Position numbers and translations under genes: made by a program. Below the pieces are notes generated by a model. That model searched no databases and was not told the DNA's origin. It saw only the letters and a program-made list of their open reading frames with translations. From contig NZ_FNEO01000001.1 in NCBI RefSeq assembly GCF_900100165.1, positions 372,001 through 436,000 on the forward strand: a DNA stretch of 64,000 nt, given 5' to 3'. Origin of the DNA: Flavobacterium glycines (GTDB lineage: Bacteria; Bacteroidota; Bacteroidia; Flavobacteriales; Flavobacteriaceae). Positions 1-64,000 of the stretch are shown in pieces (position 1 is the stretch's first letter; each line of letters opens with the position of its first letter).

Positions 1-16
1 CTGTTGTTACTAAAAA

Positions 17-733
17 ATGGAAAATAAACTTAAAATACAAATCTGGTCAGACATTATGTGTCCGTTTTGTTATATTGGAAAAAGAAGATTAGAAAATGCA
101 ATTACACTATTTGGTCATCAGGATACTATTGAAATCGAATGGAAAAGTTTTCAATTAGACCCTTATTTTGTAGCCAGTAAGGATGATAATTTAGTCGATC
201 ATCTCGCAGAAAAATACCAAAAAGATAAAGATTGGGCTATCGAAATGTTAGAAAACATGACTCAAAATGCTGCTAATTCGGGATTAGAATTTCATTTTGA
301 AAAAGCTATTATGGCCAATTCATTTAATGCTCATCGTTTGCTGCATTTAGCAAAACAACATCATTTAGGTTCTGAATTAAAAGAATTATTGTTTAAAGCT
401 TATTTGACGGATGGTAAAGATATAAATGACATAGAAACGCTAAAACAATTAGGAATCCAGGTTGGTCTTAATAACTATGAAATTGATCAAGTTTTAAACT
501 CCAATTCTTACTCTAGAGAAGTTGCAGAAGACATACAAATGGCACAAAAAATCGGAATTCAGGGAGTACCCTTTTTTGTCTTCGATAATAAATATGCTGT
601 ATCAGGAGCACAACATGTGGAAACCTTTGTGAAAACACTCGAAAAAGTCTGGGAAGAAGGAAATTTCCAATCAAAAATTACTATCTTGAATTCTGAAAAT
701 ACCGACGCTTGCGGTATTGATGGTTGTAATTAA
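17..733 (+). CDS. DsbA family (FrnE-like) thiol oxidoreductase
   Basis: Predicted 238-residue thioredoxin-fold oxidoreductase of the DsbA/FrnE branch. The CPFC active-site motif lies near residues 15-18 (SDIMCPFCYIG), followed by the helical insertion usual for this family and a cis-proline loop (GVPFFVF) near residue 190. The last ten residues carry two further cysteines (ACGIDGC), a C-terminal pair seen in FrnE-like proteins. There is no signal peptide, so it is probably cytoplasmic, unlike classical DsbA. The family catalyses disulfide exchange or isomerisation; the substrate cannot be told from sequence. It is followed after 10 bp by the Gfo/Idh gene, so the two are probably co-transcribed, ending at the hairpin after 1740. 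Family assignment is firm, role is not. Confidence 0.9.
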   Translation: MENKLKIQIWSDIMCPFCYIGKRRLENAITLFGHQDTIEIEWKSFQLDPYFVASKDDNLVDHLAEKYQKDKDWAIEMLENMTQNAANSGLEFHFEKAIMANSFNAHRLLHLAKQHHLGSELKELLFKAYLTDGKDINDIETLKQLGIQVGLNNYEIDQVLNSNSYSREVAEDIQMAQKIGIQGVPFFVFDNKYAVSGAQHVETFVKTLEKVWEEGNFQSKITILNSENTDACGIDGCN

Positions 734-743
734 ATAAATAAAA

Positions 744-1733
744 ATGAGTGATAGTAAACCAATAAAAAATATCAGATGGGGAATCATCGGTTGCGGAGAT
801 GTAACCGAAAAGAAAAGTGGCCCTGCCTACCAAAAAACAGAAGGTTTTGAGATTGTTGCCGTAATGCGCAGAGATGCTGAAAAAGCAGCAGATTATGCAA
901 AAAGACACGGGATTCAAAAACATTATTCCGATGCAGATGCACTAATCAATGATCCGGAAGTAGATGCAGTTTATATTGCCACTCCACCTGATTCGCATAA
1001 ACTATACGGTTTAAAAGTAGCCGAAGCTGGAAAAATTTGTTGTATAGAAAAACCTTTGGCTCCAAGCTATGAGGAAAGCAAAGCTATTTATAAAGCATTT
1101 GAAGCAAAAAACATTCCCCTTTTCACTGCATATTACCGTCGTTCGCTACCCAGATTTAAGCAAATTAAAAAATGGTTAGACGCCAATAGCATTGGGCAAA
1201 TCCGACATATTAACTGGCATTTAAGCAAACCTGCCTCTGCTCAGGATTTATCTGGATTATACAACTGGCGCACCGATGCTAATGTTGCCAAAGGAGGTTA
1301 TTTTGATGATTTAGCCAGTCATGGATTGGATTTATTCAACTTTTTACTTGGCGAAATTAAAGAAGTTTCAGGAATTGGTTTGAACCAACAAAACCTATAT
1401 TCAGCAAAAGACGCTTTAGTTGCCTGTTGGCTACATGAAAACGGCATTACAGGAACAGGAAGTTGGAATTTTGGCTGTGCCACCAGAGAAGACAAAGTTA
1501 TCATTTATGGAAGCCAGGGGACTATTGAATTTTCAATTTTCGATGAAACTCCTGTTATTCTTTCAAATGAAAACGGAATTGTTCCGCTAATGATTGAACA
1601 TCCTGAGAACGTTCAATTGCATCATGTTGAAAACATGAAAGAACAATTATTAGGCAATGGAATACATCCTTCCAATGGTAAAACCGCCACACACACCAGC
1701 TGGGTTATGGATAAAATAATGGGAACAATATAA
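744..1733 (+). CDS. Gfo/Idh/MocA family oxidoreductase
   Basis: 329-residue NAD(P)-dependent dehydrogenase of the Gfo/Idh/MocA family. The N-terminal Rossmann domain shows the GIIGCGDVT dinucleotide-binding loop at about residues 13-21, and the EKP motif (CIEKPLAPS) near residue 100 is the family's conserved lysine region. The C-terminal alpha/beta domain is of normal length. These enzymes oxidise or reduce sugars, inositols or related polyols; nothing here fixes the substrate. No signal peptide, so cytoplasmic. It is the second gene of a two-gene unit with the DsbA-like gene (10-bp gap) and is followed directly by a strong terminator hairpin. Biliverdin reductase-like or trans-dihydrodiol dehydrogenase-like members look similar and are not excluded. 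Confidence 0.9.
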   Translation: MSDSKPIKNIRWGIIGCGDVTEKKSGPAYQKTEGFEIVAVMRRDAEKAADYAKRHGIQKHYSDADALINDPEVDAVYIATPPDSHKLYGLKVAEAGKICCIEKPLAPSYEESKAIYKAFEAKNIPLFTAYYRRSLPRFKQIKKWLDANSIGQIRHINWHLSKPASAQDLSGLYNWRTDANVAKGGYFDDLASHGLDLFNFLLGEIKEVSGIGLNQQNLYSAKDALVACWLHENGITGTGSWNFGCATREDKVIIYGSQGTIEFSIFDETPVILSNENGIVPLMIEHPENVQLHHVENMKEQLLGNGIHPSNGKTATHTSWVMDKIMGTI

Positions 1734-1740
1734 AAACAAA

Positions 1741-1770
1741 AAAGTCCCTAACCACAGGGACTTTCTTTTT
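1741..1770 (+). terminator. Rho-independent terminator
   Basis: Perfect 9-bp stem AAAGTCCCT (1741-1749) / AGGGACTTT (1756-1764) with a 6-nt loop, followed by C and five T. It closes the DsbA-Gfo/Idh unit. Confidence 0.9.
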
Positions 1771-1875
1771 TAACTACACAAACTAATTAATTACTAACAA
1801 ATAGCAAATTCTAACCATAATTACAGTATCATAATTCGTGCCAAAAATTTATTTTTCATTTTTTTTATTAAAATT

Positions 1876-2247
1876 CTACAATGCTTTTTTCACTTCTTCT
1901 GAAAATGGAACAGACATTATAGTCGCCGAATCGTCCAAAACCAAAATTTCATACTTCTCAACCTTTGTTTTAGATTCTTCTACCAAATAGTAAACTCCTT
2001 CTCTAAAGTTATTTAAATCATAACTCCTCACTAATTTACCGTCTGCCATCACATTCTCGGTATGAATCAACTTTTCATCAGCATCATAAATACTTACTTT
2101 AACTTGGTCTTTATCTTCTAAACCAAATGAAATCATTTTTTCTTGTCGAAATTTATTATGTAATGAAAAATTAACTGCAACCGCATAGACATTCATAGCC
2201 AACAAAACTATTCCTACCACTAAACTAATTTTAAAAATCTTTTTCAT
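1876..2247 (-). CDS. Secreted mini-protein, sorting-domain-like (paralogue of 7936-8337)
   Basis: 123-residue protein with an N-terminal signal peptide or membrane anchor (MKKIFKISLVVGIVLLAMNVYA). The remainder is one small beta-rich domain: a VSIYDADEKLIHTEN strand pair, an FREGVYYLV segment and KVEKYEILVLD. This pattern (D-x-x-x-K-L, then EGVYYLV, then a basic terminal strand) resembles the beta-sandwich of T9SS C-terminal sorting domains, here without any passenger; that resemblance is my inference. It is paralogous to the gene at 7936-8337, sharing the segment KTKVEKYEILV and a conserved upstream element. It is transcribed divergently from the AraC gene. Function unknown. Confidence 0.75.
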   Translation of the reverse strand: MKKIFKISLVVGIVLLAMNVYAVAVNFSLHNKFRQEKMISFGLEDKDQVKVSIYDADEKLIHTENVMADGKLVRSYDLNNFREGVYYLVEESKTKVEKYEILVLDDSATIMSVPFSEEVKKAL

Positions 2248-2284
2248 AGTACTATGTTTTTAGATTCATAATCATTTAACGATG

Positions 2285-2365
2285 TAAAGGTATGGCAAGC
2301 TATTGTTCGAAAAAGACAGTAGTTTTTCCAATTGATATGTTATTTTACCTTCTACTAAAACGTTA
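2285..2365 (-). promoter_or_regulatory. Conserved upstream element of the mini-protein gene
   Basis: On the minus strand a -7-like box TACCTTTA (2285-2292, close to TAnnTTTG) lies about 40 bp before the start codon. Beyond it is the block ACAGTAGTTTTTC (plus-strand reading, 2316-2328), then TTACCTTCTACTAAAACGTT (2345-2364). The same blocks with identical spacing (24 bp from the box, then 25 bp between blocks) occur upstream of the paralogue at 7936-8337. Confidence 0.6.
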
Positions 2366-2434
2366 TCGCTAAATATGGTTAATATTACATATTTTTTAGT
2401 TAACTTAGTATAGCCTAAGCAAATTCAAAATAAA

Positions 2435-3304
2435 ATGAAATCTAACATACCAACACTTAAAATAATAGAACCTTCCTTTGGAAGTTCATTCACTTTAACC
2501 AAATACGACATTAATTACAACTCGCATTTTTGGCATTACCATCCGGAAATCGAATTGATATTTGTAAATGGAGGAGCTGGAAAACGCCAGGTAGGCAGTC
2601 ATATTTCCTATTACAATAATGGCGACCTGACTTTAATAGGCAGTAATTTACCTCATTGTGGTTTTACAGATGAATTAACAGGAAATAAAAACGAAATTGT
2701 TATCCAAATGAAACCGGAATTTCTGGGAGAAAACTTTTTTGACATTCCTGAAATGCGAAACATTAAAAACTTATTTAATCAAGCCAAATCAGGAATTACT
2801 TTTGGAGGGAAAACAAAAAGAAAAATTGGAAAGAAAATTGGAAAAATGGAAGAGCAGTCACCATTTGAAAGGTTACTTAGCATTATAGAAATCTTAAACG
2901 AACTTGAATTAGCCACAGAAGACGCTACAGTTTTAAATGCTGAAGGTTTTAGGATGGAAATGCATGTTCAGGACAATGAAAGAATCAACTTAATCTTTAA
3001 CTATGTAAAAGATAATTTTAAAGAACCTATCCGTTTAGATGATATTGCCGGAAAAGTAAGTATGACCGTACCTTCTTTTTGCCGTTATTTCAAAAAAATA
3101 ACCCATAAAACCTTTACTAAATTCGTTAACGATTACCGATTAGTTCACGCCTGTAAATTATTAGCCGAAAAACCCATCAGTATCACCGAAATTGCTTTTG
3201 AAAGCGGCTTTAACAACTTCAGTCATTTCAATAAAACATTTAAAGAATTTACCGGAAAAAACGCTTCAGACTACCGACATGAATTAAAATCGTTTTTAGA
3301 GTAA
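2435..3304 (+). CDS. AraC family transcriptional regulator
   Basis: 289-residue regulator. The N-terminal half is a cupin-like sensing domain with the HYHPEIELIFVNGG segment near residues 34-47 and PHCGF near residue 75, typical of sugar-responsive AraC members. The C-terminal ~100 residues hold two helix-turn-helix motifs; the second carries the family signature (ITEIAFESGFNNFSHFNKTF). It is divergent from the secreted mini-protein gene and convergent with the GH3 gene, from which it is separated by a shared hairpin. The GH97/GH3 pair next door is a plausible target, and the conserved element at 2285-2365 lies in its own upstream region. Both regulatory links are inferred from position only. 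Confidence 0.92.
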   Translation: MKSNIPTLKIIEPSFGSSFTLTKYDINYNSHFWHYHPEIELIFVNGGAGKRQVGSHISYYNNGDLTLIGSNLPHCGFTDELTGNKNEIVIQMKPEFLGENFFDIPEMRNIKNLFNQAKSGITFGGKTKRKIGKKIGKMEEQSPFERLLSIIEILNELELATEDATVLNAEGFRMEMHVQDNERINLIFNYVKDNFKEPIRLDDIAGKVSMTVPSFCRYFKKITHKTFTKFVNDYRLVHACKLLAEKPISITEIAFESGFNNFSHFNKTFKEFTGKNASDYRHELKSFLE

Positions 3305-3306
3305 AT

Positions 3307-3345
3307 AAAAAAGTGTTGTAAATCATTTGAAATACAGCACTTTTT
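3307..3345. terminator. Bidirectional terminator between araC-type and GH3 genes
   Basis: Stem AAAAAGTGTTGTA / TACAGCACTTTTT (3308-3320 with 3333-3345, one G-U pair) with a 12-nt loop. A-tract on one side and T-tract on the other let it work for both convergent genes. Confidence 0.85.
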
Positions 3346-3360
3346 CATTCAATATACATC

Positions 3361-5595
3361 TTACTTTATAATTACATCAATTTCTTTTTTAATATCTCTG
3401 GAAGAATTTCCTAATTTCAATTTATATTTTCCTGGCTCAACAGTCCATTTTTTATTAGCAACATCATAATAAGCTAATTCTTTAACAGGAACTTTTATAA
3501 TTACTTTTTGAGTTGCTCCCGCTTTTACTAAAATTTTAGTGAATCCTTTTAATTCCTGCGCAGCACGATCAATTTTAGAATCTGTTTTTGAAGAGTACAA
3601 TTGCACCACTTCTTTCCCATCTACTTTTCCTGTATTTTTCAAATCAACAGCTATGGTAATTACTTCATCATTGTTATAGATTTCTTTATCAGAAAAAGCT
3701 TTTCCAAAAGTAAAATTAGTATACGACAATCCATAACCAAAAGGATACATCGGGCTAATCTTTTTTGTATCAAACCAGCGGTAGCCCACTAAAATTCCTT
3801 CAGCATAATTAACGGTTTTGTCTCCCGGAAAACTATTTGTAGCATGAGCCGGAGAATCCATCAATTTTTTAGGCATTGTCCAAGGAAGTTTTCCTGATGG
3901 ATTAACCTTCCCTAATAAAACATCAGCCAAAGCATTTCCACCTTCAGAACCATTAAACCAACTCCAAACCAAAGCATTTGTTTTTTTACTGATTTCTTCC
4001 ATTTCAAAAGGAGCACCTGCAATCATAACAACAATAGTCTTGGGATTTATTGCCAATACTTTTTTAATTAATTCTTCCTGACCAAAAGGGAGTTTCAAAT
4101 CTTTACGATCAGAAGCTTCTGTTTCATAATCACGGTTAGAACCCGCAAAAATAATTGCCGCACCAGAATTCTTTACAGCTTCTAAAGCTTCCTGCAATTT
4201 AGCATCATCAAGCTGATCAATAGTTACAGGTCCTTTTGAAGTTATATTCCCTAAATTCCCTTTGTTTTTCTTTTCGTATCGCTCTAAATAACCTTCTGCA
4301 TAATTGATTTTGATGGATGCTGGTAATCTGTTTTTCAAACCTTCTAAAGGCGTAATTTCTCTTTTAGTTTTTACACCGGCTCCAAACCCGCCTAAAGCGT
4401 TTTTCTTAGTTGCATTATTTCCAATAACAGCAATTGATTTTATACCATCTAATTTTAGAGGCAATGCATTATTATTATTTTTCAACAACACTACCGCTTC
4501 CGATGCAATTTCATAAGCATCCTGATAATGGCTTTCGGTAGCGAGACTTCCTTTAACACGGTCTTTACCATCCATAGCTTTTACCTGAAACAAAACATGC
4601 AAAATTCGTTTTACATGCTTGTCTATTTCTTTTTCAGAAACCTCACCAGCCTTTACCGCAGCAATCAATTTATCAGCTAAGAAATATTCGTTAAAAGGTT
4701 TTTTACTTCCCATTTCAATGTCCAAACCATTTTGCAATGATTTCACCGTTGAATGCACTGCAGCCCAATCCGAAACCACAACTCCTTTAAACCCCCATTC
4801 ATCACGTAAGATTGTATTGAGCATATAATCATTCTCACATAAATATTCTCCTCTAAATTTATTATAAGCCCCCATCACACTATAGACATTTCCCTCTTTA
4901 ATTGTTGCTTCAAAAGTTGGTAAATAAATTTCGCGTAGTGTCCGTTCATCTATTTGTACATCAACAAAATCACGGTTTGTTTCCTGATTATTAGCCGCAA
5001 AATGTTTCACACAGGCCATAACATCATTATCCTGTAAACTAACTACTAAGGGAACCGCCATTTTTTTGTTCAAGAAAGGATCTTCAGTCATGTATTCATA
5101 AGTTCTTCCTCCAAGTGGTGTTCGAACAATATTAATTGCAGGCGAAAGCAGCATATCTTTATCTCGGGCTCGTAATTCCTGTCCAACACTATTCCCGAAA
5201 AGAGAAGCCATTCGAGTATTCCAGGTCGCAGCTAATGCACCACTAGCAGGATAATAGGTTGCAAAATCATTATCTAATCCTGCTGGCTTCCAACTATCTC
5301 GTGAAATTTCTTCCCGAACGCCCAATGGTCCATCTGCCATTTTTAACTCCGGAATTCCCAAACGTGGTACGCCGCCATTAGCAAACATACTATTACCATG
5401 CAGCATTCCTATTTTTTCCTCAAGGGTCATTTTTGAAATTAATTCCTCAATATTTGTATCAAATTCAGAGCCTAAAGGTTTTTCTATAGGTCTTGCATTT
5501 AATAATCGCATATTACTAACCGTTTGGGAATTCGCATTGAGTCCCGTAAACAGTAAGATTGAAAAAACAGATAATCTGATTATTTTATTTTTCAT
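3361..5595 (-). CDS. bglX: GH3 beta-glucosidase (periplasmic, BglX-like)
   Basis: 744-residue glycoside hydrolase family 3 enzyme with a signal peptide (cleavage near ANSQ, residue 24). It has the usual (beta/alpha)8 domain, alpha/beta sandwich and C-terminal FnIII-like domain (last ~70 residues, with the PFGYGLSYT lead-in). The catalytic nucleophile region reads VVVSDWAAVHS with Asp276; the KHFA segment (residues 197-200) is the conserved substrate-binding loop. Family members remove terminal beta-glucose or beta-xylose from oligosaccharides in the periplasm. It follows the GH97 gene after 52 bp and is probably in the same transcript. The name bglX rests on domain layout; beta-1,2/1,3/1,6 preference cannot be read from sequence. 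Confidence 0.9.
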   Translation of the reverse strand: MKNKIIRLSVFSILLFTGLNANSQTVSNMRLLNARPIEKPLGSEFDTNIEELISKMTLEEKIGMLHGNSMFANGGVPRLGIPELKMADGPLGVREEISRDSWKPAGLDNDFATYYPASGALAATWNTRMASLFGNSVGQELRARDKDMLLSPAINIVRTPLGGRTYEYMTEDPFLNKKMAVPLVVSLQDNDVMACVKHFAANNQETNRDFVDVQIDERTLREIYLPTFEATIKEGNVYSVMGAYNKFRGEYLCENDYMLNTILRDEWGFKGVVVSDWAAVHSTVKSLQNGLDIEMGSKKPFNEYFLADKLIAAVKAGEVSEKEIDKHVKRILHVLFQVKAMDGKDRVKGSLATESHYQDAYEIASEAVVLLKNNNNALPLKLDGIKSIAVIGNNATKKNALGGFGAGVKTKREITPLEGLKNRLPASIKINYAEGYLERYEKKNKGNLGNITSKGPVTIDQLDDAKLQEALEAVKNSGAAIIFAGSNRDYETEASDRKDLKLPFGQEELIKKVLAINPKTIVVMIAGAPFEMEEISKKTNALVWSWFNGSEGGNALADVLLGKVNPSGKLPWTMPKKLMDSPAHATNSFPGDKTVNYAEGILVGYRWFDTKKISPMYPFGYGLSYTNFTFGKAFSDKEIYNNDEVITIAVDLKNTGKVDGKEVVQLYSSKTDSKIDRAAQELKGFTKILVKAGATQKVIIKVPVKELAYYDVANKKWTVEPGKYKLKLGNSSRDIKKEIDVIIK

Positions 5596-5647
5596 GGTTG
5601 GTTTTCTTGATAGTTGATTTTTAGAACTAATTTGCTTTCAATAACTC

Positions 5648-7651
5648 TTATATTTTTTTAAATCGAACGGCTGTTCCACCCGCACCGCCAAGATGCAACC
5701 TTAGTATATCCGTTGCTTTTACCATTTTCCTGGAAATCATTATCGCAGATGGATTGTGAGTTTCATCAGTACCTTCGGCATCAGCATAAATTTGAGCTTC
5801 ATAAGTGGCATTCGAATCTAAAAATGTCAATGGAATAGCTAAATCTCTGGCTTTTTCATTAGTAATACTTCCTAAATACCAATCGGCACTATTTCGGTCT
5901 TTACGAACAGTGGTAATGTATTGCCCAATTTCCCCATTGATAACTTTAGTATCTTCCCAATCTGTTGGCACGTCTTTTAAGAATTGTAAAGCTGGTTTCC
6001 CCTCATAATTTTCAGGAAGGTCAGCCATCATTTGAATAGGCGAATAAATAGTTATATATAATGCCAATTGTTGCGCTGCTGTACCGTGAACTCTTCTACC
6101 GGCATAACCTTGTTTTACCTCAACGTCAAAAATTCCCGGTGTAAAATCCATTGGTCCGGAAAGCAATCTGGTAAAAGGAATAATAGTCAAATGATTGGGA
6201 GGATTCCCTTCACTCCAGGCATTGTACTCTTGTCCTCTTGCCGCTTCCCTTGAAATCATATTTGGAAAAGTTCTTCGTTCTCCTGTATCCTTTATAGATT
6301 CATGATACAATACTGCCAAATCATACTGAGCTGCTTTTTCCAGAACATATCTGAAATAATTCACTCCAAATTGCCCGAAATGCCATTCTTTCATATTCAA
6401 TTTTGAACCTACATGACCAATTTTAACGGTATGAATTCCCAGTTTTTTATACAAAGCAAAACCTTCATCAATTTCTTTTAAATAGTTAATTAGGTTCGAA
6501 CCCGTTTCATGGTAACCTATAAGTTCAACTCCTTTTTCTTTACCGTATTCTACCACCTTCTCTAAATCAAAATTATCCGCCGATTTAGTAAAACTAAACA
6601 TGTGCATGTGGTTTTCATACCATTTAGGTGTCCAACCTTTATTCCAACCCTCAATTAGCAAATGATGGAAGCCTTCTTTGGCAGTAAAATCAATATATTG
6701 TTTAGCGTGTTCTGTAGTAGCACCTTGCTTTTTACTCTCCCAAAATGTAAATTTCCCGATATGCATTCCCCACCAAATTCCAAAATATTTATAAGGTTTA
6801 AAATAAGTTGGATTGGCTAATTTATTCGGTTCGTTCAGATTCAAAATCAAATAAGAAGTAATTAAATCAGTAGGTTTTTCGGCAATTTGTAAAGTTCGCC
6901 AAGAAGACGTAAAACTATCTTTGACTCTTACTTTTACACCATCTGCCCAGGGTACCAAATCCGATTTAAGCTGAGTCCCTGTAGTATTAACCAAAGTCAT
7001 ACTGGCAAAATCGACCAAATTTGCCTCATGAAAACTCAATGCCAGCCCGCTTTTGCTTTCAATTGTCAATGGAGTTAAAACAGTATCCAGCGTACTTACC
7101 GGAGCATCTTTAAAGAGATATTCATCACGATTTTCTCTGTTTGCCGGAATCCACCAGGCTTTTCCATCTTCTTTCAAATTAAAGGTGGTTTTTTCATCCA
7201 TGATGAAAATACTGTCTTTTGTTTCTTGTTTTGGATAAACATATCTAAATGCAATTCCATCGTCATAAGCGCGAAACTGAATCTCTAACTTTCGTTTATT
7301 GCCACTTCTTTGCTGCAATTCAATCACCATTTGGTTGTAGCGATTTCTAATTTGCTTTTTCTCTCCCCAAATCTGTTCCCAGGTCTCATCAAAAGTTGAA
7401 TTTTCTACTTTCTTGATTTCAAAACCGCTACTTAAATCTTCATTATTTTTTAAGACAAACCCCATATCAGATGGAGAAATCACTTCAGTTTTTCCATGAG
7501 AAACAGCATATTTTGGTGCATTGTCAACTAACTGAAATTGAATTTTATTTTTTCCTTCGGGAGAAGCTAATTCATAGGATTTTGTTTTTTTGCTTTGTGC
7601 ATTACAAATAATTGCAACTAACAACGGTAGAAACAGTATTCTTTTTAACAT
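5648..7651 (-). CDS. GH97 glycoside hydrolase (SusB-type alpha-glucosidase-like)
   Basis: 667-residue GH97 enzyme with signal peptide (MLKRILFLPLLVAIICNAQS). The N-terminal beta-sandwich spans ~25-285, the (beta/alpha)8 catalytic barrel ~290-560 and the C-terminal beta domain the rest. In GH97, retaining members use an Asp nucleophile at the end of a barrel strand; here that strand reads VKIGHVG (409-415) with no Asp, and a later strand ends in YHES with Glu451. That pattern fits the inverting, calcium-dependent alpha-glucosidase group (SusB) rather than the retaining alpha-galactosidases. It is first gene of a GH97-GH3 pair beside an AraC regulator, suggesting trimming of gluco-oligosaccharides. 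Family certain, linkage inferred. Confidence 0.9.
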   Translation of the reverse strand: MLKRILFLPLLVAIICNAQSKKTKSYELASPEGKNKIQFQLVDNAPKYAVSHGKTEVISPSDMGFVLKNNEDLSSGFEIKKVENSTFDETWEQIWGEKKQIRNRYNQMVIELQQRSGNKRKLEIQFRAYDDGIAFRYVYPKQETKDSIFIMDEKTTFNLKEDGKAWWIPANRENRDEYLFKDAPVSTLDTVLTPLTIESKSGLALSFHEANLVDFASMTLVNTTGTQLKSDLVPWADGVKVRVKDSFTSSWRTLQIAEKPTDLITSYLILNLNEPNKLANPTYFKPYKYFGIWWGMHIGKFTFWESKKQGATTEHAKQYIDFTAKEGFHHLLIEGWNKGWTPKWYENHMHMFSFTKSADNFDLEKVVEYGKEKGVELIGYHETGSNLINYLKEIDEGFALYKKLGIHTVKIGHVGSKLNMKEWHFGQFGVNYFRYVLEKAAQYDLAVLYHESIKDTGERRTFPNMISREAARGQEYNAWSEGNPPNHLTIIPFTRLLSGPMDFTPGIFDVEVKQGYAGRRVHGTAAQQLALYITIYSPIQMMADLPENYEGKPALQFLKDVPTDWEDTKVINGEIGQYITTVRKDRNSADWYLGSITNEKARDLAIPLTFLDSNATYEAQIYADAEGTDETHNPSAIMISRKMVKATDILRLHLGGAGGTAVRFKKI

Positions 7652-7883
7652 TTATTGAGTATCTATTTTTTAATAAAAGTTGCTAAACTTGAATAATAGC
7701 TTGCAAAAACAATTTAAATCATCGCGATTTATTATTCTCGCCTTTCATTTTCTAAATACTACGTTAGTCTTTAAAGGCTTTTTCACAAACTATACCCAAA
7801 CTCTAAAGATATATTTTTTTTCGAATTATTAGAATATGTAATAAATAACTTCATTTTTAATGTCTTAACTCCTAAATTTTAAC

Positions 7884-7913
7884 CAAAAAAAAAGACTCCC
7901 AAAAAGGAGTCTT
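7884..7913 (-). terminator. Terminator of the second mini-protein gene
   Basis: Stem AAGACTCC (7892-7899) / GGAGTCTT (7906-7913) with the A-tract 7884-7891 giving a U-run on the minus-strand transcript. Confidence 0.85.
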
Positions 7914-7935
7914 CTTAATTACTAACCAATCTAAA

Positions 7936-8337
7936 TTATTTAACAGCAACCGTTTTATGCACTACTAAAGAAGGAGCTGACATAATTGTTGCAGTTCCAT
8001 TAACTACAAGTATTTCATATTTCTCCACTTTTGTTTTTGAATCAGCAACCAGGTAATATACCCCGTCAGCCAAAGGATTTAAATCATAAGTCTTCACAAT
8101 TTTTTCTGAAGATTTCAACGGATTCAAATTTAAAGTATAAAGGTTCTCAATATGCAATAATTTATCATTTGAATCATACATTGAAACTTCAGCTTTATTC
8201 ACATCTTTTATTGCAAAAGTTACCATCTTTTTTGAGCTGAAACTTTCAGCTTTAGCCGTTTTATGACTAGTTGCATGTGTATTCATAGCTAATAAAACAA
8301 CTACTAATACGATACTAAGTTTTAAAATCTTTTTCAT
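7936..8337 (-). CDS. Secreted mini-protein, sorting-domain-like (paralogue of 1876-2247)
   Basis: 133-residue protein, N-terminal signal peptide (MKKILKLSIVLVVVLLAMNTHA) followed by a single small beta-rich domain: VSMYDSNDKLLHIENLY, KTYDLNPLADGVYYLV, KTKVEKYEILVVNGTATI. It matches the protein at 1876-2247 along its whole length, with a short insertion in the middle (near residues 70-80). As there, the D-x-x-x-K-L ... GVYYLV pattern resembles a free-standing T9SS sorting-domain fold (inference). It has its own terminator and a strong -7 box, so it is monocistronic. Together the two paralogues bracket the AraC-GH3-GH97 block. No known function. Confidence 0.75.
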   Translation of the reverse strand: MKKILKLSIVLVVVLLAMNTHATSHKTAKAESFSSKKMVTFAIKDVNKAEVSMYDSNDKLLHIENLYTLNLNPLKSSEKIVKTYDLNPLADGVYYLVADSKTKVEKYEILVVNGTATIMSAPSLVVHKTVAVK

Positions 8338-8375
8338 AACTAGAAATTTTAGATTTACATTTCTTTTAACTGGTT

Positions 8376-8457
8376 CAAAGATAGTATGCTAGCACAGAAT
8401 TAAACTACAGTAGTTTTTCATATTTCTATGCTAAATTACCTTTTACGAAAACGTTTT
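8376..8457 (-). promoter_or_regulatory. Promoter and conserved element of the mini-protein gene, copy 1
   Basis: Minus-strand -7 box TATCTTTG (8376-8383) matches the Bacteroidota TAnnTTTG consensus. In plus-strand reading ACAGTAGTTTTTC starts at 8407, 24 bp beyond the box, and ATTACCTTTTACGAAAACGTTTT follows from 8435. Spacing is identical to the element upstream of the paralogue at 1876-2247. There is no clear -33 box, suggesting activator dependence. Confidence 0.65.
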
Positions 8458-8501
8458 AGTCAAAAAATGATAATTTTAAACATAATAAAGTTAAAATAGC
8501 A

Positions 8502-8546
8502 TAGTTTTTCACTGAAAACTGAACTTTATTACCTTTTCGAAAAAAT
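8502..8546 (-). promoter_or_regulatory. Second, weaker copy of the mini-protein upstream element
   Basis: TAGTTTTTC (8502-8510) and TTATTACCTTTTCGAAAA (8526-8543) repeat the two blocks of the proximal element about 91 bp further upstream, with 27 instead of 25 bp between blocks. A tandem binding site is the simplest reading. Confidence 0.45.
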
Positions 8547-8610
8547 CAAAACAGAACATATTATTTCTGAAAATTAACTCCAAATACCTTTAAGCAACAA
8601 CTCTATTACG

Positions 8611-8618
8611 TAATTTTG
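8611..8618 (+). promoter_or_regulatory. -7 box of umuC, implying a leaderless transcript
   Basis: TAATTTTG matches TAnnTTTG and ends 4 bp before the ATG at 8623. With the usual ~7-bp distance to the start point, transcription would begin at or next to the start codon. It sits in a TACGTAATTTTGTA context that could hold a repressor site. Confidence 0.5.
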
Positions 8619-8622
8619 TATC

Positions 8623-9897
8623 ATGTATGCCTTAGTCGACTGTAATAATTTCTATGCTTCCTGTGAACGTGTTTTCCAACCCGAATTCAACGACAAGGCT
8701 GTTGCGGTTTTATCCAACAACGATGGCTGTGTAATTTCCAGAAGCGAAGAAGCCAAAGCAGCCGGAATTCCTATGGGTGCACCTGCATTCCAAATTAAAG
8801 ATTTGGTAAAAGAAAAAAACATCAAACTCTTTTCTTCCAATTATGCACTCTATGGCGATTTAAGCCGCCGTGTAATGGCAATCCTAAATCAGTTTACGCC
8901 CAATGTTGAAATTTACAGCATCGACGAAGCCTTTCTTAATTTTGACGGATTAAATATTGAAGGTTATCATGATTACGGCCTTCAAATGAAAAACCGTATT
9001 CGAAAATGGCTTGGACTCCCTATATGTATTGGATTTGCAGAAACCAAAGCCTTATCGAAAGTAGCCAATAAGATTGCCAAGAAATTCCAAGACAGAACCC
9101 AGGGCGTTTATGTTATCGACTCCGAGGAAAAACGCATTAAAGCCTTAAAATGGACCAAAATTGAAGATGTTTGGGGTATTGGCTACCGAATGACTAAAAA
9201 AGTAAAACTGCGAAATATCAACACCGCATTCGATTTTATACAACCACAACACGAAGCCTGGATAAAAAGTACAATGGGTGTAACCGGCCTTCGTTTAAAA
9301 GCAGAATTAGAAGGAAAATCGGTTTTGGATTTAGAACCTAACACCGACCCAAAAAACAGCATTGCCATTACAAGAAGTTTCCCTAAACAAATCTCCGATT
9401 TTGATTTACTTCGGGAACGCATCACTACTTTTGCTGCCGTTTGTGCCGAAAAATTACGTAAGCAAGAATCCTGTTGCCATACTATAATAGTGATGCTCGT
9501 TGTGGACAAGCATACGATAAAAACATCCAAATACTATTTTAACAGCGCCATTACTTTGCCATATGCAACTAATTCGACTTTGACTATTGCCAATACCGCT
9601 GTCGAATTATTAAAACAATTGCATCAGGGAAACGACCATTTAAAATTCAAAAAAGCAGGCGTAATTGTCAGCGAACTCATTGGCGAAAACCAGAAACAAT
9701 TTCAATTATTCGAAGAAGAAAACCCAAAGCATCTGGCATTGATGAAAGCCATGGATCGTCTCAATACTAAAATTGGCGATACCAAAGTAAAACTGGCCAG
9801 CCAAAATTTGAAAAAAACCTGGGATATGAAGCAGAATCATTTATCTGACAGATACACCACTAATTTTAAAGAGATTCTCGAAATAAAATGTCTATAA
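8623..9897 (+). CDS. umuC: UmuC-like Y-family DNA polymerase V catalytic subunit
   Basis: 424-residue translesion DNA polymerase of the Y family. The palm motif YSIDEAFLNF (residues 98-107, catalytic Asp101 and Glu102) and the N-terminal DCNNFYASCERV (Asp6) supply the metal ligands. Finger, thumb and little-finger domains and a UmuC-specific C-terminal extension follow; length is normal for UmuC. With processed UmuD it copies past DNA lesions under SOS-like stress. It precedes and overlaps umuD by 10 bp, the reverse of the Escherichia coli order. The start is fixed by the -7 box just upstream and the conserved MYALVDCNNF beginning. Plasmid-type or chromosomal origin cannot be told. Confidence 0.95.
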   Translation: MYALVDCNNFYASCERVFQPEFNDKAVAVLSNNDGCVISRSEEAKAAGIPMGAPAFQIKDLVKEKNIKLFSSNYALYGDLSRRVMAILNQFTPNVEIYSIDEAFLNFDGLNIEGYHDYGLQMKNRIRKWLGLPICIGFAETKALSKVANKIAKKFQDRTQGVYVIDSEEKRIKALKWTKIEDVWGIGYRMTKKVKLRNINTAFDFIQPQHEAWIKSTMGVTGLRLKAELEGKSVLDLEPNTDPKNSIAITRSFPKQISDFDLLRERITTFAAVCAEKLRKQESCCHTIIVMLVVDKHTIKTSKYYFNSAITLPYATNSTLTIANTAVELLKQLHQGNDHLKFKKAGVIVSELIGENQKQFQLFEEENPKHLALMKAMDRLNTKIGDTKVKLASQNLKKTWDMKQNHLSDRYTTNFKEILEIKCL

Positions 9898-10328
9898 AGA
9901 AAAACCAAAAACTCAGCTTTTACAAACCGGATTACGAAAGTGAACTGCGAATTCCTTTTATCCCTGATGGTGTTTCGGCAGGATTTCCCTCGCCGGCAGC
10001 TGATTTCACGGAAAACAATATCGATTTGAATAAAGAGCTAAGCGAAAATCCTCTGGCTACCTTTTATATTAAGGTAAAAGGAAATTCGATGATAGATGCC
10101 GGTATTGAAGACAAAGATGTACTGATTGTAGATAGAAGTATTGAACCACAGGACAACAAAATTGCCATTTGCTTTATCGATGGCGAATTTACCGTAAAAC
10201 GCATCAAACTGGAAAAAGACTGCCTCTACCTGATGCCTGAAAACAGCAACTATACTCCGATAAAAGTCACCGAAGAAAACGAATTGATAATTTGGGGAAT
10301 TGTGACTTATGTGATAAAAAAAATGTAA
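9888..10328 (+). CDS. umuD: UmuD-like S24 family autopeptidase
   Basis: 146-residue UmuD/LexA-type peptidase. It shows an Ala31-Gly32 self-cleavage site (GVSAGFPSPA), catalytic Ser67 in KGNSM and Lys104 in FTVKR; the 37-residue Ser-Lys spacing equals that of Escherichia coli UmuD. There is no N-terminal DNA-binding domain, so it is a polymerase subunit rather than a repressor. Cleavage, presumably RecA-stimulated, would yield UmuD' that partners UmuC. The start codon lies inside the 3' end of umuC (10-bp overlap), implying translational coupling. Its stop codon lies in the 5' arm of a hairpin of the repeated GTGAAATC type. Confidence 0.93.
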   Translation: MSIKKNQKLSFYKPDYESELRIPFIPDGVSAGFPSPAADFTENNIDLNKELSENPLATFYIKVKGNSMIDAGIEDKDVLIVDRSIEPQDNKIAICFIDGEFTVKRIKLEKDCLYLMPENSNYTPIKVTEENELIIWGIVTYVIKKM

Positions 10329-10355
10329 AATCAAACGAATTCGCTTTCACATTTT
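10322..10355 (+). terminator. Terminator of umuCD, degenerate member of the repeated hairpin family
   Basis: AAATGTAAAATC ... GCTTTCACATTT forms a stem with mismatches around AAACGAATTC, then TTT. It overlaps the umuD stop codon. Same core as the hairpins at 11394, 13462 and 14282. Confidence 0.6.
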
Positions 10356-10472
10356 TAGCTTAAAAGATCAGCACTTAAGCACCAAAATACCAGACACTTG
10401 CTTCTTTTTTAGCAAACACTATTAGAGTGTAAAAAAAGGATAAGTATTTTATTTTCACCTATTGAAATATAA

Positions 10473-11267
10473 TTATTGAATAGGCCATTCGACAGTCAAG
10501 ATAAATTGCAAATTTATGTCAGGGAAAGAATAAGTTATAGTATTGGGTTTAGAAATCAGATAATCAGTAAATGATATTTCCTTATAATCAGGAACAGCAT
10601 TTAATAAATCCTGAACTACATCGCCATCCTTATCGACCAAACCTACTCTTAACTTCTTATCTGATTTAATATACAAATCATCATTAGTTAAACCCCAATT
10701 AAGGTCTCCTTGATTTTCTTTAACAGTCGATACAAACCATCTTTGCATATTGTATCCATTCTGGAATTGATTACTAATTTTTAATTTACTAAAGCCGAAT
10801 ACAACATCTGCTAAACGATTTGGATCATTAGCGCCGTATTCAGGATCCCACGTTTGATTGATGTTATAAAATGAAACGACTTTCATCCCTGTAATTTTAA
10901 TAGTATTACCTCGGGTTACATTAACTATAACTTGTTTCTCAGATATACCATTTTTACTATTCAACGCTCTAACCCGTATTGTTTTTTGTCCTGGTGTATC
11001 AAAATTAAAATACAACACTACTGAACTTCCAAAACCCAAATTAGAAAAATTTTTCACTTCAAGATTGTCTAATGAAGTACCTAAAAGTTCTATTTTTTCG
11101 TTTGCATTTACCGTTATTGAAAGAGTTTCTTCGATAGTTACATTGACTGTAGAGGGTACAAGCTCGATGTTAAAAGTGCTTAATTCAGCTGGTGTATCAA
11201 TAGAGTTATCAGAAGCACAGCCTAACAGACTAAGACAAAAGAAACTGATAATTAGTAGATTTTTCAT
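10473..11267 (-). CDS. Lipoprotein of unknown function
   Basis: 264-residue protein with an SPII lipobox (LSLLGCASD, Cys17). Residues ~30-120 look like an Ig-like or cadherin-like beta domain (NITV/ITVNANEKIELLG, GQKTIRVRALNSKNGISEKQVIVNV). The C-terminal half (NTIKITGMKVVSFYNINQTWDPE onward) is polar with aromatic-rich strands and is not a family I recognise. It is monocistronic between umuCD (convergent) and the pirin operon. It probably sits in the outer membrane or periplasm. No catalytic motif is visible. Confidence 0.7.
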   Translation of the reverse strand: MKNLLIISFFCLSLLGCASDNSIDTPAELSTFNIELVPSTVNVTIEETLSITVNANEKIELLGTSLDNLEVKNFSNLGFGSSVVLYFNFDTPGQKTIRVRALNSKNGISEKQVIVNVTRGNTIKITGMKVVSFYNINQTWDPEYGANDPNRLADVVFGFSKLKISNQFQNGYNMQRWFVSTVKENQGDLNWGLTNDDLYIKSDKKLRVGLVDKDGDVVQDLLNAVPDYKEISFTDYLISKPNTITYSFPDINLQFILTVEWPIQ

Positions 11268-11393
11268 TTATTGCTTTTATTTTTTTTGCAAAATTACTTT
11301 CACTATACCTCAGAAGCAATACCCACTTTTAGTGATATTTAATTATAACTTAATAATGTGTTACCAATACCTTAAATAATCCATTTCAATCAT

Positions 11394-11433
11394 AAAAAAT
11401 GTGAAATCAAACGAATTCGATTTCACATTTTTT
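11394..11433 (-). terminator. Terminator of the pirin operon, repeated hairpin family
   Basis: Perfect 15-bp stem AAAAAATGTGAAATC (11394-11408) / GATTTCACATTTTTT (11419-11433), loop AAACGAATTC. Near-copies occur at 10322, 13462 and 14282. Confidence 0.85.
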
Positions 11434-11458
11434 ATAATTTAAAATTTACAACAACAAT

Positions 11459-12340
11459 TTAAAATTTAGGAGGTGCAGGCAAAGGAACAAATTCCGTTTC
11501 TCCGGCAATCTTAGGAAAAGCCTGTTGGGTCCATCGCTCTTTGGCTTCTTCAATCATAGCCTTATCAGTAGCTACAAAATTCCAATAAATAAAACGTTCT
11601 TCAGGAAAAGCTTCGCCTCCAAAAATATAAACGCTTGTATTTTCTCCCATTTCAAATTCGCAGAGCGTACTTTCTTTGGCAACCAAAATTTGTTTTGGCT
11701 CAAAAATAGTATCTTCACTTTTAATACTTCCTTCGAGAATATACAAGGCACTTTCTCCAAATAAGTCCTTACCAATATTGACTTTCTGAGCCTTTGTATT
11801 CTTAATTTCAATAAAATATAACGGACTGTAAGCAGGCACTCCAGATTTTCTCCCGAAAGCTTCTCCGGCAATCAATTTAAACGAAAGACCATTTTCTGTC
11901 CAATGCGGAATTTCATTCTCTTCAATATGAACAAAAGAAGGTTCCATTTTTTCTAATTCTTTTGGCAATGCCACCCAAATTTGGAATCCATGAAGCATTT
12001 TCTCTGAACTACGCAAATATTCAGGGGTTCTTTCAGAATGGACAATGCCTTTTCCGGCAGTCATCCAGTTTACGGCTCCGGGTTTTATTTCAATCTCGCT
12101 CCCAAGGCTGTCACGGTGCATGATACTTCCTTCAAAAAGATAGGTCAGTGTGGAAAGTCCAATATGCGGATGCGGTCCCACATCCAGATTCTGATAATTC
12201 GATAAATGCGTTGGCCCCATGTGATCCAGAAAGATAAATGGTCCAACAGTGCGTTTTTGACGAAACGGCAACAAACGCCCTACGAGAAAATTACCGATAT
12301 CAGCAGCGCGTTCTTCGATTATTTGTTCAATATTTGACAT
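11459..12340 (-). CDS. Pirin family protein
   Basis: 293-residue bicupin of the pirin family. The N-terminal cupin carries the conserved metal-binding set: DHMGP near residue 40, GPHPHIGLSTLTYL (~56-69) and VHSERTP (~101-107). The C-terminal cupin is more divergent, as usual. Some pirins have quercetin dioxygenase activity; most have no proven substrate. Cytoplasmic. It is the last gene of a GNAT-isochorismatase-pirin operon, only 2 bp after the isochorismatase stop, and is followed by a strong terminator. Pairing with an isochorismatase-type hydrolase is common in Bacteroidota and suggests a stress or small-aromatic role, which is inference. Confidence 0.92.
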   Translation of the reverse strand: MSNIEQIIEERAADIGNFLVGRLLPFRQKRTVGPFIFLDHMGPTHLSNYQNLDVGPHPHIGLSTLTYLFEGSIMHRDSLGSEIEIKPGAVNWMTAGKGIVHSERTPEYLRSSEKMLHGFQIWVALPKELEKMEPSFVHIEENEIPHWTENGLSFKLIAGEAFGRKSGVPAYSPLYFIEIKNTKAQKVNIGKDLFGESALYILEGSIKSEDTIFEPKQILVAKESTLCEFEMGENTSVYIFGGEAFPEERFIYWNFVATDKAMIEEAKERWTQQAFPKIAGETEFVPLPAPPKF

Positions 12341-12342
12341 GA

Positions 12343-12957
12343 TTAAATAATTTTTCCATCTTTAAATAAAACCTCAAAAAATCCCGGAACAGTTTCCTCA
12401 CGATTCCAATCACGCTGTAATTCACAAAGCAGTTGATTTACCGAAATAAGTTGGCTACCAGCTTGTTCTATTCTTCGCAATGCAATAGTATGCGCTTCCG
12501 ATGAAGTTCCGCCAACAGCATCCACTACAGGATAAACTTCAAAACCTTCTTTTAAAGCGTCAAGAGCGGGAAAAGTTAAACAGGCTTCCGTCCAGAGTGC
12601 CGCCATGATTAGTTTTTTCCTTCCTGTCGCCTTTACAGCTTCATAAAATTCCTTGTCTTCCCAGGCATTAATACTGGTGCGGTCGTAAGACACCGTATCG
12701 GCTAAAACTTCTTTTAAAGGAGCAATCGTATCCTTATTTCTACCCGTTTGGACATTTACAGTTGATACAATTACAGGAATATTATACACTTTTGCCGTTT
12801 TGGCCAAGCGTACAATTTGTTCCACTAAATGGGTTTGATCCATCGATTTGATGGAGGATACCTGAATGGGTTGATAGTCAATAATAATAAGTGCTGCATT
12901 TTCAGGACTTAGCAAATGATCATTTTTGGGGTCTCTAATAGGTGCTATACTGCTCAT
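12343..12957 (-). CDS. Isochorismatase-family (YcaC-like) hydrolase
   Basis: 204-residue cysteine hydrolase of the isochorismatase superfamily. LIIIDYQPIQV (residues ~24-34) holds the catalytic Asp, and MAALWTEACLTFPALDAL (~118-135) holds the nucleophilic Cys. DAVGGTSSEAH (~147-157) is the conserved cis-peptide and substrate-loop region typical of YcaC-like members. YcaC-type proteins hydrolyse amide or imide bonds of uncertain natural substrates; true isochorismatase activity is unlikely. Middle gene of a three-gene unit (28 bp after the GNAT gene, 2 bp before pirin). Cytoplasmic. Confidence 0.9.
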   Translation of the reverse strand: MSSIAPIRDPKNDHLLSPENAALIIIDYQPIQVSSIKSMDQTHLVEQIVRLAKTAKVYNIPVIVSTVNVQTGRNKDTIAPLKEVLADTVSYDRTSINAWEDKEFYEAVKATGRKKLIMAALWTEACLTFPALDALKEGFEVYPVVDAVGGTSSEAHTIALRRIEQAGSQLISVNQLLCELQRDWNREETVPGFFEVLFKDGKII

Positions 12958-12985
12958 AGTAATAGTGAAAAGTTAAATTGATTAA

Positions 12986-13303
12986 TTATAAGAATTTGAA
13001 TCCGTGAAAACTATCATCAACGATACGTTTCCATTCCGGATGTCTTTTGATGTAAGCAAATACTAACGGACAAAGCGGAATAAGTTTGTAATTATTGTCT
13101 TCAATATAAGCCAACGTTTTTTCGATTACGGCTGTAGCCGCGCCTTTCCCTTCCAATTCGGGTTCTACTTCGGTATGGATTAAAGAAATCACATTGGGTT
13201 GTTCTTTGTAAACGATAAAGGCTTTATGTCCTTCAACAGTAATTTCAAACTGCTGCTCTGCTACATTTTTGATAAGAGGTATATTTTCAAATTCCGGTTT
13301 CAT
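12986..13303 (-). CDS. Small GNAT-like N-acetyltransferase (YjdJ/Gcn5-related)
   Basis: 105-residue protein of the short GCN5-related acetyltransferase group. The IHTEVEPELEGKGAATAVIEKTLAYI stretch contains the acetyl-CoA pyrophosphate loop (E-G-K-G-A-A), and LIPLCPLVFAYIKRHPEW is the group's C-terminal signature. These proteins are about half the size of usual GNAT enzymes and few have known substrates. It is first gene of the operon with isochorismatase and pirin. Cytoplasmic; function otherwise unknown. Confidence 0.87.
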   Translation of the reverse strand: MKPEFENIPLIKNVAEQQFEITVEGHKAFIVYKEQPNVISLIHTEVEPELEGKGAATAVIEKTLAYIEDNNYKLIPLCPLVFAYIKRHPEWKRIVDDSFHGFKFL

Positions 13304-13461
13304 AATTAGATTATTAAATGGTTATTAGACAAAAAAACAAGCTAATTGGTACTTGGCTTCGTGTATCTTATTTTGTTTAACAAATTTACTATTCTAAAAA
13401 AGGAAACATCTTAATCTATGTTAAGAAGATATAGCAAATCGGATTTTAACCTTATTCAAAT

Positions 13462-13495
13462 AAAAAAATGTGAAATCAAATTGCTTCGATTTCAC
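13462..13495 (-). terminator. Terminator of the 13573 gene, repeated hairpin family
   Basis: Stem GTGAAATC (13470-13477) / GATTTCAC (13488-13495), loop AAATTGCTTC, with A-tract 13462-13468 giving a U-run on the minus strand. Identical core and loop to the hairpin at 14282. Confidence 0.75.
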
Positions 13496-13572
13496 TTTAA
13501 ACAGAATAGCTCCAAAAGACTTTATTTAATAGACAAATTATATAAAAGTCACGTATCGCAGCTAAGTATAGT

Positions 13573-14157
13573 CTAACAATCGTAGGTTATGATTGGAAAA
13601 AAAGTTTTGACTTTTACTATCTCGACTTCTTTAAAATTATCAGCTAAAATTTTATCAATTTTATTGGAATGTAAACAAGTAATAATAATATTTTCATTAT
13701 TTATCAATTCTAACTGAGAATAGTAATAACTTTCAAAAGCAAAATTTCTAAATCCACTATCTTTTAATCCATTCATAAAAATAGATATTTTAATAATTTG
13801 ATTAGCTTCTATAATCTTTTCTTTATTATTTGATATATATATTAACTTATTTTGATCTATTATAAAACTACTATGTGAGCTTTTTATATAATAATTAATA
13901 TGGAGAATAAATACAGGTAAAAAATACATCACAAAAAAGTAAACGAATAAATAAGTCGTTATTTTGAAAGTTAACTCATTGTATATTATTGCCATCAAAA
14001 TTAGACACACTAATGATGCTAAAATTAGGTTTTTTAGCATTTGAAAATGGCTAAATATCTTTACTGAAATTTTCATATATCCTGATTTATTAAATTTACC
14101 CACTGTCTTATCCAAACTCGCGCAAGCATCCTCCTCACTATAATATTTTATACTCAT
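13573..14157 (-). CDS. Small membrane protein, possible PH-like domain
   Basis: About 194 residues from the ATG at 14157; a TTG 15 bp further upstream would add five residues. Two adjacent hydrophobic segments (ILASLVCLILMAIIY and YLFVYFFVMYFLPVFIL) form a membrane hairpin near residues 45-85. They are followed by a soluble beta-rich tail (SSFIIDQNKLIYISNNKEKIIEANQIIKISIFM) that resembles bacterial PH-like membrane proteins in layout. No catalytic motif. Very AT-rich. Monocistronic with its own terminator. I do not recognise a named family. Confidence 0.65.
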   Translation of the reverse strand: MSIKYYSEEDACASLDKTVGKFNKSGYMKISVKIFSHFQMLKNLILASLVCLILMAIIYNELTFKITTYLFVYFFVMYFLPVFILHINYYIKSSHSSFIIDQNKLIYISNNKEKIIEANQIIKISIFMNGLKDSGFRNFAFESYYYSQLELINNENIIITCLHSNKIDKILADNFKEVEIVKVKTFFPIITYDC

Positions 14158-14281
14158 TTCCTTTTTAACCAAATGTAAGAAAAAAGATTTTTTTATCTAC
14201 CTAATCAATATTGTATAAACAAAAACGTATCGAATTTATATCCTTTGCGGTCACGAGCAAGATGCTCACGCGAGCAATAAA

Positions 14282-14317
14282 AAAATGTGAAATCAAATTG
14301 CTTCGATTTCACATTTT
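14282..14317 (-). terminator. Terminator of the galactose operon, repeated hairpin family
   Basis: Perfect 13-bp stem AAAATGTGAAATC (14282-14294) / GATTTCACATTTT (14305-14317), loop AAATTGCTTC. It lies 25 bp past the symporter stop codon. Confidence 0.85.
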
Positions 14318-14341
14318 AAATTTAAAACTATTATTTTAATC

Positions 14342-16027
14342 TTACCAGAACTTCACGTACAAAGCAGCGATAATTAATAATGTAATGATGATTAATACTG
14401 TAGTTTGAGGTTTAACTTTAAACATTTCAGTATCTAATTCAAATGCTTTAGGATTCACTTTTGGTCCTGCGTAACTCACAGCAACCATCAAAATCATTGT
14501 AAACAAGAATGATAATCCCATACATACGTGGAACGGAATTTCGAATGCTCCTTTTCCGTTAGCATAGGCCGTGTATAAGAACGTTTCGTTTCCAAACATA
14601 GCCGGTGCATATTCGTTGAATAAAACAGATAATAAGAAACCTGCCAATACTCCTACGATAGCAGCTGTTCCTGTAGTTCTCTTCCAAAACATCCCTAAGA
14701 AGAACATCGCAAATACTCCCGGACTAATAAATCCTGTATATTTTTGAATATAAGTAAATCCACCTACTCCGCCAATTCCTAATAAGTCATTCCATGTAAA
14801 CAATACAGCAAGAACCATTGCAGCAAAAACTGCATAACGACCAATATTTACCTGAGCTCTGTCTGAAGCTTCTTTTTGAATGTATTTTTTATGAACATCT
14901 AATGTATAAATTGTAGAAATACTGTTTACTTTACCGGCTAACGAAGCTACAATCGCAGCAGTCAAAGCCGCAACTGATAATCCTTTTAATCCTGTAGGTA
15001 AGAAAGTCAACATCGCTGAATAAGCACCGTCTTTCCCTCCTACTAATTGAGGCAAATGTCCTCCTTCATATAAAACGTAAGCCGCAATACCAGGCAACAT
15101 TACAATTACCGGCATTAATAATTTCAACATACCTGCAAATAACAAACCTGTACGAGCCGTAGTTAAATCGGCCCCCAAAGCTCTTTGCGTAATGTATTGG
15201 TTACATCCCCAATAGTTCAGGTTGATAATCCAGATACCTGCTAAATAAGATAAAACTCCCGGGAAAGTCAAATACTTATCAATTTCTAATTGTGTAGAAG
15301 AAGCAGTTGGCCTAGGGATAATCATTTTGAAATGTTCCGGAGCTCTTTCCATCAAAACCTTAAATCCTGCAATTGCATCCTGACCTACTCCGAAATATTG
15401 TCCAACAGTTGTTAAAGCAATATAAGAAGTTACTAAACCTCCAATAATCAATACAGCCACCTGAATAACATCAGTATAAGCTACAACTTTCATACCTCCT
15501 AAAGAGATAATCAAAGCAAAAATAGCCAAACCTAACATGATAACATGAAGATAATCTCCTCCAGCTAATCCGTTAATAGCAACAGCTCCTAAGTATAAAA
15601 TAGAAGTTAAGTTTACAAAAACATACAAAAACAACCAGAAAACAGCCATAATCAAAGCCGTTGTATCGTTATATCTGGTTTTTAAAAATTGAGGCATGGT
15701 GTAAATCTTGTTTTTCAAATAAACAGGAATAAACCAAATACCTACTATAATTAAAGCAATTGCAGCAACCCACTCGTAAGCGGCAACAGCAATTCCTAAA
15801 AAGAAACCTTCCCCACTCATTCCGATAAACTGCTCGGCTGAAATGTTGGAAGCAATTAGCGAAGCTCCAATAGCCCACCAGGTTAATGTTCCTTCTGCCA
15901 GGAAATACGCCTTAGCATCGTGTTCGTTTTTTTCGCGCTTGCGATAGATAATATATCCGTAAATTGATACCGCTAAAAAGTAGACGATAAATACTGCATA
16001 ATCTGCAAATTCGAGACTTGAGCTCAT
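14342..16027 (-). CDS. SGLT-type sodium/sugar symporter
   Basis: 561-residue solute:sodium symporter (SSS family, SGLT branch). It has about 14 hydrophobic segments. Typical features are YFLAEGTLTWWAIGASLIASNISAEQFIGMSGEGF near residues 41-75 and NYWGCNQYITQRALGA near residue 272, both conserved in vSGLT-like sodium/galactose or glucose transporters. It is the last gene of the galactose operon, 52 bp after galE, which makes galactose import across the inner membrane the most likely job; glucose or mixed hexose transport is possible. Na+ dependence is a family property, not seen directly. Confidence 0.92.
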   Translation of the reverse strand: MSSSLEFADYAVFIVYFLAVSIYGYIIYRKREKNEHDAKAYFLAEGTLTWWAIGASLIASNISAEQFIGMSGEGFFLGIAVAAYEWVAAIALIIVGIWFIPVYLKNKIYTMPQFLKTRYNDTTALIMAVFWLFLYVFVNLTSILYLGAVAINGLAGGDYLHVIMLGLAIFALIISLGGMKVVAYTDVIQVAVLIIGGLVTSYIALTTVGQYFGVGQDAIAGFKVLMERAPEHFKMIIPRPTASSTQLEIDKYLTFPGVLSYLAGIWIINLNYWGCNQYITQRALGADLTTARTGLLFAGMLKLLMPVIVMLPGIAAYVLYEGGHLPQLVGGKDGAYSAMLTFLPTGLKGLSVAALTAAIVASLAGKVNSISTIYTLDVHKKYIQKEASDRAQVNIGRYAVFAAMVLAVLFTWNDLLGIGGVGGFTYIQKYTGFISPGVFAMFFLGMFWKRTTGTAAIVGVLAGFLLSVLFNEYAPAMFGNETFLYTAYANGKGAFEIPFHVCMGLSFLFTMILMVAVSYAGPKVNPKAFELDTEMFKVKPQTTVLIIITLLIIAALYVKFW

Positions 16028-16079
16028 AGTTATTATTTAAAATTATTAATTGGTTAACAAAGCCATTCCAAACGAATGC

Positions 16080-17093
16080 CTAACTTCTGATTTTTTGTTC
16101 CCATTTCCAGGCACTTTCCATAGCTTGTTCTAAAGTAGATTGCGTTTTCCACCCAAGAACTTCATTGGCTTTAGTAGTATCGGCATAAGCCAAAGTCACA
16201 TCACCTTCTCTTCTGTCAACGATTTGGTAAGCCAGTTTTTGACCACTTACTTTTTCGAAAGCATTGATAACTTCTAAAACTGAACTTCCTACTCCGGTTC
16301 CAAGGTTAAAAGTTTCTACTTTGTCCTGATTCTTTTTGTTCAACAATCGTTGTAATGCCACCACATGCGCTTTTGCCAAATCCACTACATGGATATAATC
16401 GCGAATACAAGTTCCGTCCGGCGTTGGATAATCATTCCCATAAACCATTAATTCTTTACGCAAGCCAATTCCCGTTTGCGTGATGAATGGCACTAAATTT
16501 TGTGGAACTCCTATTGGCAATTCTCCAATTTCAACAGATGGATGCGCTCCAATTGGGTTAAAATAACGCAATAAAATCGCGTTGATTCCGCTTACCTTAG
16601 CCACATCAGTAATAATTTCTTCTCCTATTTGTTTGGTATTTCCATAAGGAGACATCGCTGGTTGTACCGCTGAATCTTCATTAATAGGCATTGTCTCGGC
16701 CTGACCATAAACCGTACAAGAAGAGCTGAAGATAAAATTAGCTTCCTGTTTTTTCTCTAATTCCTGCAATATATACACTAAGGCATTGATATTGTTTTCA
16801 TAATACAACAAAGGATTCCCAACACTTTCTCCAACTGCTTTAGAAGCCGCAAAATGAATTACTCCATTTACATCAGCATGTTTTTTGAAAAAATCCTGAA
16901 CTGCCGATTTTTCTCTTAAATCCAGTTTTTCAAAAAGTGGTTTTTTCCCTGTTATCGCCTCAATTCCTTTTAAAACGTCTTCAGATGAATTGGATAAATT
17001 GTCAATAACAACCACTTCAAAACCTTCATTTTGCAATTCGACTACCGTATGCGAACCTATGAAACCTAAACCTCCCGTTACTAGTATTTTCAT
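16080..17093 (-). CDS. galE: UDP-glucose 4-epimerase
   Basis: 337-residue extended short-chain dehydrogenase. The NAD-binding GGLGFIGSHT loop is at residues 7-16, SSSCTVYG near 124 supplies the catalytic Ser region, and the YxxxK pair is in SPYGNTKQ near 149-156. It interconverts UDP-galactose and UDP-glucose, closing the Leloir cycle with GalT. Length and C-terminal substrate domain are normal. It lies 176 bp after galT, a gap that contains a long imperfect hairpin, and 52 bp before the symporter. Cytoplasmic. Activity on UDP-GlcNAc cannot be excluded, but context argues for galactose. Confidence 0.96.
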   Translation of the reverse strand: MKILVTGGLGFIGSHTVVELQNEGFEVVVIDNLSNSSEDVLKGIEAITGKKPLFEKLDLREKSAVQDFFKKHADVNGVIHFAASKAVGESVGNPLLYYENNINALVYILQELEKKQEANFIFSSSCTVYGQAETMPINEDSAVQPAMSPYGNTKQIGEEIITDVAKVSGINAILLRYFNPIGAHPSVEIGELPIGVPQNLVPFITQTGIGLRKELMVYGNDYPTPDGTCIRDYIHVVDLAKAHVVALQRLLNKKNQDKVETFNLGTGVGSSVLEVINAFEKVSGQKLAYQIVDRREGDVTLAYADTTKANEVLGWKTQSTLEQAMESAWKWEQKIRS

Positions 17094-17145
17094 AATTTTT
17101 TGTTTTTTAGTTCTACCAGAAATATTGTAAACATTCTTTTTTTTA

Positions 17146-17213
17146 AACCATTAAGTGAATTAAGAAAGTTAAGCACACTGTAAATATTAATTTTCTTAAA
17201 TGCCTAAATGGTT
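17146..17213 (-). repeat. Long imperfect hairpin between galT and galE
   Basis: Two nested arm pairs: AACCATTAAG (17146-17155) with CTAAATGGTT (17204-17213), and TTAAGAAAGTTAA (17160-17172) with TTAATTTTCTTAA (17187-17199), around a 14-nt loop. No U-run follows on the minus strand, so it is not a standard terminator; RNA processing or partial attenuation is possible. Confidence 0.5.
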
Positions 17214-17269
17214 AGAATATTTAGTTTTTCATACAAACCAGTAGAGCTATTTTTTAAATATCAGTTTAG

Positions 17270-18325
17270 TTATTTTTGTTTGTAATGTACCTCAGATAAA
17301 TTTCGCAACATTTCGGCACTTTTCTCCGGTGTAATATCTCTTTGAGATTCTCCCATCATTTCGTAACCAACCATAAATTTTTTCACTGAAGCCGAACGCA
17401 ACAATGGCGGGTAAAAGTGCATGTGAAATTGCCATTCCGGATGGGCTGAACCGTCTGTTGGTGCCTGGTGAATTCCTGAAGAATAAGGGAATGATGTTTC
17501 GAAAAGATTATCATACTTTGTTGTTAGTTTTTTCAAAACCTCAGCAAAAGCAGTTACCTCATCCTCTGTAAAATCAGTGATTTTAGTAATATGACGTTTA
17601 CTGATAATCATGGTTTCAAAAGGCCAGATTGCCCAGAAAGGAACAATGGCAGCAAAATGATGGTTTTCAACCACAACGCGCTCTTTTACTTTTAATTCTT
17701 CATTTAAATAATCCTGCAACAAATTAGTTCCGTTTTTATCAAAATAAGCTTTTAAATTATCCTGTGTTTTTTGAACCTGAGTTGGCAACGAAGACTGAGC
17801 CCAGATTTGTCCGTGTGGATGCGGGTTACTACACCCCATTACACTTCCTTTGTTTTCAAAAATCTGCACGTGATTGATGTAATCAATGTTACCCAAATCA
17901 GTGTATTCTTTTTGCCATGTATGGATAATATTAACAATACCGTCTACATCCATTTCAGGCAACGTCAAATCGTGTCTTGGTGAAAAACAAACCACTCTCG
18001 AAATTCCTCTTTCCGGCTGTGCTTTAAAGAAACTTCCTTCTTCATTTCCTCCAAAATCAATTGGTTCCTGTTTTAAAGCAGCAAAGTCATTTTCGAAAAC
18101 AAAACTGCTTTCGTAAGGCGGATTTACTTCGCCATTAGCGCGAACATTTCCGGCACACAAATAACATTCCGGATCATATTCTGGTAAAGCAACAGTATTT
18201 ACAGCCTCTTTTTGTCCCTGCCATGGTCTTTTTGAACGGTGTGGCGAAACCAAAACCCATTCGTTAATCAAAGGATTATACCTTCTGTGCGGATCTTCAT
18301 TAATATCAAACTTTCTCATGCTCAT
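17270..18325 (-). CDS. galT: Galactose-1-phosphate uridylyltransferase
   Basis: 351-residue HIT-superfamily enzyme. The active-site motif NPHPHGQIWAQSSLP (about residues 168-182) includes the uridylylated His. A CxxC zinc-type pair (CYLC, near residue 55) and the C-terminal HMHFYPPLLR match the family. It transfers UMP between UDP-glucose and galactose-1-phosphate. The start ATG shares one base with the galK stop (TAATG), so the two genes are translationally coupled; a second ATG two codons on is equally usable. Cytoplasmic, middle of the operon. No oddities seen. Confidence 0.96.
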   Translation of the reverse strand: MSMRKFDINEDPHRRYNPLINEWVLVSPHRSKRPWQGQKEAVNTVALPEYDPECYLCAGNVRANGEVNPPYESSFVFENDFAALKQEPIDFGGNEEGSFFKAQPERGISRVVCFSPRHDLTLPEMDVDGIVNIIHTWQKEYTDLGNIDYINHVQIFENKGSVMGCSNPHPHGQIWAQSSLPTQVQKTQDNLKAYFDKNGTNLLQDYLNEELKVKERVVVENHHFAAIVPFWAIWPFETMIISKRHITKITDFTEDEVTAFAEVLKKLTTKYDNLFETSFPYSSGIHQAPTDGSAHPEWQFHMHFYPPLLRSASVKKFMVGYEMMGESQRDITPEKSAEMLRNLSEVHYKQK

Positions 18326-19491
18326 TATTTAGTGTATAGTGATGTTCCGTTACTTACTTTCACGTCGTAAATTTTCAATTCGATTCCGAAAGCTTCGGTA
18401 TATAATTTTGAGAATTTATCTTTAATTTCCTGTTCGTGTCCTTTTTTAACTAAGTTGATGGTACAACCTCCAAAACCACCTCCCATTAATCGGGAACCGA
18501 TAACTGCTGCTTCTTCTTTGGCTAAATCAACTAATAAATCCAACTCTTCACAACTTACCTCGTAGTCTTTAGACAAACCATCGTGAGTAGCAAACATCAA
18601 TTCGCCCAAGAATTCAATTTTTCCGTTATCCAAAGCCTCACAAGCCTGAATCACACGGTTGATTTCTTTTACCACAAAAAGAGAACGTCTATAAACGTCA
18701 TGACTCATTTTGTCTTTCAAGTCAATAATGGTTTGCTCGGTACAATCTCTAAAACTTTTTATTTCAGGAAAATTCGCTTTTACAATAGCAATTCCTTCTT
18801 CACATTGCTGTCTTCTTTCGTTGTAAGCCGAAGTCATTAGCGAATGTTTCACATTTGAATCAAACAAAATCAACGAATAATCAGCAAAGTTGGCATCGTG
18901 ATACGTATATTCTAAAGTACGGCAATCAATCTTGATCACTTTGTCTTCCTGTCCCATAACGCTAGAAAACTGATCCATAATTCCGCATTTGATTCCCACC
19001 CAATGTTCTGATTTTTGACCTAACAAAGCAATATCAATAGGTTTGATATTCAAATTAAACAAATCGTTCATCCCGAATAAGAAACCACATTCTAAAGCCG
19101 CCGATGAAGACAATCCGGAACCAACAGGAATATTACTGCTAAACACACAGTTTACCCCTTCAAACTGGAATCCGTTAATTTTTAATTGATTGATAATTCC
19201 TCTGATGTAGTTCGTCCATTCGTTTTTATCCAAACTTACCTCAGCCGTAACATCAATTTCAAACTCGTCATTCAGGTCTAAAGCTACTACTCTGGAAGTA
19301 TTGGTATTGTTTTTTGCAAAAGCAAAGCAAATAATCTTATCGATAGCCGCGGGCAAAACATAACCGTCGTTATAATCAATATGTTCTCCAATAATATTAA
19401 TCCTTCCCGGAGAAAGCACTATTTTATCTGGCTCATTACCAAAGATTTCTTTAAAAGAAGCCGCCGTTTTGTTAATTAAAATATCATTCAT
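18325..19491 (-). CDS. galK: Galactokinase
   Basis: 388-residue GHMP kinase. It shows the galactokinase signature PGRINIIGEHIDYNDGYVLP near residues 28-47, the ATP-binding GHMP loop PVGSGLSSSAALE near 120-132, and the third motif MGGGFGGCTINLV near 340-352. It phosphorylates galactose at C1, the first committed Leloir step. It overlaps galT by one base and follows galM by 46 bp. Cytoplasmic, with a normal length. N-acetylgalactosamine kinase is unlikely, given the operon. Confidence 0.96.
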   Translation of the reverse strand: MNDILINKTAASFKEIFGNEPDKIVLSPGRINIIGEHIDYNDGYVLPAAIDKIICFAFAKNNTNTSRVVALDLNDEFEIDVTAEVSLDKNEWTNYIRGIINQLKINGFQFEGVNCVFSSNIPVGSGLSSSAALECGFLFGMNDLFNLNIKPIDIALLGQKSEHWVGIKCGIMDQFSSVMGQEDKVIKIDCRTLEYTYHDANFADYSLILFDSNVKHSLMTSAYNERRQQCEEGIAIVKANFPEIKSFRDCTEQTIIDLKDKMSHDVYRRSLFVVKEINRVIQACEALDNGKIEFLGELMFATHDGLSKDYEVSCEELDLLVDLAKEEAAVIGSRLMGGGFGGCTINLVKKGHEQEIKDKFSKLYTEAFGIELKIYDVKVSNGTSLYTK

Positions 19492-19537
19492 TAGTTAAAA
19501 ATTGGTATAGTGTTACTATTATTTTGATAAAACCTCA

Positions 19538-20557
19538 TTACAGAGCTTCAAATTTATAAGTAGTTTTTTGAGTGTAAATATCTCCTTTTTTCAAAACCGA
19601 ACTTGGAAAATTAGCATGATTTGGAGCGTCAGGGAAATTTTGAGTTTCAAAACAAATTCCGCTTAAAGCATGATAGCTTGCATTTTCTTTTCCTTTTAAA
19701 TCAGGACCACAATTTCCGCCCACATAAATATGAACTCCCGGCTGATCGGTATAAACGTCCATTTTTAAATTCGTTTTTGGACTAAACAGCGTCGCTTTCA
19801 CTTCGTCATTGTTTTCAACTACAAAAGTGTTATCGATATTTTGAGGACATTTTTTAGCTGTTCGATAATCAAAAAACGTATTAGCTACTTCCAGAATATT
19901 CCCAGTTGGAATACAATCTTCTCTGGTTTCTACCACTTTTTGAGCGTGTACTACTAAATCCTGATTCGAAACATCTGATTGATGTCCGTCCAAATTGAAA
20001 TAACTGTGATGTGTTAAATTGATGATAGTATCTTCAGTAGTAGTTGCTTTGTATTCCAAAATCAATTCGTTTTCTTCTGATAAAGTATAAGTCAGACTTA
20101 CCGAAAGCTCACCCGGATAATTTTCTTCGTTAGCAGTACTAACATAACTCAAAGTAATTGATGGATTTTCACCGGTTGTTACTGCATCTACATTCCAGAT
20201 TTTTTGACTAAAGTTGTCAATTCCTCCGTGTAAAGAATTAACGCCATTGTTAATTGCTAATTGATACGTTTTTCCGTTTAGTTCAAATTTCCCTTCACTA
20301 ATTCTACCTGCATAACGCCCTACAGTAGCTCCCAAATAAGGTTTACCTTCTAATTGAAATGATTTTTCATAGCCTTCAACAGTATCAAATCCTAAAACTA
20401 CATCAACTAATTCATTATTCTTAGTTGGAATTTTTAATGCAGTTACTGTAGCTCCAAAAGGAATTACACTCAATTTTGCTCCGTTTTTATTAGTTAACTC
20501 ATAAAAACTTGAAACAACAGAATCTAAATGGGATAAATTATTTTCAGATGCAGACAT
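19538..20557 (-). CDS. galM: Aldose 1-epimerase (galactose mutarotase)
   Basis: 339-residue mutarotase. The beta-sandwich fold motifs are GATVGRYAGRISEGKFELNG near residues 73-92, NNGVNSLHGG (~98-107), the catalytic His in THHSYFNLDG (~180) and the catalytic Glu in GICFETQNFPDAPN (~303). It interconverts alpha and beta galactose so that beta-linked galactose released outside can be used by GalK. No signal peptide, so cytoplasmic. It is the first gene of the operon; a TAnnTTTG box lies about 38 bp upstream. Confidence 0.95.
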   Translation of the reverse strand: MSASENNLSHLDSVVSSFYELTNKNGAKLSVIPFGATVTALKIPTKNNELVDVVLGFDTVEGYEKSFQLEGKPYLGATVGRYAGRISEGKFELNGKTYQLAINNGVNSLHGGIDNFSQKIWNVDAVTTGENPSITLSYVSTANEENYPGELSVSLTYTLSEENELILEYKATTTEDTIINLTHHSYFNLDGHQSDVSNQDLVVHAQKVVETREDCIPTGNILEVANTFFDYRTAKKCPQNIDNTFVVENNDEVKATLFSPKTNLKMDVYTDQPGVHIYVGGNCGPDLKGKENASYHALSGICFETQNFPDAPNHANFPSSVLKKGDIYTQKTTYKFEAL

Positions 20558-20594
20558 AGAATATGGTTTATTTTTCGTTTATTGGTTGAGAAAG

Positions 20595-20602
20595 CAAAAA
20601 TA
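20595..20602 (-). promoter_or_regulatory. -7 box of the galactose operon
   Basis: Minus-strand TATTTTTG fits TAnnTTTG, 38 bp before the galM start. No convincing -33 box, so an activator may be needed. It is not experimentally supported. Confidence 0.4.
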
Positions 20603-20682
20603 GAAATAAAGCGCATTAAACTATACCACTACCTACCAGTTTTTAAAAATAGCCACTAGATTAATTAAAGCTGTAACAATAA

Positions 20683-20719
20683 AATATAAAAAACACCTGC
20701 AAAAAATTTTACAGGTGTT
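20683..20719 (-). terminator. Terminator of the SDR gene
   Basis: Stem AACACCTG (20692-20699) / CAGGTGTT (20712-20719) with a 12-nt loop and an A-rich flank on the left that gives a U-rich tail in minus-strand RNA. It separates the polysaccharide locus from the galactose operon. Confidence 0.75.
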
Positions 20720-20799
20720 CTTTAAATCTTTTTGAACTAAATAATACATAGTCCTTATAGAACTATTTCATATTTTATTAATTCGAATAATTAGCAAAA

Positions 20800-21582
20800 T
20801 TACTCATTAGCAGGCTTACCAATGGTAGCTAAAATTCCACCGTCTACATAAATCACCTGACCATTTACAAACTTACTTGCATCAGAAGCCAGGAAAACAG
20901 CTGTTCCAGCTAAATCTTCCGGATCTCCCCAGCGTCCTGCCGGAGTTCTGCTAATAATAAAATCATTAAATGGATGACCATCCACTCGAATTGGCGCCGT
21001 TTGTGAAGTTGCAAAATAGCCCGGACCTATAGCATTTACCTGAATATTGTATTTTGCCCATTCGGTTGCTAAATTTCTGGTCAACATTTTCAGTCCTCCT
21101 TTTGCAGAAGCATAAGCGCTCACATTGTCACGACCTAATTCGCTCATCATTGAACAGATATTAATAATTTTTCCTGATTGACGTGCAATCATTCCTTTAG
21201 CTACCAATTTAGACATGATAAATGGACCAACTAAATCCACATCGATTACTTTTCTAAAATCAGCTACCGGCATATCAATAGCCAAAACACGCATGATAAT
21301 CCCGGCATTGTTAACCAAAATATCAATTTTACCATGATTGGCTTCCATTGCTGCCACCTGTTTTTCGGCCTCTGTCTCATCGGTTACATCAAACACATAT
21401 CCGGTTGCTTTGAAACCTTTCTTCTTGTATAATTCGATAGCTTCATCCAACGGTTCTTTGACATTGTTTGTAATAATTAATTCGGCTCCCGCACTAGCCA
21501 ATCCTTCGGCCATAGCCATCCCTAATCCATGGATTCCTCCAGTTACTAAAGCCGTTTTTCCTTCCAGGTTAAATAAATTCAT
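20800..21582 (-). CDS. SDR family oxidoreductase, gluconate 5-dehydrogenase-like
   Basis: 260-residue classical short-chain dehydrogenase. It shows the TGGIHGLG cofactor loop (TGxxxGxG, residues 14-21), NNAG (~90-93), a catalytic Ser in NICSMMS (~142-148) and YASAKGG with the Tyr/Lys pair (~157-163). The closest remembered relatives are gluconate 5-dehydrogenase and 2-deoxy-D-gluconate (KduD) dehydrogenase. It lies 105 bp after the DUF2264 gene, itself a candidate for glucuronic-acid release, so a role in hexuronate or ketogluconate catabolism is plausible but inferred. Cytoplasmic. Followed by a terminator. Confidence 0.85.
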   Translation of the reverse strand: MNLFNLEGKTALVTGGIHGLGMAMAEGLASAGAELIITNNVKEPLDEAIELYKKKGFKATGYVFDVTDETEAEKQVAAMEANHGKIDILVNNAGIIMRVLAIDMPVADFRKVIDVDLVGPFIMSKLVAKGMIARQSGKIINICSMMSELGRDNVSAYASAKGGLKMLTRNLATEWAKYNIQVNAIGPGYFATSQTAPIRVDGHPFNDFIISRTPAGRWGDPEDLAGTAVFLASDASKFVNGQVIYVDGGILATIGKPANE

Positions 21583-21687
21583 TGTTATTGGTTTTTTAAA
21601 TTATTTGGTTGTTATTTTTAGTTTACCCTTATTTTAAAAAGGATGGAAAATTACAAAATATAGTTTTATTTTTATCCAAAACTATTA

Positions 21688-23703
21688 TTATTTAAAATCA
21701 ACCCGTATAATTTTACCACTATTAAATTGAATACTAACGCCTACATCTGTTTGGTTAATACTTCTCACCGGGAGTAATTCTTTATTTTTCCATTTTTCCC
21801 CTGATTTTTTCCAAAGCATCAAAGTAGCATAAGTATTCAATCCTTTATCTTTAGAAGCAGTATTAGCTACAAGATTAATTACAGAACTTTCATTGCTTTC
21901 CGGATGCAAACCTTTTGTATTAACTACTTCTGATTTCCCCCATCCTAATAGAGAAACCATCGCTAATTGGTATTTACCGTTATCAATAATCGTTACCTCG
22001 TGACCTTTTATTTTTCTTTTTTCAACTCGAATTTCCTTATCCAATTTAGGCAAAGCATAATGCCCCAAACGCATAGAAACAACTTTATCTGAATTATTTT
22101 TATCTACTCTCAAAATTCCGTTAGCCAAAGGAATATCGGCCAGACTGAATTTGATATTCTCATCTGTTTCTAAAACCACATCACGGTAATAAACTTCGTT
22201 TTCAAACTTTTTAAAAGTGTACAATCTAAAAGCTTCCCAATTATTTTCTTTGTTTTTTATAACATAATTCATCGCCACTTCCCCATTCGTTCCATCAGCC
22301 TGCCAGGGAAAAGCACTACTGTAAGACAAACGATTATAATTTTCAGTGGAACGGAATTTTTGCCAGTCATTTTTCACCTTTTCGTGGCACCAAGCCCTAA
22401 CTTCAGAAGCGCCAATATTGGGATAATCGGTAATTAAAATATTGGAATCTCCCTGGTATTTATTATAAACCGCATCTTTTTTAAACTTGGTATCCCAATC
22501 ACCATTATTTTCTTTAGCAGTCCAAAAAGGATTGTTATCAGGAACCAATAAAGCCAAAAATGCTTTCCCCATCCAATACACACTGCCTCTGCAGCTATAA
22601 ACCTGAACAGCAGGTTCAAAAGCGCCGTAGAAACCTAGTGTAGGCACCTTATCCTTCATAAAATCAGGATGGGTAAAAAACTGCTTAATTACCCCGGAAG
22701 AAATTCTGCGCATCCAACCATAGTTAGTATTTCCGTCATTTTGAAAACCCATCAAAGGAAAAGGAATAATCGCACCGGTTCTGTAACTGATACTTCTGCC
22801 CCACATAATCATTTCCCCATTTTTACTGAATAAATTAGGATAATTGTATTTCAAGTCGCTAAAATTTTGTTCAAACTGAGCAGCAATCTCCGGATAATGT
22901 ATCTTCCCGAAATACTCTGACCAAATCATCCCGTACATCTGAAAAGCCCACATACTGTAATAATCATAAGCCGGACTATCGTTGTACCAACCATTGCCTC
23001 TATAAGCTTTAAGAGATTTTTGCAAATACTCCAAAAGTAATTTCTCATTGACAACATAGCCTTGTTCTTTGAAAAAACTTAACACAAAAACATTAAAAAA
23101 CTTCCAGTTAGAATCTACAGTTGGACCATCTCCATAGCTGAGCATAGTTTTTGCCAATTTATCTTTTTGTTCCTGCGGTAACGGATTCCACAAAACTTCA
23201 GGATTAGTAAGCATTGAAACAGCCAATGCCCCAAATTCTACTAATTTCTGACTTGCTCCTCCGTTTTTAGAACGCGGCTCAATATAAGAGGCACTGGCAG
23301 GATCAGTCAATTTTGCTATTTGACACCTGTAATAATCGGCTACTTTTATATTATTAATAACCAATTCCGGATTTTCCTTCAATAAAGGCGAAGCGATAAA
23401 CAACGTCCTGCAAAGCCCTTCTAATTTCTCTGTTGAAACCTGTGCTTCATTTACAGGATAACTCTTCCCTTCCTGTTTGGGAAATTTCATCGGATCATCT
23501 AAAGAATGTACGTAACTAAAAGCTCCTTCAAGCAGGTACATCGCCGCATCTTTCCAGTGCTGCTTAGTCATTCCGGTATAAGGACTCAACTTATAATCGG
23601 GATTTACTATTTGAAAAGCCTCATTAGTTGTCGCTTTTTGTTGTGCAAAACAAGTCAGATTGCACGAGATTACTAACAACAAAAATGTTTTTAATTTATT
23701 CAT
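21688..23703 (-). CDS. DUF2264 protein, candidate secreted exo-glycosidase
   Basis: 671-residue protein with a signal peptide (cleavage near CFAQQ, residue 20). The N-terminal ~400 residues are helix-rich with the DUF2264 pattern (WKDAAMYLLEGAFSYVHSLDDP; NNWKFFNVFV-like and DSPAYDYYSMWAFQMYG segments), suggesting an (alpha/alpha) barrel. The rest is beta-rich. From memory, proteins of this type include a beta-glucuronidase acting on arabinogalactan and placed in GH154; that equation needs a database check. It sits 30 bp after the GH2 gene and before the SDR, likely in one transcript. Periplasmic. Family firm, activity inferred. Confidence 0.8.
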   Translation of the reverse strand: MNKLKTFLLLVISCNLTCFAQQKATTNEAFQIVNPDYKLSPYTGMTKQHWKDAAMYLLEGAFSYVHSLDDPMKFPKQEGKSYPVNEAQVSTEKLEGLCRTLFIASPLLKENPELVINNIKVADYYRCQIAKLTDPASASYIEPRSKNGGASQKLVEFGALAVSMLTNPEVLWNPLPQEQKDKLAKTMLSYGDGPTVDSNWKFFNVFVLSFFKEQGYVVNEKLLLEYLQKSLKAYRGNGWYNDSPAYDYYSMWAFQMYGMIWSEYFGKIHYPEIAAQFEQNFSDLKYNYPNLFSKNGEMIMWGRSISYRTGAIIPFPLMGFQNDGNTNYGWMRRISSGVIKQFFTHPDFMKDKVPTLGFYGAFEPAVQVYSCRGSVYWMGKAFLALLVPDNNPFWTAKENNGDWDTKFKKDAVYNKYQGDSNILITDYPNIGASEVRAWCHEKVKNDWQKFRSTENYNRLSYSSAFPWQADGTNGEVAMNYVIKNKENNWEAFRLYTFKKFENEVYYRDVVLETDENIKFSLADIPLANGILRVDKNNSDKVVSMRLGHYALPKLDKEIRVEKRKIKGHEVTIIDNGKYQLAMVSLLGWGKSEVVNTKGLHPESNESSVINLVANTASKDKGLNTYATLMLWKKSGEKWKNKELLPVRSINQTDVGVSIQFNSGKIIRVDFK

Positions 23704-23733
23704 ATTTTAAAATTTGTCTTAACTCTAAAAAAT

Positions 23734-26196
23734 CTATTTAACTGATTTAATTTTAATTTTTCCTTTGGTCAAAGCAGGCGAACTAACCTCAATTGCTATT
23801 TCACCCCTATCCTTAGTGCTCTTTACAATAAGCAAAGCTTTTCCTTTCCAGGCTTTTCTTTTATTAGCCATATACAAATCGGTATCTTTTAAATTGGCAT
23901 TATCTACCCCCGCAATCACTCCCGCCCCCGATATTTTAAATGTAAGTTGGTTCTCTGCATTTGGGTCAATATTCCCTTCTTCATCAGTAATATCAACCGC
24001 AATATAAGATAAATCCTGACCATCAGCTGCTATTTCATTTCGGTCAGCAGATAATTTTATTTTAGCTGTCTGTTGAGCCGTTTTTAAGATTGTTGTTTCT
24101 GCTTCCTTATCATTTTCTAATCCAACGGCTTTTAATTCTCCTGCAATATAAGGAATTATAAAAGTGGCTTTAAACTCTTGGCTGAGACCAGTTTCTTTTT
24201 CTCCAATGACTTTGTTATTTAGATACAGCCTTACTTTAGGATATTTCGAGTAGACCTCAACCTCAATATTTTTTCCTTCATGACCGGGCCAGGTCCAGCT
24301 TTCCCAAGTAGGCCAAACTGCCCAGGAAGTCAGTTTAATTTGACCACTTTCAGGATTAGGTTCGCGCACTGCCATATACAATTTCTCAGCATTATTATAC
24401 AGCATGCTTCGGTAATGAGAAATCGGTTTTCGCCATCCTGTTAAATCCACATCGCCACAGTAAGCGCCATGCCAAGGATATAAATTTCCTTCCCAATGTT
24501 CTCCGGCTGGTTCTCCAGGGTAGACGTAACGCCCAATACCAGATTCGCCCAAATAATCCATGGCTGTCCACACAAAATCACCAATAATGTAATTGTGTTT
24601 TTGAACCAAATTCCAATTAGCGAAAGCATCCTTAGGATAGGATTCTGTTTGTACAATAACACGAGAAGGCACTCTTGTATGATCCGATTCGGCACGATGC
24701 AATTGATAATTGTAACCCGCTACATCATGAGCTGCCATTAAAGGATCAAATATTTCCCAGTCTTTAGTCCAGGTTGTCATTGCCGATGTTACGGGACGTG
24801 TTGCATCTAAATTACGAACCGCACTGGCTAACATCTTTGCCGTTTCAACCGCTTCCGATTTTGCTCGTTCAATAATTTCATTCCCTATACTCCACATAAT
24901 GATAGACGGATGATTTCTGTCACGCAGAACCATCGATTCTACATCATGTTTCCACCATTTGTCAAAAATACTCGCATAATCATAGATTGTTTTTTTCTCT
25001 TTCCAGCCATCAAAAGCTTCATCAATCACCAACATTCCCAATCGGTCGCAAGCATCTAAAAAAGCTTCCGAAGGCGGATTATGGGAAGTTCTCACCGCAT
25101 TAAAACCTGCTTTTTTCAGCAATTCTACTTTTCTCACTTCGGCACGGTCATAAGCCGCAGCGCCTAAAGCACCGTTATCATGATGTACACAACCTCCGTT
25201 TAGCAATGTCTTTTTACCGTTTAATACAAATCCTTTTTCAGCAGAAAATTCGATAGTTCTGATTCCGAATTGCTTTGTAACAACATCAACTGGCAAATCA
25301 CCATCCTTAATTTTTCCGGCTTTCATGATTTTTATTTCTGCAGTATAAAGATCTGGAGTTTCCGGTGACCACAAAATTGGATTCTCAATTTCTATATTTT
25401 GTACAATTTCTTTTTCTTCACCAGCTTTTAAATCAATCCCAAGACCATTATCAGTACTCATCGAAATAGTTTTAGAACCATTTACTTTTTTAATAGAAAT
25501 CGTTGTTGAAAAAGTCATTGTTTGCAAAGTTTCTGTATCATTTTTCACCATAGTTTTAACCTGAACTGTAGCTTTTTCATTAGTCACTTTTGGAGTCGTT
25601 ATTGCCACTCCCCATTGTTTGATGTGAATTGGATTTCTTACCATCAACCATACATTGCGATAAATCCCGGATCCGCTATACCATCTGCAATTTTTTTGTT
25701 GCGAATTATCCACTTTAACTGCAATGGTATTTTGTTGACCAAATTTTAAATAAGAAGTCAAATCATATTCGAAAGATGTATAGCCATAAGGCTGCATTCC
25801 TACTGATTTTCCATTGACAAAAACCTCAGCATTCATATAAACGCCTTCGAAATAGATAGCTATTTTTTGGTTTTTCCATTCAGCAGGAACCGAAAATGTT
25901 TTTCGGTACCAGGCTGTTCCCATTGGATAAAATCCTCCATCGCCTCCGCTTGGATTATCTTTTTCTGATTTCCCCTCAATACTCCAATCGTGGGGTAAAT
26001 CTAATTCCCTCCAATTCTTATCATCAAAATTCACCGAACTATTCTCAGGCGAATCTCCTAAAGCGAATTTCCAATCGGCATTGAACTTTTGATTTCTTTC
26101 AAATCCAACTTTCTTTTTCGTCTGAGCCGAAACACCATTCACCATTAAGAAACTAAGTAAAAACAAAGACGCTACAAATTGTATCTTTTTCATCAT
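23734..26196 (-). CDS. GH2 glycoside hydrolase (beta-galactosidase-like)
   Basis: About 820 residues from the ATG pair at 26196/26193; the longer frame begins with TTG and gives an unlikely signal peptide, so I prefer MMKKIQFVASLF. Domain order is the sugar-binding jelly roll (~40-190), Ig-like domain, the (beta/alpha)8 barrel with acid/base Glu in MWSIGNE (~residue 440) and nucleophile Glu in VQTESYP (~518), then a DUF4982-like domain (ESWTWPGHEGKNIEVEVYS) and a C-terminal Ig-like domain. Such enzymes are periplasmic beta-galactosidases, and some are beta-glucuronidases; the ESW...EVEVYSK part is typical of Bacteroidota beta-galactosidases. It is the lead gene of GH2-DUF2264-SDR. Confidence 0.9.
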   Translation of the reverse strand: MMKKIQFVASLFLLSFLMVNGVSAQTKKKVGFERNQKFNADWKFALGDSPENSSVNFDDKNWRELDLPHDWSIEGKSEKDNPSGGDGGFYPMGTAWYRKTFSVPAEWKNQKIAIYFEGVYMNAEVFVNGKSVGMQPYGYTSFEYDLTSYLKFGQQNTIAVKVDNSQQKNCRWYSGSGIYRNVWLMVRNPIHIKQWGVAITTPKVTNEKATVQVKTMVKNDTETLQTMTFSTTISIKKVNGSKTISMSTDNGLGIDLKAGEEKEIVQNIEIENPILWSPETPDLYTAEIKIMKAGKIKDGDLPVDVVTKQFGIRTIEFSAEKGFVLNGKKTLLNGGCVHHDNGALGAAAYDRAEVRKVELLKKAGFNAVRTSHNPPSEAFLDACDRLGMLVIDEAFDGWKEKKTIYDYASIFDKWWKHDVESMVLRDRNHPSIIMWSIGNEIIERAKSEAVETAKMLASAVRNLDATRPVTSAMTTWTKDWEIFDPLMAAHDVAGYNYQLHRAESDHTRVPSRVIVQTESYPKDAFANWNLVQKHNYIIGDFVWTAMDYLGESGIGRYVYPGEPAGEHWEGNLYPWHGAYCGDVDLTGWRKPISHYRSMLYNNAEKLYMAVREPNPESGQIKLTSWAVWPTWESWTWPGHEGKNIEVEVYSKYPKVRLYLNNKVIGEKETGLSQEFKATFIIPYIAGELKAVGLENDKEAETTILKTAQQTAKIKLSADRNEIAADGQDLSYIAVDITDEEGNIDPNAENQLTFKISGAGVIAGVDNANLKDTDLYMANKRKAWKGKALLIVKSTKDRGEIAIEVSSPALTKGKIKIKSVK

Positions 26197-26348
26197 TTTT
26201 TTTCTTGTATTTATTTTAATTGGCTTATCTAAAAATATCAAAATTAAAACTATGTAATATATACTATTTCAATAACTGTTTCTAAAAACAGTCCCTAAGA
26301 AAACATCCTACACACCCTCTTTAAACTTGTTAATCAAATAATTAAGAA

Positions 26349-29300
26349 TTACTTTTTAATTATTAATTTTTGATTATTTATTCCTCCATTTGAAACATTC
26401 AATAAATATACTCCCGCCGGCAATGTTCCCATATTAATTTTTGAAACAATATCTGCTGTATTCTTACTTATTATCAATTCTCCTCTCATATTATAAAGCA
26501 TAATGCTTTTATCACTCTGGATTATCCCCGAGTTGATTGTTAATTCATCAGATACTGGATTAGGATAAGCAAAAACTTCTAATTCCTCATTAGAATTCAC
26601 ACCAATTTGGCCATTAAAATAAGATAATGAATAACCAAAAACTTCCTTAGCAATTTTCTCACCAATAAGTCTCCCTGGCATATCATCCTGCGGAGGATGA
26701 ATTCCGCCCCAAATTCTTGACAAACTACATTGATCGGAAGCATCTCTATAAGTAGCCCATTGCAATATCACATCTTCAGATGGTCCTTCTTCAAAAACCA
26801 AAAATTCATTTTTACGAGCTACAAATTCCCCCATCCCTCCCGGAAAATAAGCATCTCCAGTCAATAAAGTCATTACTTCGGCTCCTGCTCTGGAATAAGT
26901 TGAATGCCCTGAAATATATCCGGCAAAAGGAGGCGTGACAAAAGATGGTCTTTGATAAGGCCACCAATTTTCGGCTAAAATCCAGCCCGCACCAGCTACA
27001 TCCGCATTTGGATTTTTAATTTGAGTATGTCCTTTCCAACTGTATAATTTGATCTTACCCAGATTTTCATTATTTGTTCCAATTAATGGATCACCTTCTT
27101 TAACAACCTCAATGAATCCAGGTTCCAATGGAATTCCGGTTATATTATAATTAGGCAAATTAGGATCTGAACTTTGTCCTTTTGAAGCCATATAACGAAT
27201 AGCCGAAATAGGCCGAATATAATCATACCACCCTTTTATTCCCCAAGCTGTTATAGCACAATCGTGCATAGCTCCTCCTAAAACAAAATACGTCTTAATA
27301 TCCCAGTCTAAATCAGTTAAAATATTACCTGTTCCATTAAACCTCTTCTTAAAATACTTACTATCACTTACATAATTCAAAATAGAAAACCAATGCCCCG
27401 GAGGAGTTTCTGAATTTGGACCATCTGCCCAAAATTCGGCTAAAACCCTTGTATAATCACCTCTCAACACTTTTTGTTCTGCATATGGCTGTTTTGTATA
27501 TGGATTAATAAAATATCCTTTCCCGACATCTCCTCCTTGTAATGCATTATAAAAATTAGGATATTCTAAATAATTTTTCGGCAATTTCGAGAAATCAATA
27601 TTACCTAAAGATTTTGGTGAAATATCTATACGAACACCGTCTTTTGGGTCAAGATGCGAAGACCATTTAGCCACCATTGAAAATCCCCATTTATAAACTT
27701 CACTTGATTTTGTATTTTGGGTTAAATTCAAATTTGGAGGCATCCCGGGATCATGATAAACAGTATAAGCATTACCTGATTTTTCAAAAACATGCTTATC
27801 CGATTCATTAAGAGAAAAAGGAAAAACATTTCCCCATTCAGGACTTAAAAAACTTGGTGTGGAACCAGGTATTGAATTTCCATTTTGATCTATAAACGAA
27901 TCAAATTTTAAAGGTTGCCACCTATTTGGATCAATAGAAGAAATAGAATATTCCGCCGGATTCAATAAATTCAGAGGCTGATTTACCGGTTGGTAAAATA
28001 TATTTTTATATTGATTAGCTTCATTAGATCCGTCAACAAGACCATAATCTATAACTGTTTGTGCTATATAATTCCCTAAAGCTGCGGCATCACCATTTGA
28101 ATAATCTACAGAAGTATAAGTAATATCATAACCCAATTTATTCATTAAAGCGTCAAAATTAGCCTGAGCAATTACTTTTCCCGGAGACTTACTAAAACGA
28201 TGAGTCAACAATCGATATGCTGCATAGCTTATCGCTTTTTTTCTTGAATCGGTAACATTTTCAGAAGGCAAAAACCCTTTAAATTCACTTGTAAAACCAT
28301 GAACTTCTTTTCCCAATAAATAGGTTTGGGCTTTATCATCAAAAACTGCCCAAGCATCATACATAGCCATAGATGTATGGAATAAATTTCGGGCATGTAC
28401 TGTTGGCCTTGCAAAATCTTTTCGAATGGCTGCCAACAATGCTTCATTCCAAAGACGGGCTACAGAAAACTTAGTACTTGGATCAACAACTGGGGTAGAA
28501 GACAAATAAACATCTAATGATATTTTTTCACTAGAACACTTATTACTTTTTTCAGTTACCGATACTACACCCCGATTAGTTGTTCCCCAGCGCACTTTAA
28601 TCATTCCACCCGTTCCTCCTTCTACTATTTCACCTCCCGAAACTTCCCAAATAGCAGTTGAAGATGCATCAATAGGATAGGTATAAATTTCCTCACTATT
28701 ATATAAAACATTTATATTTCCTGATAATGTCTTGGATTTCAAAAGAAAACAACTTCCCGAGCTAATAGTTGCATAGGGATTATAATTACAGGAAGTTCTA
28801 TCCATACAACCATGTATTTTCTTAGTTGGCTCAATAGGTAAAATCTTAAAACCAGCTCCCTCTTTGGCCTTGATTATTTTATCTATCTGTACGTTTTGAT
28901 AAGTTTCAACTAATCCGGAAGGCCAGGTTATTTTTAATTCGACAATTTCATTAGCCGAACCAAAACCAAAATGAATCCCCTTTAAACTATGCGAAAGAAA
29001 TCCTGACCCATAATTGTATCTATGAAATTGACCTTTGTTTGTTTTTACTGATACTTTTGCCCCTATAGCATCTCTGTTAGAAACAGTACCTTCTAAATTT
29101 ATTTCCAACCAATGTAAATCGATTCTGGGATTTGTAAAATCAGTCATTTTATTTTCATAAAAAAAGGAAGCTCGATCATTATTGGTAACCAAAACATCCA
29201 AATCACCATCATTATCATAATCAAATACCGCTTGACTCACGCTTATACTGAGCTCTCCTAATTTAGTTTTACCAGAACTATCTTTAAATAAATACTCCCC

Positions 29301-30404
29301 GTTTGATACTAAATTTTCAAAATACTTATTGTTATCCGTAGAAGAGGAACCATACATAAATCCATTGACAACAAATAAATCTTCATCTCCGTCCAAATCA
29401 AAATCAGAAAAATTCACATCCCAGGCCCAGCCGGATTTATTCACTCCAAATTGAGTTGCCTCATTTATAAATTTTCCATTCCCTGTATTTCTAAATAAGG
29501 CATTTTGATCTATAGCAGACACAAAAAAATCGAAAAAACCATCACTATTATAATCTCCAACTGCAATTCCCATATCATCCTGAGCATGATCTAGTCCATA
29601 CAAAATTGCCTGTTCATCAAATCCCTGGCCTTTATCATTAATAAACAAATCATTCTTTTGATTTGTATAATCATTTGCAACATAAAGATCCATCCAGCCA
29701 TCATTATTAAAATCAAAAGGCACACTTTGATAAGACAATTTATTAACGGCGCCTCTAAAAACATTACTTACATCTGAGAAAGTACCGTTCCTGTTATTTT
29801 TATACAATTTATTACTGCAAGTGGTTGACCAAACATTAATATAAATATCCAAAAAACCATCATTGTTATAATCAAACCAAGTTGCACTTGTATTTAAACA
29901 GCCATTATATTTTTGAAATCCGACTTGCTCTGTAACCTCCACAAAAGTTCCGTTTGTTTGATTATGGAAAAGTTGTACTTTCGAAGTGTTTGTTAAAAAC
30001 AAATCAGGAAAACCATCATTATCATAATCTCCCCAAAAAGCTCCATTTTTATATCCTGCTAATCCTGCAAAAGTTTCAGCAGCCTCAGTGGATGGAAATA
30101 AATTAACTAATCCTGAACTATTAGTAATATCAGTAAAAGTACCGTCATTATTGTTTCTAAATAAGCTACTATGACTTGAAGCCACACCATCTTCATCTCT
30201 TGCCTTAGCTACTACAAATACATCTAAATCGTTATCTCCATCAAAATCGGCAACAGCCACACCATTATTTTTTTCTAAACCTCCTAAACCAATTGCTTTT
30301 TCAATTCTATCAAAAGTTTGTGCATTTAGAAAATTCAGATTGATAAAACAACTGTAAATCAGAATAAATAAAGAATATCTAAAGCTTGGCTTATTTGACA
30401 ACAT
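26349..30404 (-). CDS. Secreted FG-GAP/UnbV - vanadium haloperoxidase (PAP2) fusion, T9SS
   Basis: 1351 residues. Signal peptide 1-28; about seven FG-GAP/VCBS-type repeats (DxDxDxxxD loops such as DFDGDNDLD, DYDNDGFPD, DFDLDGDED, DYDNDGDLD) over ~45-415; an ASPIC/UnbV domain ~430-515; a CNYNP Cys module (GCMDRTSCNYNPYA) ~532-552; an Ig/PKD-like stretch to ~635; then a vanadium haloperoxidase domain ~645-1260. The complete phosphatase/haloperoxidase triad is present: KGWYDYIRP (Lys1057, Arg1064), SGHS (1165-1168, His1167) and SRIWGGIHPPQD (Arg1230, His1236, Asp1240). A type A sorting domain (~1278-1351) sends it to the surface or medium. It may be a peroxidase/halogenase or a phosphatase; the choice cannot be read here. 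It sits between GH30 and GH2 genes. Confidence 0.88.
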   Translation of the reverse strand: MLSNKPSFRYSLFILIYSCFINLNFLNAQTFDRIEKAIGLGGLEKNNGVAVADFDGDNDLDVFVVAKARDEDGVASSHSSLFRNNNDGTFTDITNSSGLVNLFPSTEAAETFAGLAGYKNGAFWGDYDNDGFPDLFLTNTSKVQLFHNQTNGTFVEVTEQVGFQKYNGCLNTSATWFDYNNDGFLDIYINVWSTTCSNKLYKNNRNGTFSDVSNVFRGAVNKLSYQSVPFDFNNDGWMDLYVANDYTNQKNDLFINDKGQGFDEQAILYGLDHAQDDMGIAVGDYNSDGFFDFFVSAIDQNALFRNTGNGKFINEATQFGVNKSGWAWDVNFSDFDLDGDEDLFVVNGFMYGSSSTDNNKYFENLVSNGEYLFKDSSGKTKLGELSISVSQAVFDYDNDGDLDVLVTNNDRASFFYENKMTDFTNPRIDLHWLEINLEGTVSNRDAIGAKVSVKTNKGQFHRYNYGSGFLSHSLKGIHFGFGSANEIVELKITWPSGLVETYQNVQIDKIIKAKEGAGFKILPIEPTKKIHGCMDRTSCNYNPYATISSGSCFLLKSKTLSGNINVLYNSEEIYTYPIDASSTAIWEVSGGEIVEGGTGGMIKVRWGTTNRGVVSVTEKSNKCSSEKISLDVYLSSTPVVDPSTKFSVARLWNEALLAAIRKDFARPTVHARNLFHTSMAMYDAWAVFDDKAQTYLLGKEVHGFTSEFKGFLPSENVTDSRKKAISYAAYRLLTHRFSKSPGKVIAQANFDALMNKLGYDITYTSVDYSNGDAAALGNYIAQTVIDYGLVDGSNEANQYKNIFYQPVNQPLNLLNPAEYSISSIDPNRWQPLKFDSFIDQNGNSIPGSTPSFLSPEWGNVFPFSLNESDKHVFEKSGNAYTVYHDPGMPPNLNLTQNTKSSEVYKWGFSMVAKWSSHLDPKDGVRIDISPKSLGNIDFSKLPKNYLEYPNFYNALQGGDVGKGYFINPYTKQPYAEQKVLRGDYTRVLAEFWADGPNSETPPGHWFSILNYVSDSKYFKKRFNGTGNILTDLDWDIKTYFVLGGAMHDCAITAWGIKGWYDYIRPISAIRYMASKGQSSDPNLPNYNITGIPLEPGFIEVVKEGDPLIGTNNENLGKIKLYSWKGHTQIKNPNADVAGAGWILAENWWPYQRPSFVTPPFAGYISGHSTYSRAGAEVMTLLTGDAYFPGGMGEFVARKNEFLVFEEGPSEDVILQWATYRDASDQCSLSRIWGGIHPPQDDMPGRLIGEKIAKEVFGYSLSYFNGQIGVNSNEELEVFAYPNPVSDELTINSGIIQSDKSIMLYNMRGELIISKNTADIVSKINMGTLPAGVYLLNVSNGGINNQKLIIKK

Positions 30405-30505
30405 AATTCATATATTTTAAAAATAAACTTAGATTACAACTTAGAAAACACATTACAGATAAGTTATATCAAAAACAAATAATCGCATATTTTGTCTTCA
30501 ACTAC

Positions 30506-31921
30506 TTAATTGTTAAAAACAAAAGTATTGATTGACTTACCTTTTAGATTTAAAGCTACTTTTTTATCATTTAACTCAAGTAATACAGCTTTACCTTGTT
30601 CGTCCTGATTCATTAGTAACAGAACAACTTCTCCGTTTGGGTTCACAAAAGCTAAATGATCTTTGCCTCCCGAAGTTTCAAGTCTGTAAGCATCTGGCAA
30701 TACATAATGACTCAGATGTTTCATTAAATAATATTCCGGATTATACTTAACCTCTTTTGTCTCTTTGTTAACAGCTATCAACATATTCTGCTTCCATCCC
30801 CAGGTGCTTTTTCCTGTTTCGTCAAGAATCATATTCCAATACATATAGCTACTTGCTCCATTCGCAATATACTGCTGCATTAAAGACCATGTATATTCTG
30901 CCGACTTCCAATTGTTCTCTCCATTACCGCACTCTGATTCGGTTTGCATTATTTTATATCCGGGATATTCTTTGTGCAATGTTGCCACTGTATGTTTAGC
31001 ATCCCACTGAAAGCCGACACCCTTGATGTATTGCGAAGCTTTTTCATCATTTAAAACAGTACGTGTAAAATTGGGATTAGAAGTATTAACCGTTCCTAAC
31101 CATATCTCTGTTTTCAAACCGTCTTTTTGAAATTGTGGTCCTAAAAAATTCCCCACATAATAAGCAATATCTTCAGGACGCCAGGTACAACTTTGCCATT
31201 GTGGCTGATATACCGGTTCGTTTTGTACCTGAACTATTGAAACATCAATCCCTTCTTTAGCATAGGCTTGTACAAATTTTGAAAAATACAAAGCGTATGC
31301 CTGTAAATAACGCTCCTCCATTTTAAAAGCTGTAGCATTATTACGAATAAATTTTCCTTTATTATCAATCGGCATCGCATCATTATATTTTCCCATGGCA
31401 TAATGATTATTTACTTTCATCCAGGCTGGTGGAGTCCATGGTGAAGCCCAAATTTTTAAATTAGGATTCTTAGCCTTTGCCATTTTTATATATGGAATTA
31501 GGATATAACGATCTCTGTCTATATTGAAATTCACCATATCAAAATCTTCGTATACGTCATTATACGAATAATAACTTAGTGAATAATCATTAGACCCCAG
31601 AGGCATTCGGCAGAAATTAAAATTCATACCCTCTTTAGTAAAGAAATCTGTAATTATATTTTGTCTTGTTTTTTCATCCAAACTAAGTAAAGCTTCATAA
31701 CCCATTTCATTAAAACAGGCTCCAAATCCATCCATTTTTTGCACCTTTTTATCAGGATAAATAATAATATCTGCCTTTTCACCTGAATTCTTAAAGCTTA
31801 AATCAGTACCTTTTTTCCATGGTTCTTTTTCAGTAGTATATTTCCATGTTACCTTTTGAGCGTTAACCCCAAAAGTAATGGACAACACACTTAAAAACAT
31901 AAAAAGATTTTTTCCTGTCAT
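30506..31921 (-). CDS. GH30 glycoside hydrolase (GH30_3-like)
   Basis: About 471 residues from the ATG at 31921 (MTGKNLFMFLSVLS, signal peptide ending AQ at 22); an in-frame ATG at 31954 would add 11 residues. A typical GH30 (beta/alpha)8 barrel plus beta-domain: MDGFGACFNEMG (~63-74), WASPWTPPAWMK (~158-169), acid/base Glu235 in VQNEP and nucleophile Glu328 in QTESECG. The closest remembered subfamily is GH30_3 (endo-beta-1,6-glucanases, some glucosyl- or galactosyl-active). In this locus a beta-1,6-linked side chain is the expected target. No sorting domain, so periplasmic. It is 106-139 bp downstream of GH127. Confidence 0.88.
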   Translation of the reverse strand: MTGKNLFMFLSVLSITFGVNAQKVTWKYTTEKEPWKKGTDLSFKNSGEKADIIIYPDKKVQKMDGFGACFNEMGYEALLSLDEKTRQNIITDFFTKEGMNFNFCRMPLGSNDYSLSYYSYNDVYEDFDMVNFNIDRDRYILIPYIKMAKAKNPNLKIWASPWTPPAWMKVNNHYAMGKYNDAMPIDNKGKFIRNNATAFKMEERYLQAYALYFSKFVQAYAKEGIDVSIVQVQNEPVYQPQWQSCTWRPEDIAYYVGNFLGPQFQKDGLKTEIWLGTVNTSNPNFTRTVLNDEKASQYIKGVGFQWDAKHTVATLHKEYPGYKIMQTESECGNGENNWKSAEYTWSLMQQYIANGASSYMYWNMILDETGKSTWGWKQNMLIAVNKETKEVKYNPEYYLMKHLSHYVLPDAYRLETSGGKDHLAFVNPNGEVVLLLMNQDEQGKAVLLELNDKKVALNLKGKSINTFVFNN

Positions 31922-32060
31922 TTTTTTAATCTTTAAAATTATATCAAAATTCATTTTGTAATTTACTATTTGTTTAACTTCTCATTTAACATTCGGTTTC
32001 CATTATTCAGCCATAAAAACAAACTACACTTTTTTAAAAGACAGAAGTTGTTATTATAAA

Positions 32061-34004
32061 TCATTTCGACTCCTTCACCCATACTTTCATTTCCCCAACA
32101 CCTCTGTTAGACCAGGAATAATAAGGTATAAAATTCCATTCTTTTTGTGCATCTTTAGCAATTATCTCATTGATTCCACCCAGCTTATTTGGATTATAGT
32201 TTATTTTGAAACTTTTTGCATCAAAATTCCCATCATAAGAATCCGAATTGTCAATTTTTTCCAAACAATACATCAATGGGCCATACTGTATGGATGTTTT
32301 CCCTTTATCATCTTCTATCAAAGGATTGGCTGTAATATTTCTCACTTCCATCGGTATATTTAAATCAATCTTATCTCCCCTTTGCCAATTTCTGTGAATT
32401 TTGATATAGCCACCCTCAACTTTATAGTCTACCTTCTGATTGTTAACCAATAATTTTACAGAAGTAGCAATTGAATTTTGGTAACCGTAAAGTTCAGAAG
32501 GAAATGCATTGGTAGCCCAGTCCGGAATACGAATTTTCATTGCAAATGTTAACTTTGATTCAGGATTAACGGCAATTTTTACATTCCCGTCAAGCGGATA
32601 ATTAGACGTTTGGGTAAGATTTATATTTGTCTTTCCAAAAGGAATTCTGGCTTCATTAGCAATAAATAAATTAACAAAAATACCTTCTTTGTCTACATCA
32701 TAAATAAGATTGGAAACAGAAGGAAGAAAGCGAATCATATTAGTAGGACAACAAGGACACTCAAACCATCCGGCTCTTGTTAAATTCCCCTGATTAAACT
32801 TATAGACACCATCGGATTCTAATGGATTAGGATAAAAGAAACATTTTCCATCTAATGAAACACCCGATAACAATCCATTATATAAAATACGTTCCAAAAT
32901 ATTATAATACTTTGCTCCACCAAAAAGTCGAAACATACGATCAGCCCACATTACCCCGCCTATGGCAGCACAGGTTTCGTTATAAGCAGTCAGATTAGGC
33001 AACTCATAATTTTTTCCAAATGCCTCTCCGTTATGTTTGGCACCAAGTCCGCCTGTCACATACATTTTTCGGTTTACCATATTATTCCAAATATTTTTTA
33101 TAGTCTTCTTATAGCGTTCATCACCACTTATTGCTGCGACATCCGTAACTCCAGCATAGTAATACACTGCACGAACCGCATGACCCACCGCTTCATCCTG
33201 TTCAAAAAGCGGTTTATAATCCTGCCAGTATTCACCTCTTGGTTTACGATGTTCGGAAGTACCACGTAAATCAACAAATTTTTTAGCCATATCAAAGTAT
33301 TTCTTCTTACCTGTAATTAAATATAATTTAATAAGCCCTGTCTCAATAATTTCGTGTCCCGGTACATCATAATTGTTGGGGTCACTAAAAACCTTAACCA
33401 CTAAATCGGCATTTTTCAAGGCTATATTTAAAAAATTACGCTTGCCCGTAGCATAAAAATGGGTAGCAGCAGCTTCGTATAAATGCCCTGCATTATAAAG
33501 TTCATGACTCATACTCTCATTATCCCAACGTTTCTTACAATCACCCACCCATTTAGCCGGAGGAGCAGCAGGATTTATTGTTCGCCAGGTTGTTAAATAG
33601 CCGTCAGGTTCCTGACCACGTGCTATAATTGAAATGTATTTGTTCAGTAAAGCATCCAACTTAGCATTAGGGGCAGACATCAGTGTCAATGAAGCTCCTT
33701 CTATTATTTTATAAGGATCGGTATCGTCAAAAGGCATTTTCCCATTTACTTTTCCCGTACCACCTTTAATCACTTTTTCTGCGATAAGAAAGTTTTCAAA
33801 AATGCCCGTTTCTTCACATTTTGCAAAAGCAACGGGAATGGTTACTTGCTGTATCTGACGAATTTTCGGCAGCCAAAAATTGTCCGTCAACCGCACATTG
33901 CGCATACCTACTTTTTGTACAGGATATTTTGCGATTTCTAATGATTGCGAGAATGTAGTTAGGCCCGAAAGCATTCCTACTATGATTACAATAATCTTTT
34001 TCAT
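32061..34004 (-). CDS. GH127 beta-L-arabinofuranosidase-like enzyme
   Basis: 647-residue DUF1680/GH127 protein with signal peptide (MKKIIVIIVGMLSGLTTFSQ). An (alpha/alpha)6 barrel with YNETCAAIGGVMW (~Glu and Cys near 345) and WFECPCCPTNMIRF (~425-437) carries the Cys cluster used as zinc ligands and nucleophile in characterised GH127. GHEIIETGLIKLY and EAVGHAVRAVYYY are further family segments. It removes terminal beta-L-arabinofuranose in the known cases; some relatives act on other sugars. Periplasmic. It starts a probable unit with GH30 and lies after the terminator of the metallopeptidase gene. Confidence 0.9.
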   Translation of the reverse strand: MKKIIVIIVGMLSGLTTFSQSLEIAKYPVQKVGMRNVRLTDNFWLPKIRQIQQVTIPVAFAKCEETGIFENFLIAEKVIKGGTGKVNGKMPFDDTDPYKIIEGASLTLMSAPNAKLDALLNKYISIIARGQEPDGYLTTWRTINPAAPPAKWVGDCKKRWDNESMSHELYNAGHLYEAAATHFYATGKRNFLNIALKNADLVVKVFSDPNNYDVPGHEIIETGLIKLYLITGKKKYFDMAKKFVDLRGTSEHRKPRGEYWQDYKPLFEQDEAVGHAVRAVYYYAGVTDVAAISGDERYKKTIKNIWNNMVNRKMYVTGGLGAKHNGEAFGKNYELPNLTAYNETCAAIGGVMWADRMFRLFGGAKYYNILERILYNGLLSGVSLDGKCFFYPNPLESDGVYKFNQGNLTRAGWFECPCCPTNMIRFLPSVSNLIYDVDKEGIFVNLFIANEARIPFGKTNINLTQTSNYPLDGNVKIAVNPESKLTFAMKIRIPDWATNAFPSELYGYQNSIATSVKLLVNNQKVDYKVEGGYIKIHRNWQRGDKIDLNIPMEVRNITANPLIEDDKGKTSIQYGPLMYCLEKIDNSDSYDGNFDAKSFKINYNPNKLGGINEIIAKDAQKEWNFIPYYSWSNRGVGEMKVWVKESK

Positions 34005-34062
34005 TTTTTATTTTACAATATTTTAAGAGGATACTATTTTTATTTAGTAATGTGAAATTATT

Positions 34063-34114
34063 AAAAAAAACGTCAGTTCGATTTCAATATGATACCATAG
34101 AAATCAAACTGACG
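34063..34114 (-). terminator. Terminator of the GH16-GH43-metallopeptidase unit
   Basis: 15-bp stem with one mismatch: CGTCAGTTCGATTTC (34071-34085) / GAAATCAAACTGACG (34100-34114), with A-tract 34063-34070 giving a U-run on the minus strand. Confidence 0.85.
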
Positions 34115-34166
34115 AAAATTTACAATGAAAAACAATTTTATCCCAAAAGTTAAATTTCAACAAAAA

Positions 34167-35366
34167 CTAATTACTTGGCATTCCATCTGTCTTCATACCC
34201 TGTAAAATTAAAGCATTCATCATATAGAGAAAATCACTGCCATCATCCTCCCATGATCCATTAATTCCATAAGGCCAAAAATGAGTATTATCTCCTTTTA
34301 CTACAGCATTAGGATCATTTGTCATCATTTTAAGTATTTCGTTAGCTCTGGTACCATGCCAAGTACCTGCGTACATCAATTCCCAATATTTCGCATGTTG
34401 CCCAACTCCTACTGTATGAGCCATTTCATGCATAGCGGTACCTGCTTTTTGATAGGCTGTATTAGCTCCCATATTAATCCAACCGGCAAAATTAGCATCG
34501 GCTGTAGGGGTTCCCGGTGAATAATTCACCGTAACATTTTTTACTATTGAAGTAAAATTATTGTAATATGTTGTTGCCAAATCAAATGCTGCCTTTATTC
34601 GATTCACAGTTGCAGCATCAGCACCATTTGGGATAAACGTATAGGTAAAATTACCTTTTTTGATAGTGCTTATTACGAATTCTTCACCATACAAAACCTT
34701 CAAAGGTGTAACTGCATATGGTCTGACATAGTACAATGTTTCAGGTGTCAAATTAGAAATACGTTGTTTAAACTTACTCTCCACCGTACTCCTGGCAATT
34801 TTGTTATTCGCAACGGTAGGCTCTTTTACAGTATTATATACCAATCCTATTTCCTGAATAGCTAAATCACCGTGTTCTTTCAACTCTACATCAAAAAATA
34901 AATCTTGTGCACCGGCTACTTTAATTGCTCCTAAAACCAATAATGGCGAAGCTAAGTCTTTAGTTTTAAAACTTATCTGATTACCATAAGCAACCCCTTT
35001 TTTATTTACTGCATAAGCTCTGGCATAATAAACTGTCCCTCCTTCAAGATTTGCAAGTTCTGCTTTGAATTCACCGGTCCCCTTAACAACACTTGCAATA
35101 CTTTTTGAACCCTCATAATTAGGATTAACCATTGTTCCATAACACACTCCTCGTTCTGTAACGCTGGTTCCCCCATTGTTTTCAATTACCCCCCAAACAA
35201 CAGCCTGCTTTGCCGCAATTTCTTCCGCCTCATTTGTTTTTAAAGTTGCTAAACTACCTGTTACATTATCAGGTTCTTCCACCTCTGAGCCATCTGAAGA
35301 ACTTGCAGATGAACAAGACCATACTATAAAAACTAACAACAGTAATACATCAATACTTTTTCTCAT
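34167..35366 (-). CDS. Lipoprotein with FnIII-like domains and putative zinc metallopeptidase domain
   Basis: 399-residue SPII lipoprotein (FIVWSCSSASSS, Cys18). Two FnIII-like domains follow (~35-135 and ~140-235; both contain the ERGVCYG/QEIGLVYN and YYARAYAV/YYVRPYAV repeats). The C-terminal domain (~240-399) has a HEMAHTVGVGQH motif: His313, Glu314, His317, Gly320 and His324. This is HExxHxxGxxxH, one residue longer than the metzincin HExxHxxGxxH. It is the last gene of GH16-GH43-lipoprotein (12 bp after GH43). A surface protease attacking a glycoprotein backbone is a plausible role, not a demonstrated one. The family is not one I can name. Confidence 0.75.
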   Translation of the reverse strand: MRKSIDVLLLLVFIVWSCSSASSSDGSEVEEPDNVTGSLATLKTNEAEEIAAKQAVVWGVIENNGGTSVTERGVCYGTMVNPNYEGSKSIASVVKGTGEFKAELANLEGGTVYYARAYAVNKKGVAYGNQISFKTKDLASPLLVLGAIKVAGAQDLFFDVELKEHGDLAIQEIGLVYNTVKEPTVANNKIARSTVESKFKQRISNLTPETLYYVRPYAVTPLKVLYGEEFVISTIKKGNFTYTFIPNGADAATVNRIKAAFDLATTYYNNFTSIVKNVTVNYSPGTPTADANFAGWINMGANTAYQKAGTAMHEMAHTVGVGQHAKYWELMYAGTWHGTRANEILKMMTNDPNAVVKGDNTHFWPYGINGSWEDDGSDFLYMMNALILQGMKTDGMPSN

Positions 35367-35379
35367 ACTTTTATTTTTA

Positions 35380-36507
35380 TTAATTATTGTAAAAATCTAA
35401 ATCCCATTTATCAAACCATTTTAAGATTAGCTTTCCCTTATCAAATTGAATAGGAAGCCAAACATAAGTTCCATCAATAGGATTGCTTGGTTTCCAACGG
35501 TCAGCCATAAAAATGAATTGATCTTTTTTTCCCTGTACTGGCAAAACATAAGTACTCTGCGAATGAAAGGTAAGCTCCGCCTCTTTCCCAACACAAGGAT
35601 TTCCTAGTGATTCCCATGGTCCCCAAATGGATTTTGAACTAAACGAACGGGCAGCATTAGGATCCCAGCCCGTACATCCGGAAGTAATCATATAATAAAT
35701 TCCATTCTTTTTAAAAACTGCCGGTGCCTCATTATGACCTGCTGGTTCCATTCTTGCCCATTTTTCGGTAAAGTCTAAATAGTCGTCGGTAAGTTCAGAT
35801 ATATGAAGTGTCAAATTATCTTCGGAAGAATGTATAAGATAAGCATGATTATCATCATCAACATACACTGTCATGTCTCTGGACATCTGTCCTCTTTCTA
35901 AATCACTACGAACCAGCATTCCATTTTTGACCGCTGTTAACCATTCAGGAGTCCAGGATTCTAATCTTTTCGCTCTAATTACTACTGAATTGAATTTATT
36001 ATCTAAATTCATTGGCCAGACTCCTTTATTAGGACGAAACGATTTTATATACTTAAAAGGTCCTTTCGGATTGTCACTTACAGCAACGGCTGCTCTTGCT
36101 GCACTATAACCCTGATTTTTTAGTTCCAAATGAAACCACATAACATATTGCCCCGTTTTTTTATTAAAAACCACTTTAGGGCGTTCGATTATACAACCTT
36201 TAGTTATTTCGGAATTAGGATTATTTTCAACTTTCAAAACAATCCCCTCATTTTTCCAATTGTACAAATCTTTGGAAGAATAACAACTTACTCCTTGCAA
36301 AGCTGTATTACCACCACGTCCTGCAGTTTTATATTCTCCATACCAATAATAGATTCCATCTCTAAAAACAACCCCACCTCCATGAGCATTAATATGTGCC
36401 CCATCAGTGTCTTTCCATTCCATTCCCGGAATAAAAGCTTTGTTCTGACTAAAAACTGCAACAGTGGTCAGACTAAAAAAGAATGCTATTGAATAAATTA
36501 ATTTCAT
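35380..36507 (-). CDS. GH43 enzyme, exo-beta-1,3-galactanase-like (GH43_24 type)
   Basis: 375-residue five-bladed propeller enzyme with signal peptide (cleavage near FSQN, 21). HINAHGGGVVFRDGIYYWYGE (split across residues 38-58) and GCIIERPKVVF (104-114, Glu108) match the GH43_24 pattern I remember for exo-beta-1,3-galactanases. GHNEAPAVF (258-266) gives a second conserved Glu. The canonical GH43 base Asp near the N-terminus is replaced by this HAHGGG segment, as in that subfamily. It would cut galactose from a beta-1,3-galactan main chain, bypassing side chains. It is 4 bp after GH16, clearly co-transcribed. No sorting domain, so periplasmic. Confidence 0.87.
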   Translation of the reverse strand: MKLIYSIAFFFSLTTVAVFSQNKAFIPGMEWKDTDGAHINAHGGGVVFRDGIYYWYGEYKTAGRGGNTALQGVSCYSSKDLYNWKNEGIVLKVENNPNSEITKGCIIERPKVVFNKKTGQYVMWFHLELKNQGYSAARAAVAVSDNPKGPFKYIKSFRPNKGVWPMNLDNKFNSVVIRAKRLESWTPEWLTAVKNGMLVRSDLERGQMSRDMTVYVDDDNHAYLIHSSEDNLTLHISELTDDYLDFTEKWARMEPAGHNEAPAVFKKNGIYYMITSGCTGWDPNAARSFSSKSIWGPWESLGNPCVGKEAELTFHSQSTYVLPVQGKKDQFIFMADRWKPSNPIDGTYVWLPIQFDKGKLILKWFDKWDLDFYNN

Positions 36508-36511
36508 TTTA

Positions 36512-37366
36512 CTATTTCTTTTGATAAACTCTTACGTAATCAACAATATATTTTGACGGAAAACTGCTCGCAGTAAAACCGCCTCCTTGGTCTCCACCCA
36601 CAGCCAAATTCAACAACAAATAATGTGGCTGTCTAAAAGGAAAAATCTTTTGATTTTTGCCTTGCATGGTATCCTTAATAATTGTCTCATTTAATAACTG
36701 ATTATCAACATACAACCTAATAAAATCAGCATCCCAATCCATTCTCCACACATGAAATTCTTCAGCCCAATTGTCTTTTTTAAAATCTCCCAGCAATTGA
36801 GTTGCACTATCCCACTGGGGATCAATCTTATCCGACTTCCAAGCTACATTGGCCAAAACTTTCCCTCTGTAATATTCCATAATATCAATCTCGCCATTTG
36901 CCGGCCAATTGCCTTTTATACCCAAAGTCCAAAATGCCGGCCACATTCCTTTGGCAACAGGTATTTTAGCCCGCATTTCAAATCGGCCATACTGCCAGGA
37001 ATTTTTCCCTTGGGTTATTAAACAAGAAGAAGTTATTTTTATAGAATCTCTTTTTTTAGCCCAATCCTGATGATTTTTAGAAATAAAATCAGGATTGACT
37101 TTGTGTTCTTTTTTAGCTTCAATAATCAAAAAGCCGTCTTTACAATAAGCATTTTCTTTTTGATACCATTGGTCTTCATGATTACGAACAAAACCTGTCT
37201 CATAATTCCAATTTTTTTCATCCGGAACACCATTGACTGAAAACTCATCACTCCAAACTAACTGATAACCCTTATATCCGGAAGGTCTCTCTGTCTTAGT
37301 AACAAAACCAAATACTACAATAAAAACAATCCCTAAAACCAAAAAATTAAATGAAAACAATCTCAT
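36512..37366 (-). CDS. GH16 endo-glycanase (GH16_3-like)
   Basis: About 284 residues from the ATG at 37366; the longer frame uses GTG. An N-terminal hydrophobic segment (FNFLVLGIVFIVVFGFV) acts as signal or anchor. The beta-jelly-roll catalytic core contains GEIDIMEYY (158-166) with Glu159 and Glu164 as nucleophile and acid/base, plus MWPAFWTLG (141-149) and LLLNLAVGGDQGG. This is GH16_3, which holds laminarinases (beta-1,3-glucan) and also endo-beta-1,3-galactanases of arabinogalactan loci. Pairing with a GH43_24-type gene 4 bp downstream favours the galactan role. Substrate not proven. Confidence 0.88.
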   Translation of the reverse strand: MRLFSFNFLVLGIVFIVVFGFVTKTERPSGYKGYQLVWSDEFSVNGVPDEKNWNYETGFVRNHEDQWYQKENAYCKDGFLIIEAKKEHKVNPDFISKNHQDWAKKRDSIKITSSCLITQGKNSWQYGRFEMRAKIPVAKGMWPAFWTLGIKGNWPANGEIDIMEYYRGKVLANVAWKSDKIDPQWDSATQLLGDFKKDNWAEEFHVWRMDWDADFIRLYVDNQLLNETIIKDTMQGKNQKIFPFRQPHYLLLNLAVGGDQGGGFTASSFPSKYIVDYVRVYQKK

Positions 37367-37399
37367 TTTAAACACTTTTTTTGAATAAAAACATACTCG

Positions 37400-37432
37400 A
37401 ATAATTATCAGAAAATGAAACTGATAATTATT
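37400..37432. repeat. Perfect inverted repeat after the FnIII lipoprotein gene
   Basis: AATAATTATCAG (37400-37411) / CTGATAATTATT (37421-37432), 9-nt loop. It is likely a weak 3'-end hairpin of the 37464 gene; no long U-run is present. Confidence 0.5.
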
Positions 37433-37463
37433 TTAACTCATGAAAAAATCTAATTTTTAGATT

Positions 37464-38162
37464 TTAGTTTGCCTTAAAATTCCAAACCTGCCCTATAGTT
37501 GTGCCTCCTTTTCCGTCTTTAACCACTACTTTCCAATAATAATTAGCTGCATTTGAAGCATTAACATCAAATGTTTTTAAAGTCAAATCGGAAGCCACTT
37601 TTTCGGTTGGTGAATTTGCTGTCCCAAAGTACACATCGTACTTTAAGACATCAGCTGCATCAGCATCGACTGCTGTCCAACTTAAAGTTATTGTTCCTTT
37701 CGTTTGGTTTGAATTTAAAACTGGGGTAACTAAAGAAGGGGCAAATGGCAAATGGTTAACAACACCTTCGCCTTCAGTATAAAAAGTATTTATTGCAGAA
37801 AAACTACTGGAGGCATTTTTACTGTCTGTCGCTTTGACTCTCCAATAATATAATTTCCCTTTTTCTAAACTAATTTGTTTTGTTAAACCACTATTAACCG
37901 TTGAATTTAGATTTTGAGTAAAAACGTTATCTGTTGCGATTTCTAATTGATAAGTAACTGCATCATTTTGTGCATCGGTAGCAGCCCCCCATTCAAATTT
38001 GATTGCATTATTGATACAAACTAAATTATTAGTTGGATAATTTAAGATTGGAACAGAAGGAGCCGTATTATTGGTTGGTGTAGGATCATCTGATCCTCCA
38101 CCACCACTACTACAAGAAGAAAATATAATACAACATAAAATAAATATACTTAGTCTTTTCAT
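37464..38162 (-). CDS. FnIII-like lipoprotein A
   Basis: 232-residue SPII lipoprotein (IFSSCSSGGGGSDDP, Cys17) with two FnIII-like domains: ~35-130 (PTNNLVCINNAIKFEWGAA ... YYWRVKATDSKN) and ~135-232 (HLPFAPSLVTPVLNSNQT ... YYWKVVVKDGKGG). It lies 4 bp after the GH128-like gene, so it is probably made with that enzyme as a surface partner or glycan binder. It is paralogous to lipoprotein B (51282-51983): the first domain is diverged, while the DNA of the second is identical over 292 bp. No enzymatic motif. Confidence 0.8.
   Translation of the reverse strand: MKRLSIFILCCIIFSSCSSGGGGSDDPTPTNNTAPSVPILNYPTNNLVCINNAIKFEWGAATDAQNDAVTYQLEIATDNVFTQNLNSTVNSGLTKQISLEKGKLYYWRVKATDSKNASSSFSAINTFYTEGEGVVNHLPFAPSLVTPVLNSNQTKGTITLSWTAVDADAADVLKYDVYFGTANSPTEKVASDLTLKTFDVNASNAANYYWKVVVKDGKGGTTIGQVWNFKAN
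37474..37765 (-). repeat. 292-bp perfect repeat, copy A
   Basis: By eye the bases match 51292-51583 without a difference. The identity starts a few codons before the stop and ends abruptly at the junction between the two FnIII-like domains; both flanks are homologous but diverged. A recent conversion or recombination tract is the likely cause. Confidence 0.85.
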
Positions 38163-38166
38163 CTTT

Positions 38167-41100
38167 TTATTTTTTAATAATTTGGATTACTTCTTCAGGA
38201 TTAGATTGAATTTTAACAAAATAAACTCCTGCTGGTTCTTTGTCTATATTGATATGTACTTTACCATTTTCTATTTGATAATTTGCAATTGAAATTAGCT
38301 TAGCATCTACACTATAAATCGCAATACTTACCGAATCCTCATTTGTTGGTAAATAAATATCAAATTCGCCCGAACTAGGGTTTGGAAAAGCTCTTACTGC
38401 GTCATACAGCGCAATAGTTTTGGAAAAACTTCCTTCACAAATTTTTGAAGTCTTTACTTCTAAAACATCGCCAGCAATTACACCTACATCAAAATTTGTT
38501 TCAGAAGTTTCAAACTGAACAACCCCATTTACAACCACTTGGTATGGTGCTGTACCAGATTCAATTGTAACATTTAATTTATCGGAGTTTGAAATTGCTT
38601 TTGCTGTAATAGCATTACTTTTAGGTATCTCTATAGTATAACATTGCTCGAATGTTTTTCCTGATATACTTATACATACAGAATAACTACCCGGAGCAAG
38701 ATTAGAAACAGACAATTTATTATCTGTAAAATTGTAAGCAACATTATTTATAGTAGCTACATAATTATAAGTTGAGGTCGCAACAATATTAATTTGACCA
38801 TTATTTTTATTTGGACAAGTCTCTCCAACTTGAGTAATAGCAAAATTATTGACAGGAACAGCAAAACATCCATTGGCATTTACCGTTTCGCCACTTGGGG
38901 TATTTGGACATTGATCTAAACTATTAATTACACCATCTTTATCATCATCTAACTGTCCATTAGAACAACCATTCGCATTTACAGTTTCACCAAACGGAGT
39001 ATTTAGACATTGGTCTACAACATCCATTACACCATCTTTATCTACATCCGGATTAATAACTGTAATAACATCTGAATAAGCAGATTCTCTATTATCCTTA
39101 CCTAATACCATCATTCTATATTCTGTTTTGGTATAAAGCAGATCATTAACATTTAACTTCGTATAATCAGTTGTCTCATAGAAAACAGAAAAATTAAGTT
39201 CCCCTTCCAATTTTCTTTGCAAAACATATTTATTAACCAAATCATTATTGATTCCAGTCCAAGTCAATTTTACACTTTCATTATTAGCAGATATAACATA
39301 AGATAAAGTTTCTGTCTTTGGACTAGTCATAGTTGGAATATATTCCTTACTGATATTAAATGCTTTTTTTGAAGCATTATTGGCATAATACTGTCCGGCA
39401 GGAGTTAGCACTGTATAATTACCTGTCCAACTTGCAATTACAGGAGCAGTTTTCAACCACTGGTAATTTTGCCAATCCGGATTATTCGTCTTCCATGTAT
39501 CATTAATGGTTACAAACATGGCACGTGCATCCTGCACCCAGTTATAAATTGAGTACCGTTCTACAAAATCAAGATTATCTAAAACATTTAATACCGCAAC
39601 TAAATCATTTTTATGCTTAGTAGCATTAGCATCTGTAAGTAAATTAGGTCCATCAGGAAAAGAGTTTCCTGTCCAGTTAGCTCCAATATTCCACTCTGTA
39701 ATCCATATTGGTCTTTTACCATTTATATTATTATACACATATTCAAGATCAGATTTCCATTGAGCAGCTGTTTTATACCAATAACAGTGAATAGCTGTAA
39801 AATCAACACGATAATTATTTTCATCTGCTTTTTTCAAAAAGTTCGGAAGCCAACCGTTAAATGGATCTGATGGGGCAGGTGACCCCAATCTTAATCCTGA
39901 TGCCAGAAGTCCCGGCCAACCACTAATTGCCTGATCAACCGTCATATTCGCCTGATCCGGACGATCCGGCTCATTATATCCTAAAAGATGTGTATAGCCT
40001 TCTTTAGTATAGGCAGCTTCAAAACCAGGCCAATATTGTGTTTGCCTTATAGGTACATACTCTACTTGCGGAGTGGTTGCGCTTCCAGAATTCCAGTTAT
40101 AATACCAACTAACTTTTGTTCCATTACGTTCATCTAAACTACCTCCGGCTAAACCTTTTTTAGTAACCTGATGCCATATCATGGCTCTTATAAATGACAC
40201 AGTACCTTTTAAATAAGCTGGCATAACCGGTATTTCTAAGTCTGCATCTTCAGCTATAAACACTCTGCTATAACCTGTACCGTCCGCATTTGATGCAAAA
40301 GTCACCATATGTCCTTTTTTTAATTTAAAAGACTTTATTTTATTGTCCAAAACACCTAAAGCTGTATATCGAATAATATCTTGATATTGTTGAGATGTCC
40401 CTCCATAATTTTCTTCAGTAAAAACTTCCAATGGTACATTAGCTATATAAGGAATAACAACTGAACCTGCCCCACTATTTAAAACATATACATTTCCATT
40501 ACTTACAGCCGGAGCACCATTTACTGATACAAAAGTCAAATGAGAGCTAATAACATCATTAGGTGTACTATTTTGAAAATAAATTCTCGCGTCATAAGAC
40601 TTCAAGTCGACTGTTGAATTTATTAATGGTGTATAGGCATTCTTGAGAGTTAATGAAGCGGCAGAATTTAAAACAACTTTGGATTTAGCAAAAGTGTTTG
40701 CATTTAAATTACTTGTAGTTTCCAAAGTTAATACTGAAGGAGCAATAATTTTTTCCGGTGCATATGCTTTATCTTCATATGTAACAGAACTAACAACCAT
40801 ATCTACTGTTCCATCAGCATAATTCTTACCTATTACAATATTTGATGCAGTATTCATAACCTCTTTTATCCCTAATTTTCCTATTGCAAAAGATGCCGCA
40901 TCTCCCTTTAATGTAATATAGTATGTACCATCTGCAGTAGGATTAAATTTTAACTGACCTGTTCTCAATTTATTTAGATCTCCACAAGTAAAATTTTGAG
41001 TCGCTATAGGTGTACCTCCATTTTCAGAAGCTGAAACACTAACTGTCATACTATTACCAGTGGTACCTGATAATAATTCATAAATCCATGAAAAAGCATA

Positions 41101-42363
41101 ACTTTTACCCCCCGTAACGGTGACCGGAAAAGAATAAACCGAAGTTTGATAAGCCGGATCACTCCAATTTAAATACATTAAACGACCACTGAAATTAGTT
41201 CCATCAGACTCATAGCTGTGTCCTGAAGTAACATCAACGTAACGAACTCCGGAAGTAGTATTTGCAGCATTCCAAGGAATACCGGAATAAGTATTTTTCC
41301 AACCGTATGCTGCGGGTGTACCAGTATTATTATTTGTTAAACCAGCCCATGTATTAATTAAATTTGAAGATTTAAGTTTTAAATCAGCAATACCAAAAAG
41401 CGCATAATCACCCGTTATTGTCAAATAATAGGCACCCTCTAATTCTGACATAAAAGTCAGATCTCCTTTTCTAATTTTATTAGCACTCCCAGTTGTAAAT
41501 ATTTTTGAAAATAAAGCACCCGATCCGTCTGCAGATTTGGATATAGAAACGTTCATTTTAGCACCTGCTGCAGCATTAGCTAAATATTCATACAACCAAG
41601 AAAATTCATACTGATAACCATATTCCAACTTAATTGGATAACTGTAAGTTGATGATGAATAAGTACTTCCATCCCAACGAATATACATCAAACGCCCTTG
41701 AAATGTTGAACCATCAGATTCAAACGTATGCCCGGATGTTACATCCATATACCTTACTCCACCACTGGAATTAGCAGTATTCCATGGCAAACTTGTTGAA
41801 GTATTAGCCCAGCCATAATCGGAGGGTTTTCCTGAATTATTCCCAATAAATCCAGCCCAGTTACTTAGCCCATTATCTGCACCATATTCAACTACCTGAG
41901 TTGTGGTGCTACCATCTGTAAGGTAATCCAATGTCTTAGAAGTCAGGTAATGCCCATCTTGGTATATATGTACCACTCCGTCTTTTACCGCATATCTGTA
42001 GGTTTGTTCCTGAGCATTATCGATTGAAGTACTTAAATTTTCTATTGCAGCTAAATTAACTGTATTATTAAAAGTAGTCTTATCTAAAGAAGTCCTGAAT
42101 CCAAAATTATTGCCTTTATTTAATTGGACATCAAGCCCTCTTCCTACTGCAGAATTCACTTTTGCTTTTACTTCAAGAGTAAATTCACTAGCACCTGTAA
42201 ATGGCAAAACCATAGTATCAAATCCTGTTGCATTACTAAATGCTCTTGTACCACTTAAACTCGTACTCAAAACCGTTTTAACCGGTAAATTTGGAACTTG
42301 GGCAAACATCCGTATGCTAAAGACTACTAGTGTCAACAATAAAAAGTATTTTTTTTCATTCAT
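38167..42363 (-). CDS. Multidomain T9SS enzyme with GH128-like (Asl1-type) catalytic domain
   Basis: 1398 residues. Signal peptide 1-22; a ConA-like beta region ~30-150; two tandem ~165-residue modules (~166-330 and ~336-501) that share a GYDVTSGH-type core (YMDVTSGHTFESDG / YVDVTSGHSYESDG) and GRLMY; a beta region to ~715; a clan GH-A barrel ~720-1000 with LLGYNEPDRPD (Glu798) and IWITEWN (Glu890), the Asl1/GH128 pattern; FnIII ~1015-1100; two thrombospondin type 3 repeats (DVDKDG, DDDKDG, ~1105-1165); a linker; and a type A sorting domain ~1325-1398. GH128 members characterised so far are beta-1,3-glucanases; a galactanase would be new. Secreted to the surface. It pairs with lipoprotein A. 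Confidence 0.85.
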   Translation of the reverse strand: MNEKKYFLLLTLVVFSIRMFAQVPNLPVKTVLSTSLSGTRAFSNATGFDTMVLPFTGASEFTLEVKAKVNSAVGRGLDVQLNKGNNFGFRTSLDKTTFNNTVNLAAIENLSTSIDNAQEQTYRYAVKDGVVHIYQDGHYLTSKTLDYLTDGSTTTQVVEYGADNGLSNWAGFIGNNSGKPSDYGWANTSTSLPWNTANSSGGVRYMDVTSGHTFESDGSTFQGRLMYIRWDGSTYSSSTYSYPIKLEYGYQYEFSWLYEYLANAAAGAKMNVSISKSADGSGALFSKIFTTGSANKIRKGDLTFMSELEGAYYLTITGDYALFGIADLKLKSSNLINTWAGLTNNNTGTPAAYGWKNTYSGIPWNAANTTSGVRYVDVTSGHSYESDGTNFSGRLMYLNWSDPAYQTSVYSFPVTVTGGKSYAFSWIYELLSGTTGNSMTVSVSASENGGTPIATQNFTCGDLNKLRTGQLKFNPTADGTYYITLKGDAASFAIGKLGIKEVMNTASNIVIGKNYADGTVDMVVSSVTYEDKAYAPEKIIAPSVLTLETTSNLNANTFAKSKVVLNSAASLTLKNAYTPLINSTVDLKSYDARIYFQNSTPNDVISSHLTFVSVNGAPAVSNGNVYVLNSGAGSVVIPYIANVPLEVFTEENYGGTSQQYQDIIRYTALGVLDNKIKSFKLKKGHMVTFASNADGTGYSRVFIAEDADLEIPVMPAYLKGTVSFIRAMIWHQVTKKGLAGGSLDERNGTKVSWYYNWNSGSATTPQVEYVPIRQTQYWPGFEAAYTKEGYTHLLGYNEPDRPDQANMTVDQAISGWPGLLASGLRLGSPAPSDPFNGWLPNFLKKADENNYRVDFTAIHCYWYKTAAQWKSDLEYVYNNINGKRPIWITEWNIGANWTGNSFPDGPNLLTDANATKHKNDLVAVLNVLDNLDFVERYSIYNWVQDARAMFVTINDTWKTNNPDWQNYQWLKTAPVIASWTGNYTVLTPAGQYYANNASKKAFNISKEYIPTMTSPKTETLSYVISANNESVKLTWTGINNDLVNKYVLQRKLEGELNFSVFYETTDYTKLNVNDLLYTKTEYRMMVLGKDNRESAYSDVITVINPDVDKDGVMDVVDQCLNTPFGETVNANGCSNGQLDDDKDGVINSLDQCPNTPSGETVNANGCFAVPVNNFAITQVGETCPNKNNGQINIVATSTYNYVATINNVAYNFTDNKLSVSNLAPGSYSVCISISGKTFEQCYTIEIPKSNAITAKAISNSDKLNVTIESGTAPYQVVVNGVVQFETSETNFDVGVIAGDVLEVKTSKICEGSFSKTIALYDAVRAFPNPSSGEFDIYLPTNEDSVSIAIYSVDAKLISIANYQIENGKVHINIDKEPAGVYFVKIQSNPEEVIQIIKK

Positions 42364-42593
42364 ATTATAGAATTTTATAATTAGATTAAATTTTAGAAAT
42401 TAAGACATTTAAAAAAGGATGCTTAATTAAAAAGAAGAACTCATTTTGTTTTAGACACTTAAAATGATGATTATATTTTTCATACATAAAAACAGTAAGC
42501 TTAAGCTTAGGGTACAGATATGTAAATCAAAAAACAAACCGTTGATTCAGTTTTATTATGAATGGAATAAGTCGAAAAAAAACTAATATTATT

Positions 42594-42601
42594 CAAAAAT
42601 A
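42594..42601 (-). promoter_or_regulatory. Possible -7 box of the GH128-like gene
   Basis: Minus-strand TATTTTTG fits TAnnTTTG, about 230 bp before the start codon; no clear -33 partner. It would make a long 5' leader. Confidence 0.3.
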
Positions 42602-42653
42602 TGCTACACACATTTTTATCTGTTGACTTTATATAAATCCAATCGCAATTAAC

Positions 42654-42700
42654 TTTTAGATTCATTAACTCAATCCAATTATGAATTAATGAATCTAAAA
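42654..42700. repeat. 15-bp perfect inverted repeat
   Basis: TTTTAGATTCATTAA (42654-42668) and its exact complement (42686-42700), with a 17-nt loop. Upstream of the GH128-like gene; role unknown. Confidence 0.6.
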
Positions 42701-43018
42701 TCTAATCCAATTGCCGTAGCAAACTCAACATTAACTAATAAATATTTGATTCGAAAAAATGATACGCATAATATTGTAACTGTAATCAATATGATTGTTT
42801 AATAACTCAAATAGCATAAATGAAACTGTAATTTTAATTACAATAAGTAATCATAATTATTTAAGTTGAAGTAATACACTTAAACAAACCGGAATTACAA
42901 TAGAAATATTTTAAAATTTAAAACAGTCCTAAGTATGATTAGTTTTCTAAAATAAAATATTTCAGCTCTTCAACTCAATAGTTCGACACAAAAAACTGAG
43001 AAATAAAAACACATAAGC

Positions 43019-43061
43019 TTATTGTAGGAGTAATAATTTTTAAATATTACTCCTACAATAA
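43019..43061 (-). terminator. Strong hairpin at the 3' end of cassette 1
   Basis: 17-bp perfect stem TTATTGTAGGAGTAATA (43019-43035) / TATTACTCCTACAATAA (43045-43061), 9-nt loop, 28 bp past the stop of the 43090 gene. No strong U-run, so it may be a processing or protective hairpin rather than a classical terminator. Confidence 0.6.
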
Positions 43062-43089
43062 AAAACTTATATTTTAATTCAATGTATTA

Positions 43090-44364
43090 TTACAACTTAG
43101 CTTGCAACAACTTAAGATTATCTACAAAAAGAATTGGACTAGAACCACCTCCAACATTGGCTGTTTTATTGTATCCCATTCTAAATTTAACTGTTTTCGG
43201 TGTGGTAACTACAAAAACCAAACTATGATTTTTCCAAGTATCTGTAGCTGATGAAAAACCATCATAAATACCTAAACCATCCATCTCATAGCCCATCATA
43301 CTAGATGCTCCGGTAACAGTTTGACCAACTAATGATTTCCATGTCAAAGTATATGTCCCAACCGGCAACGTAACCGACTGTTCTATATACAATTGAGACG
43401 GCGAAGGCAACCAATGCTGCTTAATTCCTAAAAGAGTTGTTTCTCCAATCGAATTAGTTGAAGCCAAAGGAGCAATTCCAAAAGGGACAGTATTACTTCC
43501 ATAATTAATTGTTCCCAGTTTCTTATAAGTAAAACTACCAGATACAGGATATTCGGTCCAACCAGAAACATCATAAATATAATTATCTGTTGCTGCACCT
43601 GTTGGATTCGTTTCAAAACCTGCATTTACAATATAAGTACTAGTAACATCTGTTTGCGTATAAAAAGTTTTTTCAGGTGTAAAGAAAACATCTATGGAGC
43701 CTTCTTCCGGTTTATAAGCAGTCTTATACTTTAAATCTGTACCTGATTTAAAATCAGTTATAGTAAAAGCACTTTGAGTTGACGGAATAATTAATTGCTT
43801 TTGTGTATCATTAGTAGCGGTATACGTAAGAATAGAATATGCAGATTTTTTAGTATAATCATTTAAAGTTTCTAAAGTTCCATTAAGTACTCCACCACTA
43901 CTAATCCCCGTGCTTATCTTTCTATTCATTATGTCTGCCAATAAAGTAGCTTCATAACGTTGTCCATATGTATTACCAATCTTAAATACAGGAATAGATT
44001 TATTACCTAGTTTATCATAGGTACGAACTTCAAAATTATAAATGTTCTCATCTAAACCATTAATAATAACATCCAGAACATCAACACCTGATGTCCTGGT
44101 AATTGGCACCACTACAGAATCTTTTCGGGAGTTCCAAAAAACACGCACTTCAGTCACTTTTGGATCAGAAATAATTAATCCTTTCACATTAACTCTGTTT
44201 TTTCCTCCATAGATATGCAAGGAATCTATCTTTCCAGTATAAGAAATTTCACCATTTCTTATAGAGTCCTGATACCCCTCGTCCATACTCGAGCAAGACC
44301 ACAAACCAGCCAATAAAGCCACTAGCATTACGGTTTGTAAACCATATTTTTTTATTTTGTTCAT
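43090..44364 (-). CDS. DUF4998-type PUL lipoprotein, cassette 1
   Basis: 424-residue SPII lipoprotein (LAGLWSCSSMDEGY, Cys24). Residues ~35-145 form the DUF4998 domain (GEISYTGKIDSLHIYGGKNRV; ISDPKVTEVRVFWNSRKDS; ENIYNFEVRTYDKLGNKS). The C-terminal ~170 residues form a DUF5013-like jelly roll (YIVNAGFETNPTG ... ILFVDNLKLLQAKL) resembling carbohydrate-binding domains. It is the fourth gene of susC1-susD1-DUF4959-DUF4998 and lies 25 bp after the DUF4959 gene. Proteins of this kind are thought to be surface glycan-binding proteins. Paralogue at 55708-56958, which matches closely in the N-terminal half only. Confidence 0.83.
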   Translation of the reverse strand: MNKIKKYGLQTVMLVALLAGLWSCSSMDEGYQDSIRNGEISYTGKIDSLHIYGGKNRVNVKGLIISDPKVTEVRVFWNSRKDSVVVPITRTSGVDVLDVIINGLDENIYNFEVRTYDKLGNKSIPVFKIGNTYGQRYEATLLADIMNRKISTGISSGGVLNGTLETLNDYTKKSAYSILTYTATNDTQKQLIIPSTQSAFTITDFKSGTDLKYKTAYKPEEGSIDVFFTPEKTFYTQTDVTSTYIVNAGFETNPTGAATDNYIYDVSGWTEYPVSGSFTYKKLGTINYGSNTVPFGIAPLASTNSIGETTLLGIKQHWLPSPSQLYIEQSVTLPVGTYTLTWKSLVGQTVTGASSMMGYEMDGLGIYDGFSSATDTWKNHSLVFVVTTPKTVKFRMGYNKTANVGGGSSPILFVDNLKLLQAKL

Positions 44365-44389
44365 AACAATATTTTTTTCTCGTTAAACA

Positions 44390-45586
44390 TTAATTAGCAC
44401 CATAAACCTGAATTTCACCAATAGCCATGGTTCCAATTCCACCCCAGTTTTTAAGAGATACAATTCTCAAATATCTAATAGGTGGTGCTGTTGCATCGAA
44501 ATCCCAACTAAATCCAGCCGCTGCAGTATTGTAATCCTCTGCCGTTTGTTCTCCGAATGGAAGACCGGAAGGCTTAACCGCATTATAACTTCCTAATTTT
44601 ACCCAAGTTTGATCAAGACTACCATCTGGATTTGGATTTGCAGAACCCCAAACTTCAAATTCTTTCAAATCTCCTGTGTAATAATAAGTTCTACCATTGT
44701 AATATTCCGGATAATCCCAAATAACAATACGACTCATCCTTTTCAATGCACCTGTATCAAAAGTTACTACATGTTGTCCCGGTACAGCACCATCAGTTAA
44801 AAATACTTTTGGCCAGTCCATAATATTTCCATCCCACATACCCGAAGGAATAGCTGTTGGATGTGTTTTTGTATCACCAGGTAAAGGAAAATGCTTATAA
44901 GCTGATTTAGGCAAGGCAAATTCTTCTAAAGGTGTTATACTCGTAAAGATTGTATCAGTAGTATTTAACCATCTGTCCCTTACAGTAATTGCGAAATTCT
45001 GTGCAACAGGCAAAAATCCTCTTACTGTTTTATTAATTACATCAGTAGAAGTATAAATACTTTTAGGATTAACAACCCAATCTCCCTGCACATCTTTTTG
45101 CATAACCAAAATTGAAAGATTTTCTCTTGTAAGATTTTTACCCGTAACATAAATACCTCCGAAAGCAGAACCTGTTTGAATACTTCTATAAACTTCCCAT
45201 ATCGCTGCTTCCAATGGTTTAATTTTTACAACAACAGGCTTAGAAGCTGTTTCACTCCTATTCACAGCATACAATTTAACATCATGTTCATCTGTATCTG
45301 CAAATCCTTCTACTGTAAGTGTATTATTATAATAAGAAGATTTTACTTCCATTTTTCTACCAGTAGCAAGAGTATATTCAGCTTTAACATACAATAAATC
45401 CTGATCTGATGGTAAGCTGTAAGTCAATTTAGCCTTGCCAGGTAAATTCTCAACAGTTACATTCTCGACTTCTCCTGGAGGAGTCGAATTATGTTCTAAA
45501 GGCTCTAAATTATTTTGATCACAACTGATAATCAACAAAGTTATCATTGTTGCAAAAACGCTTCTATTTACTATTTTCCAATTCAT
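44390..45586 (-). CDS. DUF4959/DUF5126/DUF5000-type surface lipoprotein, cassette 1
   Basis: 398-residue SPII lipoprotein (LLIISCDQNNLEP, Cys22). The DUF4959-like N-terminal domain (VENVTVENLPGKAKLTYSLP ... VKLYAVNRSETASKPVVV) spans ~35-125, a middle DUF5126-like domain ~130-230, and the C-terminal ~165 residues an F5/8 type C-like (DUF5000) domain (RMSRIVIWDYPEYYNGRTYYYTGDLKEFEVWGS; PIRYLRIVSLKNWGG). This architecture is common for surface glycan-binding proteins next to SusC/SusD. It lies 16 bp after susD1. Paralogue of 56970-58193 along its length. Ligand unknown. Confidence 0.85.
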   Translation of the reverse strand: MNWKIVNRSVFATMITLLIISCDQNNLEPLEHNSTPPGEVENVTVENLPGKAKLTYSLPSDQDLLYVKAEYTLATGRKMEVKSSYYNNTLTVEGFADTDEHDVKLYAVNRSETASKPVVVKIKPLEAAIWEVYRSIQTGSAFGGIYVTGKNLTRENLSILVMQKDVQGDWVVNPKSIYTSTDVINKTVRGFLPVAQNFAITVRDRWLNTTDTIFTSITPLEEFALPKSAYKHFPLPGDTKTHPTAIPSGMWDGNIMDWPKVFLTDGAVPGQHVVTFDTGALKRMSRIVIWDYPEYYNGRTYYYTGDLKEFEVWGSANPNPDGSLDQTWVKLGSYNAVKPSGLPFGEQTAEDYNTAAAGFSWDFDATAPPIRYLRIVSLKNWGGIGTMAIGEIQVYGAN

Positions 45587-45602
45587 AACTATATATTTTT
45601 AA

Positions 45603-47573
45603 TTACCAACCTAAATTTTGAACTAAGTTTGGATTTTGAATCATTGCGCTTTCTGGTATTGGCCAGAAATAATCTCTAGGACCAATAAACTGTTGTTGTG
45701 AAACAGTTACTTCCTGATAATATGAAGTCTGATCGGTACCTTTGATATTCCAACCTGTAATTGGGGCATTTAAATTTTGAGTAGCTAATTTCCATCTTTT
45801 CAAATCCCAAAAACGATGTCCTTCAAAAGCCAATTCAATTAATCGTTCTCTTTGAATAATATCTCTAAGACCTGTTTGAGTTGTTGGTTTAGATGGATTT
45901 GAAGAAAAATTTGTCCAAGATTCAACTACTCCTGCTAACCCTGCTCTTGTTCTGATACGATCTAAATATTGATAAACTGTTGCAGAAGGTCCTTCAGATT
46001 CGTTCAATGCCTCTGCATACATTAAATACAAATCTGCTAAACGAATTTCCGGCCATGCATATCCTTTATAAAATGAACCTCCTGTCGTATACGTAATCTG
46101 ATTCCAATCAACTAATTTCTTTATAAAATAACCTGTTACATTCATATGAAATGAATGTGAAGCACCAGCCGGATCCCCAAATTTGCCTTTCAATCCCCAA
46201 ACTGTTCCATCATCTGATTTTGAAGGACTATCGTATTTATACCATACTCCTCCATCAAAACTTAAATCTGCATAAAAACGGGGTTCTCTATCAAAATTAA
46301 TTCTTGCTGTAACAAAACCTTCTTTTATATTAAATCTTTCTGCATTGGTTGCGACACGTAATTTTGTATCATTCGAAAAATCTAATGTTTTATCCTCATT
46401 GATTGGTACTCCATTTTTAGAATAAAACATTCTGGCTAGTTTAAGCGGTGGAGAAAGTATCTTTCTTGCATCATTATGATTATGCGCCGGATCCAGTGGA
46501 GGCATAGCTAACTTTTGTATATCTGAAGTCTGACTATTAGAGTTCCCCCAGATAATTTCTGAATTCCATCTTTCACACACTGCCTGACGAATACTCATTT
46601 GAGTCATAGTACCCGCTGAAAGAGTAAAAGGTGATTGAGGAAAAACATATAAACTTTTCCCATTTGCTTCAGCCGATTGAATTGCAGCTAAAGCTGCATC
46701 AGCGGCTAACTTCCATTTATTCGCATCGTATGTTGCATTAAATAAAGGAGTTCCATCTTTATTCACTAAAGTAGCATAATCATTATTCCCATTAAACAAT
46801 GGACTTGCCGCCATTAACAATAATTTTGCCTTAACACTTAAAGCAATAGTTTTAGTGATTCTTCCTGCTTCTGTTGTTGGTACAAGCGCATTATCTTCTG
46901 GTAATTTTGCTGTTGCCGTATCCAATAAATCAGCTATATAAGATACACATTCGTCAACGGGTTGTCTTTTAACATTAATCTGATTTTCAGGAGCATCAAT
47001 AGGAATGTTCGTTTTCATAAGAGGAATAGGGCCATACATTCTTAATAAATAAAAATGATAATAAGCTTTTAAAAACTCTACTTCTCCAATCCATCGTTGT
47101 CTTTCCGCAGCATTTAAATCTGGGACTTTGGATTCATCTGTAACATTCTCTAAAAAAATATTACAGTGACGAATTCCTGTAAACAATCGATAATTATCCC
47201 CAGGACCTCCTCCTGAATAATTCCCATCCCATACATTAAAATAAGGATTCGCTCTTCTTTGACTACCTCTTGCTATTTCAAACACATCACTGGTAATAGA
47301 AGTTTTGTAAGGAATCCAAATTTCATCCCCTCCTAAAAATCCAGGATTGTGATAAATACTCCCATCTTTTGGAAGATAGGAATAACAAGTAAATAGATAT
47401 TTCTCCGCTTCGTTTCTTAGCTTAAAAGCATTATCAATAGTTGCTACATTATCAGGTATCACATCCAGGAAATCGCTGGAACATGCACCTACAGCAAACA
47501 AGGTTATAAATGATGATGCTATTGGTATAATAGATTTTCTTAATCTATTTATTATAGTGTTATTTTCTTTCAT
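45603..47573 (-). CDS. SusD-like outer-membrane glycan-binding lipoprotein 1
   Basis: 656-residue RagB/SusD family lipoprotein (AVGACSSDFLDVIPDN, Cys31). TPR-rich N-terminal region (AFKLRNEAEKYLFTCYSYLP; GEVEFLKAYYHFYLLRMYGPIPL) and the usual C-terminal segments (LADLYLMYAEALNE; RERLIELAFEGHRFWDLKRWK; RDYFWPIPESAMIQNPNLVQNLGW). It caps the SusC transporter and binds the glycan at the cell surface. It is 37 bp after susC1. Paralogue at 58205-60175 of exactly equal length. Specificity cannot be read from sequence. Confidence 0.94.
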   Translation of the reverse strand: MKENNTIINRLRKSIIPIASSFITLFAVGACSSDFLDVIPDNVATIDNAFKLRNEAEKYLFTCYSYLPKDGSIYHNPGFLGGDEIWIPYKTSITSDVFEIARGSQRRANPYFNVWDGNYSGGGPGDNYRLFTGIRHCNIFLENVTDESKVPDLNAAERQRWIGEVEFLKAYYHFYLLRMYGPIPLMKTNIPIDAPENQINVKRQPVDECVSYIADLLDTATAKLPEDNALVPTTEAGRITKTIALSVKAKLLLMAASPLFNGNNDYATLVNKDGTPLFNATYDANKWKLAADAALAAIQSAEANGKSLYVFPQSPFTLSAGTMTQMSIRQAVCERWNSEIIWGNSNSQTSDIQKLAMPPLDPAHNHNDARKILSPPLKLARMFYSKNGVPINEDKTLDFSNDTKLRVATNAERFNIKEGFVTARINFDREPRFYADLSFDGGVWYKYDSPSKSDDGTVWGLKGKFGDPAGASHSFHMNVTGYFIKKLVDWNQITYTTGGSFYKGYAWPEIRLADLYLMYAEALNESEGPSATVYQYLDRIRTRAGLAGVVESWTNFSSNPSKPTTQTGLRDIIQRERLIELAFEGHRFWDLKRWKLATQNLNAPITGWNIKGTDQTSYYQEVTVSQQQFIGPRDYFWPIPESAMIQNPNLVQNLGW

Positions 47574-47610
47574 GATTATTATTTTTTTATGCCTTTATCA
47601 TATTCACACA

Positions 47611-50600
47611 TTACAAATCAAGTAATATTCCAAAATTGTAGGTTACCTGAATAGGATACCCTAAACCATTACCACCCATTTCAGGATCCCATAACTTAAA
47701 TTGACTAAACACTACAGGATTCATTGTATTAGCATATAATCTCAAGCTCGAAATCTTAAACTTATCTAAAAATTCTTTAGACACATTATAACCTAGTTCA
47801 ACACTTTTAAGTCTTAAGAAAGCTCCATTTCTCATCCACCATGTTGATACCTGATTATTATTTTCAATGAAAGTATTACTCAATCTTGGCCAAAAAGCGT
47901 ATAAATTTCTATTGTCTTCTGACCAGTGATCGTCAGCAACCACTTTCAACAATCCATTTTGAGCTCCTCCATTAGTAACAAAAGGAGAAATATTTTGCGG
48001 ATTGATAAAGAATGAAGAACGGGCAGAACCCTGAAAGAATATACTAAAATCAAATTTTTTATACCCCAATGTACCCCCAAAACCATATATAATTTCCGGT
48101 GATGTTGGATAACCGATAGGCATCTTATCTAATGCTGAAATCACACCATCACCATTGACATCTCTGTATTTAATATCCCCTCCTCCGTAAACTCCAAATT
48201 GTTTTGGGGAGTTAGCTGCTTCCTGATCATCAACAAATAATCTTTCAGCAATGTATCCATAATTTTGAGCAATAGAATTTCCTTTTCTATACAAATAACT
48301 TAATTCTGGCGGATAATAATTCTCATCATATTTTAAAATTTTACTCGTTGAATAGGTTAGATTTCCTCTTAAATTTGTAAACCAATTATCCCCAAAATGC
48401 TTGTTATAATTGATGGACATATCCAGACCTTTACTTTCGGCAGCTCCAAAATTGGTAGCAGGTGTTACAGAAAGTCCTAAAGTAGAACCAATATTGGAAC
48501 GTGTTTGCAGAATATTAGAACGCGTTTGCTTAAATGCATCAATTACAATATCAATAGAATTGAATAATTTCAAATCCATTCCAATATTGATTTGTTTGGA
48601 ACGTTCCCAACTAATTTTATCGTTGGCATATCTTGAAATAGAAACTCCATTACGGTAATATCCATTTAAATCTCCAAAACTGGCTCCGTAAGTACCATCA
48701 TTCAAATTAACATTTGATAAATAAAAGAAACGATCTGTTCTATCCCCTATTTGATCATTACCAACCCATCCAAAACTGGCTCTGAATTTTAAATTACTCA
48801 CAACATTAAGTAAGGGCTCAAAAAATTTCTCATTAGAAACTACATATCCTAATGCTAATGAAGGAAAGAAACCATATCGATTGTTTTTAGCAAAACGTTC
48901 TGAACCATTATAACCAAAGTTGAACTCCGCTAAATATCTTTTATCATATCCATAAGTAAAACGTCCTGAAAGACCAAAGTTCCTGGAAGGTAATGAAGCT
49001 TGAAGACTACCCGGATTACCTGATTCAGTATTTTGCAAAATATTAATTAACATACCCGAAACATCATGTTTTTCTGCAAAAGTTCTGTTATAATTAATAG
49101 CTGTTTGAAGATAAATTTCTGAATTAAGATTTTTGGTACCTTCACTATAATTTAAATATTCTGTACCAGCAATACCAATAGAACCCTCTCCTCCTGGATT
49201 TAGCAAGTTTAAAAACACCTCATCAGTATCAGGATTAATTGTGGCATTATAATAAAAAGGATTATACTGCCTTGAAAGACTATAGAAAGAATACCTTCTA
49301 ACATATGCCATAGCTCTTGCACTTAAACCTTGGGTAATAGCTTTAAGATCTTGTTTCAATTCCAATTGCGTTTGAATTGTAGAAGCTTTACTGACCTGAT
49401 ACCCTCTTACCATTTCTGCATAAGGATTCGTTAACAAAGTAGTACTTCCATAACCTGCAACAGCTCCACCAAACAAAGGATGTTCAATATAAGGTAAATA
49501 TTTAGATGGATAAACAGCTGGAAAAGCAACTGGATTAGACCAAATCGCTCTATTAAATAATGCCGTTCCTCCACCAACAGGACCAGTATAATCATCAAAC
49601 TGACTATAAAATCTAATAATCCCCTCAGTACTTGGAGTTAGCTTAATATTAACATTACTTCTAAAGGAATAATTTCGTAATTTAATATTATTGTTGAAGT
49701 TATTTAAATTATCAACTTTCAACACTCCATTATCAATATTATAAGTACTCGCCACATAATATTGGGTTTTATCACTACCTCCACTTACACTCAAATTATA
49801 TCCTTGATTGAACGTATAATCTTTTATCAGTTGATCAATCCAGTTATTATTAGGATATAGAATAGGATCAGCGCCAGCTGCAGTTCTGTCAATTTTAATT
49901 TGAGAATAAGGTAAAACACCTATTGGGTTACGGGTCAAAACAGCCTCATTAGCCAAATTCATATAGGTAATATTATCCGCAAACTTAAAATTCCTAGTAT
50001 TACTAGACAGCTTATTTTCTTCACGGAATCTAACTTTTAATTTACCCGCTTTACCTGATTTAGTAGTAATCAACACCACCCCATTAGCACCACGAGCGCC
50101 ATAAATAGAAGCTGCCGAAGCATCCTTCAATACCGAAAAAGCCTCGATATCATCCGGTTGTAAACGTGCCATGTCAGTAGTACTGGATTCAACACCGTCT
50201 ATCAAAATTAACGGATTTACTTTTCCTGCTCCGAAAGAGCCTAATCCACGAATAAAGAAATCGGAATTATCAGCGCCTGGCTCACCACTTCTTTGGTAAG
50301 CAATCATTCCTGATACCCTTCCCGCCATCATAGTCGTTAAGTTACTTGAAGGCCCTTTGATTTCTCCAACAGGAATAGTTGTAATAGCGCTCACTAAACT
50401 TTCTTTCTTTTGGGTACCATAACCAACAACAACAACTTCATCTAAACCTTCAGAACTTGGCTTCAATGCTATTTTAAAATCCGTACGACTTCCTATTACT
50501 ATATCTTGTGTTGTATAACCTACTGAACTCACCACTAATACTTTTGAATTAGCATCTAACTTCAACGTAAATTTTCCATCAAAATCGGTTATGGTTCCAA

Positions 50601-50841
50601 TTTTTGAATCCCTTATCGAAACTGTTGCTCCAGGGATAGGCATTCCATTCTCGTCATTAATCTGTCCACTTATACTTTTTTGTTGCTGTACTTTTTCCTG
50701 TACTGTTTCACTTTTAAAACTAATAGTGTACGCATGAACCTGAGGCAAAGAAGCCAATACACAAAAAAGCGTAAGTTTCTTTTTCAAATCAAATCCAGAT
50801 ACACAATCAGGAGCTTTTTTCATCCTAATAAAGTTTGTCAT
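47611..50841 (-). CDS. SusC-like TonB-dependent glycan transporter 1
   Basis: 1076-residue SusC/RagA transporter. A long, charged n-region precedes the signal peptide hydrophobic stretch (LKKKLTLFCVLASLPQVHA). Then come a carboxypeptidase-regulatory-like domain (SISGQINDENGMPIPGATV, ~58-140), the TonB box and plug (LDEVVVVGYGTQKKE; SIYGARGANGVVLITTKSG) and the 22-strand barrel ending in NFGILLDL. It imports oligosaccharides across the outer membrane with SusD1. First gene of cassette 1. Its promoter region resembles that of susC2. The N-terminal MTNFI...KK start is shared with susC2, supporting the chosen start. Confidence 0.95.
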   Translation of the reverse strand: MTNFIRMKKAPDCVSGFDLKKKLTLFCVLASLPQVHAYTISFKSETVQEKVQQQKSISGQINDENGMPIPGATVSIRDSKIGTITDFDGKFTLKLDANSKVLVVSSVGYTTQDIVIGSRTDFKIALKPSSEGLDEVVVVGYGTQKKESLVSAITTIPVGEIKGPSSNLTTMMAGRVSGMIAYQRSGEPGADNSDFFIRGLGSFGAGKVNPLILIDGVESSTTDMARLQPDDIEAFSVLKDASAASIYGARGANGVVLITTKSGKAGKLKVRFREENKLSSNTRNFKFADNITYMNLANEAVLTRNPIGVLPYSQIKIDRTAAGADPILYPNNNWIDQLIKDYTFNQGYNLSVSGGSDKTQYYVASTYNIDNGVLKVDNLNNFNNNIKLRNYSFRSNVNIKLTPSTEGIIRFYSQFDDYTGPVGGGTALFNRAIWSNPVAFPAVYPSKYLPYIEHPLFGGAVAGYGSTTLLTNPYAEMVRGYQVSKASTIQTQLELKQDLKAITQGLSARAMAYVRRYSFYSLSRQYNPFYYNATINPDTDEVFLNLLNPGGEGSIGIAGTEYLNYSEGTKNLNSEIYLQTAINYNRTFAEKHDVSGMLINILQNTESGNPGSLQASLPSRNFGLSGRFTYGYDKRYLAEFNFGYNGSERFAKNNRYGFFPSLALGYVVSNEKFFEPLLNVVSNLKFRASFGWVGNDQIGDRTDRFFYLSNVNLNDGTYGASFGDLNGYYRNGVSISRYANDKISWERSKQINIGMDLKLFNSIDIVIDAFKQTRSNILQTRSNIGSTLGLSVTPATNFGAAESKGLDMSINYNKHFGDNWFTNLRGNLTYSTSKILKYDENYYPPELSYLYRKGNSIAQNYGYIAERLFVDDQEAANSPKQFGVYGGGDIKYRDVNGDGVISALDKMPIGYPTSPEIIYGFGGTLGYKKFDFSIFFQGSARSSFFINPQNISPFVTNGGAQNGLLKVVADDHWSEDNRNLYAFWPRLSNTFIENNNQVSTWWMRNGAFLRLKSVELGYNVSKEFLDKFKISSLRLYANTMNPVVFSQFKLWDPEMGGNGLGYPIQVTYNFGILLDL

Positions 50842-50983
50842 GTTTGTTTGTAATTTTGTTGGTTAATTAATAGTTTGTTAATCTGTAAACAAATGAAGCA
50901 CTAGATGAAATCTAAAATTAATTTAAAAATTTTAAATATTTTTTAAGACAATCTCAACTAATATTAACATATCATTCACATCA

Positions 50984-50991
50984 CAAATTTA
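50984..50991 (-). promoter_or_regulatory. -7 box of susC1
   Basis: Minus-strand TAAATTTG matches TAnnTTTG. The surrounding 31 bp (50961-50991) are almost the same as 63706-63736 upstream of susC2. A TTTTG at 51008-51012 could be the -33 element. Implies a leader of about 135 nt. Confidence 0.6.
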
Positions 50992-51010
50992 CACGAACAG
51001 CTAAGTTCAA

Positions 51011-51048
51011 AAGGGGGTAATTACAAGATTAATAGAGGGTGAAATTAG
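51011..51048 (-). promoter_or_regulatory. Paired direct repeats upstream of susC1
   Basis: In plus-strand reading AAGGGGGTAATTAC and AGAGGGTGAAATTAG, with the GGGT cores (51015-51018, 51037-51040) exactly 22 bp apart and the nearer one 24 bp from the -7 box. The same arrangement is found upstream of susC2. A two-site activator is the likely reader. Confidence 0.55.
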
Positions 51049-51281
51049 TATTACACAACAAAAACACCTTATTTTTTAATATATTATAAAAAATTAGCTA
51101 TAAAATCACACACTACATAATCCCCTCCCCCTTCAAACTGACAAATCTATTCTTAATAAAAATTTAAAAAATCCATTCGAATTTACACTTTACTTTTCTG
51201 CTAACAATTCAGGACAATCTTTCCATGATTAGTATTTTCAACAAACCATTAGTAGATTATTAAAAAGATATTTTTCTATTA

Positions 51282-51983
51282 TTAGTTAACTTTAAAATTC
51301 CAAACCTGCCCTATAGTTGTGCCTCCTTTTCCGTCTTTAACCACTACTTTCCAATAATAATTAGCTGCATTTGAAGCATTAACATCAAATGTTTTTAAAG
51401 TCAAATCGGAAGCCACTTTTTCGGTTGGTGAATTTGCTGTCCCAAAGTACACATCGTACTTTAAGACATCAGCTGCATCAGCATCGACTGCTGTCCAACT
51501 TAAAGTTATTGTTCCTTTCGTTTGGTTTGAATTTAAAACTGGGGTAACTAAAGAAGGGGCAAATGGCAAATGGTTAACAACACTCTCACCTTCAGTATAA
51601 AAAGTATTTACTGTAGAAAAACTACCTGAGGCATTTTTACTGTCTATCGCTTTGACCCTCCAATAATATAATTTTCCCTTTTCTAAAGTAATTTGTTTAC
51701 TTAGGGTTGTAATAGTAGAGGAGTTTACATTTTGAGTAAACGCATTATCAGTTGCAATTTCCAATTTATAAGATATTGCATCATTTTGAGCATCGGTAGC
51801 AGCACTCCACTCAAAAGTGAGTACATTATTGATACAAACTAAATTATTAGTTGGATAGGTTAAACCGGGAGTAGTTGGTGCTGTATTAGTTGTTGATGCG
51901 GGATCTTCCGAGCCCCCATCGCCACCACTACTACAAGAAGAAAATACAACTAAACTTAAAATAAAAAGGCTTATTTTTTTCAT
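51282..51983 (-). CDS. FnIII-like lipoprotein B
   Basis: 233-residue SPII lipoprotein (VFSSCSSGGDGGSEDP, Cys17) with two FnIII-like domains, as in lipoprotein A (37464-38162). The first domain differs from A at many positions (e.g. VLTFEWSAATDAQNDAISYKLEIA); the second is identical in DNA over 292 bp. It follows the GH-A/RICIN/LamG enzyme gene by 9 bp, the same position that lipoprotein A has after the GH128-like gene. Probable surface partner of the secreted enzyme or glycan binder. No catalytic motif. Confidence 0.8.
   Translation of the reverse strand: MKKISLFILSLVVFSSCSSGGDGGSEDPASTTNTAPTTPGLTYPTNNLVCINNVLTFEWSAATDAQNDAISYKLEIATDNAFTQNVNSSTITTLSKQITLEKGKLYYWRVKAIDSKNASGSFSTVNTFYTEGESVVNHLPFAPSLVTPVLNSNQTKGTITLSWTAVDADAADVLKYDVYFGTANSPTEKVASDLTLKTFDVNASNAANYYWKVVVKDGKGGTTIGQVWNFKVN
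51292..51583 (-). repeat. 292-bp perfect repeat, copy B
   Basis: Identical by eye to 37474-37765. See copy A; the tract ends at the same domain junction. Confidence 0.85.
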
Positions 51984-51992
51984 CTTGAAATC

Positions 51993-54900
51993 TTATTTTT
52001 TTATAATTTTAATAGTCTCCAGCGGATTTGAATCAACTCTCACCAGATATATACCAGTTGCCTCCTTCTCGATATTGAGATGTACTTTCCCATTCTCAAT
52101 CAAATAATCTCTTTTAGACAATAACTTACCGTCAATAGTATATATACCAATAGCAACTTTACTATCATTTGTTGGCAGATAGATATCAAATTCACCTGAA
52201 GTTGGATTTGGTGATGCCGTTGCAACATCATAAAGTGTAATTTTTTTCGAAAGAACCCCTTCGCACACCTTGGCAGTTGAAACCTCCAATAAATCTCCCG
52301 GAGCCACAGCAACTTCAAAACCTGTATTATTAGTCTCAAACTGTAGCTGACCATTAACAGACACCTGATAAGGTGCCGTACCTGACTGAATATCGACCTG
52401 CAACTTATCTGAGGTCACTACAGTTTTGGCAGTTATAGCAGCACTCTCAGGTACAACTACTGAATAACATTGCTCGAAATTTGCTTCGGCAACAGTGATA
52501 CAGATATCATAGGTTTTGGGTTCTAAATTTGGCAATGATAAGGTCTTATTCGTAAAAGAATATACTATGCCGTTTACCTTTGCACTATAGGTATAATCCG
52601 CTGATGCAGTAATGGTAATTTTCCCATTATTCTTATCCGGACAACTTTCTCCAACACTCTCAATTACAAAATTATCATTAGCTAAAGTGAGCTGGGCAAT
52701 TTCCTGAGCTGTCAACGCATAATTATATACTTTAAAGTCGTCCACTTTGGCATTCAATAAAGAATCTGAATACTGACTACGTCCTATATAATTGAATATA
52801 GGTTTAAAATCCAACGGACTTATATTGATAGTATTTGACGTTGCAACCAATTTACCGTTAACATACATACTTGCACCCGAAGCACTAAGAGTAACCGCCA
52901 CGTGAGACCATTGAGAAGTAACTAACTGCGGTGCTTCTAAAACTTGTTCGGAACCACCATTCTTAATAGCGAAACGTAATTTACCAAAATCCGATTTAGC
53001 CGTTAAAAACATATACTGATCTGTTCCATTCCCAAAATCAAAAATGCGCTGCCATACATTTCCTCCATTATAGTAAACCCAAGCCGCAACAGTAATTTCC
53101 TTATGATTGGCTATATCGGATGAAAGCTGTACGAAATTCGTAGTTCCATCTAAAGACAATGCCTTAGAACCCACTTTTCCTGTAGAATAGGCGGCAGTCC
53201 CATACACAGCAGCATGATTTAAATTCACTGAAGAATCGGATAAATTATTCTCAAATTTTAATTCTTCCACCAATGCATTCTCTCCTGTTGCCGTTGCAGA
53301 AACCTCACTTGAATAAGCCGAACGATTCAAAGATTTATCGACCGTCTTAATTTTATAAAAATATTGTTTCCCAGTAAGCACTGTATTATCAACAAATGAA
53401 GTGGCTTTTACATTTCGTGCAATCGTATTATACTCTCCGCCGGCTGACTCGGCACGAAAAACAATATAACTATCCACATCAGCCTCAGGACTGGCAGTCC
53501 AATTTAATTTTACAGATACTGCCTGAGCGGTAGCTACTAAATTAGAAGGCACACTTGGCGCTACAAACTCTATTGGTGCATCTACAGGAAGGAAACGCCA
53601 TTGCTGATTAAAACCGCCATTTTTTTCCCATTGAAAAATATTTGCTCCCTCGGCTGTACTTGCATTATCTACATCCAAACAATTTGCACTATGACGGCTA
53701 CGAATATAAAACCACCCATCTCCTGCATAGTCAAGATACCATTGTTGATTTGCGCTTTTAACATTATCCCACACAAGAATATTAGCTCCATTATCCAATG
53801 AAAAATTTAAAACATCCGGAGACTTAGCACTATTCACATTCGCAAATGTAAAATAACTAAAATCACCTCCTATCCTTGAGTCAACCGGAGTCACATCCCA
53901 TTGCTGATAAGTTCCGCCTGTGTTTGCACCTTGTTGAACATTCGCTCCACGGTCTATAGAAGCACCTGCCACTTCGATTACTTTTCCACTATTACGGTTT
54001 ACCAGTTTATAGCGTCCATTAATTACCGGCTGAATATCTTCACCATAAGTAATATTGATAACCCGTTCTGCATTAGTTTGTCCATTCTGATAACTTCCAA
54101 CTGTTCCTCCCGGCATTTCTAATACAAACTCACGTTGTGGTCCCTGACCATCATAATAGACTGCTCTATCTTTAGAAACATAACGATAGGTTGTAGTTGC
54201 AGCCTGACGCTCAGAAGTTCCTCCAAAAGCCTGAACTTTACCTTGAGGACTTCGATATACTGCTGCTGCTGTCCAATTAGGACGGTGTTCTGCATATCCT
54301 AAACGCACACCATTACTGGCTTTACAAAGTTCACCGCGTGCATATTCTGCCCATCCCCACCAAATACCTGTTTGCATACCATATTCTATCCCAACAATAG
54401 CATCCATAACATTATGCATCTCATCTGCGGTAGCATAATCGCCATTAGATCTAACTGTCTGAAAAAAATTAGCGTAAGTATCAAAACTACCTGCTAACTG
54501 ATGCGTATTCCCTTCGGTTAACCCGGCAGGATTCAGGTAATTGTACCAGTACAATGCCTGATCATTATTAAGTGTATTACCTCCGGAAATACGTATTGCA
54601 TCAAATCGGGATTTTTTTTTCAATTCAAGGATAATATTATAAAAATCCTGAATTGTACCTTGGCCCGTAGCTGAATAGTCCGGTTCGTTAAAAGGTGAAA
54701 CCGTAACCACATTAAAACCTGCATCCTGATGCATCGCAGTTGTAACATCTATTAATTTAGCCCAATTTACAGCACTACCATTAAAATAAGAATTCACACT
54801 AGGATGATCTGAATTTAGAGCGACCTTAATGTTAGTACCAAAATTTCTTTTAATGATATCTATTCTTTTATTGGTATTGGTAAGTGCATCACCCTGTAAT

Positions 54901-55199
54901 TGTAAATCATTAAGTAAAGGCTGTGTAGGCATAAAAGACGATCTTATTATGCTCACATTTTCTTTCCCCATAAAACGAGACCCCTTGATGATATTTGCTT
55001 CATCAAGCCAGGCTAAATCCAATCCCCAAACTACAGGTTTAGAAACACCTGTACCTTTAAAATCATACATTATGGTTCTATCAGTAGCCCGATAAGCCTG
55101 TATTTTATCAGCTGTACTTGCTGTCTGCGCATTAGTTTGAGTAATCTTGACTCCAAACAACAACAGCATAATTATTATAATAGTAGTTTTTTTCATCAA
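51993..55199 (-). CDS. Multidomain T9SS enzyme: clan GH-A (GH30-like) catalytic, RICIN, FnIII, LamG
   Basis: 1068 residues. Signal peptide 1-24; a GH-A-type barrel ~35-390 with VSPFNEPDYSATGQGT (acid/base Glu172), a candidate nucleophile Glu260 in ATADEMH, and THQLAGSFDTYANFF (~232-246); a RICIN-type beta-trefoil (QQW repeats) ~394-537; FnIII ~545-640; LamG/ConA-like domain ~645-840; linker with CPDKNNG; and a type A sorting domain ~998-1068. Distant GH30 resemblance suggests an endo-acting enzyme, perhaps beta-1,6-galactanase (GH30_5-like), but the family is not certain. Secreted to the surface. The C-terminal ~225 residues are homologous to those of the GH128-like protein. First gene of a pair with lipoprotein B. 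Confidence 0.83.
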   Translation of the reverse strand: MMKKTTIIIIMLLLFGVKITQTNAQTASTADKIQAYRATDRTIMYDFKGTGVSKPVVWGLDLAWLDEANIIKGSRFMGKENVSIIRSSFMPTQPLLNDLQLQGDALTNTNKRIDIIKRNFGTNIKVALNSDHPSVNSYFNGSAVNWAKLIDVTTAMHQDAGFNVVTVSPFNEPDYSATGQGTIQDFYNIILELKKKSRFDAIRISGGNTLNNDQALYWYNYLNPAGLTEGNTHQLAGSFDTYANFFQTVRSNGDYATADEMHNVMDAIVGIEYGMQTGIWWGWAEYARGELCKASNGVRLGYAEHRPNWTAAAVYRSPQGKVQAFGGTSERQAATTTYRYVSKDRAVYYDGQGPQREFVLEMPGGTVGSYQNGQTNAERVINITYGEDIQPVINGRYKLVNRNSGKVIEVAGASIDRGANVQQGANTGGTYQQWDVTPVDSRIGGDFSYFTFANVNSAKSPDVLNFSLDNGANILVWDNVKSANQQWYLDYAGDGWFYIRSRHSANCLDVDNASTAEGANIFQWEKNGGFNQQWRFLPVDAPIEFVAPSVPSNLVATAQAVSVKLNWTASPEADVDSYIVFRAESAGGEYNTIARNVKATSFVDNTVLTGKQYFYKIKTVDKSLNRSAYSSEVSATATGENALVEELKFENNLSDSSVNLNHAAVYGTAAYSTGKVGSKALSLDGTTNFVQLSSDIANHKEITVAAWVYYNGGNVWQRIFDFGNGTDQYMFLTAKSDFGKLRFAIKNGGSEQVLEAPQLVTSQWSHVAVTLSASGASMYVNGKLVATSNTINISPLDFKPIFNYIGRSQYSDSLLNAKVDDFKVYNYALTAQEIAQLTLANDNFVIESVGESCPDKNNGKITITASADYTYSAKVNGIVYSFTNKTLSLPNLEPKTYDICITVAEANFEQCYSVVVPESAAITAKTVVTSDKLQVDIQSGTAPYQVSVNGQLQFETNNTGFEVAVAPGDLLEVSTAKVCEGVLSKKITLYDVATASPNPTSGEFDIYLPTNDSKVAIGIYTIDGKLLSKRDYLIENGKVHLNIEKEATGIYLVRVDSNPLETIKIIKK

Positions 55200-55261
55200 T
55201 TTGGTTTTTAATTAATTATACCCCCTTTACAATAGCAAAGGGAGCATAAGTTTATTTAGTA

Positions 55262-55345
55262 ATAAATTTTCAACCCTAACCTACAGTTTTGCCTCCTTTA
55301 CCAGCTGTTACATTAACTTGCAATTATTATTAATGTCACTTGTAC
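55262..55345 (-). pseudogene. Decayed remnant of an FnIII-like lipoprotein
   Basis: The plus-strand sequence aligns base by base with the 3' end of lipoprotein genes A/B (e.g. TTTTGCCTCCTTTACC against TTGTGCCTCCTTTTCC). On the minus strand it reads LQVNVTAGKGGKTVG, parallel to WKVVVKDGKGGTTIG, but then meets in-frame stops where Q and W stood, and a frameshift lies upstream. Roughly two thirds of bases match over ~75 bp. It is what is left of a further lipoprotein copy. Confidence 0.65.
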
Positions 55346-55652
55346 AGTTAGTATATCCTTATCCGGACACATATCTGATCCATTATTTTAAAAGATGTAT
55401 ATAATCTTCCAGTAAAAGCGGCCTAAAGCCCAGTCACTACAAAATTTATATTGTTAAGAATCTATCCTTTATTAGATTTAGAATCAATAAGGAATTACAA
55501 TTCCATATCATGGTTCTTGTTAAGGTTTAGTGCGTAGCAATCTATTACACCTATTTTCAAAGGCATTTTTAAGATTCTGATTCAGTAAGATTCTGGTAAA
55601 AAAAACAGTTGAAATACTTTGAAGAAGTAGTAATTACAACTTTAAAAAAAAT

Positions 55653-55690
55653 AAAAGCAGCACGATAACTTTCATTATTATGCTGCTTTT
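55653..55690 (-). terminator. Terminator of cassette 2
   Basis: Perfect 10-bp stem AAAAGCAGCA (55653-55662) / TGCTGCTTTT (55681-55690) with A-tract just left (55644-55651), 18 bp past the stop of the 55708 gene. Confidence 0.8.
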
Positions 55691-55707
55691 TAAACTACAG
55701 AGTCAAA

Positions 55708-56958
55708 TTAATTATTCTTTTTAAATAAACTGAAAGATAAAAAATGACCATATCTTTGATCTCCCTGTGTTGTTGAAATCCCTAGTGTAATTTGTTGAGA
55801 CTGGGTAATCGTAAATGTAATAACTGCACTTTCAGAATTCATGGTATTTACAATTCTTTTAAACCCTAAAGTTGCTGAATTTGTTTCAAGAGCTCCACCA
55901 CTTGAATCAGGCATTACAGTACCCTTTGCAACTGCCAGATAAACATAATCAGCTGTGGTGTAACCACTATTAAGACCGCTTCCTGATGCTAATAAAGGAG
56001 CATTGAAAATATAAGTCCCTGCATCTAATGTTATAGTTTGGTATATTTTTCCGTTAGTAATTACCGGAGCACCCCAACCAGATTCTAAATTGATTGTCCC
56101 CGGAGGGTTTCCGCAACAACCACCGTCCCAGCCACCATAACCGCCGTGATTTTTACAAGCATCATTAGTCGTCCAATCGGCTAATGTACCCCATCTGCCT
56201 CCATCTGTTGAAGAAGTTAAAAACGGACGCTTATTATTTTTAATCAAATAAGTAAGATCGATAACCTGAGGATCTTTCGAAACAAAATCTGTGTAAAAAA
56301 TATCTATCGCATTTTTAACCGGTAAAAACAAGGAACGTTGTTTAAATTTACTTCCTATTTTATAATTTGTCACCACCAGTTGATTTTGAGTAACAGGCAC
56401 TGTTACTGTATGCTCTACGTTAGAACCATCTGTATAGACAATTTCAGTTGCAAAAGCTCCTGTAGTTAAATCCATTGTTGCAAAATCAATTGTAAGAGAG
56501 AAATCACTGGATAATTTACTGGTAACAATCTTTCTATCTGTTAAACTTGCCTGATAGCGGGCTCCATAAGTCTGAGCACTAACAGATTGAGACACTGAAC
56601 CATTCCCTTTAGCATCAAAAGTTTTCACTTCAAAATTATAAATGTTTTCCGGTAGATTTTCTATAATTTTAGATACTGCATCAATTCCTGAAGTCCTGTT
56701 AATAGCTACCACAGCAGAATCTCTTTTAGAATTCCAATAGACTCTCAATTCAGAAACCTTAGGATCTGAAATAATAAGTCCCTCAACCTTTACTCTATCC
56801 CTACCGGGAAAAAACTTTAAAGAATCTATTTTACCTGTATAGGAAATTGGTCCTCCTTCAGTAAATTTCAAATACTCATCAGCATTTGTGCAAGAGAATA
56901 TACTTAAAACAATTCCTAACAAAATGACTACGTATAATTTATATTTTAAAAATTTCAT
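55708..56958 (-). CDS. DUF4998-type PUL lipoprotein, cassette 2
   Basis: 416-residue SPII lipoprotein (LSIFSCTNADEYL, Cys23). The DUF4998 domain at ~33-145 matches that of the 43090 gene closely (GPISYTGKIDSLKFFPGRDRV; ISDPKVSELRVYWNSKRDS; ENIYNFEVKTFDAKGNGS). The C-terminal half is a different jelly roll (DUF5013-like, with WGTLADWTTNDACKNHGG and GGWDGGCCGNPPG) and is much less similar to its paralogue, so ligand binding may differ. Fourth gene of cassette 2, 11 bp after the DUF4959 gene. Probable surface glycan-binding protein. Confidence 0.83.
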   Translation of the reverse strand: MKFLKYKLYVVILLGIVLSIFSCTNADEYLKFTEGGPISYTGKIDSLKFFPGRDRVKVEGLIISDPKVSELRVYWNSKRDSAVVAINRTSGIDAVSKIIENLPENIYNFEVKTFDAKGNGSVSQSVSAQTYGARYQASLTDRKIVTSKLSSDFSLTIDFATMDLTTGAFATEIVYTDGSNVEHTVTVPVTQNQLVVTNYKIGSKFKQRSLFLPVKNAIDIFYTDFVSKDPQVIDLTYLIKNNKRPFLTSSTDGGRWGTLADWTTNDACKNHGGYGGWDGGCCGNPPGTINLESGWGAPVITNGKIYQTITLDAGTYIFNAPLLASGSGLNSGYTTADYVYLAVAKGTVMPDSSGGALETNSATLGFKRIVNTMNSESAVITFTITQSQQITLGISTTQGDQRYGHFLSFSLFKKNN

Positions 56959-56969
56959 AATATTTAAAT

Positions 56970-58193
56970 TTAAAAGTTAGGATTACCATATACATGTACT
57001 TCAGAAACAGCCATAAATTTACCTCCAATCCAGTTTTCTAAACATTCTATTCTAAGATAACGAACTGCTTGTTTATCCAAAGGTATCTCATAATCTGCAC
57101 CATCTCTGGCCGCTAAAAGATCATCATTATTTTCCTGTCCATAAGGCAAACCTGACGGTTTCTTAATTTCATATTCGCCTAATAATGTCCAATTACTGTC
57201 GAGCGTACCATCATTTAAGGTATTGCTTCCCCATATTCTGAACTTTTTCATAGCACCTAAGTAATAGTACATTCTTTGACCTCCAATAGGCTCTGAAAAC
57301 TGCCAAAGTCTTAAACGGCTTAACTTTGTTTTTGCACCAATATCAAAGGTCACCAAATGATTCCCTACATCAATGGTTCTGTCTGTAAAATAAGACCCCC
57401 AATATTCTAAAAACTGACCATCAAATAAATTAGAAACAGGATAAGCATTATTAATTGTTTTTGCATCATTAGCAAGATGAACTCCAACATAAGCCGATTT
57501 AGGCATTAATTGCTCAAACAATGGTTTTATTGTAGTAACCAGAGTATCAGTATAATTCAACCATTTATCTCTAACCACAATTGCAAATTCCTGATCTACT
57601 GATTCAAAACCTCTTAAACTTCGTTTAATTTCATCTACCGAAGTATAAATACTTGTACGAAGAGGTACCCAATCTCCCTGTATATTTTTTTGCATCACTA
57701 AAATACCTATTTCTTCTTTAGTAGGGTTAGCAGCTGTGACGCGTATACCTCCAAAATCAGGTTGGACATTCAATGAATCAAAAATATCAAAAATTGGTGC
57801 AGGACCTGGATTTACAGATACCACAACCGGTTTTGATTCCGTCTCACTATTGTTAACCGCATAAATCTTAACCTCAGTAGTAGATCCACCAGCAAAACCT
57901 TCTAAAAGTAAAGAATTAGAATAATAAGAAGCTTTAGCCTCCATTGGCGTTCCATTTTCCAGAGTATATCGGGCAACTACATACAACAAATCATCATCTG
58001 TTGGTAAAGTATAAGTCAATTTAGCTTTTCCTGGTAAATTCTGAATGGTAATATTTGTTACCACCGCTGGCTGATTAGAATTGTGCTCTAAAGGTTCAGG
58101 GCCTCGATCCTCGCTACAAGCTGCAAAAACAAAGGTCAAACACAACAATAATATGTTTATAGGGGATTTTATAATTCGTTTCATAATCTTCAT
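56970..58193 (-). CDS. DUF4959/DUF5126/DUF5000-type surface lipoprotein, cassette 2
   Basis: About 407 residues from the ATG at 58193; a further ATG at 58184 is possible, and the longer frame uses TTG and overlaps susD2. SPII lipobox LTFVFAACSEDRGPEP. Domain order as in the 44390 gene: DUF4959-like (VTNITIQNLPGKAKLTYTLP ... VKIYAVNNSETESKPVVV), DUF5126-like middle, and F5/8C-like DUF5000 C-terminus (LSRLRLWQFSEPIGGQRMYYYLGAMKKFRIWGS; AVRYLRIECLENWIGG). Paralogous along its length to the cassette 1 protein. Likely surface glycan-binding protein in an outer-membrane complex with SusCD2. Confidence 0.84.
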   Translation of the reverse strand: MKIMKRIIKSPINILLLCLTFVFAACSEDRGPEPLEHNSNQPAVVTNITIQNLPGKAKLTYTLPTDDDLLYVVARYTLENGTPMEAKASYYSNSLLLEGFAGGSTTEVKIYAVNNSETESKPVVVSVNPGPAPIFDIFDSLNVQPDFGGIRVTAANPTKEEIGILVMQKNIQGDWVPLRTSIYTSVDEIKRSLRGFESVDQEFAIVVRDKWLNYTDTLVTTIKPLFEQLMPKSAYVGVHLANDAKTINNAYPVSNLFDGQFLEYWGSYFTDRTIDVGNHLVTFDIGAKTKLSRLRLWQFSEPIGGQRMYYYLGAMKKFRIWGSNTLNDGTLDSNWTLLGEYEIKKPSGLPYGQENNDDLLAARDGADYEIPLDKQAVRYLRIECLENWIGGKFMAVSEVHVYGNPNF

Positions 58194-58204
58194 TTTTATG
58201 ATTA

Positions 58205-60175
58205 TTACCAACCTGGATTTTGAATCAGATTAGGATTTCTAATAAGTGTTGTTTCTTCAATAGGCCAAAAATAATCTCTTGGAGCTACAAAACGTTGTTG
58301 ACTTAAAGTGACTACCTGATAGTAATTAGCCTCTGTAATTCCATAAACATTCCAGCCTTTTACAGGTTCATTAAATTCCTGAGTTGCTTTTTTCCAACGT
58401 CTGATGTCCCAATAGTTTTTACCCTCAAAGGCCATTTCAATGCTGCGTTCTCTATGAATAATTTCACGCATACCGTCTTTTGTAGTATATTTAGATGGAT
58501 TATTAGAAAAATTAGTCCAGGAATCTACCACGCCGCTTAATCCGGCACGAGTACGAATAGCATCTACATATTTCAATACTTCTGTTGTAGCGGCAGTTCC
58601 GTCAGCTTCATTAAGTGCTTCAGCATACATCAAATACAAATCAGCCAAACGCAATTCAGGCCAGGCGTACTCTTTATACATAGTTCCTCCTCCAAAAGTT
58701 TGATCCCAGTTTATCAATTTTTTAATATAATATCCTGTTACGTTAAAATCAAAAGCATCTGCACTTCCTGCATAATCCTGGTATTTAGCTCTAATAACTT
58801 CTTTTGTTTCATCAGAACCACTAGAAGATTTATAAAAAATAGCTCCGTCAAAACCTAAATCAGCATAAAAACGCGGCTCTCTGTTAAAATTTAAAATCGA
58901 AGTTCTGTAACCTTCTTTAATATTAAATTTATCAGCTGTAGTAGCTTCTTTCAACTCTGTAATATCTCCAAACGTCAATGTTTTATCTTCCTCAATAGGC
59001 ACTCCATTTTTAGTATAAAAATTAGTTGCCGATTCTATTGTAGGCGAAAACACTTTTCTGGCTTGAGAATGTGATACCGTAGTTGCTAAAGGCATCATAC
59101 AAAGTCGTTGTAATTCATAAGTACGGCTATTTGGGTTTGCCCAAATAACTTCGTCGTTCCAAGGTTCTGTTACTGCTTGTGTAATATTCAGTTTCGTTTT
59201 AGCAGTTTGAGAAATAGTAAATGCCACATTGTTTTTATAGAATATTTTATGCCCATTAGCTTCGGCAGCATCTATTGCTTCCTTTGCAGCATCGGCTGCT
59301 CTTTTCCATTTGGTGGCATCATAAACCGGATTAAACAATGGTGTTCCATCTTTAGCATTTAATCCTACCATATCTGAATTCCCATTAAATAATGGACTTG
59401 CAGCCATTAGTAACAACTCTGCTTTAATACCAAGTGCCACTGGTTTTGTAACTCTACCTAATTCATTTAGCCTGTCTGTAATCTGTGGAGGCAATGCAAC
59501 AGCAGCTTCATCCAGCAAACTCACTAAATAATCAACAGACGAGTCAATTGGCTCTCTTGGAACCTGAATCTGATCATTTGATGCATCAATAGGAATATTG
59601 ACACGAACAACTGGAATAGGTCCATACATGCGCATCAAATAATAGTGGTAATAGGCTTTTAAAAATTTTACTTCAGCTATCCATCTTAAACGCTCCCCTT
59701 CTTGTAAATCCGGCACTTTAGTTCTGTCTTCAACATTCTCCAGAAAAACATTGCAATGTCTGATACCATCATAAAGTGGATAACGATCTCCAGGACCAGC
59801 TCCCTGATAATTACCTTCCCAAGCATTCATATAAGTATTTGCTTTTCTTTGTGTACCTGTTGCAATATTAAACGCATAACTGGTAATCGCAGCACGATTA
59901 GGCGGTATCCATGTCTCGTCTCCTGCCAGCATTCCTATATTATATACTCCATCCCCATTTTTAGGGATATAGGCATAACAGGTATACAAATATTTTTTAG
60001 CTTCATTCCTCAATTTAAAAGCAGACTCAACTGTAGTAATGTTATCCGGAACTACATCCAAAAAACTATTTTCACATGATTCTAAACCGAACAAACAAAG
60101 TACTACCATTGACGCTCCAAAAACTTTTTGAATTTTCTGGAAACTCTTATTTACTATACTATTTTTAGTCTTCAT
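58205..60175 (-). CDS. SusD-like outer-membrane glycan-binding lipoprotein 2
   Basis: 656-residue RagB/SusD lipoprotein (LFGLESCENSFLDVVPDN, Cys34). Same landmarks as SusD1: AFKLRNEAKKYLYTCYAYIP, GEVKF-type VKFLKAYYHYYLMRMYGPIP, LADLYLMYAEALNEADG, RERSIEMAFEGKNYWDIRRWK and the RDYFWPIEETTLIRNPNLIQNPGW end. It is 12 bp after susC2. Equal length and full-length similarity to SusD1 show a duplicated cassette. Glycan specificity not readable. Confidence 0.94.
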   Translation of the reverse strand: MKTKNSIVNKSFQKIQKVFGASMVVLCLFGLESCENSFLDVVPDNITTVESAFKLRNEAKKYLYTCYAYIPKNGDGVYNIGMLAGDETWIPPNRAAITSYAFNIATGTQRKANTYMNAWEGNYQGAGPGDRYPLYDGIRHCNVFLENVEDRTKVPDLQEGERLRWIAEVKFLKAYYHYYLMRMYGPIPVVRVNIPIDASNDQIQVPREPIDSSVDYLVSLLDEAAVALPPQITDRLNELGRVTKPVALGIKAELLLMAASPLFNGNSDMVGLNAKDGTPLFNPVYDATKWKRAADAAKEAIDAAEANGHKIFYKNNVAFTISQTAKTKLNITQAVTEPWNDEVIWANPNSRTYELQRLCMMPLATTVSHSQARKVFSPTIESATNFYTKNGVPIEEDKTLTFGDITELKEATTADKFNIKEGYRTSILNFNREPRFYADLGFDGAIFYKSSSGSDETKEVIRAKYQDYAGSADAFDFNVTGYYIKKLINWDQTFGGGTMYKEYAWPELRLADLYLMYAEALNEADGTAATTEVLKYVDAIRTRAGLSGVVDSWTNFSNNPSKYTTKDGMREIIHRERSIEMAFEGKNYWDIRRWKKATQEFNEPVKGWNVYGITEANYYQVVTLSQQRFVAPRDYFWPIEETTLIRNPNLIQNPGW

Positions 60176-60187
60176 ACTTTCTATTTT

Positions 60188-63100
60188 TTAAAAATCAACT
60201 TTTAGTCCCAGATTGTAAACCGATTGAATTGGGTAACCTAAACCATTTCCTCCCATTTCCGGATCCCATAGTTTGAACTTACTCCAAACTGCAATATTGT
60301 TTCCGCTCAAATAGACTCTTAAACCCTTAACCCCTATTTTAGACATTAATTTTTCAGGAGCATTATAGCCTACTTCAATTGATTTTAATCTTAAAAAGGC
60401 TCCGTTACGCATCCACCAGGTTGATACCTGATTATTATTAGCCACAAATGTATTACTCAATCTTGGCCAAAAAGCGTATAAATCTTTATTGTTTTCAGAC
60501 CAGTGATCCTGTGCTATAACATTCAATAAATTATTCTGATAAGAACCATTTAACACAAATGGCGCTATATTTTCCGGATTAATAAAAAAGGATGTACGTG
60601 CTACACCTTGAAAGAAAATACTAAAATCAAATTTCTTATAACCTACTGTACCTCCAAAACCATACACTATTTCCGGAGCAGTAGGACTTCCTATTGGCAC
60701 CATATCTGCTGCTGTAATCTGACCATCTCCGTTTACATCACGGTATTTAATATCCCCACCAGTATACTCTTTTACATCTCCTGTTCCCGGTCCACCAAAT
60801 TGCAATGGCGAATTCACAACCTCATTTTCATCAACAAACAAACGTTCGGCTATATAACCATAAGTTTGATTCCAACTTTGACCTATTCTTGAACGATAAG
60901 CCATACTTTCCGGATAATTAATCTCATCATACACTAACACTTTATTAGCAGCATACGTAAAGTTACCTCTTAACTGTGTGTACCAATCATTATTGAATTG
61001 TTTATTGTAAGTAACAGCTAGGTCTAAACCTTTGCTCTCCACTTCTCCAAAATTAGTAGCAGGAGTTGCCGTAAGTCCCATTGTAGCACCAATATTTTCT
61101 CTGGTTTGAAGAATATGAGTTCTATTCTGTTTGTAAATATCTACTACAAAATTTAATGACTTAAACAATTCCAAATCCATACCTAAATTGATTTGTTTTG
61201 ACTTTTCCCAACCAATGTTATTATTGGCATAACGACTTACATAAACACCTGGGTTACTATCTGTATACTGCTCTCCAAAAGCAGCACCATAATTACCATC
61301 ATTAATATTAACATTTGACAGATAGAAAAAACGATCATCAATATTTCCTATTTTATCATTACCCACTAATCCATAAGTAGAACGAATTTTAAAATTAGTC
61401 ACTACATCTTTAATAGGCTCCCAAAATTTCTCATTAGAAATATGATAAGCTAAACCAAAGGAAGGAAAGAATCCATAACGATGTCCACTGGCAAATCGTT
61501 CTGATCCATTATATCCAAAATTAAATTCAGTCAAAAATCTATTATCGTAACCATAAGTAAACCTACCTGAAAGTCCCTGATTTCTGTTAGGAAGTGTTTT
61601 CGCAACATCTGACGGATTTACCCAAGCAGAATTAGCCTGTACATAACTGGATAATAAATTAATCAACATACCACTTACAGCATGCTTTTCATTAAAAGTT
61701 CTATTATAATTAACCGCAGTTTCAAGATAAATACGAGAATCTAATACTTTATCTCCTGCTACATAATCCAAAGTTTCTGATCCGGTTGTACCAAAACTTC
61801 CCTGACCACCCGGATTTATAACTGAGATTTCAAGTTCTCCGGTAACAGGACTTATAAAAGATTTATAATAAAATGGATTGTATTTTCTGGATTCATTGTA
61901 ATAAGCATACCTTCTAACATATCCCATAGCTCGGGCACTAAGTCCCGGAGTTATTGCTTTTAAATCCTGTTGCAATTCAACCTGTGCCTGAATTGTAGAA
62001 CCTTTTGAACTTTGATACCCACGAACCATTTCGGCATAAGGGTTGACCAATATGGCTCCATTATCTCCTCCTGTCAAGGCACCTCCAAATAACGGATGCT
62101 CAATAAAAGGAAGATAACTGGATGGATATACTTTAGGAAATGCCACTGGGTTAGACCACATGGTAAGATTAAAAATACGAGCTCCTCCACCGATAGGCCC
62201 ATTATAATCATCAAACTGACCGTAAAGACGAATAATTCCTTTAGTAGTAGGAGTTAATGTCATATCTACATTAGAACGTAAAGAATAATTTCTTAATTTA
62301 ATATTAGAATTAAAATTATTCAACCCATCCACTTTTAAAACACCGTTATCAACGTTGTAAGTACTCGCCACATAATATCTTGCTTTTTGTCCACCACCGC
62401 TAACACTAAAATTATAGCCTTGATTAACTGTATAATCTTTAATTAATTGATCAACCCAATTATTACTTGGATACAAATACGGATCATCCCCTGCAATGGT
62501 TCTGTCAATTTTATTTTGATCATATACATCACCAAGACGAGGATTACGAGTACGTGTAGCTTCATTAGCCAATCTCATATACGTAATATTATCAGCATAA
62601 TTAAAATTTCTGGAATTAGACGACATTCTGGTTTCTGTCCTGAAATTGAATTTAGTGATTCCATCTTTACCCATTTTTGTAGTAATCAATACAACCCCAT
62701 TAGCTCCACGAGCTCCATACACAGCAGCAGCAGCAGCATCCTTCAACACAGAAAAAGTATCGATGTCATCCGGCTGTAAACGTGCCATATCAGTTGTTGT
62801 AGATTCTATACCATCAATTAAAATTAATGGATTTGAAGCTCCTGAACCAAAAGTTCCTAAACCACGAATAAAAAAATTCGCATTATCGGAACCTGGCTCT
62901 CCACTTCTTTGATAAGCTATCATACCCGAAACTCTTCCTGCTAACATATTAGTCAAGTTACTGGTAGGCCCTTTCAGTTCTTTAGGATTAATAGTAGTAA
63001 TTGAACTCACCATACTGGCTTTTTTCTGAGTTCCAAAACCAACAACAACAACCTCTTTTAATCCTTCTGAACTTGGTTTTAAATTTACTTCAAAAACGGA

Positions 63101-63457
63101 TTTGTTTTGAATTAATACGTCTGTTGATTCATAACCAACAAAAGCTACTACTAATATTTTGTCTCCTTCATTGATCTTTAATGTAAATTTTCCGTCAAAA
63201 TCGGTCATCACAACATTCTTAGTACCTTTTACAAGTACACTTGCTCCCGGAAGCGGCATTCCATTTTCATCAGTTACCTGCCCACTAATTGTTCTTTGTT
63301 GTTGTACTATTTCTAGTTTTGTTATACTTATAACATTAGAAGCATGTGCCTGAACCTGAGATAGAGAAACCAATACAGACAATAATGTAAGTTTCTTTTT
63401 TAAATCAAATTCTAAAACACTATGAGTCTTTTTCTTTATTTTAATAAAGTTTGTCAT
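60188..63457 (-). CDS. SusC-like TonB-dependent glycan transporter 2
   Basis: 1089-residue SusC/RagA transporter, paralogous to SusC1 along its whole length. Signal peptide hydrophobic stretch LKKKLTLLSVLVSLSQVQAHA after a charged n-region; carboxypeptidase-regulatory-like domain (TISGQVTDENGMPLPGASV); TonB box and plug (LKEVVVVGFGTQKKA; AVYGARGANGVVLITTKMG); barrel ending YNLGLKVDF. Differences from SusC1 cluster in extracellular-loop-like segments, e.g. FGGPGTGDVKEYTGGDIKYRD, which is longer here. First gene of cassette 2. Confidence 0.95.
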   Translation of the reverse strand: MTNFIKIKKKTHSVLEFDLKKKLTLLSVLVSLSQVQAHASNVISITKLEIVQQQRTISGQVTDENGMPLPGASVLVKGTKNVVMTDFDGKFTLKINEGDKILVVAFVGYESTDVLIQNKSVFEVNLKPSSEGLKEVVVVGFGTQKKASMVSSITTINPKELKGPTSNLTNMLAGRVSGMIAYQRSGEPGSDNANFFIRGLGTFGSGASNPLILIDGIESTTTDMARLQPDDIDTFSVLKDAAAAAVYGARGANGVVLITTKMGKDGITKFNFRTETRMSSNSRNFNYADNITYMRLANEATRTRNPRLGDVYDQNKIDRTIAGDDPYLYPSNNWVDQLIKDYTVNQGYNFSVSGGGQKARYYVASTYNVDNGVLKVDGLNNFNSNIKLRNYSLRSNVDMTLTPTTKGIIRLYGQFDDYNGPIGGGARIFNLTMWSNPVAFPKVYPSSYLPFIEHPLFGGALTGGDNGAILVNPYAEMVRGYQSSKGSTIQAQVELQQDLKAITPGLSARAMGYVRRYAYYNESRKYNPFYYKSFISPVTGELEISVINPGGQGSFGTTGSETLDYVAGDKVLDSRIYLETAVNYNRTFNEKHAVSGMLINLLSSYVQANSAWVNPSDVAKTLPNRNQGLSGRFTYGYDNRFLTEFNFGYNGSERFASGHRYGFFPSFGLAYHISNEKFWEPIKDVVTNFKIRSTYGLVGNDKIGNIDDRFFYLSNVNINDGNYGAAFGEQYTDSNPGVYVSRYANNNIGWEKSKQINLGMDLELFKSLNFVVDIYKQNRTHILQTRENIGATMGLTATPATNFGEVESKGLDLAVTYNKQFNNDWYTQLRGNFTYAANKVLVYDEINYPESMAYRSRIGQSWNQTYGYIAERLFVDENEVVNSPLQFGGPGTGDVKEYTGGDIKYRDVNGDGQITAADMVPIGSPTAPEIVYGFGGTVGYKKFDFSIFFQGVARTSFFINPENIAPFVLNGSYQNNLLNVIAQDHWSENNKDLYAFWPRLSNTFVANNNQVSTWWMRNGAFLRLKSIEVGYNAPEKLMSKIGVKGLRVYLSGNNIAVWSKFKLWDPEMGGNGLGYPIQSVYNLGLKVDF

Positions 63458-63728
63458 GTGTGGTTTTAATTTTTAATGGTTAGTTAAATTATTATCATCT
63501 ATTACTAATACTATTCGTAGATGAAGTTTTAGAGTTTTTAAAAGGCTATTTCATATAATTAATAATTAGAATTAGTTAGTTAGCGTGTCTGTGAAAATAT
63601 ATTAGCAATTAACGAAATAAATAAATGTTTATTTAACACTTACAAAAAAGGACGTGCAACTCCTCAAATGTTTTTTACAAAACAAGTATTAATTGGTTTA
63701 ACCAGATATTAACATATAATTCACATCA

Positions 63729-63736
63729 CAAATCTA
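63729..63736 (-). promoter_or_regulatory. -7 box of susC2
   Basis: Minus-strand TAGATTTG matches TAnnTTTG and lies in the 31-bp block shared with susC1 (63706-63736). Implies a leader of about 265 nt, twice that of susC1. Confidence 0.6.
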
Positions 63737-63756
63737 GCACAAGGCTCTTAGCTTAA

Positions 63757-63794
63757 AGAGGGGTGTTTTGGAATAAAACAAGGGGTAAATTTAC
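63757..63794 (-). promoter_or_regulatory. Paired direct repeats upstream of susC2
   Basis: In plus-strand reading AGAGGGGTGTTTTGG and AAGGGGTAAATTTAC, GGGT cores (63761-63764, 63783-63786) exactly 22 bp apart and 25 bp from the -7 box, as upstream of susC1. Confidence 0.55.
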
Positions 63795-63931
63795 TATCTC
63801 GACTATAAATAACTATATTATTATACTTATAATAAAAAAGTATCTAAAAAAATTAACACTAATCATTTTTTCAAGACATATAAAATACTTTAAATACGAG
63901 AGAAAATTCTTTTATTTACTAAATAAACGTT

Positions 63932-63975
63932 AAAAAAAGAGCTGCATTTCCTGATTGAAACACAGCTCTTTTTTT
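63932..63975. terminator. Terminator at the right edge
   Basis: Perfect 13-bp stem AAAAAAAGAGCTG (63932-63944) / CAGCTCTTTTTTT (63963-63975). A-tract and T-tract allow use in either direction; probably ends a gene beyond the window. Confidence 0.85.
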
Positions 63976-64000
63976 AAGTTAATTATAAAACTATTTCACA

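Follow-up and report, generated by a model that had tools for sequence, protein, structure and literature searches.

A fusion of CRTAC1-like propeller, vanadium-haloperoxidase domain and T9SS tail recurs in the Flavobacterium glycines family and is partly associated with polysaccharide utilization loci

The window, a 64,000-nucleotide stretch of Flavobacterium glycines DNA, holds a gene whose product runs from a CRTAC1-like propeller through a vanadium-haloperoxidase (VHPO) domain to a T9SS tail, a conserved fusion that is common in the window's family. The protein is probably a T9SS-secreted and surface-attached VHPO with a general role, which has been recruited repeatedly into polysaccharide utilization loci (PULs). 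We infer the surface location, the use of vanadate, the oxidation of halide and the role itself. The association with PULs is real but partial, being enriched over chance without being the rule.

Results

Architecture of the fused protein

The gene is a single unbroken ORF that occupies exactly 26349-30404 on the minus strand. The features of the protein are as follows, with the basis of each in brackets.

26349..30404 (-), fused protein, complete gene, 1351 aa (ORF and Pfam)
30321..30404 (-), probable signal peptide, residues 1 to about 28 (by eye from the translation)
29115..30320 (-), FG-GAP beta-propeller of the integrin-alpha/CRTAC1 type, residues about 29-430, with seven Asp-rich loops (Pfam, model and fold)
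28872..29069 (-), UnbV/ASPIC domain, residues 446-511 (Pfam)
28524..28700 (-), PKD-like linker domain, residues 569-627 (Pfam, below cut-off)
26616..28487 (-), VHPO domain, residues about 640-1263 (Pfam, profile, model and fold)
27210..27245 (-), K1057, R1064 and P1065 of the K(x6)RP motif and W1054, a Trp at position -3 from the Lys (70/70 rows; 4cit alignment)
26904..26927 (-), S1165, G1166 and H1167 of the SGH motif and F1160, a Phe at position -5 from the Ser (70/70 rows; 4cit alignment)
26685..26720 (-), S1229, R1230, H1236 and D1240 of the SR(x5)H(x3)D motif (70/70 rows)
26358..26567 (-), T9SS type A C-terminal sorting domain, residues 1280-1349 (Pfam, NCBIfam and fold)

In Pfam, FG-GAP_3 matches six stretches (E 4.3e-42) and UnbV_ASPIC matches residues 446-511 (E 1.6e-16). 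All seven of the Asp-rich calcium-type loops lie within the N-terminal half, and the AlphaFold model of this part has a mean pLDDT of 93.5. Together the propeller and UnbV match CRTAC1 (cartilage acidic protein 1, 9etn) at E 4.7e-29, and this is also the best fold match, with a Z of 41.4 over 452 residues and with the propeller and ASPIC/UnbV in the same order. CRTAC1 differs in being an animal (murine) protein whose 586-aa chain lacks a VHPO domain. For the propeller, the most likely function is binding or positioning, with calcium stabilising the module. PKD_6 matches residues 569-627 only weakly (21.9 bits, below the cut-off of 25), while DUF6851 (residues 678-831, E 2.7e-12) and VCPO_2nd (E 8.1e-7) are found in the catalytic part. 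At the C-terminus, Por_Secre_tail covers residues 1280-1349 (E 2.4e-12, 47.4 bits against a cut-off of 27), TIGR04183 of NCBIfam reaches 42.8 (cut-off 23), and the fold of the tail resembles that of mirolase (Z 12.4). With a tail domain above cut-off the protein is predicted to be T9SS type A cargo. The propeller with calcium-type loops, the UnbV domain and the sorting signal had all been proposed in a sequence-only reading of this DNA, and all three are borne out.

The catalytic domain

In order, the motifs read WGIKGWYDYIRP, FAGYISGH and SRIWGGIHPPQD, starting at residues 1054, 1160 and 1229. As the ordered trio was found in none of 20000 shuffles of the domain, chance occurrence was rejected. 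The vanadate-ligand positions, together with W1054 and F1160, are invariant in all 70 rows of an alignment of the window protein with 69 loci, and the motif patterns are present in 79/79 loci from the best 80 of 552 relatives; in L035 and L088, both included in the alignment, the first match to K(x6)RP falls elsewhere in the protein. The catalytic half shows the stronger conservation: over 38 relatives its mean identity to the query is 62%, as against 50% for the N-terminal half.

The AlphaFold model of the VHPO part has a mean pLDDT of 88.5 and forms a two-bundle fold with Z scores of 20.4-28.4 to 14 VHPO-type entries, the matches spanning the domain. Tail region aside, a profile search against solved structures gave VHPO-type enzymes exclusively. 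The vanadate-ligand set of a vanadium-dependent haloperoxidase (K, R, S-G-H, R, H) can be recognised in the sequence, with H1236 as the expected vanadate ligand, and the predicted structure has the two helix bundles of such enzymes (about 400-600 residues). An intact catalytic domain with three motifs had been claimed and a structure prediction called for; the prediction agrees with the claim, the active site being judged from the fold and the aligned residues.

NapH1 and its relatives (3w35; 9l8x, XhnO11; 8cxl, NapH3), of the bacterial vanadium chloroperoxidase group, come closest in fold across the entire catalytic domain, with Z scores of 27.7-28.4 (NapH1 28.4 over 437 residues, XhnO11 28.2). 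These are also among the best sequence matches, at 19-25% identity, but their chains of 478-531 aa have no propeller, UnbV or T9SS parts. The vanadium iodoperoxidase of Zobellia galactanivorans (4cit/4usz; Z 24.9) shares the aligned W..K(x6)RP, TPPF..YxSGH and SRxxGGIH with the fused protein, and both W1054 and F1160 align with counterparts in 4cit, although it is an unfused chain of 458 aa at 21% identity. Trp before the Lys is not universal in VHPO-like proteins, since a second VHPO-like gene of the genome has Ile at the position of W1054. The vanadium chloroperoxidase of Curvularia inaequalis (CiCPO; 1vnc, 1vni) has a similar two-bundle fold (Z 20.7-20.9, the higher value being domain-wide), but is fungal, unfused and only 16-17% identical; its ligand pattern is the same.

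The VHPO fold alone is no proof of halogenation because NapH3 and 3bb0 are titled for other reactions. NapH3, among the closest folds at Z 27.7, is titled as an enzyme of alpha-hydroxyketone rearrangement, so that the fused protein might likewise use its fold for a reaction that needs no vanadate or does not halogenate. This would seem very improbable: every ligand position, the His of SGH included, is invariant in 70/70 rows, and XhnO11, whose structure 9l8x is titled as a complex with vanadate, has SGS at the aligned place where the family of the fused protein and the Zobellia enzyme have SGH.

A surface phosphatase, with a pocket taking phosphate rather than vanadate and freeing phosphate from extracellular sugars, phytate or nucleotides, is also unlikely, though less so. 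According to PMC4859513, the vanadate-site motifs are common to VHPOs and acid phosphatases and CiCPO has phosphatase activity, and by its title 3bb0 shows a phosphate intermediate trapped in a vanadium apochloroperoxidase that carries out dephosphorylation. However, the same source portrays the acid phosphatase EB-NSAP as single-bundle, and the domain here, at about 620 residues, aligns end to end with the two-bundle VHPOs and not as the single bundle of a PAP2 or acid phosphatase. PF01569 (PAP2) had no match to the fused protein at E values up to 1, nor does this protein figure among the six PF01569 matches of its genome; the missing match and the two-bundle fold led to the rejection of a plain PAP2 phosphatase. 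L002, the one small PAP2 protein of the genome that matches the motif pattern, has Asn and Ser at the positions of W1054 and F1160, a single comparison. PAP2 phosphatase structures were absent among the 50 fold matches listed, which excludes nothing alone.

The fusion across relatives

With the best 80 of 552 relatives, where counts lean to near relatives, the fusion (defined as more than 300 aa preceding the VHPO domain) was found in 63/79 loci, nearly all in one group of the tree. The fusion state changes twice on a tree of all 79 loci made by a quick method under LG+G4, in which 23 of 77 inner branches are open. One locus, L014, is truncated at its contig end. The alignment used above (A1) holds the window and 69/79 loci, L045, L048, L054, L058, L062, L067, L069, L071, L074 and L078 being omitted to limit its size; several of these are near-copies on the tree and the frame of L054 ends early. 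A second alignment (A2) holds the 44/63 fused loci with an ATG-started frame and more than 600 aa preceding the VHPO domain. Unfused VHPOs of the family (L032, L056, L079) have the same catalytic domain at 57-61% identity, but are 731-744 aa long without propeller or UnbV.

Across 395 sampled genomes of the window's family the VHPO domain is carried by 112, and 62 of 130 matches are frames of at least 1200 aa. Within the genus only 2/150 genomes carry the gene, the own genome included, and it is therefore dispensable there. Literature searches, with most subscription papers outside their scope, returned none combining haloperoxidase with UnbV, none joining vanadium, haloperoxidase, Bacteroidetes and FG-GAP, and nothing further on the fusion; for vanadium-dependent haloperoxidase with polysaccharide utilization loci they returned one paper, which names haloperoxidase only in a reference title.

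Association with PULs

The fused gene lies among the following genes of the window.

21688..23703 (-), DUF2264 protein, a homologue of which directly adjoins the fused gene in L010, L011 and L024
23734..26241 (-), GH2 glycosidase, the adjoining downstream gene
30506..31954 (-), GH30 glycosidase, the adjoining upstream gene
32061..34004 (-), GH127 family protein
43090..50841 (-), SusC/SusD cassette 1 with DUF4959/DUF4998 proteins
55708..63457 (-), SusC/SusD cassette 2, with the gene order of cassette 1

The locus also contains GH43 and GH16 genes, and DUF2264 is presumably GH154. The fused gene is co-directional with GH2, GH30, GH127, GH43, GH16 and both cassettes, and is thus a PUL gene in a SusC/SusD and CAZyme locus, which agrees with the glycan setting first described. 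Naming a glycan target was rejected: GH30, GH127 and a 399-aa ORF match NCBIfam equivalogs only far below cut-off. The idea of a galactose-rich substrate comes from the galK, galT and epimerase genes nearby. A scan for promoters and terminators was uninformative, with 80 promoter-like sites as against 71.3 in shuffles.

Such a setting could point to a dedicated PUL tool, whose surface hypohalite would oxidise or loosen the phenolics or proteins in a plant or algal polymer rich in galactose and so aid the glycosidases. Besides the co-directional genes, glycan-gene homologues adjoin the fused gene in 4/4 Flavobacterium loci (the window, L010, L011 and L015, the last being Flavobacterium flevense at about 90% identity), with a varying neighbour set and with SusC/D seen in two of the four. 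Proximity of fused genes to SusD is also commoner than expected. In 24 of the 112 genomes, hand-chosen and mostly higher-scoring, and against uniform placement with rounded genome sizes, at least 11/29 fused genes were within 25 kb of SusD (5.3 expected), most clearly in genomes with at least 15 SusD (at least 11/15, 4.4 expected). These observed counts are lower bounds and cover frames of at least 1200 aa; neither unfused copies nor the 900-aa frame in G429 enter them, the window gene does, and a tandem pair is scored as one.

Against this, SusC and/or SusD stand near the fused gene in only 20/63 fused loci (from the best 80 of 552 relatives), and 43/63 have neither in the flanks examined, which extended no further than about 8 kb and 10 kb and were short for part of the loci. 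As the survey scored SusC and SusD only, these need not be loci without glycan genes: L010, L011 and L024 were scored in this way despite DUF2264, and L010 and L011 also hold GH16 or GH2 homologues. One conserved non-PUL neighbourhood is common to 19 of the 43. PUL-borne members adjoin different enzymes (sulfatase, fucosidase, GH88 or rhamnosidase), and a Pfam scan of 31 genes of the window showed no recognisable H2O2-producing enzyme. The dedicated tool would seem unlikely, slightly more so than the phosphatase, and a PUL family in general was rejected on the 43 loci. On a link between homologues and PULs the evidence is mixed: the SusD enrichment and the differing glycan enzymes alongside speak for it, the 43 loci without SusC/D and the 19 in the non-PUL neighbourhood against it. 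On the latter two counts oxidative attack on plant cell walls lacks support as the general role; it may apply only to PUL-borne members such as the window gene. Most likely PULs have recruited the fused VHPO repeatedly.

Discussion

In view of its frequent occurrence outside sugar-degrading clusters, the fused protein probably serves for oxidation at the surface in general rather than as a dedicated sugar-cutting partner; the non-PUL neighbourhood shared by 19/63 fused members (from the best 80 of 552 relatives) and the differing enzymes beside others both count for this. Within the C-terminal helix bundle His1236 would bind vanadate, Lys1057, Arg1064, Ser1165, Gly1166 and Arg1230 would hold it, and His1167 would be the acid-base, roles that we assume to carry over from the Curvularia enzyme. 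External H2O2 and vanadate would give peroxovanadate, which would oxidise a halide, so that hypohalous acid would be set free close to the cell. Most likely the product acts in a general way, removing peroxide that algae or plants make when attacked and halogenating phenolics, proteins or competitors close by, with defence as a further part of the role.

It is also conceivable, but rather improbable, that in flavobacteria the fusion is a conserved surface module whose propeller docks on glycan or matrix and places the haloperoxidase there for an oxidative step in polymer breakdown, using H2O2 of the host's oxidative burst and serving several unrelated PULs. If so, a surface VHPO would be a halide-based counterpart to lytic polysaccharide monooxygenases, with hypohalite loosening wall material.

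For the general surface VHPO, the conserved and common fusion points to surface oxidation of halides as a frequent trait of these polymer degraders, which would matter for halogen cycling and for how they survive the oxidative bursts of algae. With PULs probably having taken up the gene more than once, it becomes testable whether a PUL gains from an oxidant-producing enzyme. The solved Bacteroidota VHPO matched here is the unfused Zobellia iodoperoxidase, and according to PMC9296495 Zobellia vIPO3 was higher on Ascophyllum than on alginate.

Architecture of the fused protein

The gene occupies 26349-30404 on the minus strand, exactly as placed by the sequence-only reading, and encodes 1351 residues in an uninterrupted frame. 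The propeller, UnbV domain and T9SS signal claimed for it are present as Pfam domains in that order:

N-terminal, first in order: FG-GAP repeats (E 4.3e-42)
Residues 446-511: UnbV_ASPIC (E 1.6e-16)
Residues 569-627: PKD-like stretch (below its Pfam cut-off)
Residues 678-831: DUF6851 (E 2.7e-12)
Following DUF6851: VCPO_2nd (E 8.1e-7)
Residues 1280-1349: T9SS tail (E 2.4e-12)

The tail is of type A, as confirmed by NCBIfam. Seven Asp-rich calcium-type loops lie in the N-terminal half, where Ca-binding-like loops had been noticed. The three catalytic motifs claimed are all found, in order, and none of 20000 shuffles of the vanadium-haloperoxidase (VHPO) domain reproduces the ordered trio. The observation of the gene, its domains and its motifs is confirmed.

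The N-terminal half (residues 29-639) was modelled from 45 sequences with a mean pLDDT of 93.5. Mouse CRTAC1 (9etn) is its top match both by fold (Z 41.4 over 452 residues; next entry 32.3) and in a profile search (E 4.7e-29), so together the propeller and UnbV domain make up a module of CRTAC1 type. Fungal PVL-type N-acetylglucosamine-binding lectins appear among the Foldseek matches as well, at about 1e-8, together with integrins and many other propellers; the lectin match, obtained with a predicted model, fits with possible glycan binding by this half. Among 38 fused relatives the mean identity to the query is 62% in the catalytic half versus 50% in the N-terminal half.

Fold and site residues of the catalytic half

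The VHPO half was modelled from 70 aligned sequences (mean pLDDT 88.5). Comparison with haloperoxidases, which the sequence-only reading had suggested, supports a haloperoxidase fold for the model, as the 14 top-scoring fold entries are without exception members of the vanadium haloperoxidase group. Among them are NapH1 (3w35; Z 28.4, 437 residues, rmsd 2.9), XhnO11 (9l8x; Z 28.2), NapH3 (8cxl; Z 27.7), the Zobellia iodoperoxidase (4usz; Z 24.9) and Curvularia chloroperoxidase entries (Z 20.4 to 20.9). Scores then drop markedly to those of T9SS tail domains (Z 12.4 and lower), and algal bromoperoxidases score about 10. A profile search of solved structures (E up to 1) gave five VHPO-type sequences, the remaining four matches being confined to the tail portion of the profile.

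Eleven positions are invariant in all 70 aligned rows, namely W1054, K1057, R1064 and P1065, F1160, S1165, G1166 and H1167, and R1230, H1236 and D1240. Both the Trp, three residues N-terminal to the Lys, and the Phe, five residues N-terminal to the Ser, align with the Zobellia iodoperoxidase; they would correspond to W350 and F397 in Curvularia chloroperoxidase. In this genome a 198-residue PAP2 protein carries Asn and Ser at the equivalent positions, and a second VHPO-like gene carries Ile and Phe, so the Trp at this position is no universal mark. This second gene (contig C4:471466-471909; L004 and L008) lies about 35 kb past the window end and has a frame of 539 aa with all three motifs; its Lys is immediately preceded by Trp, and Ile stands three residues N-terminal to it. 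PMC13198595 identifies 4CIT as the Zobellia enzyme and describes the deciding residues as largely unknown.

The fusion among relatives

Relatives are encoded by 552 stretches in the GTDB species genomes; the best 80 of these give 79 loci, whose titles point mainly to Flavobacteriaceae and further Bacteroidota, plus a few KSB1 and one Caldithrix. A long N-terminal part precedes the VHPO domain in 63 of these 79 loci, and the frame reaches at least 1250 aa in 62. Two changes suffice to explain the distribution of fused and unfused forms on a quick tree, compared with 14.8 when the states are shuffled. The fusion is no one-off: it represents a conserved variant within a known enzyme family. L040:8351-12151 is the sole fused row within an otherwise unfused group; its propeller, judged by eye, is of the same kind as in other fused rows, and its placement may reflect an independent fusion, exchange or tree error.

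In the window's family the VHPO domain occurs in 112 of 395 genomes (E up to 1e-100), and 62 of 130 matches lie in open frames of at least 1200 aa. Within the genus, the VHPO family is found in 2 of 150 genomes, this one included; occurrence there is thus patchy, which suggests horizontal gain or loss. Second VHPO-family copies occur within single loci (L013:3-719, L024, L070 and L080), adjacent in L024. In the unfused member at L072 (1092-aa ORF), repeated stretches of DNDCNG type separate the VHPO domain from the C-terminal end.

Association with polysaccharide utilisation loci

As the sequence-only reading claimed, the gene stands among glycosidases, flanked by GH30 and GH2 genes that share its strand, in a locus that also holds GH127, GH43, GH16, DUF2264 and two SusC/SusD cassettes. 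Recurrence of the fusion in other polysaccharide utilisation loci (PULs) is supported in part. The gene of Flavobacterium flevense (L015, about 90% identical) lies within a related PUL whose neighbouring genes differ. At L010 and L011 a DUF2264 gene precedes the fused gene and GH16 or GH2 homologues are close by; SusC/SusD were not detected at these two loci. Neighbouring enzymes vary by locus (sulfatase, alpha-fucosidase, GH88, rhamnosidase), and they include a DUF4955 protein resembling BT3328, below cut-off.

In the flanking DNA examined for the 63 fused loci, SusC and SusD are both present in 15, one in 5 and neither in 43; of 16 unfused loci, two have both and one has one. Of the 43, 19 share one conserved neighbourhood (SprT-like, nucleotidyl transferase, DUF389), most with ABC/MlaE and phosphodiesterase genes too. 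It lies downstream of the fused gene at L034, L048, L050, L051, L053, L055 and 13 others. When a single SusC or SusD match suffices, PUL status would have to change at least 14 times on the tree.

Proximity to SusD was nevertheless above chance. For 29 fused genes in 24 chosen genomes, among the SusD matches listed, at least 11 lie within 25 kb of a SusD versus 5.3 expected (simulated P 0.007) and at least 6 within 10 kb versus 2.4 (P 0.028). Every one of them comes from a genome with at least 15 SusD, a set in which they make up at least 11 of 15 and at least 6 of 15 fused genes, respectively. The interpretation offered from sequence is supported in part, and this partial and repeated PUL link is the most interesting open point.

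Proposed role

The C-terminal tail would direct secretion by the type IX system, the calcium-held propeller may position the enzyme, and the VHPO domain, using vanadate and outside H2O2, would oxidise halide. Some lineages retain the enzyme outside PULs, which makes a general function at the cell surface more probable than a glycan-specific one. In the literature, Zobellia vIPO3 is upregulated with Ascophyllum versus alginate, and the authors regard ROS detoxification as important in the degradation of macroalgae (PMC9296495); VHPO-phosphatase kinship is described (PMC4859513); and Flavobacteria iodoperoxidases are placed together with chloroperoxidases of Actinobacteria and a second group from fungi (PMC10427571). 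The haloperoxidase mention in PMC12188728 is a reference title and contributes nothing further.

Other genes of the window

The SusC/SusD cassettes at 43090-50841 and 55708-63457 share both their DUF4959 and DUF4998 partners and their gene order, and are probably a duplicated cassette. A 399-aa PUL protein at 34167-35366, without a Pfam family, has homologues in L010 and L015 and a weak arabinanase-model match far below cut-off. Beyond the PUL, 14342-20557 encodes an SSF symporter, an epimerase, galT, galK and aldose 1-epimerase, these galactose metabolism genes pointing to a galactose-rich glycan.
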